Of a stretch of DNA of 35,361 nucleotides, positions 1 through 35,361 are shown one piece after another. Positions within the stretch are counted from its first letter, which is position 1. Each line of letters opens with the position of its first letter. A program made the translations under genes and the position numbers. The stretch covers positions 1 to 35,361 of the forward strand of contig CAITHK010000301.1 in assembly GCA_903892175.1 (NCBI GenBank), in the 5' to 3' direction. Below the pieces are notes generated by a model that was not told the origin of the DNA, made no database searches, and saw nothing but the letters and a program-made list of their open reading frames with translations. This stretch comes from an uncultured Burkholderiales bacterium (lineage in GTDB: Bacteria > Pseudomonadota > Gammaproteobacteria > Burkholderiales > Burkholderiaceae_C).

Positions 1-625
1 CCTGCAAGTAGGTCAACAAGTCGCTCAGCTGCGCAATGGCGCACACCTGCAAGCCCACTTGTTCGCGTACATACTGCACCGCGCTGTAGGACACGTCTTG
101 AATGGAGCCATCGGCTTTTTTCTCGGTGGCCATTTCTTGGCGGTCCAGGGCAATCACCACCGCATGCGGCGTGGCGCCAGCGGCCTTGATCAAAGCAATC
201 GACTCACGCGCCGCCGTGCCCGCGCTCATCACATCGTCCACGATCAACACCCGGCCTTTGAGCGGCGCGCCTACCAGGCTGCCGCCTTCGCCATGGTCTT
301 TGGCTTCTTTGCGGTTGTAGGCAAACGGCACGTTCTTGCCCAAACGCGCCAGCTCAATCGCCACCGCTGCGCCCAGGGGAATGCCTTTGTAGGCGGGGCC
401 AAAAATCATGTCGAATTCGATGCCGCTTTGCACCAAGCGCTTGGCGTAAAAACTGGCCAACTGGCCGAGTTTGGCACCGTCGTCAAACAAACCCGCGTTG
501 AAGAAGTAAGGCGACAAGCGCCCTGCCTTAGTTTTGAACTCCCCAAACTTCAGCACGCCGCAATCCAGCGAGAATTGCACAAACTCTTGCGCCAACGCGT
601 TGTTGGCGGCCGTTCCATCTGTCAT
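1..625 (-). CDS. pyrE: Orotate phosphoribosyltransferase (3' end cut by window edge)
   Basis: Catalyses orotate + PRPP to OMP in cytosolic pyrimidine synthesis. The reverse-strand frame is open from the ATG at 625 to base 1, giving 208 codons, close to the family's usual length of about 213-225, so only the last residues are missing. The PRPP-binding motif [13 protein letters not shown] lies at about residues 125-137, and the N-terminal block [18 protein letters not shown] is typical of the family. An AAGGA ribosome site sits seven bases before the ATG, which fixes the start. The gene is divergent from the exonuclease III gene, and its ATG lies on the complement of a possible ATG of that gene. 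Identity is secure. Confidence 0.95.
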
Positions 626-635
626 GGGAAATTCC

Positions 636-1427
636 TTGTTCAAACTGACCAGCCTCAACCTCAATGGCATCCGTTCCGCCGCCCGCAAAGGCGTTGAAGC
701 TTGGCTCGATAAAGCCAAGCCGGATTGTATTTGCGTGCAAGAAATCAAAGCCCAAGCGGCCGACATCGAGGGTCAGTTCGACACCTTGGCGGGTTTGAAG
801 GGCCACTTTCAATACGCCGAGAAAAAAGGCTACTCGGGCGTGGGCGTCTACACCCGCCATGAACCCAGCGACGTGGTGGTGGGATTTGACGGTGGCGAGT
901 TCGATGCCGAAGGCCGCTATGTCGAGCTGCGCTTTGACACACCCACCCAAAAGCTGTCCATCATCAGCAGCTACTTTCCCAGCGGCTCATCGGGCCCTGA
1001 GCGCCAAGAGGCCAAATACCGCTTTTTGGCTGCGCTTTATCCCCACCTGTGCGTCCTGCAAGCTGAGCGAGAGTTTGTCTTGTGCGGGGACATCAACATT
1101 GCCCACCAGCCAGCCGACCTGAAGAACTGGCGTGGCAACCAAAAAAACAGCGGCTTCTTGCCCGAAGAGCGCGCCTGGATGACGCAACTCACCACTGACG
1201 CGGGTGTGGTGGACGTGTACCGCCAGCTCCACCCCGACACCACCGACGCTTGCTACACCTGGTGGAGCAACCGAGGCCAGGCCTATGCCAACAACGTGGG
1301 TTGGCGTTTGGACTACCACTTGGCCACACCGGCACTTGCCGCCAAAGCCCGACGCGCAGAAATTTACAAAGAAGAAAAGTTCTCTGACCACGCCCCCATC
1401 ACCCTGCACTACGAAAGCATGCTGTGA
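636..1427 (+). CDS. xth: Exodeoxyribonuclease III (AP endonuclease, EEP family)
   Basis: A Mg-dependent AP endonuclease and 3'-5' exonuclease for base-excision repair, about 263 residues. Family blocks are in order: [10 protein letters not shown] near the N-terminus, CVQEIKAQ with the metal-binding Glu, [14 protein letters not shown] with catalytic Asp/Asn, RLDYHLATP, and FSDHAPI at the C-terminus. The start is uncertain. The TTG at 636 has GGGAA about five bases upstream and gives the usual short N-terminus ([11 protein letters not shown]). The in-frame ATG at 624 adds four residues but has no ribosome site and overlaps the pyrE start codon on the other strand. The stop (TGA 1425-1427) overlaps the GTG start of the next gene, so the two are probably translationally coupled. 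Confidence 0.93.
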
Positions 1428-2770
1428 GCGCTCGCTCAACCTTCGTGGCCTCCACGGTGGCCATTGTTGGCGCCGGGCCCGCCGGACTGATGGCCGCTGA
1501 GGTGCTGAGCGCGGCCGGCTTGAACGTGCACGTGTACGACGCCATGCCCTCGGTGGGCCGCAAGTTTTTGCTGGCAGGACTGGGCGGCTTGAACCTCACC
1601 CACGCCGAGCCCTTTGAGCAGTTTGTCACACGCTTCGGCGAGCGCACCGCAGCCTGCACGCCTTGGCTGCAAACCTTTGGCCCCCAAGCCATGCGCGATT
1701 GGGTCCAAGGCTTGGGGCTCGACACCTTTGTGGGCACTTCGCAGCGGGTGTTTCCCACCGACATGAAAGCCGCGCCTTTGCTGCGGGCTTGGTTGCACCG
1801 CTTGCGACACCCCACGGTGGGCACCCCGGTGACCTTTCACATGCGGCACCGCTGGAATGGCCAGCTGCAACGCAGCACGTCCGAACCCTTAGCCTCAGCC
1901 CCACCCGCGCCACAAGCAGCGCCATTCAGCTTGACCTTCGACGCCCCACATGGCCCGCACACGGCACACGCCGATGTGGTGCTGTTGGCCTTGGGCGGAG
2001 GCAGCTGGGCACGCTTAGGGTCTGACGGTGCATGGCAAAGTTGGCTCACCCAACAGCACATCGATGTCGCGCCGCTGCGACCGTCCAACTGCGGGTTTGA
2101 CGTGCAAATCCACCAACGGCAAGGCTGGAGCGAACACTTTGCCAGCCGCTTTGCGGGCGAAGCTTTCAAATCGGTGCAGCTGACGTTCACCGATGCGTTG
2201 GGGAACGTTTTCAAGCGCACGGGCGAATTTGTTGCCACCGCCACAGGCATCGAAGGCAGCTTGGTCTACGCAGCCTCAGCCTTGTTGCGCGATGAAATCG
2301 AACGCACAGGACACGCCACCTTTCACCTCAACTTACGCCCCGAATGGACCGCAGAGCGTGTGCTGGCCGAGGTATCGCACCCTCGCGGCACTAAGTCGTT
2401 GTCGAGCCATCTCAAGAGCCGCTTGAACCTCAACAATTTGCAGCTCGGGCTGCTGCATGAGGTGCTGAGCAAAGAAGCCATGCACAACCCCACCACACTG
2501 GCCCACACCATCCAACACCTGCCGATCTCGGTCCACGCAGCGCGGCCCTTGGACGAAGCCATCAGCAGCGCAGGTGGGGTCCGGCTAGAAGCGCTCACGC
2601 CGGAACTGATGGCACGCGCCCAGCCAGGCGTGTTCGTGGCCGGAGAAATGCTCGACTGGGAAGCCCCCACGGGCGGCTACTTGCTCACGGCCTGCTTGGC
2701 CAGTGGTCGTGTGGCAGCACTTGGGGTGTTGGCCCACCTGCAGGCGCGCCCGCAGCCAAGCCCACTATGA
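1424..2770 (+). CDS. FAD-dependent flavoprotein, HI0933/BaiN (TIGR03862-like) family
   Basis: This is a 448-residue Rossmann flavoprotein. The N-terminal dinucleotide fold AIVGAGPAGLMAAEVL is at about residues 13-28, followed by the family signature GRKFLLAGLGGLNLTH. A C-terminal FAD contact, GVFVAGEMLDWEAPTGGY, contains the closing GGY characteristic of HI0933-like proteins. It starts with GTG inside the exonuclease III stop codon (GTGA). The physiological reaction of this family is poorly defined in most bacteria; some relatives (BaiN) reduce bile-acid intermediates in gut organisms, which is not relevant here. Family assignment is strong and function is unknown. A 34-bp gap separates it from panD, so it may share a transcript with it. 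Confidence 0.85.
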   Translation: MSARSTFVASTVAIVGAGPAGLMAAEVLSAAGLNVHVYDAMPSVGRKFLLAGLGGLNLTHAEPFEQFVTRFGERTAACTPWLQTFGPQAMRDWVQGLGLDTFVGTSQRVFPTDMKAAPLLRAWLHRLRHPTVGTPVTFHMRHRWNGQLQRSTSEPLASAPPAPQAAPFSLTFDAPHGPHTAHADVVLLALGGGSWARLGSDGAWQSWLTQQHIDVAPLRPSNCGFDVQIHQRQGWSEHFASRFAGEAFKSVQLTFTDALGNVFKRTGEFVATATGIEGSLVYAASALLRDEIERTGHATFHLNLRPEWTAERVLAEVSHPRGTKSLSSHLKSRLNLNNLQLGLLHEVLSKEAMHNPTTLAHTIQHLPISVHAARPLDEAISSAGGVRLEALTPELMARAQPGVFVAGEMLDWEAPTGGYLLTACLASGRVAALGVLAHLQARPQPSPL

Positions 2771-2804
2771 TTCGTGACTTCAGTCACCCGCACACGCTGT
2801 CGCC

Positions 2805-3209
2805 ATGTTCCGCACTCTGCTCAAATCCAAAATTCACCGTGTTGCCACCACCCAGTGCGAGCTCCATTACGAAGGCTCCTGCGCCATCGACGAAAACCTG
2901 CTGGACGCCGCCAACATTTGTGAGAACGAACAAGTCCACATCTGGAACATCAACAACGGCGAACGCTTCATCACCTACGCCATCAAAGGCGAGCGCGGCT
3001 CGGGCATGATTTCGGTCAATGGTTCTGCTGCACGCCGCGCCAGCGTGGGTGACTTGTTGATCATTGCGTCATTCGCGCAAGTGCATGAAGACCAAGTGGC
3101 TGGCCATGAACCTCAGCTGGTATTTGTGGATGAGAAAAACCAACAAGTGGGCTTGCGCCACCATGTGCCTACGCAAGCGGCACCTGGGCATGGAACGGAT
3201 GAGTGTTGA
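2805..3209 (+). CDS. panD: Aspartate 1-decarboxylase proenzyme
   Basis: Makes beta-alanine from L-aspartate for pantothenate and CoA synthesis in the cytosol. The proenzyme self-cleaves at Gly24-Ser25 (motif YEGSCAID) to form the pyruvoyl cofactor. Other active-site residues line up with the E. coli enzyme: Lys9, Arg54, Thr57 and Tyr58 (block [14 protein letters not shown]), followed by SVNGSAAR. At 134 residues it is slightly longer than E. coli PanD (126) because of a polar tail ending in HGTDEC. It lies 34 bp after the flavoprotein gene on the same strand. Identity is secure. Confidence 0.96.
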
Positions 3210-3305
3210 ATTAACTTTACTTAGCTACAGAAGCCCACCATCACTCAAGCTACTCAATCTTCTTGAGCGCAAGGGTCTGGAAGCCGTCATCTGAGTGCTA
3301 GCCGC

Positions 3306-4220
3306 TCAGGTCACACCCGCATTTAGCGCCGCATGCTCAACAATGTGTTGGGGCGTTGTCACCCAAATTAAATTTTTGTCGCGGGCCTCGGCAATGTGTT
3401 GCAAGGCGCGCCGCAAATGCCTCAAGCGGTAGGGTTGTCCAACAATATAAGGGTGCAGCGCAATGCCCATCACCAGCGGTTGATGCTGTGATTGCTCAAG
3501 CATCTCGTCAAACTGGTCGATGATCATTTGCGCAAAATCTTTGCCGTCCATTTGCCTGGCCACGATCATGGGAATGTCGTTGATCTCTTGCGGGTAGGGC
3601 ACAGACCACAAGGTTTTGCCGCTTCGGGTTTGCATGGGAACGGGTTGGTCATCGTGGCACCAATTCAAGGTGTACGCATAGCCTGTTTCGGCCAGCAGAT
3701 CCGGCGTTAATTTGCTTTCACTGATCCAAGGTGACAACCAGCCTGACGTGGCGCATCCGCTTTCTTGCTGAATGCGGTTTTTGCACATCGCAAGCAAGCC
3801 TGTTTCATCTGCCTCGCTCCACGAACCTTGCCTTTCAGCATTGCTGTGCCCGTGACCGACCAACTCGTCGCCTCGACTCACGCAGGCTTGAATCAGTTCA
3901 GGGCAGTGGTCATACAGGGCGGTGTTGATCAATGCGGCCGACGGCAATTGAAGTTGATCAAACAGTTCTAGGCAACGCCACGCGCCTACCCGGTTGCCGT
4001 ATTCACGCCAGCTGAAATTCAACACATCGGGCTGAGGCGACGCCGGGCCAATCATGGCTCCTGCGCCCTCACCGAATGCAAAGTGCTCCAAGTTCAAGGC
4101 CAAGTAAACCGCCAAGCCGGTTTGATTTGGCCAACGGTAGGTCGGCCTGCGGTGGATGGCACTGTAGGGGAACCGGCCGTGATCCGTGAGTTGGCCAAGA
4201 AACATGGGGGATGACGACAT
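3306..4220 (-). CDS. Polysaccharide deacetylase-family hydrolase, PuuE (allantoinase)-like
   Basis: A 304-residue NodB-type barrel protein. It carries PuuE-like blocks WREYGNRVGAWR, GWLSPW, LTPDLL, DDQP, SVPYPQEINDI and HPYIVG, all matched by a second copy at 20475-21386. Relatives hydrolyse C-N bonds of ureides or cyclic amides (allantoinase) rather than sugars. The canonical NodB Asp-Asp motif near the N-terminus is not visible, so metal-dependent deacetylase activity is doubtful; a VGHGHSNAE stretch may supply His ligands. The ATG at 4220 has AAGGA seven bases upstream; the frame extends upstream to 4322 but that part lacks family similarity. It is divergent from a Bug receptor, which suggests a shared substrate. 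No signal peptide, so cytoplasmic. Confidence 0.8.
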   Translation of the reverse strand: MSSSPMFLGQLTDHGRFPYSAIHRRPTYRWPNQTGLAVYLALNLEHFAFGEGAGAMIGPASPQPDVLNFSWREYGNRVGAWRCLELFDQLQLPSAALINTALYDHCPELIQACVSRGDELVGHGHSNAERQGSWSEADETGLLAMCKNRIQQESGCATSGWLSPWISESKLTPDLLAETGYAYTLNWCHDDQPVPMQTRSGKTLWSVPYPQEINDIPMIVARQMDGKDFAQMIIDQFDEMLEQSQHQPLVMGIALHPYIVGQPYRLRHLRRALQHIAEARDKNLIWVTTPQHIVEHAALNAGVT

Positions 4221-4520
4221 TCGCTTGTCCTTAGAGGTGGAGGTCTCGATGTGGGAGTGGGTCACGCCGAATTCACGGATGTGGTGCCCGGTGTGGAGAC
4301 TGTATGCGGTGGATGCATCCAAATGGTTTTTCAGCGCACCACTTAGGCGCGCTCATGACGACGGGTTCGGTACATCAGATGCACAAAGTGAGCGCCATAG
4401 CTGTTGCAAATAGTGTTCCAGATGAAGCCTTTGAATTTGGCATGGAAACTGCAAACAACCGAGCTTGCACTTGCTTTCGTTTTTCCAGCGTCTTCCATCT
4501 TGGGCCTCAAAGGAGTTTTC
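4221..4520. other. Divergent intergenic region, 300 bp
   Basis: This holds the promoters of the outward-facing PuuE-like hydrolase and Bug receptor. A perfect 10-bp palindrome, GGATGCATCC, lies at 4311-4320. An AAGGAG ribosome site before the receptor ATG is at about 4509-4514. I found no convincing -35/-10 pair and no regulator gene. An open frame continues upstream of the receptor start, but its translation has no family features. Confidence 0.5.
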
Positions 4521-5507
4521 ATGAAGCGTCGCCAAATTCTTGCCGCAGCGGGTGCAGCTGTACTTTCTTCACCGGCCATTGTGCGAGCTCAAACGGCCAA
4601 TTGGCCGAGCAAAGCGCCCATCCGATTGATTGCCCAATTTCCCCCTGGCGGTTTGGTCGATACCGTCTCTCGGCTGATGGCGCCTCACTTGTCTCAAGCC
4701 CTGGGACAAACCGTCATCGTTGAAAACAAAGCAGGCGCAGGAGGGTTGATTGGCACAGACTACGTCTCCAAGCAAGCCGCCGATGGCTATTGTTTGCTGG
4801 TCAGCCATGCGTCGGTGCATATCTACGCCACCGCCACGCGCAACACCATGCCCTTTGACCCCGTGGGTGACTTTTCCCATTTGGCCATGTTGGTTGAAGC
4901 CCCCATGGTGATTTTGGTGCGCGCGCAATCGCCCTACAAAACCCTCGCACAGTACCTGGAAGCCGCCAAATCTAAACCAGTGCGATATGGCACCTCAGGC
5001 ATTGGCTCGGCCAACCATCTATACGGTGAGCTTTTGAAAATAGAAGGTCCAGCGCCAGAGCATGACCATGTGCCTTACCAAGGCAGCGCACCCGCCATGC
5101 AAGACTTGCTCAGCGGTCAGATCGACAGCCTGTTTGACCCCATCACAACCAATGTGGCACAGCTCAAAGCCGGCACCTTGCGAGCCCTGGTGGTGTCCAC
5201 ACCCCAACGCTTGCCGGCACTGCCCAACATCCCCACCTTTGCCGAAGCAGGCTTCCCATCGATGACGGGCTCTCAATGGCTTGGCCTGTCTGCACCCAAG
5301 AACCTGCCTGCACCTATTGCCCAAAAGCTCTCATCGTTGATGCCAGAAATTTTGGCCAAGCCCGATATCATGGCGCGCTTGGAAGAGCTGCAAACGTTGC
5401 CACGCAAGTCACCTGTGGTGGGCGATGAGTTTGTGAAGGTCATTCAGTCACAAATCAACACCTGGACCAAAGTGGCCAAGCGCGCCAAAATTGAGGTCGT
5501 CGTTTAA
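4521..5507 (+). CDS. Bug-family TTT periplasmic solute-binding receptor (copy 1)
   Basis: Bug (TctC-like) receptors bind organic acids or amides in the periplasm and deliver them to TctA/TctB permeases. This 328-residue copy has an N-terminal export signal, MKRRQILAAAGAAVLSS then IVRAQ, whose Arg-Arg pair followed by Gln-Ile-Leu looks Tat-compatible. Family blocks follow: WPSKAPIRLIAQFPPGG, VIVENKAGAGG, DGYCLLVSH, HVPYQGSAPAMQDLLSGQ and LPALPNIPTFAEAG. The start is set by AAGGAG upstream of the ATG at 4521. It is divergent from a PuuE-like hydrolase, and no permease gene is nearby. The ligand cannot be read from sequence. Confidence 0.92.
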   Translation: MKRRQILAAAGAAVLSSPAIVRAQTANWPSKAPIRLIAQFPPGGLVDTVSRLMAPHLSQALGQTVIVENKAGAGGLIGTDYVSKQAADGYCLLVSHASVHIYATATRNTMPFDPVGDFSHLAMLVEAPMVILVRAQSPYKTLAQYLEAAKSKPVRYGTSGIGSANHLYGELLKIEGPAPEHDHVPYQGSAPAMQDLLSGQIDSLFDPITTNVAQLKAGTLRALVVSTPQRLPALPNIPTFAEAGFPSMTGSQWLGLSAPKNLPAPIAQKLSSLMPEILAKPDIMARLEELQTLPRKSPVVGDEFVKVIQSQINTWTKVAKRAKIEVVV

Positions 5508-5547
5508 CCCAAGCAGCCAACACCGAAGTTGATTTCGACCAACTCAC

Positions 5548-5574
5548 GGCCATCATCGCTACAAGTTGATGGCC
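5548..5574. terminator. Possible hairpin terminator after Bug receptor 1
   Basis: Perfect 8-bp inverted repeat GGCCATCA / TGATGGCC with an 11-nt loop, starting 40 bp after the receptor stop. There is no T-run, so intrinsic termination is only a possibility. Confidence 0.3.
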
Positions 5575-5743
5575 AGAGTGACCCCGTGCCAACCGTCACT
5601 TCCACGCGATGAATGTGAGCCCTAGCTGAGCCAGCCTTTGCGTCCACATTGCGCGGCTCACCCTTCTACGACTCGGCTAATCGCGCAGATTGAGGCATCG
5701 GTTGGGGTATGTCATTTCACATCTGCCGCTCATTCCATCCCTT

Positions 5744-5785
5744 TTGATCTAGGTTAAGTCCAGCCCACACGCACACGCCTAGCAT
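5744..5785 (+). promoter_or_regulatory. FNR/ANR-like box with -10 element at class II spacing
   Basis: TTGATCTAGGTTAA at 5744-5757 matches the FNR/ANR consensus TTGAT-N4-ATCAA in the whole left arm and three of five right-arm bases. The centre is 5750.5. A -10-like TAGCAT at 5780-5785 would place transcription start near 5792, about 41.5 bp from the centre, which is the standard spacing for an FNR-activated class II promoter. The gene downstream starts at 5811. No other gene is between, so the site probably serves the nitronate-monooxygenase-like gene. Not tested. Confidence 0.42.
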
Positions 5786-5810
5786 GCTCTGAAACTCCAC
5801 AAGAGCGAAT

Positions 5811-7019
5811 ATGGACGAACCAAATTCAACCGCGCAGCAATTGGCGCTGATGGCCCAGCAATCTGGGCTCAAGACTTGGACCTTGGCTGGCAAAAAATTG
5901 CTGCCCGTGGTTCAAGGTGGTATGGGGATTGGTGTTTCTGCTGGCGGCTTAGCGGGCACAGTTGCAGGTCTGGGAGGAGTAGGCACCATCTCTTGTGTCG
6001 ATCTGCGCCGTCTTCACCCAGACTTGATGGCTCAAACGCAGCACCTAGACAAAGAGCCTGATGCCGCAGCACACATCAATGCCGCCAATTTGATTGCGCT
6101 AGATCGAGAGATTCAAAAAGCCAAAACCCTCGCCAACGGACATGGTTTGGTGGCTGTCAACATCATGAAGGCGTTAAGCTGTTACGAAGCCTACGTGCAA
6201 CAAGCGATCGACAGCGGTGCCGATGCGGTGGTGGTGGGCGCAGGCTTGCCACTCGACCTGCCAGATCTAGCGGCGCATCACGCCAAGGTGGCGTTGATTC
6301 CCATTTTGTCCGACGCGCGTGGCGTGCAATTGGTGGTCAAGAAATGGGAGAAGAAAGGACGCTTGCCTGATGCAATAGTGTTGGAACACCCGCGTTTGGC
6401 AGGCGGTCATTTGGGCGCGGCAAAGGTGGCTGACCTGCAAGATGAGCGATTTAATTTTGAAATAGCAGTGCCGCAAATTTTGAGCTTCTTTCAGGCCATG
6501 GGCATCGAAGGAAAAATACCTTTGATTGCAGCTGGCGGCATCCATTGCAGAGAAGACATTCAGCACTTGCAATCCCTTGGCGTGTCAGCCGTGCAACTGG
6601 GTACCGCATTTGCTGTGACACAAGAGTGCGATGCGGCCTTGGCATTCAAACAGGTACTGGCCAACGCCAAACCATCTGACTTGGTGGAGTTCGTGAGTGT
6701 GGCCGGATTACCCGCTCGTGCAGTTCGCACACCTTGGCTGGACAAGTATTTGCGCATTGAAGAAAAGCTCAAACTGGTCGCGCATGTCAAAAAGAAATGC
6801 CATATGTCCTTTGACTGTTTGTCTCATTGTGGTTTGCGCGACGGCAATGCGAGTGTCGGCCAATTCTGTATCGACAAACAGTTGGGTCACGCATTGAACG
6901 GTGACCTGGACAAAGGCTTGTACTTCCGTGGTGCGGGAATATTGCCGTTTGATGCAGAGATTCTTCCAGTCAAAGCTTTGATGGACTGGTTACTCGGTGA
7001 TTTGCGACCTGCTGCCTGA
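5811..7019 (+). CDS. Nitronate monooxygenase-like (2-nitropropane dioxygenase family) flavoprotein
   Basis: A 402-residue FMN TIM-barrel protein. Family blocks: VVQGGMGIGVSAGGLAG near residues 33-49, ADAVVVGAGLPLDLP, LEHPRLAGGHLG with the catalytic-type His, IPLIAAGGIHCREDI and AVQLGTAFAVTQEC for phosphate binding. Such enzymes use FMN and oxygen to oxidise alkyl nitronates; others in the family act as enoyl reductases, so the substrate is open. Near the C-terminus four cysteines (C330, C336, C340, C353) lie in KKKCHMSFDCLSHCG and GQFCID, which could bind metal. The ATG at 5811 has only a weak purine-rich ribosome site. Monocistronic by spacing, with a possible FNR-type promoter. Confidence 0.85.
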   Translation: MDEPNSTAQQLALMAQQSGLKTWTLAGKKLLPVVQGGMGIGVSAGGLAGTVAGLGGVGTISCVDLRRLHPDLMAQTQHLDKEPDAAAHINAANLIALDREIQKAKTLANGHGLVAVNIMKALSCYEAYVQQAIDSGADAVVVGAGLPLDLPDLAAHHAKVALIPILSDARGVQLVVKKWEKKGRLPDAIVLEHPRLAGGHLGAAKVADLQDERFNFEIAVPQILSFFQAMGIEGKIPLIAAGGIHCREDIQHLQSLGVSAVQLGTAFAVTQECDAALAFKQVLANAKPSDLVEFVSVAGLPARAVRTPWLDKYLRIEEKLKLVAHVKKKCHMSFDCLSHCGLRDGNASVGQFCIDKQLGHALNGDLDKGLYFRGAGILPFDAEILPVKALMDWLLGDLRPAA

Positions 7020-7111
7020 AGTACACCGAGGCCAGGCTTGATGGAAATACGTGCCCGATGGCCCAAGCAGCTGGCGCGTGCGTGGGATGCTGCGACAAGC
7101 GTTGAACTCGG

Positions 7112-7333
7112 TCAAACCGTGACATCCACCCGCGGTCTTGTTGGGGCATCCACCGGCACACGATGGGGCTCAAAGCGGGTGTACATGAGTTGGCAGACCA
7201 CCTCATTGGTATAAAAATCTTTGACCTTGACCGTCGCGCCCACGCTGCGCTGTTCAGTTTTGTACTCAACGCCTAAGCGCAAAGCATCAGGCATGGGCAG
7301 GGGCATGGACGTGGCAGGTCGTATCGCGGTCAT
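7112..7333 (-). CDS. Small hypothetical protein, uncertain
   Basis: The reverse frame encodes about 73 residues from the ATG at 7333 (MTAIRPATSMPLPMPDALRL...). The frame is open to a TTG at 7414, which would give 100 residues; an ATG at 7381 is a third choice. The stretch GVEYKTEQRSVGATVKVKDF is soluble and protein-like, but I recognise no family, signal or membrane segment. It lies between the convergent end of the nitronate-monooxygenase-like gene and the end of the Bug/cupin cluster. It may be a decayed gene fragment or no gene at all. Confidence 0.35.
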   Translation of the reverse strand: MTAIRPATSMPLPMPDALRLGVEYKTEQRSVGATVKVKDFYTNEVVCQLMYTRFEPHRVPVDAPTRPRVDVTV

Positions 7334-7452
7334 GATGGGGTGGAACAAGTGAAGATATTTGACTGTCACACCACGGCGCATGAGTTTCAAGCGCTTGTGA
7401 GATTCATGACTCAAATGTCATTCACAACGTCCATCTGAACGAAAAGCATGGA

Positions 7453-7493
7453 TGACAAATTTGACATCGTGGCTTCAGATGTCGTTTTTGTCA
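7453..7493. terminator. Imperfect 16-bp inverted repeat after the minus-strand Bug/LLM cluster
   Basis: Arms TGACAAATTTGACATC (7453-7468) and GATGTCGTTTTTGTCA (7478-7493) pair at 13 of 16 positions around a 9-nt loop. It sits 44 bp past the stop of the Bug gene on the minus strand, where a terminator would be expected. There is no clean T-tract, so it could instead be an operator. Confidence 0.4.
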
Positions 7494-7537
7494 CTCACCA
7501 AGGAATAGGAATACGGTAGCTCGACCGCTGGCACCTG

Positions 7538-8512
7538 TCAGTCGAGCAGGCCTTTTTTGCGCAGCCGCTCCACCCGCGCTTTTTCTTGCGCAAACGTGTT
7601 CACCACATAGCTGCGGTAGTCGTCTTGGTTGCGGTAATACATCAACTGGTTGAGCTGCTGCATCGCACGCTGACTGCCCGGTGACTCCAGCCCACGCTTG
7701 AAGGCATCGTGCAAAATTTTCAGGCGCGCAGCCTCTGTGCCCGCTGGCGCACCGATGCCATAGGGTGAACTCAACCAGACCTCAACGCCACCTTCTTTGA
7801 GGGTTGGAACGCCTGGGTAACGCTTGACGCGGTTCTCGGTGAGCATCACCAAGTAGCGCAACTTTGCATCGTCGATGTAGGCGCTGGTGATGCCCGACAA
7901 GGGCGCGGCATCCAAGTGTCCGCCCAGCAAGGCATTCACAATTTCGGAGTCGCCCTTGTACGGAATCATGTTGAGTTGAATCCCGCTCGCGTCTGCCGCT
8001 TCTTCCATCACGATGCGTGGCGCACCGATGACGCCGTTCACCCCCACGTTGATCTTGCCCGGCCTTTGGGTGGCATCGTTGACAAAGTCTTGCCACGTCT
8101 TCCACGGGGCATCGGCGCGCACGGCCACGCCTTGGGTGTAGTCCGACATCAACAAAATGTAGGCAAAGTCCTTGAGCGGGTCGTATTTCACTTTGGCCAT
8201 GTGTGGCTCGCGGTACAGCGTCGAGGTCAGCAAGGCCAAGGTGTAGCCATCGGCAGGTGCACGCAACAAAGCCATGGCACCATTGGTGCCACTCGCGCCT
8301 GGTCGGTTTTCCACCACCACGCTTTGACCCAACACCCGGGCGGCCTCCTCGGCCACGGCACGCGTGTGAATGTCGGCAGGCCCGCCTGCTGCAAAGGGCA
8401 CGATCAAGTTGATCGAACGCGAGGGAAATACCTGCGCATGGGCGGCACATAAACCTTGTACGGCCATCAGCACACAGACACATCGCAGTGTCAGCAGTTT
8501 GAGATATTGCAT
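7538..8512 (-). CDS. Bug-family TTT periplasmic solute-binding receptor (copy 2)
   Basis: A 324-residue receptor with a Sec-type signal peptide (MQYLKLLTLRCVCVLMAVQG, cleavage after AHA near residue 26). Diagnostic blocks: INLIVPFAAGGPADIHTRA, SVVVENRPGASGTNGA, DGYTLALLT, NMIPYKGDSEIVNALLGGHLDA and YPGVPTLKEGG. Start chosen at 8512: CAAGGT lies upstream and the signal begins there; an upstream ATG at 8530 has no ribosome site. It is the last gene of a four-gene minus-strand cluster, 35 bp after the luciferase-like monooxygenase, and the cluster also begins with a Bug gene. Ligand unknown; probably a substrate or product of the neighbouring enzymes. Confidence 0.92.
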   Translation of the reverse strand: MQYLKLLTLRCVCVLMAVQGLCAAHAQVFPSRSINLIVPFAAGGPADIHTRAVAEEAARVLGQSVVVENRPGASGTNGAMALLRAPADGYTLALLTSTLYREPHMAKVKYDPLKDFAYILLMSDYTQGVAVRADAPWKTWQDFVNDATQRPGKINVGVNGVIGAPRIVMEEAADASGIQLNMIPYKGDSEIVNALLGGHLDAAPLSGITSAYIDDAKLRYLVMLTENRVKRYPGVPTLKEGGVEVWLSSPYGIGAPAGTEAARLKILHDAFKRGLESPGSQRAMQQLNQLMYYRNQDDYRSYVVNTFAQEKARVERLRKKGLLD

Positions 8513-8547
8513 GGTATGACCTTGAAACATGAGGTGCGTGTGCAGGC

Positions 8548-9576
8548 TCACGCCAGCGCCAACTCTGAGTCAAACTTGGGCATGACTTCTTGTTCAAACA
8601 AGGTGAGCGAACGCAACGACTCTTGGTAGGTCAAGTCACCAAACGCAAAGCGGGTCAACACATAGTTCACACCTGCAATGTCGATCTCGTGCTGCAACTT
8701 AGCGGCCACTTGATCCGGCGTTCCCACTAACACAATGCCTGCTTTTTCTGCTGCCGAAAAATCTTCAGGAATGGGGTAGCTCTTCATCGGATTGCTGTTT
8801 GCGCGCCAAAGATGCTGCAAGCTGCTGTACCAACGGTTGAACCCACGCTCACCCGCCTGATATGCCTCTTGGTGCGTCTCGGCGATGACGATGTGGCGAC
8901 CCAGCCCCATGAAAGGCATGGTCTTGTTTTGACCGTCAAACTTGGCGTGCCACACCTCGCGGTAGCGGTCAGTGATCGCTTTCACGGGCAACGAGGGGCC
9001 GTTGCACACGATGTTCACGCCATTGTCTGCCGCCCAAGGCACAGCAGCAGGCGCAGACATTCCGTACCAAATGGGCGGATGCGGCTTTTGCACGCACTCG
9101 AGCTCCACCGGCACATCTTTGAAGTTGAAATGCTCCCCTTCGAAGTTGATCACACGCGACGTGAGCCCCATCATCACCACATCGTAGGACTCGATGTAGA
9201 GCTTGCCCGAGTTCTTGGCATCCACCCCAAAGTAACCCATTTCGTAGGGCGAGCTGCCCCGCCCGATGCCCAACTCCAAACGGCCACCACTCATCTGGTC
9301 AAGCATGCACACCTCTTCGATGATTCGCAGCGGATGCGTCAAGCTCAAGGTGTACACCAAGGGGCCAAAACGCAAACGCTTGGTGCGTTGTGCCACAGCG
9401 GCCAAAAAGACACTCGGCGACGAGGCCAGGCCCAAGGGCGTGCCGTGGTGTTCAGCGATGTGGTACGCATGAAAACCCGCGCGGTCATACACCTCCGCCA
9501 GCTTGAGGCGGTTTTCAAAATGCTCCGTGATGGGCACGGTGCCACGGTCGAGATGGTCAAAAACGCCAAATTTCAT
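8548..9576 (-). CDS. Luciferase-like (LLM class) flavin-dependent monooxygenase
   Basis: A 342-residue cytosolic protein of the bacterial luciferase-like fold, which uses reduced FMN and oxygen to hydroxylate or cleave organic substrates. It opens with MKFGVFDHLDRG and shows YHIAEHHGTPLGLASSPSVFLAA, LRFGPLVYTLSLTHPLRIIEE, DQMSGGRLELGIGRGSSPYEMG and GTPDQVAAKL, all family hallmarks. The flavin reductase partner is not in the window. It lies between a cupin gene (48 bp upstream) and a Bug receptor (35 bp downstream), probably in one transcript. Substrate unknown. A second LLM protein at 17119-18234 is only distantly similar. Confidence 0.88.
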   Translation of the reverse strand: MKFGVFDHLDRGTVPITEHFENRLKLAEVYDRAGFHAYHIAEHHGTPLGLASSPSVFLAAVAQRTKRLRFGPLVYTLSLTHPLRIIEEVCMLDQMSGGRLELGIGRGSSPYEMGYFGVDAKNSGKLYIESYDVVMMGLTSRVINFEGEHFNFKDVPVELECVQKPHPPIWYGMSAPAAVPWAADNGVNIVCNGPSLPVKAITDRYREVWHAKFDGQNKTMPFMGLGRHIVIAETHQEAYQAGERGFNRWYSSLQHLWRANSNPMKSYPIPEDFSAAEKAGIVLVGTPDQVAAKLQHEIDIAGVNYVLTRFAFGDLTYQESLRSLTLFEQEVMPKFDSELALA

Positions 9577-9624
9577 AAGAGCTCTACTTTCAATTGCAAT
9601 CCAGGTATCAAGCGACGCACAGCC

Positions 9625-10170
9625 TCAATGGCCCTCGAGCGGGTCCATGCCATCGATCAGCACAAACGCAATGCGGCACATGGCATTCGATCGATTCACC
9701 CACGCATGGTTGGTCCCCTGCTGCACCATGATGTCCCCGGCCTTGAGGTGGACCTCCGAGTCGTCCAGCAGCATGTCGATTTCGCCCGACATCACAAACA
9801 CGTAGTCGATACTTTTGGTGCGGTGCATGAACGCATGGCGCGCGGCTTGCCCCGCTTGGGCATGGTGACTCGCACCCATCATCTTCAAGATGTCGGCCTG
9901 GTTGACCGATTCAGCTTCCTTGGTCACCGGTGGAAACTCCACCACACGCAACACCGACCCCATGGGAGGCGGCGGCACACCCATGGTGCGGTCGGCTCGG
10001 TCGGCTCTTAAATCCATTCGCGCAGGCGTTTCATCGGTCACCCACACCAGGGTGCTCACAAAGCCTGTGCCTTCGCGGATTTTTTGATTGGGTGCCGGCC
10101 CGTCCATTTCAATGATGGCTTTGCCAGAGTCGTCGTGGCCTGTGACGATGCGTCGGATGCTGTGCGGCAT
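9625..10170 (-). CDS. Cupin-domain protein
   Basis: A 181-residue protein with one C-terminal cupin barrel at roughly residues 85-160. The cupin block reads HAFMHRTKSIDYVFVMSGEI, then a Gly-rich turn and GDIMVQQGTNHAWVNRS, with His residues in metal-ligand positions. Proteins of this size beside catabolic genes are often dioxygenases, isomerases or substrate sensors; the reaction is not readable here. The ATG at 10170 has only a weak purine-rich ribosome site; the frame extends upstream to 10227 into the Bug gene end, which is unlikely to be used. It is the second gene of the four-gene minus-strand cluster. Confidence 0.8.
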   Translation of the reverse strand: MPHSIRRIVTGHDDSGKAIIEMDGPAPNQKIREGTGFVSTLVWVTDETPARMDLRADRADRTMGVPPPPMGSVLRVVEFPPVTKEAESVNQADILKMMGASHHAQAGQAARHAFMHRTKSIDYVFVMSGEIDMLLDDSEVHLKAGDIMVQQGTNHAWVNRSNAMCRIAFVLIDGMDPLEGH

Positions 10171-10198
10171 AAGTTTTTTTCTTTCTAGGGTCTTGGGC

Positions 10199-11179
10199 TC
10201 AGTCCACCACGGCGCCTGACGCGGCAATCACAGGCGTCCAGCGCTTGTGTTCTTTTTTGACGAACTCTGTGGTGGCTGCTGGCGTCATCGGTTCAGGCGG
10301 CTCCATGGCCGCCTTGTTCATCAAGGTCGTGTAGGCCGGGGTGGCTTGAAAGCGTTTGATTTTTTCAGCCAGCAACTCCACCACGGGTGCCGGCAGATTG
10401 GGCGGGCCCGCAAAGGCAATCCAACCCGACCAATCGAAACCGGGCACGGTCTCGGCAATCGGCGGCACGCTTGGAATCAAGGCCGTGCGCTTGGCCATGG
10501 AGGTGCCCACGGTGAAGAGTTTTTCGGTTTTCAGATGCGGAATGGCCAGCGTGCCATCAATGAACGCCATGTGCACTTTGCCCGACAAGAGGTCCATCAT
10601 CGAGCTGTTGCTCCCCTTGTAAGGCACGTGCACCACGTCCAGGTGCAGTTCTTTTTTCAGCAACTCCATGAAGATGTGTTGTGGCGAGCCGCTGCCCGAC
10701 GAGCCGTAGCTGTATTTGCCGGGGTTTTTGCGAATCAGCTCAATCCACTCCTTCATGCTGCGGGCCGGGAAACTCGGTGTCACCACCAAAAAGAAATTGG
10801 TCAATCCAAGGCGCGCAATCATCGTCACATCCTTGAGCGGATCAAATCCTGGGTTGCTCATCAGCTGAGGCCCAAGGCTCAGGGTGGTGACGGTTGGAAA
10901 CAACAGCGTGTAGCCATCCGGCGGCGCCGCCGCCACCATCTTGGCAGCCAGCAGCGTGCTCGCGCCGGCACGGTTGTCCACCACAAAGGGTTGGCTCAGC
11001 TCTGCCTGCAACTCATCGGCAATGGCGCGGCCCAGCACATCCACGGTCGAGCCTGCCGTGAAGGGCACCACCAACTTGACAGCTCGGGCAGGGTAATTTT
11101 TAGCCTCTTGCGCCAAGCCGTGGCCGAGCCACAAAGCCAAGCAACACAGCAGCGCGGGTTTAACGTTGAAAAATTTCAT
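10199..11179 (-). CDS. Bug-family TTT periplasmic solute-binding receptor (copy 3)
   Basis: A 326-residue receptor, first gene of the minus-strand cluster and facing away from the IclR gene. Signal peptide MKFFNVKPALLCCLALWLGHG is cleaved near GLA-QEA. Family blocks: VKLVVPFTAGSTVDVLGRAI (the usual PGG is replaced by AGS), FVVDNRAGASTLLAA, DGYTLLFPT, VVHVPYKGSNSSMMDLLSGK and IPSVPPIAETVPG. The replaced Gly-Gly in the first ligand loop may change specificity compared with the other copies. The ATG at 11179 has CAAGG upstream. It precedes the cupin gene by 28 bp, which supports a cluster controlled by the divergent regulator. Confidence 0.92.
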   Translation of the reverse strand: MKFFNVKPALLCCLALWLGHGLAQEAKNYPARAVKLVVPFTAGSTVDVLGRAIADELQAELSQPFVVDNRAGASTLLAAKMVAAAPPDGYTLLFPTVTTLSLGPQLMSNPGFDPLKDVTMIARLGLTNFFLVVTPSFPARSMKEWIELIRKNPGKYSYGSSGSGSPQHIFMELLKKELHLDVVHVPYKGSNSSMMDLLSGKVHMAFIDGTLAIPHLKTEKLFTVGTSMAKRTALIPSVPPIAETVPGFDWSGWIAFAGPPNLPAPVVELLAEKIKRFQATPAYTTLMNKAAMEPPEPMTPAATTEFVKKEHKRWTPVIAASGAVVD

Positions 11180-11202
11180 GCGGCCTTGAATTACGCATAG
11201 CA

Positions 11203-11212
11203 TAATTAATTA
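11203..11212. promoter_or_regulatory. Palindrome in the Bug3/IclR divergent promoter region
   Basis: The 113-bp region between the two start codons is unusually AT-rich here and contains the perfect palindrome TAATTAATTA, 24 bp upstream of the Bug ATG and 81 bp before the IclR start. This position and symmetry suit an operator for the divergent IclR-type regulator. No -35/-10 pair was clear. Confidence 0.35.
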
Positions 11213-11292
11213 CTTCAGATGAAATAAATCATAAGGGGACGGCGCATGCAAGTCACCCGGGTTTCCACTCAACACTGTCACCGAGGATCGCG

Positions 11293-12081
11293 ATGGGCCA
11301 AGAACAACAAGGCGTTGAAGCCGCCGAAACCGTGGGTGCCATCTTGCACGGCATGCTGCAAGTGCAGCGCCCGGCTCGGCTCAAAGAGCTGGAGGCCGCC
11401 ACGGGCATCCATTCCGCCAAGCTGCACCGGTACTTGGTCAGCATGGCCAAGTCCGGGCTGATTTCCAAACAGCAGTCTGGCAGCCGCTATGACTTGGGGT
11501 TGCTGGCCTACCGCTTGGGTCAAACAGCCACACATGGTCAAGAGCTGCTGAGTTTTCTGGAGCCCTATTTTGAAAACTTCGTCGCCACACTCACCAACCC
11601 CGACCTCGGACAAGCCGTTGGCATTGGGCAATGGGTGGGCGACGGCCCGACCATCGTGAAATGGTTTGAAAGCAACTCGCCCTTGTCCATCCGCATGAAA
11701 CCGGGTGTGCACTTGAGCATCACTGCCTCGGCCACCGCCATGCTGTTGGCCGCCTACCTGCCGCGCGACCTGACCGAGCCCCTGGTGCGCGCCGAATTGC
11801 TTGAAAGAAACTTGTGCAATGCCAAAGAGATGAAACGTGTTTATGCGACCTATGCCGACATTCGGCAACGGGGAATTGCCAGCTCTTTGGGCTCGCGCCG
11901 GGCCGGCCTCAATGCCTTGTCTGTGCCTTTGTTTGAGCAATCCGGCGCGCTCGTGGCCTCCATCACCACGCTGGGCATGTCACCAAGTTTTGATGCGCAC
12001 TTAGATGGCGCTGCCGCGCAGCTGCTGAAAAAACTAGGGCGTGAACTGTCCTCCAAAATGGGCCACGCCCCAGAGCCTTAG
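11293..12081 (+). CDS. IclR-family transcriptional regulator
   Basis: A 262-residue protein with the IclR layout: an N-terminal winged helix-turn-helix at about residues 10-75 (blocks PARLKELEAATGIHSAKLHRYL and SRYDLGLLAYRLG) and a C-terminal effector-binding domain with PGVHLSITASATAMLLAAYL, GIASSLGSRRAGLNALSVPLF and ALVASITTLG. IclR proteins bind small organic ligands and usually control a neighbouring catabolic operon. GAGGA lies before the ATG at 11293. It is divergent from the Bug-cupin-LLM-Bug cluster, which is its most likely target; autoregulation is also likely. It is the only DNA-binding regulator next to any of the catabolic modules in the window. Confidence 0.92.
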   Translation: MGQEQQGVEAAETVGAILHGMLQVQRPARLKELEAATGIHSAKLHRYLVSMAKSGLISKQQSGSRYDLGLLAYRLGQTATHGQELLSFLEPYFENFVATLTNPDLGQAVGIGQWVGDGPTIVKWFESNSPLSIRMKPGVHLSITASATAMLLAAYLPRDLTEPLVRAELLERNLCNAKEMKRVYATYADIRQRGIASSLGSRRAGLNALSVPLFEQSGALVASITTLGMSPSFDAHLDGAAAQLLKKLGRELSSKMGHAPEP

Positions 12082-12093
12082 GCGCCACGGGCG

Positions 12094-12121
12094 CAACCGC
12101 CAACCGCCAACCGCCAACCGC
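12094..12121. repeat. Four perfect 7-bp tandem repeats (CAACCGC)
   Basis: Four exact copies of CAACCGC lie between the IclR stop and the MBL-fold gene start (12158), in DNA with no other clear feature. A short tandem of this kind can vary by slippage. Confidence 0.85.
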
Positions 12122-12157
12122 AGCTTGTATATTCAACGGCAACAACTTTGCTTGCTT

Positions 12158-12796
12158 ATGCTTCATTACGAAACCGTTCCTGTCACCCCATTTCAGCAAA
12201 ACTGCTCCATCGTCTGGTGCGATCAAACCATGCAAGCCGCGGTGATCGACCCCGGTGGGGACTTAGAGGTGTTGTTGGCCGCCGTCAAAGCACTGGGGGT
12301 CAAGTTGGAACAAATCTGGATCACCCACGCCCACATCGACCATGCGGGAGGCACCGCCGAATTGGCCGAGCGACTCGGGCTGCCCATCGTGGGCCCGCAA
12401 GAAGACGACCAGTTTTGGATCGATGGGTTGGCGCAAGCCGCGGCAAACTATGGGTTTCCTCCGTCGCGGGCGTTCACACCCACCCGGTGGTTGCACGACG
12501 GCGACACCGTCACGTTGGGCGCACACACCTTGCAGGTGCGCCATTGCCCGGGTCACACCCCAGGGCACGTGGTGTTTTATTCACCCGAGATCAAGCGCGC
12601 CTTTGTGGGCGATGTGCTGTTTGCCGGCAGCATTGGGCGCACCGACTTTCCAAGAGGCAACCACCAAGACTTGATCGACAGCATCACCCAACGCCTGTGG
12701 CCCATGGGCGATGACACGGTGTTCATCCCCGGGCACGGCCCCGAAAGCACCTTTGGGCGCGAACGGGTGAGCAACCCTTATGTGGGTGGAACCTGA
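12158..12796 (+). CDS. MBL-fold hydrolase, glyoxalase II-like (YcbL type)
   Basis: A 212-residue metallo-beta-lactamase-fold hydrolase. Zinc ligands: ITHAHIDHAGGT (H57, H59, D61, H62), HCPGHTPGHVVFY, VGDVLFAGSIGRTDF with the bridging Asp, and FIPGHGPES. The length and the IGRTDF block match YcbL-type proteins, which hydrolyse S-lactoylglutathione-like thioesters, rather than the longer GloB. Start at 12158 gives the usual short N-terminus (MLHYETVPVTPFQQNC); no strong ribosome site is visible, and upstream in-frame codons overlap the IclR gene. The stop TGA at 12794-12796 abuts the stop of the convergent peptidase gene with no gap. Confidence 0.88.
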   Translation: MLHYETVPVTPFQQNCSIVWCDQTMQAAVIDPGGDLEVLLAAVKALGVKLEQIWITHAHIDHAGGTAELAERLGLPIVGPQEDDQFWIDGLAQAAANYGFPPSRAFTPTRWLHDGDTVTLGAHTLQVRHCPGHTPGHVVFYSPEIKRAFVGDVLFAGSIGRTDFPRGNHQDLIDSITQRLWPMGDDTVFIPGHGPESTFGRERVSNPYVGGT

Positions 12797-13624
12797 TCAA
12801 CGGGTTTCTTTAGCGCGCTGGTACAGCGGCAAGACCTTGGGCAAGTTAGCCTGGATTTCTTCAATCCGCGAATTGCCAGAGGGGTGGGTGCTGAGCCACT
12901 GCGGCGGGGCACCCTTGTTGGCGGCACTCATTTTTTGCCACAGCGTCACGCCAGCGCGCGGGTCATAGCCGGCACGCGCAGCCAACTCCATGCCCACCAA
13001 GTCCGCCTCGGTTTCGTCGTCTCGGCTGAACTTGAGATTGATCAGATTGGCGCCTTGCTTGGCCACGAAGTCGGTCACATTGGGGTTGATGCCAAAGAAC
13101 ACCGACGCCACGGTGCCGCCGATCGTGGCCAAGCCATTGGTGGCGGCCGACTTGCCCATGCGCTCACGCGCGTGTTCGCGCAAGGCGTGGGCGATCTCGT
13201 GGCCCATCACCATAGCGACTTCGTCGTCGGTCAATTCGAGTTGCTTCAAGATACCGGTGTAAAAAGCAATCTTGCCCCCGGGCATGCAAAAAGCATTGAC
13301 CTGGTTAGACCCAATCAAATTGACCTCCCATTTCCAGTCGCGCGCGCGCGGGTTCCACTCATAACTGTGCGGAATCAGCTCTTTGGCGATCTGGCGCAAG
13401 CGCAGCACTTGCGGATGGTCTGAGGGCCCCAAAGCATTTTTGTCCGCCGCTTGCTTGAGCATTTGGCTGTACTGCTGAAACGCCGACTGCTCGACCTCGC
13501 TGGCCGGCACCAGCTTGGCAAAGGCCGATTCTTTGCCGACCTCCACCCCTTCTCGCGCCCACCCAGCCACGCTGGGCAAGCCACAAGCCAACACAAGACA
13601 AGCATGAAAAACAAGACGGCGCAT
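12797..13624 (-). CDS. M48-family zinc metallopeptidase (BepA/LoiP-like), exported
   Basis: A 275-residue peptidase. Signal peptide MRRLVFHACLVLACGLPSVAG, then the HEXXH zinc motif at H142-E143-IA-H146 (block GHEIAHALREHARE) and the third ligand Glu near 206 (DETEADLVGMELAARAGYDP). The closing block WLSTHPSGNSRIEEIQANLP is typical of periplasmic M48 proteins such as BepA and LoiP, which degrade misfolded outer-membrane proteins. No TPR region is present, so it is closer to LoiP/YcaL in layout. The start at 13624 is chosen because the signal peptide begins there; the frame extends to 13750 without support. It is divergent from the AmpG-like gene. Confidence 0.88.
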   Translation of the reverse strand: MRRLVFHACLVLACGLPSVAGWAREGVEVGKESAFAKLVPASEVEQSAFQQYSQMLKQAADKNALGPSDHPQVLRLRQIAKELIPHSYEWNPRARDWKWEVNLIGSNQVNAFCMPGGKIAFYTGILKQLELTDDEVAMVMGHEIAHALREHARERMGKSAATNGLATIGGTVASVFFGINPNVTDFVAKQGANLINLKFSRDDETEADLVGMELAARAGYDPRAGVTLWQKMSAANKGAPPQWLSTHPSGNSRIEEIQANLPKVLPLYQRAKETR

Positions 13625-13666
13625 AGGCAGGAGAGTGCTTTGTAGGAAAGCCTGAAAATAAGGGTG

Positions 13667-15043
13667 ATGAACGATACAACAAGTCCCTCGGACACCCAGC
13701 CTGTCAAACCCGCACACAGTTGGAAGGATGCCTTTCAGGTTTACCTTCAACCTGCGTCGTGGCGCATGCTGTGTCTGGGGTTTTCGGCGGGTTTGCCTTT
13801 GTTGCTGGTGCTGGGCACTTTGAGTTTTCGCCTGCGAGAAGCCGGCATTGACCGCAGCACGATTGGTTTTTTGAGCTGGGTGGGCTTGGCTTACGGCTTC
13901 AAGTGGGTCTGGTCACCCTTGGTCGATCGGCTGCCCCTACCCTTGCTGAATCGATGGCTGGGACGCCGCCGCAGCTGGTTACTGCTGGCCCAATGTGTGG
14001 TGATGGCGGGGCTGGTCGGCATGGCCCTGCTGGATCCGCAACAAGCCTTGGAGCCGGTGGTCTGGTGCGCGCTGGTGGTGGCCTTTGGCTCGGCCACGCA
14101 AGACATTGCCCTGGATGCCTATCGCATCGAGTCGGCCGACCCGCAACATCAAGCCGCCTTGGCGGCCTGCTACCAAACCGGCTACCGGTTAGCCATGATC
14201 TGGGCCGGCGCGGGCGTGCTGTGGGTGGCGGCACGCGCTGCTGGCACCCACGACAACAGCTACCTGCACACCGCATGGCAAACGGCTTATTTGGTGATGG
14301 CCGCCTCCATGAGCTTGGGGCTGGTGACTGTGCTTTTGTCTCCCGAGCCCGCAAAGCGCGAGATGGCGCCTGCACGCAACGCCGCAGAGTGGCTGCGGGG
14401 TGCCTTGATCGAGCCCTTTGCCGAATTCATCCGCCGCTACCGCTGGCAAGCCGCGCTCATCCTGGGCCTGATTGCGGTCTACCGCATCAGCGACGTGGTG
14501 ATGGGCATCATGGCCAACCCGTTTTATGTGGACATGGGGTACACCAAAGACGAGGTGGCCGCCGTCACCAAAGTATTTGGCGTGGTCATGACGCTGCTGG
14601 GCGCTTTCATTGGCGGCGTGATGTCGCTTCGCTGGGGGGTCATGCGCATCTTGATGTGGGGCGCCGTGCTCAGCGCATTGACCAACTTGCTGTTTGCCTG
14701 GTTGGCCACCCGTGGCCATGACCTGAGCGCATTGGTGTGGGTGATCTCGGCAGACAACTTGGCCAGTGGCATCGCCTCGGCCGCCTTCATTGCCTACCTC
14801 TCGGGGCTGACCAACGTCAACTACTCGGCCACGCAATATGCCCTGTTCAGCTCGATGATGCTGCTGGCGCCCAAATGGCTAGCGGGCTTTTCGGGGGTGT
14901 ATGTCGACGCGCACGGGTATGAAGCGTTTTTCACCAGCACCGCCTTGCTGGGCGCGCCCGTGTTGGTGTTGGTGTGGTTGGCTTCGCGTGTCCTGCCGGT
15001 TGACATGACGGCCCCGTCGGTGGGTGACGAACAGGCCCAATGA
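13667..15043 (+). CDS. ampG: AmpG-like MFS permease (muropeptide transporter family)
   Basis: A 458-residue inner-membrane protein with about 12 hydrophobic segments. AmpG hallmarks are LCLGFSAGLPLLLVLGTLSFRLREAGID near residues 35-62, GLAYGFKWVWSPLVDRL, LGRRRSWLL, GSATQDIALDAYRIE and YSATQYALFSSM. AmpG proteins import anhydro-muropeptides from the periplasm for wall recycling. The start is the ATG at 13667 or the GTG at 13664 just before it, with AAGG close by. It is divergent from the M48 peptidase (42 bp) and followed after 63 bp by a two-component system, so it may be co-transcribed with it. Substrate assignment is by family. Confidence 0.88.
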   Translation: MNDTTSPSDTQPVKPAHSWKDAFQVYLQPASWRMLCLGFSAGLPLLLVLGTLSFRLREAGIDRSTIGFLSWVGLAYGFKWVWSPLVDRLPLPLLNRWLGRRRSWLLLAQCVVMAGLVGMALLDPQQALEPVVWCALVVAFGSATQDIALDAYRIESADPQHQAALAACYQTGYRLAMIWAGAGVLWVAARAAGTHDNSYLHTAWQTAYLVMAASMSLGLVTVLLSPEPAKREMAPARNAAEWLRGALIEPFAEFIRRYRWQAALILGLIAVYRISDVVMGIMANPFYVDMGYTKDEVAAVTKVFGVVMTLLGAFIGGVMSLRWGVMRILMWGAVLSALTNLLFAWLATRGHDLSALVWVISADNLASGIASAAFIAYLSGLTNVNYSATQYALFSSMMLLAPKWLAGFSGVYVDAHGYEAFFTSTALLGAPVLVLVWLASRVLPVDMTAPSVGDEQAQ

Positions 15044-15106
15044 TTTACCCAGTCTTTACAGAGCAGCAAGCCCAGCTTGTCGCGGCACGTCCATGATGGT
15101 CGCACG

Positions 15107-15820
15107 ATGAACACACTGCTCATGATCGAAGACGACCACCGCTTGGCACAGATGGTGGTGGCCTACTTGGCGCAATCGGGTTTTGAAGTCCAGCACGCAG
15201 CCTCGGGCTTGGCGGGCTTGGACCTGTTGCAACACACCACCCACCCCCCAGAGTTGGTGCTGCTCGACTTGATGTTGCCCGACATCGACGGACTGGAAGT
15301 CTGCCGCCGCATCCGCGCTTTGCCTTCGGCGCTGGCGCAAACGCCCGTTTTGATGCTGACCGCCAAAGGCGACCCGATGGACCGCATCGTGGGCTTGGAA
15401 CTTGGGGCGGACGACTACCTGCCCAAACCTTTTGAGCCGCGAGAGTTGCTGGCACGCATCCGTGCGGTCTTGCGCCGTCATCACCCCAGCAACGCCACCA
15501 CGCCGACCCAAGAGCTGTTGAAGTTTGGTTCCTTGGTGCTCGACCGGGACGCGCGCAGCGTGAGCCTGCACGGGCAAGCCTGCGAGCTCACCGCTTACCA
15601 ATTCGACCTGTTGTGGGTCTTGGCTGAACGGGCAGGGCGTGTGCTCTCGCGCGACCAAATCATGGAGGCCGTACGCGGGCGTGAACTCGAAGCCTTTGAC
15701 CGCTCGATTGACGTGCACATGGGCCGCATCCGCGCAGCCATCGAAGACGATGCCAAAACCCCCAAACGCATCCTGACCGTGCGCGGCGTGGGCTACGTGT
15801 TTGCCAAACAACAAGACTGA
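15107..15820 (+). CDS. OmpR/PhoB-family response regulator
   Basis: A 237-residue two-domain regulator. The receiver domain covers about residues 1-120 with acidic pair D9-D10 (IEDD), phospho-acceptor D54 (LLDLMLPD), switch Thr85 (LMLTAKG) and Lys107 (DYLPKPFEPRELLARI). The C-terminal winged helix follows at about 135-235 (ELTAYQFDLLWVLAERAGRVLSRDQI, DVHMGRIRAAIEDD, RGVGYVFAKQ). Start at ATG 15107, which begins the receiver strand; the upstream in-frame codon at 15077 adds ten residues without similarity. The stop is seven bases before the sensor kinase start, so the pair is co-translated. Target genes are not evident; the adjacent AmpG-like gene is one possibility. Confidence 0.93.
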   Translation: MNTLLMIEDDHRLAQMVVAYLAQSGFEVQHAASGLAGLDLLQHTTHPPELVLLDLMLPDIDGLEVCRRIRALPSALAQTPVLMLTAKGDPMDRIVGLELGADDYLPKPFEPRELLARIRAVLRRHHPSNATTPTQELLKFGSLVLDRDARSVSLHGQACELTAYQFDLLWVLAERAGRVLSRDQIMEAVRGRELEAFDRSIDVHMGRIRAAIEDDAKTPKRILTVRGVGYVFAKQQD

Positions 15821-15827
15821 CGCCCAC

Positions 15828-17081
15828 ATGGCCCAACACACCTCACCCAGCCGCTCGTTGCACTTGCCCTTGTATGTGCGCATTTGGCTGGCCGTGGTGT
15901 TGGCGGTGGCCTTGCTCACGCTGCTGGCCGGTTGGGTAGCCCGCATCACTGCCGACCCACCTTTGCGCGAGGTGGTGGTGCGCAATGCGGCGGGCGAGGT
16001 GGTGGGGCAAGGGCAGCGTCCAGTTCACCCGCACGAGGCCATGGGCGCGGAGGGCCAGGCGTCGCCGTCCGTTGCAGACGGCACGCTGGCGCATCCCCAC
16101 ATGCCCACGCCGCCGGGCCACTTTGGCACCGGCCCAGAGTTCATGGTGCGCATGCAAGACGGTGAGCTGATGCACATTCACTTGCCGCGCCCACCTCGTT
16201 CGTTTTGGACCCGTCCGCCGTTTGGTTTTTTTTGGACCTTGGGGCTGGTTGGACTGGCGGTGGCCTTGGCCACCTACCCCATCGTGCGACGTTTGACGCG
16301 GCGACTCGAACAATTGCAAAAAGGCGTTGAGCAATGGGGCACGGGCAACTTGTCTGCCCGCGTGGCGGTGCACGGCGGTGACGAGGTGGCGTACCTGGCT
16401 GAACGCTTCAACCATGCGGCAGAACAAGTGGAACAACTGGTCAGCTCACACAAGTCGTTGCTGGCCAACGCATCGCACGAGTTGCGCTCGCCACTGACGC
16501 GCATTCGCATGGGGCTTGAGCTGATGGGCGAGACTCCCTCACCGGCCATGAAAGAAGAAATCTCGCGCAGCGTGGGCGAACTCGACCAATTGATTGACGA
16601 AATCTTGTTGGCCAGCCGCCTCGACACCAAAGAGGCCGAGATTGGTTCTTTTGAAAGCGTGGACTTGACGGGCCTGGCCAGCGAAGAATGCGCGCGCGTC
16701 AACGCGTCACTGGAGTTGGGCGATCAAACCCAAAGCCTGGTGGTGCCTGGTGTTCCCAAGTTGCTGCGCCGCATGCTGCGCAACCTGTTGGAAAACGCGC
16801 GCCGCTATGGCGCAGCAAACATCGAGGTGCAACTCGAACCCAGCGGTGCCCAAGGCGTTGTGTTGCGCGTGTGTGACCGAGGTCCTGGTGTGCCCGCCGC
16901 GTTGCGCGAGCGCATCTTCGAGCCTTTTTACCGCTTGCCAGGCGCCAGCGAGCGCGAAGGTGGCGTGGGCCTGGGGCTGTCCTTGGTGCGCTCCATCGTG
17001 CAACGCCACGGCGGCCAAGTGCACTGCGAAGACCGTCCGGGCGGCGGCGCCTGCTTTGTGGTGAAGCTGCCCAAGGCTTGA
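15828..17081 (+). CDS. Sensor histidine kinase with His-rich periplasmic loop
   Basis: A 417-residue inner-membrane kinase, partner of the regulator just upstream. TM1 is about residues 16-36 and TM2 about 133-153, enclosing a periplasmic loop of roughly 95 residues rich in His and Pro (His at 67, 69, 89, 91, 98, 116, 118). A HAMP linker follows (about 153-206), then the H-box NASHELRSPLTRIR with phospho-acceptor H217, N-box RNLLENARRYG, DRGPGVP, EPFYRLPG and the G-box GGVGLGLSLVRSIV. The His pairs in the loop (VHPHE, AHPHMP, MHIHLP) suggest metal or acid sensing, but this is inference. The ATG at 15828 is used; upstream TTG at 15801 lies inside the regulator gene. Confidence 0.92.
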   Translation: MAQHTSPSRSLHLPLYVRIWLAVVLAVALLTLLAGWVARITADPPLREVVVRNAAGEVVGQGQRPVHPHEAMGAEGQASPSVADGTLAHPHMPTPPGHFGTGPEFMVRMQDGELMHIHLPRPPRSFWTRPPFGFFWTLGLVGLAVALATYPIVRRLTRRLEQLQKGVEQWGTGNLSARVAVHGGDEVAYLAERFNHAAEQVEQLVSSHKSLLANASHELRSPLTRIRMGLELMGETPSPAMKEEISRSVGELDQLIDEILLASRLDTKEAEIGSFESVDLTGLASEECARVNASLELGDQTQSLVVPGVPKLLRRMLRNLLENARRYGAANIEVQLEPSGAQGVVLRVCDRGPGVPAALRERIFEPFYRLPGASEREGGVGLGLSLVRSIVQRHGGQVHCEDRPGGGACFVVKLPKA

Positions 17082-17084
17082 AGT

Positions 17085-17111
17085 GTCTAAGGCGCGTGGC
17101 GCGCCTTAGAC
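17085..17111. terminator. Bidirectional hairpin between convergent genes
   Basis: Perfect 12-bp stem GTCTAAGGCGCG / CGCGCCTTAGAC with a TGG loop, lying in the 37-bp gap between the sensor kinase stop and the luciferase-like gene stop on the other strand. The strength and position fit a shared terminator, though neither side has a long T-run. Confidence 0.7.
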
Positions 17112-17118
17112 CTTGTGA

Positions 17119-18234
17119 TCAAACGTTGATGGCGGAGCCCAAGCCCAGGGCTTGGTTGACGCGGGGCATCACCTCTTGCGCCATCAACTCCATCGAGCGG
17201 CGCCCCAAGGCGGGGTCCACCAAGTCCATGCCCGCATACACAATTTCGCCAAAGTCACCAGCGGTCTCGCGCAGCGCCAAGATTTGATCGACCACCTCGT
17301 TGACCGTGCCAGTGATCACCAAGTCGCCCATCAAGCGGTCCAAGGTCAACAAGCTGTCGTCCTCGTCGGGTGAGCGCTTGAAAATGACGTGACGGTTCGA
17401 GATTTTCATCTTCGTCAACATCTGCTGGTAGTAGTAGCGGTAAGGGCTGTTGGCGTCTTCGTGGCCATAGCGCTTGGCGGTGCTGGCGTCATCGCTGACG
17501 AAAATCGTGCGCGCCACGCGCCAATCGGCGGCTTTGGCCTGCTGCCCCACCGAGGTTTTGCCTTCGGCGTAGTTGGCCCAGTGGCTGGGCAACCAATGCG
17601 AGAGCAAGAAGTTGGCCGACATGGGGTGAAAGTCGCGCTGGCCCATGGCGATCACGCCCTTGGAGAAAGGCGCCACCACCGTGCCCACCACTTCGGGGTA
17701 GGGCTTTTGGAAAGGCTTCATCAACTCGCCGCGACCAATTGCGGGCACTGCCGTTTGACGGGTCGTCACCTTGAAACGGTTGTTCTCAAAGTCGATGTCG
17801 TAAGGCGGGTCGCGTTGCCAAATGGCCAAGATCACGTCAATGGCTTCAGCAAACAATTTGTTGCGGTCTTGGTCCAACATGCCCAAGGACTCGGCGTCAG
17901 ACGCCAACGCACCCGGGCTGATGCCAAAGATGAAACGGCCCTTGGCCAGGTGGTCAAACATGGCCGCTTGCGAGGCGATCAAGGTGGGGTGGGCATGCGA
18001 CAAGTTGCTGGTGCCCGAACCAAGTTTGATGTTTTGGGTTTCAAAAATCAACGTGGCCAAAAACATCAGGCTATTGGTCACGTTCTCGGCCTTGTCGGTC
18101 AAGTGCTCGCCCACAAACGCGTCGTAAAAGCCCAAGCGGTCGGCATAGATGATGGTTTGCCGATCTTCGTGCAGCGTTTCTGTGGTGTCCCGGTGCAAAG
18201 GATGCAAGGGCATGGTGAAGTAGCCTAAACGCAT
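17119..18234 (-). CDS. Luciferase-like (LLM class) flavin-dependent monooxygenase
   Basis: A 371-residue LLM protein, longer than the one at 8548-9576 and closer in pattern to limonene monooxygenase/alkanal monooxygenase-like members. Blocks: MRLGYFTMPLHPLHRD, YADRLGFYDAFVGEHLTDK, IKLGSGTSNLSHAHPTLIASQAA, LAKGRFIFGISPGALASDAE and MGDLVITGTVNEVVDQIL. It requires reduced flavin from a reductase not seen here. Start at 18234: the protein begins as expected and AGAGAG lies upstream; the frame extends to 18339 without similarity. It follows a Bug receptor by 40 bp, and this pair is divergent from the nine-gene catabolic run, so it may supply that pathway's first oxidation. Substrate unknown. Confidence 0.88.
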   Translation of the reverse strand: MRLGYFTMPLHPLHRDTTETLHEDRQTIIYADRLGFYDAFVGEHLTDKAENVTNSLMFLATLIFETQNIKLGSGTSNLSHAHPTLIASQAAMFDHLAKGRFIFGISPGALASDAESLGMLDQDRNKLFAEAIDVILAIWQRDPPYDIDFENNRFKVTTRQTAVPAIGRGELMKPFQKPYPEVVGTVVAPFSKGVIAMGQRDFHPMSANFLLSHWLPSHWANYAEGKTSVGQQAKAADWRVARTIFVSDDASTAKRYGHEDANSPYRYYYQQMLTKMKISNRHVIFKRSPDEDDSLLTLDRLMGDLVITGTVNEVVDQILALRETAGDFGEIVYAGMDLVDPALGRRSMELMAQEVMPRVNQALGLGSAINV

Positions 18235-18274
18235 GGTGTTTCTCTCTGTGTGTTCAATTGAAAATTTCTGCCGC

Positions 18275-19255
18275 TCATTCGGGCTGCACGCCCGCGTCTT
18301 TGATGACTTGGGCCCAGCGAGAGATCTCGCTGCCGACAAACTTGGTGTACTCAGCGCGTGACAACTTAGACGGCTCTAGGCCCAGTTGGTTCAAGCGCGC
18401 CAAAAAGCCTTCGTCTTTCAAGGCGGCGCTCAACCAGCCTTCCATTTTTTTCATCAGCTCAGGCGGTGTGCCTGCGGGTGCGGCCAGCCCCAAGAAGAAA
18501 CCCAGCTCATAGCCCGGGTAGGTCTCGGCAATCGCAGGCACATTCGGCCAGGCTTTGAAGCGTGTGGGCGCGGTCACGCCCAGTGCCAAGACTTTGCCGT
18601 TGTCGATTTGCGCCATTGCAGGCAAGTACTCGATGAACATCACTTGCAGCTGTTTGCCATAAAAGTCTTGCAGCGCAGAGCCAATGGCCTTGTAAGGCAC
18701 GCCCGTCATGGGTGCGCCGGTTTTGACCCGAAACATCTCTGCCGTCATTTGTGAGGCCGAGTTGTAGTGGCCAAAAAACATCTTGTCTGGGTTGGCTTTG
18801 GCGTAACTCACCAAATCGGCCACCGAGTTGATGCCCGAGCCTTTGAGCACCAACGCCACCGACGCAGCGGTGCCAAACATGCCCACATGGTCCAGGTCTT
18901 TGAGGGGGTCGTAAGGCACTTTTTTGTACAAGCTCAGGTTGGCCGCCAAGGTGGTGTTGGTGGTCAGCAACATCGTGTACCCATCGGCAGGTGCGTTCTT
19001 CACCGCCTCGGTGCCCAAGATGCCGTTGGCCCCGGCTCGGTTGTCGATCACCACCGATTGCTTGGTCTGCGCTTCCAAATATTGAGCAAAGGCCCGCGCC
19101 GTGATGTCACCCGATCCGCCAGGCCCAAAGGGCACCACCAAGCGAATGGGTTTGTTGGGATAGTTCTGGGCCTGTGCATTGAAGCCGGTCAGCACCAGCA
19201 AGGCGCAGGCGACGCAAAAAAGCCATTGCACGAATGGAATACGCAGGTGTTTCAT
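18275..19255 (-). CDS. Bug-family TTT periplasmic solute-binding receptor (copy 4)
   Basis: A 326-residue receptor. Signal peptide MKHLRIPFVQWLFCVACALL ends at the AQA-QNYP cleavage site. Blocks: IRLVVPFGPGGSGDITARAF, VVIDNRAGANGILGTEAV, DGYTMLLTTNT, GVPYKAIGSALQDFYGKQ and WPNVPAIAETYPG. Start at 19255 has AAGAG upstream; the frame continues to 19468 through the divergent promoter without support. It precedes the LLM monooxygenase by 40 bp in a likely two-gene unit and faces away from the Bug gene at 19467, so two receptors start back to back around one 211-bp promoter region. Confidence 0.93.
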   Translation of the reverse strand: MKHLRIPFVQWLFCVACALLVLTGFNAQAQNYPNKPIRLVVPFGPGGSGDITARAFAQYLEAQTKQSVVIDNRAGANGILGTEAVKNAPADGYTMLLTTNTTLAANLSLYKKVPYDPLKDLDHVGMFGTAASVALVLKGSGINSVADLVSYAKANPDKMFFGHYNSASQMTAEMFRVKTGAPMTGVPYKAIGSALQDFYGKQLQVMFIEYLPAMAQIDNGKVLALGVTAPTRFKAWPNVPAIAETYPGYELGFFLGLAAPAGTPPELMKKMEGWLSAALKDEGFLARLNQLGLEPSKLSRAEYTKFVGSEISRWAQVIKDAGVQPE

Positions 19256-19397
19256 GGTGTCTCTTGGTTGGGGCTCGGTGAGAGATTTGCCAGTCTTCAG
19301 TGTGCGGCGATTTTGACGGTGCCACAGCAACCGCGACACGCAACCAGGGGGCAGATGTGTAGCCTTTGCGACTCGAAATCTGCGGGTTTGACGCACA

Positions 19398-19426
19398 TTG
19401 CACGTAAAAACGCCACAGCGCATACT
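19398..19426 (+). promoter_or_regulatory. Weak sigma-70-like promoter candidate for the nine-gene run
   Basis: TTGCAC (19398-19403) and CATACT (19421-19426) are separated by 17 bp, 41 bp before the first start codon. Matches to consensus are 3/6 and 4/6, so this is tentative. It lies in the 211-bp region shared with the divergent Bug/LLM pair; I saw no clear operator there. Confidence 0.25.
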
Positions 19427-19466
19427 GCGCCGCCTTTGCCAACCCCTCACGCAGGAGCCCTTAAAC

Positions 19467-20441
19467 ATGCGCCCATGGCCCGTCTATGCTTTTCAAGCCC
19501 TCCTCGCGGCGTGTGCCTTCGCTTGGGGAAGCGGCGCACATGCACAGGCCTATCCCAACCGCCCCATCAAGATGGTGGTGCCGTATGCGGCAGGTGGCTT
19601 TTCTGACCAAGCCTCGCGCATCTTGGCCGAAGGCATGTCGCGCGCGCTCGGGCAGCCCATCGTCATCGACAACCGCGCGGGCGGGGGCGGGCGCATTGGC
19701 AGCGACATGGTCAGCCGCGCCAACCCCGACGGCTACCAGTTGCTGATGACCACCAACGGCACCCACACCTACATGGCAGTGACCGAAAAAAATCTGTCGT
19801 ATGACCCGGTGGCCGACTTCACCCCTGTCTCTTTGGTCGGCAGCTATGGCTTGCTGATGGTCACCCACCCCTCGGTGCCCGCACGCAATGTGCAAGAGTT
19901 CATCGCCTACGCACGTGCCAACCCGGGCAAAGTGAACTACGCCTCCTCAGGCATGGGCAGTGGCTTGCACTTTGCTGGTGAGTTGTTCAACGGCATGGCC
20001 AAAACCAGCCTGGTCCACGTGCCCTACAAGGGTTCCGGCCCCGGCATGCAAGACGTGCTGGCGGGCGTATGCCAGGTCATTTTTGACGGCGCAGCCAAGC
20101 CCCAAATTGACGCCGGCAAGGTGCGGTTCTTGGGCACCACCAGCGCCATTCGTGACCCCCGTTTTCCCGACGCCCCTACGCTGAGCGAAGCCGGTCTGCC
20201 CGGTTATGACCTGACCTACTGGGTCGGCTTGTTTGGCCCCAAAGGCATGGCACCCGACATCCAAGCCCGCTTGAACGCCGCCGTACGCACGGTGCTGGCC
20301 GAGCCCGAGACACAACGCAAACTCGCCGCCATGGGCATGACCTTGGTGGGCAGCAGCCCTGAGCAACTGGTGCGCGAAATTCGCACCGAGACCGACAAGC
20401 TGCGCCAGATTGCGGCGGCCATTCCGGGTGGCATTCAGTAA
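19467..20441 (+). CDS. Bug-family TTT periplasmic solute-binding receptor (copy 5)
   Basis: A 324-residue receptor, first gene of the plus-strand catabolic run. Signal peptide MRPWPVYAFQALLAACAFAWG is cleaved at AHA-QAYP. Blocks: IKMVVPYAAGGFSDQASRIL, IVIDNRAGGGGRIGSDMV, DGYQLLMTTNGT, HVPYKGSGPGMQDVLAGV and FPDAPTLSEAGLPGYDL. The ATG at 19467 has a clear AGGAG site upstream. The next gene, a PuuE-like hydrolase, follows after 33 bp. The same pairing of Bug and PuuE-like hydrolase occurs at 3306-5507, which suggests the two proteins see related molecules. Confidence 0.93.
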   Translation: MRPWPVYAFQALLAACAFAWGSGAHAQAYPNRPIKMVVPYAAGGFSDQASRILAEGMSRALGQPIVIDNRAGGGGRIGSDMVSRANPDGYQLLMTTNGTHTYMAVTEKNLSYDPVADFTPVSLVGSYGLLMVTHPSVPARNVQEFIAYARANPGKVNYASSGMGSGLHFAGELFNGMAKTSLVHVPYKGSGPGMQDVLAGVCQVIFDGAAKPQIDAGKVRFLGTTSAIRDPRFPDAPTLSEAGLPGYDLTYWVGLFGPKGMAPDIQARLNAAVRTVLAEPETQRKLAAMGMTLVGSSPEQLVREIRTETDKLRQIAAAIPGGIQ

Positions 20442-20474
20442 ATAATCCCTCCTTCACATTTGAAAGCCTGAACC

Positions 20475-21386
20475 ATGTCCGACGAAGAAGCCAACGCTTG
20501 GCGCCCGCACGAGCGGCTTGATTTTTCAGCCATCGTGGACCGCCCGCCACTGCAACTGCCCGGTGGTGCACGTGTGGTGGTGTGGCCGGTGGTCAACATC
20601 GAAGAGTGGGACATCTCACGTCCCATGCCCCGCATGGCCTCGCCCCCGCCCGGCGGTGTGGCCCCGGTGCCCGATGTGCCCAATTGGACTTGGCATGAGT
20701 ACGGCATGCGGGTGGGGTTTTGGCGTCTGCTTGACGCCTTCAAGCGCTACAACATCCAGCCCACCATGTCGATCAACGCCAAGGTCTGCGAAACCCGCCC
20801 ACGCGTGCCGCAAGCCGCGCTCGACGCCGGTTGGGAGTTCATGGCCCATTGCTACGAACAAATTCCCATCCAAAAAATCACCGACCAGCGCGCCATGATG
20901 GAGCAGACGCTCGACGTCTTGACCCGCTTCACCGGTCAGCGCCCCAACGGTTGGTTGGGCCCTGGGCGCAGCCAAACCTTTGTCACCCCTGACCTGATCA
21001 AAGAACTCGGCATGCAATGGTTTGGCGACTGGGTGCTCGACGACCAGCCGCAATTTGTCAACACCCGCCACGGCCGTTTGGTGTCGGTGCCCTACACCAT
21101 CGAGCTCAACGACATCGGCATCATGCTCACCGCCCACCAAGCGTCCGACGCCATGCTCAACCGCACCCGCGACGCCTTTGACCGTCTGTACATGGACTCG
21201 GCCCATGGCGCGCGCATTTTGGCGTTTGGCGTGCACCCGTACATCTCAGGTGCGTCACACCGCATCCGCTACTTTGAAGAAATGCTGGAGTACCTCAGCG
21301 GGCGCGATGACGTGGTGTTTTGGAACGGCCAACAAATCTGCGATTGGTTTGAGCAACAAGCCGTGACCAGCACGCCCCGCGTTTGA
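20475..21386 (+). CDS. Polysaccharide deacetylase-family hydrolase, PuuE (allantoinase)-like
   Basis: A 303-residue cytosolic NodB-fold protein, paralogue of the one at 3306-4220 (shared blocks W-EYG-RVG-WR, GWL-P, TPDL, DDQP, SVPY-E-NDI, HPYI-G). The sequence WPVVNIEEWD takes the place of the NodB catalytic Asp-Asp motif, as seen in PuuE-type allantoinases. The first half also contains DVPNWTWHEYGMRVGFWRLL and the middle GWEFMAHCYEQIP, where the first copy has a GHGHSN stretch, so the putative ligand His residues differ between paralogues. Expected reaction is hydrolysis of a cyclic amide or ureide; substrate unknown. The stop (TGA 21384-21386) overlaps the amidase ATG. Confidence 0.83.
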   Translation: MSDEEANAWRPHERLDFSAIVDRPPLQLPGGARVVVWPVVNIEEWDISRPMPRMASPPPGGVAPVPDVPNWTWHEYGMRVGFWRLLDAFKRYNIQPTMSINAKVCETRPRVPQAALDAGWEFMAHCYEQIPIQKITDQRAMMEQTLDVLTRFTGQRPNGWLGPGRSQTFVTPDLIKELGMQWFGDWVLDDQPQFVNTRHGRLVSVPYTIELNDIGIMLTAHQASDAMLNRTRDAFDRLYMDSAHGARILAFGVHPYISGASHRIRYFEEMLEYLSGRDDVVFWNGQQICDWFEQQAVTSTPRV

Positions 21387-22837
21387 TGCCCGCGCTGGAT
21401 GTGCCACTGCATGCCTTGTCAATCGCGCAAGCGGGTGAGCTGCTGCGCACCCGCGCGCTGACGCCGCTGCAACTGGTGCAGGCGTGTTTGGCGCGCACCG
21501 AAGCGCAGGAGCCACAACTCCACGCCTTCATCACCCGTTCCACAGACGCAGCCTTGGCTCAGGCCGAGCAGGCCACGCGGGAGATCGCCGCCGGCCACTG
21601 GCGTGGGCCCATGCATGGCATTCCCATCGCCCACAAAGATGTGTTGCTCACTCGTGGCGTGCGCACCACCGCGCACTCGCGGGCCTTGGAACACTGGGTG
21701 CCCGACACCGACGCCGTGGTGGTGCAGCGTTTGGCCCAAGCAGGTGCCATCAGCCTGGGCAAAACCGCCTGCCATGAATTTGCGTTTGGCTCGCCCGCCT
21801 CTGACGATGTGTTCCCCCCCGCACACAACCCTTGGAACCCGCTGCACATGCCGGGCAGCTCCAGCAGCGGCTCGGGCACCGCGGTGGCCGCCGGGTTTTG
21901 CCTGGCTGCCACGGGCACGGACACCGGCGGCTCGGTGCGTCACCCTGCTGCCGCTTGCGCAGTGGTGGGCTTCAAGCCCACCCGGGGCGTGTTGCCCATG
22001 GACGGCGTGATTCCATTGGCCCCCAGCATGGACCATGTGGGCTTGCTCACCCGAAGCGTGGGCGATGCGGTATGGATGTTTGAGGCCATGCGTGGTAACA
22101 GGATGCACACGCACCAGGACCTCGCTGCGCGCTCGCTTGGCGCGCCTTCGCCGCACACCCACGCCGTCTCTGGCTCACCCACCCCAGCGCGCACCGCCTT
22201 GCCCGGCCTGCGCATTGGGGTGATGCGCCGCCAGTTGCAAACGCAAGCCCATGACCCCGAAATTTGGGAATGTTTTGAAGAGGTGCTGGCACGCTGCCGC
22301 GCCAGCGGCGCACACGTCATCGACATCGACCTTGACGGCGGCGACCAAGCGGTAAGCCTGGCCAACACCTTGATTGGCTTTCAGGGCTACCAACAGTTGC
22401 AGCACTGGGTGCGCGACCAACCGCAGCTGCTGGGCCAAGGCTTGCGCCGTCGCTTGGTGAGCGCGGCCGAGGTAACCCCGCAAGACCATTGGCAAGCCTG
22501 CGTCGCGCGCTGGCAGCTGGAACAGGCCCTCGAAGAGGTGCTGACCCAACAGCTGGACGTGATGCTCTCGCCCGGGCGCGAAATGCCGCCTGAGACGCTG
22601 GACGCCTTGATGCACAACCCCACCGGCCAACGCAGCAGCTGCAACCGGCTCTACAGCCTCACCGGCCACCCCGCGCTCACCTTGCCCATGGGACTGCACA
22701 GCTCCGGCTTGCCCATGGCCTTGCAGCTCGCGAGCGCACACCACAGTGACGACCGTCTCTTAGGTTTGGCGCTGCGGCTGCAAAGCAGCCTGCCGTGGGA
22801 CCCACTGCACCCGGCCAACCCCCTTTTCAAGCCCTGA
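21386..22837 (+). CDS. Amidase signature-family amidohydrolase
   Basis: A 483-residue amidase with the Ser-cisSer-Lys triad: Lys84 (IAHKDVLLTRG), the Ser-rich loop MPGSSSSGSGTAVAAG with the cis-Ser near 159, and nucleophile Ser183 (TGTDTGGSVRHPAA). These enzymes hydrolyse linear amides or ureas (relatives include GatA, AtzF and aryl-acylamidases) to acid plus ammonia or amine. A GatA role is unlikely because gatB and gatC are absent. ATG at 21386 overlaps the previous stop (TGATG), and its own stop overlaps the next Bug start in the same way, so translation is coupled. It probably acts on the ring-opened product of the preceding PuuE-like hydrolase (inference). Confidence 0.9.
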   Translation: MPALDVPLHALSIAQAGELLRTRALTPLQLVQACLARTEAQEPQLHAFITRSTDAALAQAEQATREIAAGHWRGPMHGIPIAHKDVLLTRGVRTTAHSRALEHWVPDTDAVVVQRLAQAGAISLGKTACHEFAFGSPASDDVFPPAHNPWNPLHMPGSSSSGSGTAVAAGFCLAATGTDTGGSVRHPAAACAVVGFKPTRGVLPMDGVIPLAPSMDHVGLLTRSVGDAVWMFEAMRGNRMHTHQDLAARSLGAPSPHTHAVSGSPTPARTALPGLRIGVMRRQLQTQAHDPEIWECFEEVLARCRASGAHVIDIDLDGGDQAVSLANTLIGFQGYQQLQHWVRDQPQLLGQGLRRRLVSAAEVTPQDHWQACVARWQLEQALEEVLTQQLDVMLSPGREMPPETLDALMHNPTGQRSSCNRLYSLTGHPALTLPMGLHSSGLPMALQLASAHHSDDRLLGLALRLQSSLPWDPLHPANPLFKP

Positions 22838-23841
22838 TGCCACACACCGTCAACACCCACCGTCGCCACTGGCTGCAGGCCAGCCTTGCAGTGGGCGTGG
22901 GTGCGCTCACACACCCTGCCTACGGGCAAGCACAAACACTGCATTGGCCCAGCAAGCCGATTCGCTTTGTGGTGCCCTTTGTGCCTGGCGGCACGTCTGA
23001 CATCGTGGCGCGCACGGTGGCCCAAGAGCTGTCGCGCCAGCTGCCCTTTCCCGTCGTGCTCGACAACAAGGCTGGCGGCGGCGGTGTGCCCGCCATGCAA
23101 GAGGTGGCGCGCGCGGCGGGCGATGGCCACACCGTCATCTTGGGCCATGTGGGCTCGCTGGCGGTCAACCCCTACATCTTTGCCAACACCGGCTACGACG
23201 TGAACCACGACTTCGCCCCCGTGACCTTGTTGGCCAAAGTGCCCAGCTTGTTTGTGGTGCACCCCGACGTGCCGGCCAAAAACCTGCGCGAGTTGGTGGA
23301 CTACGCCAAACGCCGCCCCGGGCAACTCAATTACGCGTCGGCGGGCAACGCCAGCGCGGGTCACTTGGCCATGGAGTACCTCAAGCTTGCCACCGGCATG
23401 TTCATGACCCATATTCCCTACCGGGGCACGGGGCCTGCCTTGACCGATTTGCTGGCTGGGCGCACGCAGGTGTTTTCGGCTGGCACCCCAGCCTTGCTGC
23501 CCCACATCCGCAGCGGCCGCTTGCGCGCCATCGCCACGGGCACGCCACAGCGGCTGGCTTCGCTGCCCGACTTGCCCACGGTGGCCGAGTCGGGCTACAA
23601 GGGTTTTGAGTCGGTGCAGTGGTACGGCCTGATGGCGCCGGCCAGCACGCCCAGCGACATCGTCAAACGCTTGCAAGAAGAGTGCAACAAAGCCTTGCAC
23701 AGCGCCACCATTGCCGAACGCTTTGCCAGCGAAGACGCGCTGGTGGGCGGCGGCCCCCCGGCCGAATTTGCCGCCCTGATTGCCCAACAACAACGCCTTT
23801 GGAAAGACGTGGTGGCGCGTGCGCGCATCCGCGCCGACTGA
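22837..23841 (+). CDS. Bug-family TTT periplasmic solute-binding receptor (copy 6)
   Basis: A 334-residue receptor whose ATG overlaps the amidase stop (TGATG at 22835-22839). Export signal: THRRHWLQASLAVGVGALTH with Arg-Arg and Trp-Leu-Gln looks Tat-like, cleavage near AYGQA. Blocks: IRFVVPFVPGGTSDIVARTV, VVLDNKAGGGGVPAMQEV, GHTVILGHVG, HIPYRGTGPALTDLLAGR and LASLPDLPTVAESGYKG. It is followed after 23 bp by another Bug gene, a tandem pair in which the two proteins are clearly different rather than a recent duplication. Confidence 0.92.
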   Translation: MPHTVNTHRRHWLQASLAVGVGALTHPAYGQAQTLHWPSKPIRFVVPFVPGGTSDIVARTVAQELSRQLPFPVVLDNKAGGGGVPAMQEVARAAGDGHTVILGHVGSLAVNPYIFANTGYDVNHDFAPVTLLAKVPSLFVVHPDVPAKNLRELVDYAKRRPGQLNYASAGNASAGHLAMEYLKLATGMFMTHIPYRGTGPALTDLLAGRTQVFSAGTPALLPHIRSGRLRAIATGTPQRLASLPDLPTVAESGYKGFESVQWYGLMAPASTPSDIVKRLQEECNKALHSATIAERFASEDALVGGGPPAEFAALIAQQQRLWKDVVARARIRAD

Positions 23842-23864
23842 AGGCCCACCGGAGACTTCCCCCC

Positions 23865-24956
23865 ATGACCGCACACACCGCCCCCGAAGCACAACGCTCT
23901 GGCTTTGGCCTAAGCGCTTGGCACAGAGCGCACCAGACCGCACGCAGAATGCGGCAGTTTTTGGGGCTGTCTTGGAGGCTGTCTTTGGGTCTGTGTTTGG
24001 GTCTATGTCTGGGCCTGCTGGCTGCACACACCGCCCAGGCCCAAACCAACACCGACACCTTCCCCACCAAACCCATCAAGGTGATGGTGGGTTACGGGCC
24101 CGGCGGCACGGGTGATTTGACGGTGCGTTTGGTTGCGCAAAAAATGGGCGACAAACTGGGCCAGCCCCTAGTGATTGAAAACCGCCCCAGCGCCGGCGGC
24201 ATCGTGGCCTCGCAAACTGTGCAACAGGCAGCGCCCGATGGCTACACCCTGAACTTCATCGCAGCGGGCAACTTTGCCATGACGCCCTCGCTGTTCAAGT
24301 CGCTGCCGTTTGACCCAGTGAAAGACTTCGAAATGGTCTCACTCATTGGCACTTTTGGCTTTGCACTCGCGGTCGACGGCAACTCCAAGTTCAAAGACAC
24401 GCGTGACTTCATCGAGCAGGCCCGCGCCAACCCCGGCAAGCTGTTCATTGGCACCATCTCGGTGGGTAGCGCGCAGTTTTTGGCGGCCGAGGTGTTCAAG
24501 TCGATGGCCAAGATCGATGTGACCATCGTCACCTACAAAACCTCGGGCGACGTGATGCGTGCCCTGCGCGGGGGCGATGTGCAAGCCATTTTTGAAACCC
24601 TGGCCCCGGTGATTCCGCAGGCCAAGGCCGGCACCGTCAAGGTCTTGGGCGTGACCGAAGAGCAGCGCTTTCCGGGTCTGCCGCAAGTGCCCACGATTGC
24701 AGAGAGCGGTGTGCCCAACTACGCCGTGGCCGGTTGGAACGGCTTGGCCGTGCCCGCCAAAACACCGCGTGAGGTGATTCAAAAACTCAACGCCGAAGTC
24801 AACGCGGCGGTGGCGCAACCCGACATCAAACAAAAATTCCTCGACCTGGGCGTCACCGCCAAAGGCAACACCCCCGAACAAATGCAGGCCCTGTTGGTGC
24901 GCGACATCCAGTGGTGGCGTGACGTCATTGGCAAAGCCAAGATCGACAAGCAATGA
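23865..24956 (+). CDS. Bug-family TTT periplasmic solute-binding receptor (copy 7), repeat-bearing signal peptide
   Basis: A 363-residue receptor with a long N-terminus. The ATG at 23865 has GGAG upstream; an internal ATG at 23949 would remove 28 residues and still leave a complete signal peptide. The hydrophobic core is a tandem LSLG/LCLG repeat from 12-bp DNA units, ending at AQA-QTNTD. Mature blocks: IKVMVGYGPGGTGDLTVRLV, LVIENRPSAGGIVASQTV, DGYTLNFIAAG, VTYKTSGDVMRALRGGD and FPGLPQVPTIAESGVP. The usual HVPYKG is altered to TIVTYKTSG, so the ligand may differ. Its stop overlaps the dehydrogenase start (ATGA at 24953). Confidence 0.92.
   Translation: MTAHTAPEAQRSGFGLSAWHRAHQTARRMRQFLGLSWRLSLGLCLGLCLGLLAAHTAQAQTNTDTFPTKPIKVMVGYGPGGTGDLTVRLVAQKMGDKLGQPLVIENRPSAGGIVASQTVQQAAPDGYTLNFIAAGNFAMTPSLFKSLPFDPVKDFEMVSLIGTFGFALAVDGNSKFKDTRDFIEQARANPGKLFIGTISVGSAQFLAAEVFKSMAKIDVTIVTYKTSGDVMRALRGGDVQAIFETLAPVIPQAKAGTVKVLGVTEEQRFPGLPQVPTIAESGVPNYAVAGWNGLAVPAKTPREVIQKLNAEVNAAVAQPDIKQKFLDLGVTAKGNTPEQMQALLVRDIQWWRDVIGKAKIDKQ
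23967..24014 (+). repeat. Four imperfect 12-bp tandem repeats inside a signal peptide
   Basis: Units of the form CTGTCTTTGGGT start at 23967, 23979, 23991 and 24003 and encode LSWR, LSLG, LCLG and LCLG. The 12-bp period keeps the reading frame, so copy-number change would only lengthen or shorten the hydrophobic core. Confidence 0.8.
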
Positions 24957-25888
24957 AAAAAATCTACATCCTCGACGCCTTCCACGAAGCCGGCATCGCA
25001 CTGGCCAAAGCCCATGCCGAGGTGGTGTGTTGGCCAGACCCAGCCATTGCCGACTGGCCCGAGCACGCCGATGGCGTGATGGTGCGCATGACCCCGATCA
25101 CAGCCGAGCAAATTGCCCGCGCCCAGCATGTGCAGGTGATTTGCAAGCAAGGCGTGGGCACCGACACCCTCGATTTAGAAGCCGCCAAGCAGCATGGCAT
25201 TGCGGTGTCGCGCACACCGGGCGTCAACAGCGAAGCGGTGGCGGAGTTGGCGTTTGCCTTGTCGCTGTCGGTGACGCGCCGCGTGTCACGCTTTGACCGT
25301 TTGTTGCGAGCTGGCGTGCCCATCGTGCGGCCTGAGCATTTAGGCATCGAGATGCAGGGCAAGTCAGTGGGCATTGTGGGCATGGGCAACATCGGCTCCA
25401 TCGTGGCCAAAAAATGGCGCGGCGCCTTTGACGCGCACATCTGGGCCTATGACCCCTATGTGCCCAGCGAGCGCTGGGCCGACCTGCCGCACACCCGCGT
25501 GCAACACCTGCACGACATGCTGCCCCATGTGGACTTGCTGACGCTGCACCTGCCCTTGACCGACGAGAGCCGCCACATGATCAGCGAAGCCGAGCTGGCG
25601 TTGATGAAACCCGACGCGGTGCTCATCAACGTGTCGCGCGGAGGCATTGTGGACGAGGTGGCCTTGGCCGCTGCCTTGCAACGCGGCCACCTGTTTGGTG
25701 CCGGTCTGGATGTGTTTGAGGTAGAGCCTCCGCCGCCCGACCACCCGCTGCTGGCCTTTGACAACCTGATTGCCACGCCCCATGCTGCGGGCGGCACCCA
25801 CGACACACAACGCCGCAGTGCCACCCAAGTGGCGCAGCAAGTGATTGACGTGTTGAATGGTGGGCCGGTGGCGCACCGCGTCGTCTGA
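24953..25888 (+). CDS. D-isomer-specific 2-hydroxyacid dehydrogenase
   Basis: A 311-residue NAD(P)-dependent oxidoreductase of the phosphoglycerate/formate dehydrogenase fold. The nucleotide-binding motif GMGNIG is at 143-148 (block VGIVGMGNIGSIVAKKW). The catalytic triad is visible: Arg229 (INVSRGGIVDE), Glu258 (VFEVEPPP) and His277 (TPHAAG). The reaction is reversible conversion of a 2-hydroxyacid and a 2-ketoacid. The serine-pathway ACT domain is missing and the protein is short, so SerA is unlikely. ATG overlaps the preceding Bug stop, and the amidohydrolase follows after 19 bp. It probably handles a hydroxyacid released late in the pathway. Confidence 0.9.
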   Translation: MKKIYILDAFHEAGIALAKAHAEVVCWPDPAIADWPEHADGVMVRMTPITAEQIARAQHVQVICKQGVGTDTLDLEAAKQHGIAVSRTPGVNSEAVAELAFALSLSVTRRVSRFDRLLRAGVPIVRPEHLGIEMQGKSVGIVGMGNIGSIVAKKWRGAFDAHIWAYDPYVPSERWADLPHTRVQHLHDMLPHVDLLTLHLPLTDESRHMISEAELALMKPDAVLINVSRGGIVDEVALAAALQRGHLFGAGLDVFEVEPPPPDHPLLAFDNLIATPHAAGGTHDTQRRSATQVAQQVIDVLNGGPVAHRVV

Positions 25889-25907
25889 AGTTTTTGAACA
25901 ACACCCC

Positions 25908-26816
25908 ATGAAAACCTCACCCCTGACCGTGCTTGGCGTTGCCCACGACGCGCTGAACTTTGCCATGCCCGCCGAGGCCTGCGACTGCCACACCCATGTG
26001 TTTGGCCCCAGCGCCAACTACCCCCTGTCGCCAGAGCGCAACTACATGCCGGGCGACGCCTTGGTCCCCGACCTGCTGGCCTTGCATGACGGCTTGCACA
26101 TCGCCCGGGTGGTGATTGTTCACCCCAGCCCCTACGGCAGCGACAACGCCTGCACGCTGGACGCTTTGCGGGTGTTGGGCCCGCGTGGACGCGGCGTGGC
26201 GGTGATCGATGCCCACACCACCGACGCAAAACTGCAAGCCATGCACGAGGTGGGTGTGCGCGGCATTCGCCTGAACTTAGAGACCAGTGGCATCCACGAC
26301 CCCGACTTCGCCGCCCAGCAACTGCGCTGGGCCGCAGCACGCGTGGCACCACTGGGCTGGCATTTGCAAATGTTCACCAATTTGGCTGTGATGGCGTCCT
26401 TGCGCGAGGTGATCGAGACCTTGGACACGCCGGTGGTGTTCGATCACTTTTGTTTGGCCCGGGCTGAGTTGGGGACGGCACAGCCGCACTTTGACAGCTT
26501 GCTGGCGCTGCTGGCGAGTGGCCGTGTCTGGCTCAAGCTCTCAGCCCCACACCGTGTGTCGCAAGACCCCGACGGCGCGGCCATGACCGAGATGGCGCGC
26601 ACGTTGATTGCCCACCAGCCCGATCGCCTGCTGTGGGGCAGCGACTGGCCCCACCCAGGGGGGCGTCCGGGCCAGCCGCGTCACCGCGACCAAGTGGAGG
26701 CGTTCAATGCCATCAACGATGGCCATGCACTCAACCGTTTGGCGGCTTGGGTGGACGACGCCACCACGCTGCGCCAAATTCTCGCCACCAACCCTGCGCG
26801 CTTGTACGACTTCTGA
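25908..26816 (+). CDS. Amidohydrolase-family protein, 2-pyrone-4,6-dicarboxylate lactonase-like
   Basis: A 302-residue TIM-barrel hydrolase. The N-terminal DCHTHVFGP (H28, H30) followed by a YPLSPERNYMPGDAL block resembles LigI-type PDC lactonases, which open 2-pyrone-4,6-dicarboxylate in the protocatechuate 4,5-cleavage pathway. The strand-8 Asp lies in LLWGSDWPHPG. Other blocks: VVIVHPSPYGSDN, VRGIRLNLE, PVVFDHFCLA and ILATNPARLYDF. True LigI substrate is not assured; a lactone or enol-lactone of similar shape is a fair guess. The frame starts earlier (25857) but ATG 25908 gives the usual N-terminus; ribosome site weak. It follows the dehydrogenase by 19 bp. Confidence 0.85.
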   Translation: MKTSPLTVLGVAHDALNFAMPAEACDCHTHVFGPSANYPLSPERNYMPGDALVPDLLALHDGLHIARVVIVHPSPYGSDNACTLDALRVLGPRGRGVAVIDAHTTDAKLQAMHEVGVRGIRLNLETSGIHDPDFAAQQLRWAAARVAPLGWHLQMFTNLAVMASLREVIETLDTPVVFDHFCLARAELGTAQPHFDSLLALLASGRVWLKLSAPHRVSQDPDGAAMTEMARTLIAHQPDRLLWGSDWPHPGGRPGQPRHRDQVEAFNAINDGHALNRLAAWVDDATTLRQILATNPARLYDF

Positions 26817-26847
26817 GTCGCCCATCGCCCGCCACTCCGTGCCGCCT

Positions 26848-27879
26848 ATGTCATTGCCCCACCCACCTTCTGAGCTGCAAAACACCTGGCCTCGCACCGA
26901 AGCGGCGGACTCTCGGCGGCGCTTCACCCGCTGGCTGCTCGCCTCGTCGCTGAGCGCCAGCGCATTGGGCCACACGCCTTTGGCGCAGGCGCAAGACCAC
27001 AAGCCACTGCGCATCGTGGTGCCGTTTGCGCCCGGGGGCAGCAACGACATCGTGGGGCGCAGCATGGCGCAACAGCTCACCGCGCGCCTCAAACGCAGCG
27101 TGATCGTGGAAAACCGCCCCGGTGCCGGTGGTGCCATGGGCACCGAGATGGTGGCGCGCGCCGAGCCCGACGGCAACACGCTGGTGCTGATCTCGTCGAC
27201 CTACACCATGAACGCGTCGATCATGAAGCTCAACTACGACCCGGTGAAGTCTTTCGTCCCGGTGGCCATGTTGGGCATGGGCCCGAGCGTGATTGCGGTG
27301 GCGGCAGACCTGCCGGTCAACACCATCAAAGAGTTGGTGGAGTACTCCAAAAAGAACGCAGGCAAGGTGTTTTTTGGCTCGGCGGGCGTGGCCAGTTTTC
27401 AGCACTTCGCCATCGAGTTGTTCATGCAACGCAGCGGGGCTGTGCTCAGCGTGGTGCACTACAAAGGCGGCGGCCCGGCCTTGGTGGATTTGGCGGCGGG
27501 ACACGTGCAGGTGTCTTTGGGCAGCCTGATTCAAATGCAAACCTTTTTGCGCGCAGGCAAGATCAAGTTGCTGGCTGTGGCAGGCCCCAAACGGGTAGAC
27601 CTGATTCCCAACGTGCCCACGCTGCGCGAGTCGGGCATCGACATGGAAGCCAGCAACTGGTGGGCGCTGCTGGCCCCAGCGGGCACGCCCATGCCCTTGG
27701 TGGACGCGCTGCACCGCGAGGTGAATGCGGTGTTGACCACGCCCGAGATGCACCAGCGCTTTGCCTCGGAAGGGGCCGAAGCCCTGCCGCTCAAGCGCAG
27801 CGAGCTGGAGAAATTGATCGCCGACGACACCGCCAAATGGGCCTTGCTTGCCAAACAAACGGGCATCAAAGCCGAATAA
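26848..27879 (+). CDS. Bug-family TTT periplasmic solute-binding receptor (copy 8)
   Basis: A 343-residue receptor. The N-terminus is long and polar, then SRRRFTRWLLASSLSASALG gives a Tat-like signal with cleavage at AQA-QDH. Blocks: LRIVVPFAPGGSNDIVGRSM, VIVENRPGAGGAMGTEMV, DGNTLVLIS (Gly-Asn instead of Gly-Tyr), VVHYKGGGPALVDLAAGH and LIPNVPTLRESGIDME. No good ribosome site precedes ATG 26848, and the frame is open far upstream across the amidohydrolase gene, so the exact start is uncertain. It lies 31 bp after the amidohydrolase and 24 bp before the dioxygenase, in the same run. Confidence 0.9.
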   Translation: MSLPHPPSELQNTWPRTEAADSRRRFTRWLLASSLSASALGHTPLAQAQDHKPLRIVVPFAPGGSNDIVGRSMAQQLTARLKRSVIVENRPGAGGAMGTEMVARAEPDGNTLVLISSTYTMNASIMKLNYDPVKSFVPVAMLGMGPSVIAVAADLPVNTIKELVEYSKKNAGKVFFGSAGVASFQHFAIELFMQRSGAVLSVVHYKGGGPALVDLAAGHVQVSLGSLIQMQTFLRAGKIKLLAVAGPKRVDLIPNVPTLRESGIDMEASNWWALLAPAGTPMPLVDALHREVNAVLTTPEMHQRFASEGAEALPLKRSELEKLIADDTAKWALLAKQTGIKAE

Positions 27880-27903
27880 ACGCAGACCTTCAGGAGACTT
27901 TGC

Positions 27904-28761
27904 ATGACCCTCCATGTACAACCCATTCGCGCTGGTTTTGGCGCCGAAATTTCCGGCCTGGACTTGACTCAGCCGCAAGACGCCAACACCCGCGCACAGC
28001 TCAACGCGCTGTTTGCCACCTACGCCGTGCTGGTGTTTCGCCAGCAGCCGCTGACGCCGCCGCAGTTCATGCAAGCGGCCGAGATATTTGGCCCCTTGAC
28101 GCCGCAGCAAATCAAAAAGTTTGTGCTGCCCGACTACCCGCTGGTGGGCTACAACTCCACCCACGACTTGCCACGCAAAAACGGCAAGCTGCAGGTACGG
28201 GGTGAGAACTACCACACCGACCACTCCAACGACCTAGCTCCCCCCAAAGCCACCACCTTGGTGGCGGTGGAGATTCCGTCCCACGGCGGCGACACCCAGT
28301 TTGTCGATGCACGCCAGGCGTTTGACGATTTGCCCGAGGCCATGAAGCAGCGCATCGTGGGCCTGCGTTCGCTGCATGTGCACCAAAGCAGCCGCAGCCC
28401 GCGCAGCTTTGCCAAACTCAGCGAGGAAGAGATGGCCCGCATTCCGCGCACGCTACAACCCTTGGTGATTCGCCACCCCGACAGCGGTCGGGCGGCGCTC
28501 TACCTCAACACCGGTCGCATGGAAGGCATTGAGGGCCTGGACGACGAGGCGGGCTACGCCTTGATTGAGCAGCTCTACACCCACGCCACCCAAGCCCGCT
28601 ACGAGTACCGCCACCGCTGGCAAGTGGGTGACTTGGTGATTTGGGACAACCGCTCGGTGCTGCACCAGGCCAATGCCGACTACGACCCCGAGGAATACCG
28701 CTACCTCTTGCGCATCATGCTGCAAGGCGCGCCGTTGCAGGCCTACGGCAGCAGCCCTTGA
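27904..28761 (+). CDS. TauD/TfdA-family Fe(II)/2-oxoglutarate-dependent dioxygenase
   Basis: A 285-residue cupin-fold hydroxylase. The metal triad is H104-x-D106 (block ENYHTDHSND) with distal His254 (SVLHQANADY), and the 2-oxoglutarate-binding Arg is at about 270 (YRYLLRIML). The N-terminus GFGAEISGLDLT matches the family. Such enzymes hydroxylate sulfonates, phenoxy acids or amines to release a leaving group; the substrate is not readable. The start has a clear AGGAG upstream and lies 24 bp after the Bug gene. It is the last gene of the nine-gene run, followed by a perfect inverted repeat and the brnTA pair. Confidence 0.92.
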   Translation: MTLHVQPIRAGFGAEISGLDLTQPQDANTRAQLNALFATYAVLVFRQQPLTPPQFMQAAEIFGPLTPQQIKKFVLPDYPLVGYNSTHDLPRKNGKLQVRGENYHTDHSNDLAPPKATTLVAVEIPSHGGDTQFVDARQAFDDLPEAMKQRIVGLRSLHVHQSSRSPRSFAKLSEEEMARIPRTLQPLVIRHPDSGRAALYLNTGRMEGIEGLDDEAGYALIEQLYTHATQARYEYRHRWQVGDLVIWDNRSVLHQANADYDPEEYRYLLRIMLQGAPLQAYGSSP

Positions 28762-28804
28762 AGAGCTGGCTGGGCGATGGCTCGGATGGCGGGCATTGAG
28801 GGCT

Positions 28805-28839
28805 CATGCAAATCGTAAATTCAATTTACGATTTGCATG
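28805..28839. promoter_or_regulatory. Perfect 16-bp inverted repeat before brnTA
   Basis: CATGCAAATCGTAAAT (28805-28820) and its exact complement (28824-28839) flank a 3-nt loop. It begins 44 bp after the dioxygenase stop and ends 83 bp before brnT. It may be a terminator for the catabolic run, though it lacks a T-run, or an operator for BrnA, which autoregulates in known systems. A smaller repeat, AAGCG / CGCTT, lies at 28861-28876, and AT-rich -10-like hexamers TATTAT and TACAAT lie at 28903-28914. Confidence 0.6.
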
Positions 28840-28922
28840 CACAGCACAAGACCATCTTTTAAGCGCTCAAACGCTTGTTCACACCATGGCGTGCACCCAA
28901 ATTATTATTACAATAAGGGCCA

Positions 28923-29201
28923 ATGCACATCGAATTTGACCCCGTCAAAAACGAACAAAACATCCGCCTTCGTGGATTGAGTTTCGAGCGTGCAGCAGCG
29001 TTTGATTTCGACACCGCCCTCATTGCGCAAGACGTTCGCAAGAACTACCCCGAAGCGCGCTACGTGGCCGTTGGCTTTTTGGCTGCTCGCTTGCATGTGC
29101 TGTGCTTCACCCCGGCAGAGGGTGGTATTCGTGTCATCAGTTTTCGTAAAGCCAACCCCAGAGAGGTCAAAAGCTATGAGCAAACGCACCCCACTGATTG
29201 A
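28923..29201 (+). CDS. brnT: BrnT-family toxin (RNase)
   Basis: A 92-residue BrnT protein, toxin of a type II toxin-antitoxin pair. Family blocks: IEFDPVKNEQNIRLRGLSFERA, VRKNYPEARYVAVGFL, and the C-terminal IRVISFRKANPREVKSYE, with the conserved Arg/Lys cluster linked to RNase activity. Known BrnT is a RelE-like ribonuclease held in check by BrnA. An AAGGG ribosome site lies seven bases before the ATG at 28923. It overlaps the antitoxin gene by 26 bp in toxin-first order, as usual for this family. AT-rich DNA and inverted repeats lie upstream. Confidence 0.92.
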   Translation: MHIEFDPVKNEQNIRLRGLSFERAAAFDFDTALIAQDVRKNYPEARYVAVGFLAARLHVLCFTPAEGGIRVISFRKANPREVKSYEQTHPTD

Positions 29202-29457
29202 CGCGGACGGCGAAGTGCGCGAACTCAGCGCCGCCGACCTGCGTCGCTTCAAACCAGCGCAGGAAGCACTGCCTGCTGGCTTACAAAAAACGCTGGGCAT
29301 GAAGCCGCGTGGCCCCCAAAAAACTCCGACCAAGCAAATGACCACCATCCGCTTGTCACCCGAGGTGATGAGCGCCTTCAAGGCCACGGGGCCGGGTTGG
29401 CAAACCCGTGTGGATGCGGCGCTGAAAGACTGGCTGAGTACGCACGCCTTGGGATAA
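29176..29457 (+). CDS. brnA: BrnA-family antitoxin
   Basis: A 93-residue antitoxin, partner of the overlapping BrnT. It has a polar N-terminus (MSKRTPLIDADGEVRELSAADL) that would wrap the toxin, and a C-terminal ribbon-helix-helix DNA-binding region (MTTIRLSPEVMSAFKATGPGWQTRVDAALKDW) from about residue 55. BrnA dimers repress the operon in described systems. ATG at 29176 is preceded by GAGAGG. The gene runs against the class II aldolase gene (stop-to-stop gap 22 bp). Whether the pair stabilises this catabolic region is speculation. Confidence 0.92.
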   Translation: MSKRTPLIDADGEVRELSAADLRRFKPAQEALPAGLQKTLGMKPRGPQKTPTKQMTTIRLSPEVMSAFKATGPGWQTRVDAALKDWLSTHALG

Positions 29458-29479
29458 GTGCGTCAGGCCAGCAGCTTGC

Positions 29480-30268
29480 TCAAATGTCGTAAGGCGGGTA
29501 GCCCGAGTGTTTGCCCTCGGCTTGCAGCAGGCGAAGCATGGCCGGCCACTCCAGCACCCCATAGGGGCGGCGTGTGCCCGGTTGGTACAGATGGGCCGTG
29601 TGCGCCAACACCTCGGCCGAAGGCAGGGTCAGCTCGGTGCGTGCGGCCATGGCGTCCACCTGCGCACGGCACGACATTTCCAACTGGTACATGGTGTTGA
29701 ACGCTTGCTGAATGGTCGCGCCACAGGTGAGCAAGCCGTGGTTGCGCAAAATCATGGCGTCGTGAGGCCCCAGGTCTTGCACCAAGCTCACGCGCTCGGC
29801 CAGGTCAATCGCCGGACCTTGAAAATCGTGGTAACCGATGTGGCCCACAAAGCGGATGGAGGTTTGCGTCATCGGCAGCAAGCCGCATTGCATGCTGGCC
29901 ACGGCCATGCCCGCGCGGGTATGGGTGTGAATCACACAACGCACATCGGCACGTGCTTCGTGGATGCAGCCGTGGATCACATAACCAGACTTGTTGATGC
30001 CGTAGTCGGTGTTGGGCTGGCTGATGATCTGGCCTGAGGCATCGATTTTCACCAAGCTCGAGGCGGTGATTTCTTTGTAGAGCAAGCCATAAAGGTTGAT
30101 CAGCAAATGGTCGGTCCCAGGAATGCGCGCTGTGATGTGGTTGTAGATCAGGTCGGTCATGTCGAACTGGTCCATCAAGCGGTAACAGGCGGCCAGCTCG
30201 ACGCGGGTTTGCCATTCTTCGGGCGACACGCTGTGTTCAAGACAAGGAAAGTCAGTGCTGTAGTTCAT
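29480..30268 (-). CDS. Class II aldolase/adducin-family protein
   Basis: A 262-residue cytosolic protein. The zinc-binding His pair is in VIHTHTRAG (about residues 113-121), and a second His is in ILRNHGLLTCG. Other blocks are TDLIYNHITARIPGT and IDLAERVSLVQDLGPHDA. Relatives cleave phosphorylated sugars (fuculose, ribulose phosphates) or act on other hydroxyacids, but this subgroup, lacking phosphate-loop clues I can name, is not assigned. The start at 30268 has no good ribosome site; it lies 14 bp after waaF on the same strand, so coupling to the LPS gene is plausible. A distinct role from the catabolic region is likely. Confidence 0.85.
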   Translation of the reverse strand: MNYSTDFPCLEHSVSPEEWQTRVELAACYRLMDQFDMTDLIYNHITARIPGTDHLLINLYGLLYKEITASSLVKIDASGQIISQPNTDYGINKSGYVIHGCIHEARADVRCVIHTHTRAGMAVASMQCGLLPMTQTSIRFVGHIGYHDFQGPAIDLAERVSLVQDLGPHDAMILRNHGLLTCGATIQQAFNTMYQLEMSCRAQVDAMAARTELTLPSAEVLAHTAHLYQPGTRRPYGVLEWPAMLRLLQAEGKHSGYPPYDI

Positions 30269-30282
30269 GGCGGCGGTTTAGG

Positions 30283-31341
30283 TCAAAGTTCAAGCGCTTG
30301 CAACACGCGCTGCGGCGTGATGTCTTCCAAGCAGCGGGTGTGGCCCAAGGGGCACACCCGCTCGTAACAGGGCGCACAGGCCAGCGGCGGGTGGTAATTG
30401 GCGTCGACACGCAGCCACAACACGCGGGCTTTGTCGTTCAAAGGCGGCGTGTGCTCCGGGCTGGACGAGCCGTACACCGCCACTTGGGGCACACCAAAGG
30501 CTGCGGCCACGTGCATGAGGCCCGAGTCGTTACTGACCACGCGGTAGGCCGAAGCGATCAAGGCAAAGGCTTGGACCAACGAGGTCTGACCCGCCAAATT
30601 GATGCACTGGCCAGGACGCGTGGCATGGGCCTGGCGCGCGATGTCATCGCACAGCGCATGTTCTTTGCTGGAGCCCAACAACAACACGGGCATGTCGAGC
30701 TGTGCGGCCAACTGGGCAAAGTGGTGGGCGGGCCAACGCTTGGCCGGGCCGTATTCGGCACCGGGGGCAAACACCACAAAGCTGTTGCGCGCCAGCGTGG
30801 GCATGTGGGGCATGCGCCCCACGTGCTCCAGGGCATCGTTGAGTTGGGCTGCAGGAAGTTTGAGCACGGGGCGCAAGTCGCCACCGAGCTGCATGGGGCC
30901 AGAGGTGCCCAACAAACTCAAGGCGGCGTAAAACTCCACCATCGGGGGCCGCACCTCGCCGTCTGGGTTGTCCAAGCGGTCGGTCAGCAGCCCCAAGCGC
31001 ATCTCCCCGGTGTAGCCCAATCGCTTGGGGATGCGCGCCAGCCAGGGAATGAGCGCGCTCTTGAGGGAGTTGGGGCACACATAGGCCACGTCAAAGCGGG
31101 ACCTCAAGGCGCGGGCCATGGCCCAACGGCCCTGCCATTGCAGGCCGCCATGCTGGAACGGGAATTCAACCACCTCGGCCACGCCAGGCATGGCACGGTA
31201 GACGGGTGCCACCCAAGGCAAGGCACCGACCGTCAGGCGCTCGCCGCGTGCAGCCAAACGGCGCAGCAGGGGCTCTGTCATCACCGCGTCGCCTATCCAT
31301 TGCGGCGCGATGACGAGGGCGTTTTCAGTGGTGGCCGCCAA
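30283..31341 (-). CDS. waaF: LPS heptosyltransferase II (glycosyltransferase family 9)
   Basis: Adds heptose II to the lipopolysaccharide inner core at the cytoplasmic face of the inner membrane. Blocks: ALVIAPQWIGDAVMTEPLLRRL, PQRVLQALEL at the end, FAPGAEYGPAKRWPAHHFAQLA, VSNDSGLMHVAAAFGVPQVAVYGSSSPEHTPP and a Cys-containing CAPCYERVCPLGH segment. The start is uncertain. An ATG at 31413 would overlap the upstream zinc-finger gene by 89 bp and add a Pro/Ser-rich extension; the TTG at 31341 leaves a 17-bp overlap and gives the expected short N-terminus, so it is chosen. About 352 residues, normal for WaaF. Confidence 0.9.
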   Translation of the reverse strand: MAATTENALVIAPQWIGDAVMTEPLLRRLAARGERLTVGALPWVAPVYRAMPGVAEVVEFPFQHGGLQWQGRWAMARALRSRFDVAYVCPNSLKSALIPWLARIPKRLGYTGEMRLGLLTDRLDNPDGEVRPPMVEFYAALSLLGTSGPMQLGGDLRPVLKLPAAQLNDALEHVGRMPHMPTLARNSFVVFAPGAEYGPAKRWPAHHFAQLAAQLDMPVLLLGSSKEHALCDDIARQAHATRPGQCINLAGQTSLVQAFALIASAYRVVSNDSGLMHVAAAFGVPQVAVYGSSSPEHTPPLNDKARVLWLRVDANYHPPLACAPCYERVCPLGHTRCLEDITPQRVLQALEL

Positions 31342-31528
31342 CGTGTTCGCCGGCTTTGAGGTGGAACTCGGTCCCGCAATAGGGGCACTTGGCTTGACCC
31401 GTTTTGGCCACATCCAAGTAGACCTTGGGATGGCTGTTCCAAAGGGTCATATCGGCCTTGGCGCTGGGGCAAAACACGCCGCCATGGCCATTGAGGTCTT
31501 TGGCCAGGAGTTCAACTGAATGTGTCAT
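31325..31528 (-). CDS. Small CHCC-type zinc-finger protein
   Basis: A 67-residue protein of the zf-CHCC type. Ligands in order: Cys20 (VFCPSA), His33 (NSHPKVYLD), Cys48 and Cys51 (KCPYCGTEFHL). The same domain occurs in the mitochondrial complex I subunit NDUFS6, but in Burkholderiales it sits between ilvE and waaF and its role is unknown. It is 17 bp downstream of ilvE and overlaps the waaF start, so all three are likely co-transcribed. Family assignment is good. Confidence 0.9.
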   Translation of the reverse strand: MTHSVELLAKDLNGHGGVFCPSAKADMTLWNSHPKVYLDVAKTGQAKCPYCGTEFHLKAGEHVGGHH

Positions 31529-31545
31529 GTGTGCGGTCCCTCAAA

Positions 31546-32496
31546 TCAGACTTGGGTCAACCAATGGGCGTATTTGGGGTTGCGGCCATTGACGATGTCA
31601 AAGAACGCGGTTTGGATTTTTTCGGTGATGGGGCCACGGCTGCCCACATAGCCTTCTTTGCCCAACTCGATGCGGTCGAGTTCACGGATCGGGGTGACTT
31701 CAGCCGCCGTGCCGGTGAAGAAGGCCTCGTCGGCGATGTACACCTCGTCACGGGTGATGCGCTTTTGCACAATCTCCAACCCCAGGTCTTTGGCGATGTG
31801 AAACACCGTGTTGCGGGTGATGCCGTTCAGGGCACCAGCGGACAAGTCGGGCGTGTAGATGACGCCGTCTTTCACCACAAAAATGTTCTCGCCTGCGCCT
31901 TCAGACACAAAGCCCGAGGTGTCAAGCAACAGGGCTTCGTCGTAGCCCTCGTCGGTGACTTCCATGTTGGCCAGGATCGAGTTGGTGTAGTTGCTGACCG
32001 CCTTGGCCTGCGTCATGGTGATGTTGACATGGTGACGGGTGTAGCTGCTGGTTTTGACGCGAATGCCGCGCTTCATGCCTTCTTCGCCCAAGTATGCGCC
32101 CCAGGTCCAAGCCGCCACCATCAGATGGATGGTGTTGCCCTTGGGGCTGACGCCGAGTTTCTTGTCGCCAATCCAAGTCAGCGGACGGATATAGCCGCTT
32201 TCCAAGTGGTTCTCACGCACCACCGCGCGTTGGGCCTCGTTGACTTGCTCTTTGGTGAACGGGATCGCCATGCGCAAAATTTTGGCGCTGTTGAACAAGC
32301 GGTCGGTGTGCTCTTGCAAGCGAAAGATCGCCGTGCCTTGGGCTGTTTTGTAAGCCCGCACACCTTCGAACGCACCGCAACCGTAGTGCAGGGTGTGCGA
32401 CAGCACGTGGATCTTGGCGTCGCGCCACTCCACCATCTGGCCATCCATCCAAATCTTGCCGTCACGGTCAGACATTGAGGGGATTACGACGCTCAT
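31546..32496 (-). CDS. ilvE: Branched-chain amino acid aminotransferase
   Basis: A 316-residue fold-type IV PLP aminotransferase that makes valine, leucine and isoleucine from their 2-ketoacids with glutamate. Blocks: GKIWMDGQMVEWRDAKIHVLSHTLHYGCGAFEGVRAY, the PLP Lys165 (TQAKAVSNYTNS), VSEGAGENIFVVKDGVIYTP, GITRNTV and EAFFTGTAAEVTPIRELD. An AAGGA site lies before the ATG at 32496; the frame extends to 32535 without family similarity. It is followed at 17 bp by the zinc-finger gene. Identity is secure. Confidence 0.95.
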   Translation of the reverse strand: MSVVIPSMSDRDGKIWMDGQMVEWRDAKIHVLSHTLHYGCGAFEGVRAYKTAQGTAIFRLQEHTDRLFNSAKILRMAIPFTKEQVNEAQRAVVRENHLESGYIRPLTWIGDKKLGVSPKGNTIHLMVAAWTWGAYLGEEGMKRGIRVKTSSYTRHHVNITMTQAKAVSNYTNSILANMEVTDEGYDEALLLDTSGFVSEGAGENIFVVKDGVIYTPDLSAGALNGITRNTVFHIAKDLGLEIVQKRITRDEVYIADEAFFTGTAAEVTPIRELDRIELGKEGYVGSRGPITEKIQTAFFDIVNGRNPKYAHWLTQV

Positions 32497-32595
32497 GGGA
32501 TTTCCTTTGGACTTGGGGTGTGGGGGCTGGGCCAATCCAGCCTAGCATTTGATTTTAGCGAGGGCTTGAACCTCGCTGCGGGGTGGCCCTGCGGC

Positions 32596-33051
32596 TCAAG
32601 CCTTGGCGGTCGCATCTGTGACCTCTGGGGCTGCCAGTGCGGGCGCGTCGTGGTCTGGCTCAGCTTGTGCTCGCGTGAGGACCCAGCTTTGCAGCTTGCC
32701 ATGCAAGAAGGTGCAGCGCACCACCGACTCGGAGCCATCACGCCAAGTGAAAACTTCGGGTTGGGCGTCTTTCTCGGTCTCGAGTTGTCCCAAGGCACGC
32801 GTCATGGCGATGACGTGCATCAAGCTCAAGCCGGTTTTGAGCTTGGCATTGAGCATGACCGCGCTGTCCACATAGCCAATCGGGCGCTTGCTGGCGCGCT
32901 TCATGATTTGCACCAAGCGGGTGAAGTACAGCAGCAGCCACATCACGCCACCGGTGAAGACCATGGCCACGCCCATCCACTGCATGGATTGCCAAGCCCA
33001 AGCTGTGAGGCCCACAGCACCTATCGGTATCGCATATCGTTGAAAGTTCAT
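32596..33051 (-). CDS. Small membrane protein of unknown function
   Basis: A 151-residue protein with two hydrophobic segments (about residues 5-22 and 26-46, ending LLLYFTRLVQIMKRASKRP) and a cytoplasmic domain containing YVDSAVMLNAKLKTGLSLMHVIAMT and FTWRDGSESVVRCTFLHGKLQSW. I do not recognise the family. It lies between radA (79 bp upstream) and ilvE (99 bp downstream) on one strand. No ribosome site is visible before the ATG at 33051, but composition and length support a real gene. Confidence 0.7.
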   Translation of the reverse strand: MNFQRYAIPIGAVGLTAWAWQSMQWMGVAMVFTGGVMWLLLYFTRLVQIMKRASKRPIGYVDSAVMLNAKLKTGLSLMHVIAMTRALGQLETEKDAQPEVFTWRDGSESVVRCTFLHGKLQSWVLTRAQAEPDHDAPALAAPEVTDATAKA

Positions 33052-33130
33052 GGAGGGATTGTCTCAGGCTCGCGATCCACCGATCGTCTTTGCCTGCACC
33101 GCGCAAACCTGCGGCGGGTTCGGCTCCGCT

Positions 33131-34507
33131 TCAACCCAGCGAGCGCACCAAGCCAATCGCCTCGTCCACACGCTCCACCGGGTGCAAGGTCATGCCCTCG
33201 ATGGGTTTTTTGGGCATGTTGGCTTTGGGAATCACAGCCACCGTGAAGCCCAGTTTGGCCGCTTCTTTCAAGCGTTCTTGGCCGCGCGGTGCCGGGCGCA
33301 CCTCGCCCGCCAAGCCCACCTCGCCAAAGGCAATGAAACCCTGGGGCAGGGGCTTGCCACGCAAGCTGCTCTGGATGGCCAACATGACGGCCAAGTCGGC
33401 GGCGGGTTCGCTGATGCGCACGCCGCCCACGGCGTTGACGAACACGTCTTGGTCCATGCACGCCACCCCGGCATGGCGGTGCAACACCGCCAGCAGCATG
33501 GCCAAGCGGTCACGGTCCAAGCCCACACTCAAACGGCGAGGCGAAGGACCACCGGTATCGACCAAGGCTTGGATTTCGACCAGCATGGGGCGCGTGCCTT
33601 CGAGCGTGACCAACACACAGCTGCCGGGCACGGGCTCGGGGTGCTGGCTCAAGAAAATGGCACTCGGGTTGCTGACGCCTTTGAGGCCTTTTTCGGTCAT
33701 GGCGAAGACGCCAATTTCGTTGACCGCACCAAAGCGGTTTTTGATGGCCCGCACCAGCCGGTAGGTGGAGTGGGTGTCGCCCTCGAAGTACAGCACGGTG
33801 TCGACCATGTGCTCGAGCACACGCGGCCCGGCCAACGCGCCCTCTTTGGTGACGTGGCCCACCAACACCACCGCCGTGCCGGTGGACTTGGCCATGCGGG
33901 TGAGGTGGGCCGCGCATTCGCGCACCTGCGCCACCGAACCGGGGGCGCTGGTGAGTTGGTCGGAGTAAACCGTTTGGATCGAGTCCATCACCACCACCGC
34001 GGGCTTGAGTTTGTCGACCGTGGCCAGCACTTTTTCCAGCAAGGTTTCAGCCAGCACTTGCACTTGGCTGTGGTCCAGACCCAAACGCCGCGAGCGCAGC
34101 GCCACCTGGGCCGCCGACTCTTCGCCCGTCACGTACAAGGTGGCCATGCCACTGCGCTGCAAGCCGTCCATGGCTTGCAACAACAGGGTGGATTTGCCAA
34201 TGCCGGGGTCGCCCCCAATCAGCACCACACCACCGTCGACCATGCCGCCACCGAGCACGCGGTCGAGTTCTTCTTGACCGGTGGGGGTGCGCGCCACGTC
34301 GTGGGCTTCGATGTCAGACAGCGTGGCCACCTCGGCACTGGGCGCGAGCGCGGCCATGCCAGCGTAGCGGTTCTTGCTGGCACCGCCAGACTCCACAGCG
34401 CTCTCCAAGAGGGTGTTCCAGGCGTTGCAGCTGGGGCATTTGCCCAGCCACTTGGGGCTGGTGCCGCCGCATTCGGTGCAGACGTAGTGGGTTTTTTCTT
34501 TGGCCAT
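33131..34507 (-). CDS. radA: DNA repair protein RadA/Sms
   Basis: A 458-residue RecA-like ATPase that processes branched recombination intermediates and helps DNA repair and transformation. The N-terminal zinc finger uses Cys10, Cys13, Cys24, Cys27 (VCTECGGTSPKWLGKCPSC). Walker A GGDPGIGKST is at about 98-107, the RadA-specific KNRFG motif at about 255-259, and the C-terminal Lon-like domain follows (DVFVNAVGGVRISEPAADL). ATG 34507 gives the canonical MAKEKTHYVC; the frame extends to 34582 without support. A LexA-like box lies 11 bp upstream. Confidence 0.96.
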   Translation of the reverse strand: MAKEKTHYVCTECGGTSPKWLGKCPSCNAWNTLLESAVESGGASKNRYAGMAALAPSAEVATLSDIEAHDVARTPTGQEELDRVLGGGMVDGGVVLIGGDPGIGKSTLLLQAMDGLQRSGMATLYVTGEESAAQVALRSRRLGLDHSQVQVLAETLLEKVLATVDKLKPAVVVMDSIQTVYSDQLTSAPGSVAQVRECAAHLTRMAKSTGTAVVLVGHVTKEGALAGPRVLEHMVDTVLYFEGDTHSTYRLVRAIKNRFGAVNEIGVFAMTEKGLKGVSNPSAIFLSQHPEPVPGSCVLVTLEGTRPMLVEIQALVDTGGPSPRRLSVGLDRDRLAMLLAVLHRHAGVACMDQDVFVNAVGGVRISEPAADLAVMLAIQSSLRGKPLPQGFIAFGEVGLAGEVRPAPRGQERLKEAAKLGFTVAVIPKANMPKKPIEGMTLHPVERVDEAIGLVRSLG

Positions 34508-34870
34508 GGCGCAATAGTACTGGACAAACGAACAGTATTTGTGCTTTTCGAGGGTGATATCGAGTCTCAGTGAGTTCTGCACCGGACGTACAGGGATGAC
34601 AGTAACTTAGCTGCATCTGATGATCTGAATTTTCGTAGACGCACACGAGCTAGGCACTTAGGAGTCAGCTTTGCAGCGATAGCAGACGTCGGATCACATG
34701 TGTCGGCTATCTGCTGACGGCCAGAAGCAGGCGTTCATGTTCTATTTCGGGTTGGCTTACCAGTTTGAGTAATTCTGAGAACTGGCATATTCAGCCACGA
34801 CTCAAACAAAATTAGTCACAGTTATCGGACTGCCGCTTTGACTGCTGGAATCACTGGCATGCCAGACAAT
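34508..34870. other. Intergenic region, 363 bp, AT-rich
   Basis: No gene is supported on either strand: open frames are short and composition differs from neighbours. Contents I can name are a LexA-like box (34518-34537) and a CCAGTT / AACTGG hairpin with a 14-nt loop at 34760-34785. The hairpin lies beyond the end of the right-edge gene (34871) and could end its transcript. No tRNA or insertion-sequence end was seen. Confidence 0.55.
34518..34537 (-). promoter_or_regulatory. LexA-like (SOS) box upstream of radA
   Basis: TACTG-N10-CAGTA, matching both conserved ends of the enterobacterial LexA consensus. Its inner bases are CTGG rather than CTGT on one side, and ACAG on the other. It lies 11 bp before the radA start, so a bound repressor would overlap the promoter or ribosome site. 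The -35/-10 elements are not clear. Confidence 0.42.
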
Positions 34871-35361
34871 CTACTCTGCAAACGGATCTTTTGTATTAGG
34901 AAGCGAAAGTACGCGGGCATGAGCTTGCATGGTCTTCAACAGATCGATACTGTCGTCAAGCAAAGATAGACACAAGTCCCAATAGACGAAATCAATTTTC
35001 TGTCCATGCTTGAATTGGTACACACAACTTCTGTACGTGACTTCAGTATCAGTGCCCGACTTGTGAAAATAGACTCCATTGTTGTGCAGCGTGTTTCTTA
35101 TCATTCGGAACAAATCGAGCATGTCTACCCAATCTTGCGCTCTCGGTAATGCTAATTCTGTTCGTAGCAAGCAATCATAGATCGCCTTGAATTCAGCAGT
35201 TCCGTTCTTGGCCGCTGTTGAATTTAATGCCCGTAGAAGTGATCTTAACGAGCTCTCAATTGCGGAAAACACAAATTGCATAAAGCCGAGTTTGTAAAAA
35301 GCGGCAGGTTCTGTCGAAACGCTTTGTTCAATGGGAGCATGCAAGCTGCCGTCACGGTGAC
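34871..35361 (-). CDS. Partial gene of unknown function with HEPN-like motif
   Basis: The reverse-strand frame is open from the stop at 34871 to the window edge, so the true start may lie outside; a TTG at 35344 would give 157 residues but lacks support. The protein looks helical, with R83-N-T-L-H87 in MIRNTLHNNGVYFHK, a pattern similar to the RNxxH core of HEPN RNase/toxin-type proteins, and an Asp/Leu-rich tail (LCLSLLDDSIDLLKTM). I do not name a family. Local GC is clearly lower than in the rest of the window, which suggests an accessory or acquired gene. Confidence 0.5.
   Translation of the reverse strand, partial: HRDGSLHAPIEQSVSTEPAAFYKLGFMQFVFSAIESSLRSLLRALNSTAAKNGTAEFKAIYDCLLRTELALPRAQDWVDMLDLFRMIRNTLHNNGVYFHKSGTDTEVTYRSCVYQFKHGQKIDFVYWDLCLSLLDDSIDLLKTMQAHARVLSLPNTKDPFAE

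Follow-up and report, generated by a model that had tools for sequence, protein, structure and literature searches.

Gene content and layout of the run

The window analysed here is a stretch of 35,361 nucleotides from a freshwater-type bacterium. Within it, a single plus-strand run of nine genes occupies positions 19467-28761, and the genes for a luciferase-like (FMNH2-type) monooxygenase (LLM) and the periplasmic TctC-family receptor BugA diverge from its start. All nine plus-strand genes and the two minus-strand genes have open frames, and each product scores above the Pfam cut-off of the family expected for it, so that the nine-gene run with a divergent monooxygenase given in the preliminary description is real and its family assignments, judged by Pfam profile scores, are right. 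The run is tightly packed: a gap of 33 bp separates BugB from the PuuE-like hydrolase, whose frame overlaps that of the amidase by 1 bp; amidase and BugC overlap by 1 bp, BugC and BugD are 23 bp apart, BugD and the D-2-hydroxyacid dehydrogenase (HADH) overlap by 4 bp, and the remaining gaps measure 19 bp (HADH to lactonase), 31 bp (lactonase to BugE; 22 bp if GTG is taken as the start) and 24 bp (BugE to TauD). The recomputed junctions, with overlaps of 1-4 bp, agree with the overlaps and the gaps of 19-33 bp reported before and support the reading as an operon-like catabolic run. As to its extent, the nine plus-strand genes stand, and a class II aldolase gene on the minus strand (29480-30268), a companion of the second half, had been missed. 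Scanning for promoters and terminators gave scores close to those of shuffled sequence. The dN/dS values, 0.017-0.135 for the six genes from LLM to BugC (against the sister assembly L031) and 0.13-0.24 for the genes of the second half (against another genus), indicate purifying selection and thus a gene run that is more than chance.

Module I: a putative ring-opening module

We define module I as BugB, the PuuE-like hydrolase and the amidase together with the divergent BugA and LLM. The LLM (17119-18234, minus strand; PF00296, 115 bits against a cut-off of 27.9) is 99% identical to its L031 counterpart and 84% to that of L034, and its best solved relative is 3,6-diketocamphane 1,6-monooxygenase (8.6e-21). 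BugA (18275-19255, minus strand; PF03401) reaches 96% in L031 and 75-77% in L032-L034, and the TctC-family receptor BugB (19467-20441, plus strand; PF03401) 96% in L031 and 77-78% in L032-L035. The PuuE-like hydrolase (20475-21386, plus strand; PF01522; 97% in L031, 77-79% in L032-L035) belongs to the polysaccharide deacetylase fold family and gave the weakest Pfam match of the set (Polysacc_deac_1, 29.6 vs 23.1 bits). Judged by its sequence it is likely a cyclic imide or amide hydrolase, and the amidase-signature amidase behind it (21386-22837, plus strand; PF01425, 312 bits) is likely a half-amidase; that the two work together as imidase and half-amidase is an evenly balanced proposition. 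A PuuE-like gene and an amidase lie on the same strand at most 200 bp apart in 10 of the 91 loci selected by PuuE, in two opposite orders. The order of module I is the same in L031-L035, and Limnohabitans-type genomes also have the module, followed there not by module II but by an alpha/beta hydrolase and a cupin; in L034 it is accompanied by IclR, alpha/beta hydrolase and cupin.

Module I probably opens nitrogen-containing rings. BugA and BugB would bind a carboxylated substrate, the LLM would oxygenate its ring using FMNH2 from a reductase coded elsewhere, the PuuE-like enzyme would yield a half-amide by hydrolysing a cyclic imide or amide, and the amidase would release ammonia and leave a carboxylate.

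A tight partnership of LLM and PuuE-like hydrolase as the core was considered and rejected as a minority link: 15 of the 18 LLM places among 399 genomes of the family are without a PuuE-like gene in the fetched stretch (some of these stretches are shorter than 10 kb), and an LLM lies within 8 kb in 9 of 91 PuuE loci. The LLM is linked more to flavin reductase, Bug, alpha/beta hydrolase and cupin genes than to the PuuE-like gene. A flavin reductase adjoins it in L143, in L145 and on a Paracoccus plasmid (L179); none adjoins it in the window, and the only match to the L034 reductase in the bacterium's own genome has 27% identity. The plasmid search covered LLM, TauD and the PuuE-like hydrolase; its best LLM match was 66% (Paracoccus), with TauD at 40% or less and the PuuE-like hydrolase below 50%.

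Module II: a putative hydroxy acid module

Module II comprises BugD, HADH, a lactonase resembling 2-pyrone-4,6-dicarboxylate (PDC) hydrolase, BugE and a TauD-type dioxygenase, together with the convergent class II aldolase. Its first gene, the TctC-family receptor BugD (23865-24956, plus strand; PF03401), adjoins HADH in L173 and L174 (81%) and in L199 (72%). HADH (24953-25888, plus strand; PF02826/PF00389) has relatives of 74-76% in g130 and of 51-70% in six of the ten loci of the genus. The Amidohydrolase-2 lactonase (25908-26816, plus strand; PF04909, Amidohydro_2), with PDC hydrolase as nearest solved relative (2e-43), is present in five of these ten loci; because it is absent from the other five and from the three module II loci of g130, it may be accessory to the module. 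The TctC-family receptor BugE (26848-27879, plus strand; PF03401) adjoins TauD in eight of the ten genus loci. In the TauD-type Fe/2-oxoglutarate dioxygenase (27904-28761, plus strand; PF02668, 217 bits against a cut-off of 27), residues H104, D106 and H254, which we take to be the iron ligands (H-x-D...H), are invariant in nine relatives. The aldolase (PF00596) passes the PRK07044 aldolase II model NF005451 (310.6 vs 207 bits), a model that names no function; its relatives reach 82-83% in L168 and L173, next to HADH or BugD, and 73-78% in six of the ten genus loci.

Among the g130 loci, the order is aldolase-HADH-BugE-TauD in L168, aldolase-BugD-HADH in L173 and BugD-HADH-BugE-TauD in L174. 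L199, one of the ten loci from other species of the genus, carries BugD-HADH-lactonase-BugE-TauD with a convergent aldolase; this exact order was seen once, and partial orders in other loci of the genus. In L183, an HpcH aldolase and an SMP-30 lactonase lie beside TauD and HADH, the same functions from unrelated families; likewise, an isopropylmalate-type dehydrogenase occurs in 8 of 18 lactonase loci. The core of TauD, D-2-hydroxyacid dehydrogenase and aldolase occurs in three genera from two families (one instance has an aldolase of another family), and none of the curated models scanned names it. Three TauD relatives (49-51%) have no HADH nearby.

Module II probably breaks down hydroxy acids. 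TauD would hydroxylate a carboxylate or cleave an ether within it, the Amidohydrolase-2 enzyme would open a lactone, HADH would turn the 2-hydroxy acid into a 2-oxo acid, which the class II aldolase would split; the succession of lactonase, dehydrogenase and aldolase steps falls slightly short of an even bet. The breadth of the polysaccharide deacetylase family and of the amidohydrolases counts against the chemistry proposed for the two modules.

Comparison with known systems

The preliminary description was aware of no named pathway with such a gene combination, and no curated model of a catabolic function was reached. The nearest named relatives, PuuE allantoinase, PDC hydrolase and RdpA/TauD/TfdA, would fit a known pathway with ordinary members, namely allantoin, PDC (protocatechuate 4,5-cleavage), sulfomuconolactone or taurine degradation, but the curated cut-offs were missed and such an explanation is very improbable. 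For allantoin degradation, the PuuE-like hydrolase shares family and nearest solved structures with PuuE allantoinase (family profile, 1z7a 6e-42 vs 3qbu 6e-22) and yet misses the cut-off of the allantoinase model TIGR03212 by far (116.3 vs 424.6 bits). For sulfomuconolactone and PDC degradation, the lactonase is of the same Amidohydrolase-2 family as LigI (PDC hydrolase) and 4-sulfomuconolactone hydrolase, but scores 167.9 against a cut-off of 500 bits with NF042924, the model of the latter, and differs from both in its neighbours HADH, TauD and aldolase. For taurine degradation, PF02668 is common to TauD, TfdA, RdpA and the window enzyme, which is nearest to RdpA (2.7e-49), then TauD (6.5e-43) and TfdA (1.1e-41), and which scores 159.1 against 313 bits with the taurine dioxygenase model NF007104. 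The models for phosphoglycerate dehydrogenase (284 vs 454 bits) and indoleacetamide hydrolase (270 vs 532 bits) were likewise missed. To our knowledge, no gene of the run belongs to the remaining known steps of the allantoin, PDC, sulfomuconolactone or taurine pathways.

The closest parallel to the hydrolase-amidase pair is HxnM/HxnN of nicotinate use in Aspergillus nidulans, which pairs a relative of the PuuE-branch hydrolases with an amidase-type enzyme (PMC9304392). In that paper HxnM comes out closest to HP0310 (3qbu), while PuuE structures are the nearer ones for the window family; unlike the window, the cited passages describe no LLM, TauD or lactonase. An Hxn-type nicotinate pathway was rejected, as the imidase/amidase pair alone is common to both. 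The run is a new combination of known enzyme kinds.

The join of two modules

The receptors are less informative than they look, since the 3.39 Mb genome holds 126 TctC genes, eight of them inside the window. Four are in the run, and these and BugA all score above 27 bits with the TctC domain PF03401; the run carries no membrane component beside them. Solved relatives of the window receptors include BugD, Bug27 and terephthalate-binding proteins, and binding of quinolinate by Bug27 and Bug69 is described in PMC11452294. In such Bug-rich bacteria the ligands of uptake proteins are mostly undefined, and two small conserved modules narrow the question to a few assays with defined enzyme classes.

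In other genomes, modules I and II each keep a conserved order of genes and otherwise recur apart; at the thresholds set, L121 is the sole fetched outside stretch with genes of both halves, a BugC relative and a lactonase relative, and module I enzymes occur in none of the ten fetched module II loci of the genus. The idea that the nine genes form one system does not hold for the whole run as a conserved unit; gene order is conserved in other genomes for each half. We therefore regard a two-module architecture with high confidence, and a fusion of two catabolic modules, including the chemistry proposed for them, as the best explanation and a rather probable one. The halves meet at the TctC-family receptor BugC (22837-23841, plus strand; PF03401; 95% in L031, 78% in L121). 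The join is not an artefact of the present assembly, since the separate sister assembly L031 keeps module I, BugC and the first part of BugD; its contig stops inside BugD, and the complete fused run is known from one genome.

Two unrelated pathways may have come to be neighbours, whether or not they are transcribed together, in a genome crowded with Bug-linked catabolic clusters, and we give this about the same weight as its opposite: the separation of the modules in fetched loci, the wealth of TctC genes and another cluster of Bug, LLM and cupin genes in the window (3306-12081) speak for it, but reading frames overlap around the join, which persists in the sister species. The tightness of the join (overlaps of 1 bp for amidase/BugC and 4 bp for BugD/HADH), kept in the sister at a dS of 0.36-0.56 across the compared genes, would rather suit one pathway for one substrate. 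In it, LLM would oxygenate an N-heterocyclic carboxylate, the PuuE-like enzyme would open the ring and deamidation would give a 2-hydroxydicarboxylate for HADH to oxidise and the aldolase to split; the fusion would have been selected since module II completes the work of module I. In line with this, imidase and amidase of A. nidulans lead to a 2-hydroxydicarboxylate (PMC9304392), a compound that an HADH-like enzyme could oxidise, and a PF04199 cyclase is common to the module II locus L196 and the PuuE/LLM loci L015 (83%) and L044 (68%). However, each module also recurs alone, and HADH, TauD and aldolase have Bug partners of their own. Such a single pathway is unlikely, its selection for complementarity is equally doubtful, and we are sceptical that both modules serve one substrate; less likely still is that a single undescribed aerobic pathway runs through the whole fusion, breaking down an N-heterocyclic carboxylate by oxygenating its ring with a flavin enzyme, hydrolysing the imide and deamidating it to a 2-hydroxydicarboxylate, and continuing with hydroxylation dependent on 2-oxoglutarate, the opening of a lactone, oxidation and aldol cleavage, while each half is additionally an older undescribed pathway of its own. 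As a fusion of two modules, the join illustrates the assembly of catabolic operons from ready-made parts.

With 53-55% identity to L034, the amidase might appear to have been swapped for a foreign copy, a reading that we do not favour, as it is also the fastest-diverging gene in comparison with the sister (87%, against 95-99% for the other genes). By pairwise identities, the amidases of L032 and L034 stand nearer to it than the L011, L042 and L044 amidases do.

Gene content and novelty of the run

The run at 19467-28761 and its divergent arm combine enzymes of known classes. They form two conserved modules, joined in the window, that we could not match to a described pathway. The plus-strand order is BugB, PuuE-like hydrolase, amidase, BugC, BugD, D-2-hydroxyacid dehydrogenase (HADH), Amidohydrolase-2 lactonase, BugE and TauD, with BugA and a luciferase-like monooxygenase (LLM) divergent on the minus strand; Bugs are TctC-family periplasmic receptors. 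Module I comprises BugB, the PuuE-like gene, the amidase and the divergent arm, and module II the genes from BugD to TauD plus a class II aldolase (29480-30268, minus strand), with BugC at the join. Domain and function-model searches confirmed the gene classes named in the preliminary description for run and divergent arm, and the recomputed junctions (overlaps of 1, 1 and 4 bp, gaps of 19-33 bp) reproduced its tight spacing. It also knew of no named pathway with this combination, and our full-text searches of an open-access library found no description of it. Among the matches listed (25 of 26 for the amidase), NCBIfam function models stayed below cut-off for LLM, PuuE-like hydrolase, amidase, HADH, lactonase and TauD, and the aldolase meets one NCBIfam subfamily model only, which names no function. 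A promoter/terminator scan gave 3 and 23 against 2.0 and 15.9 in shuffled sequence, too close to settle anything. The genome, with the window as contig C301, has 3,394,576 bases in 312 contigs (completeness 96.6%, contamination 6.6%). Its PuuE-like gene has Limnohabitans and other Comamonadaceae among its named relatives, which makes a Limnohabitans-like bacterium the probable source.

Module I

Scanning species genomes with a PuuE-like alignment confirmed 567 loci; the best 80 of these, together with 20 family loci, were searched with the window genes by tblastn. A separate sister assembly (L031) has the window's order (LLM 99%, BugA 96%, BugB 96%, PuuE-like 97%, amidase 85%, BugC 95%), followed by a 68-codon N-terminal piece of BugD (91%) at which its contig stops. 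Four further loci, L032-L035, have BugB (77-78%), PuuE-like gene (77-79%) and amidase (53-54%) in this order and hold no module II gene above thresholds, the L035 stretch being only 7.5 kb. L034 also carries the divergent arm (LLM 84%, BugA 77%); an IclR regulator separates the two arms, and the amidase is followed by an alpha/beta hydrolase and a cupin, both from protein clusters that L032, L033 and L035 hold as well. The amidase (21386-22837) changes faster than its neighbours, with 87% identity to the sister vs 95-99%, and a dN/dS of 0.378 against L034.

Of 91 loci selected by PuuE (the 80 best of 567, with 11 family loci), 17 have an amidase from a single cluster no more than 8 kb from the PuuE-like gene; in 10 the two genes share a strand and are at most 200 bp apart. 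In these ten the amidase is downstream in L031-L035 and upstream in L011, L012, L013, L042 and L043, and because both opposite orders occur, a functional link between the two genes is argued. LLM is within 8 kb in 9/91 loci and within 200 bp in three (L015, L021, L110). Viewed from the LLM side, the association is weaker: at E <= 1e-90, LLM occurs at 18 places in 14 of 399 family genomes, with a PuuE-like gene nearby at three (window, L015, L021) and no match in the stretches fetched around the other 15. The nearest full-length outside orthologues (82-83%, in genomes G260, G130 and G291) neighbour BugA or BugB relatives and a cupin relative. Flavin reductase and alpha/beta hydrolase were confirmed in two LLM loci (L143, L145), and the reductase of L034 is 79% identical to that of L143. 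No reductase adjoins LLM in the window, and the sole own-genome match to the L034 enzyme reaches 27%; an alpha/beta hydrolase relative (61%) lies on own-genome contig C303, where Bugs and a cupin relative also occur. On a Paracoccus methylovorus plasmid (L179, 10219-20480), the cluster around an LLM relative (66%) comprises a flavin reductase, two alpha/beta hydrolases, an acetolactate-synthase-type enzyme, an SDR, an Asp/Glu racemase-type protein, an aldehyde dehydrogenase, an amidohydrolase and an aldolase/citrate lyase.

Module II

TauD (E <= 1e-60) and HADH (E <= 1e-80) are each confined to the same two genomes among 200 searched in the family: that of the window and G130. In G130 the two genes lie one gene apart. 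Three G130 loci carry aldolase 83%, HADH 76%, BugE 68% and TauD 75% on one strand (L168); aldolase 82%, BugD 81% and HADH 76% up to a contig end (L173); and BugD 81%, HADH 74%, BugE 72% and TauD 76% (L174). None of the three has the lactonase, a relative of which (62%) lies at a separate G130 locus, L121. L168 (1752-19220) also holds a three-subunit molybdenum hydroxylase set, CoxG, an enoyl-CoA-hydratase-type protein, a PcaD-like hydrolase, a TPP enzyme and a CoA-transferase III.

Within the window's genus, TauD is present in 9 of 51 genomes, own counted. The ten loci fetched from the other eight, four of them on stretches <15 kb, hold BugE (at least 66%) in eight, aldolase (at least 73%) in six, HADH (at least 51%) in six and lactonase (at least 49%) in five; PuuE-like gene, LLM and module I amidase were matched in 0/10 of these partly short stretches. 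One, L199, has the window's exact order from BugD to TauD with the convergent aldolase. From the genus and G130 loci, module II therefore stands alone, with the aldolase as a member. In an order-wide sample, TauD (E <= 1e-70) occurs in 5 of 330 genomes, own counted: in another family (L183) TauD (61%) lies with HADH (40%), a Bug, an HpcH aldolase and an SMP-30 lactonase, and HADH was not seen near TauD (49-51%) in the three remaining relatives. A PF04199 cyclase gene is common to a module II locus (L196, 3973-4779) and PuuE/LLM loci (L015, 11702-12502, 83%; L044, 9077-9862, 68%); the own genome has a 55% copy, and L163 3660-4445 is given beside these copies.

The join

The two-module architecture is solid. 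At the thresholds used, L121 alone among the fetched stretches outside the window combines genes of both halves. It holds relatives of the lactonase (62%) and of BugC (78%), between which lie two Bugs, an FMN-dependent dehydrogenase, an FAH-type hydrolase, TauD (31%) and a GST. Since the separate sister assembly runs through BugC into BugD, the join is no artefact of the window's assembly. Against this sister, the six genes from LLM to BugC show a synonymous divergence of 0.36-0.56 and a dN/dS of 0.017-0.135; the joined arrangement therefore lasted under selection. Of the nine-gene system initially proposed, conserved order holds elsewhere for module I (L031-L035) and module II (L199), and the full run past the BugD start is found in one genome only.

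Proposed chemistry

We infer the chemistry of both modules from enzyme classes and neighbours. In module II, a lactone would be opened by the lactonase, the hydroxyacid oxidised and the product split by the aldolase; the best evidence is that these functions recur from changing families. In raw counts, the hydroxyacid-oxidising neighbours of lactonase relatives are HADH (window), an FMN-type enzyme (L121) or, in 8 of 18 lactonase stretches, an isopropylmalate-type enzyme, and the aldolases in TauD-HADH loci are class II, HpcH (L183, L196) or RraA (L196). TauD, with a profile nearest RdpA (2.7e-49), then TauD (6.5e-43) and TfdA (1.1e-41), may perform hydroxylation or ether cleavage.

In module I, the PuuE-like family profile is nearest to PuuE structures (1z7a, 6e-42; 3cl6, 1e-39; 3qbu, 6e-22), and PuuE enzymes are reported to act on a small cyclic substrate (PMC3084791). 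A precedent is the imidase and amidase pair of A. nidulans (PMC9304392), where HxnM converts 3-hydroxypiperidine-2,6-dione to alpha-hydroxyglutaramate and HxnN yields alpha-hydroxyglutarate. By analogy, PuuE-like hydrolase and amidase could convert a cyclic imide or amide to an acid and ammonia. LLM probably works as an FMNH2-dependent oxygenase; its nearest solved relative, 3,6-diketocamphane monooxygenase (8.6e-21), is too distant to name the reaction.

Genomic surroundings

Many such clusters exist in Bug-rich bacteria. The 3.39-Mb genome encodes 126 Bugs of the TctC family, eight of them inside the window. A BrnT/BrnA toxin-antitoxin pair (28923-29457; 76 and 79 bits, both above cut-off) sits between TauD and the aldolase. 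A second Bug-rich cluster at 3306-12081 holds three Bugs, a nitronate-monooxygenase-type protein, another luciferase-like monooxygenase, a cupin, an IclR regulator and a PuuE-like relative, which lacks a Pfam match at 1e-5 and is 42-43% identical to second PuuE-like copies in two other loci (L016, L018).
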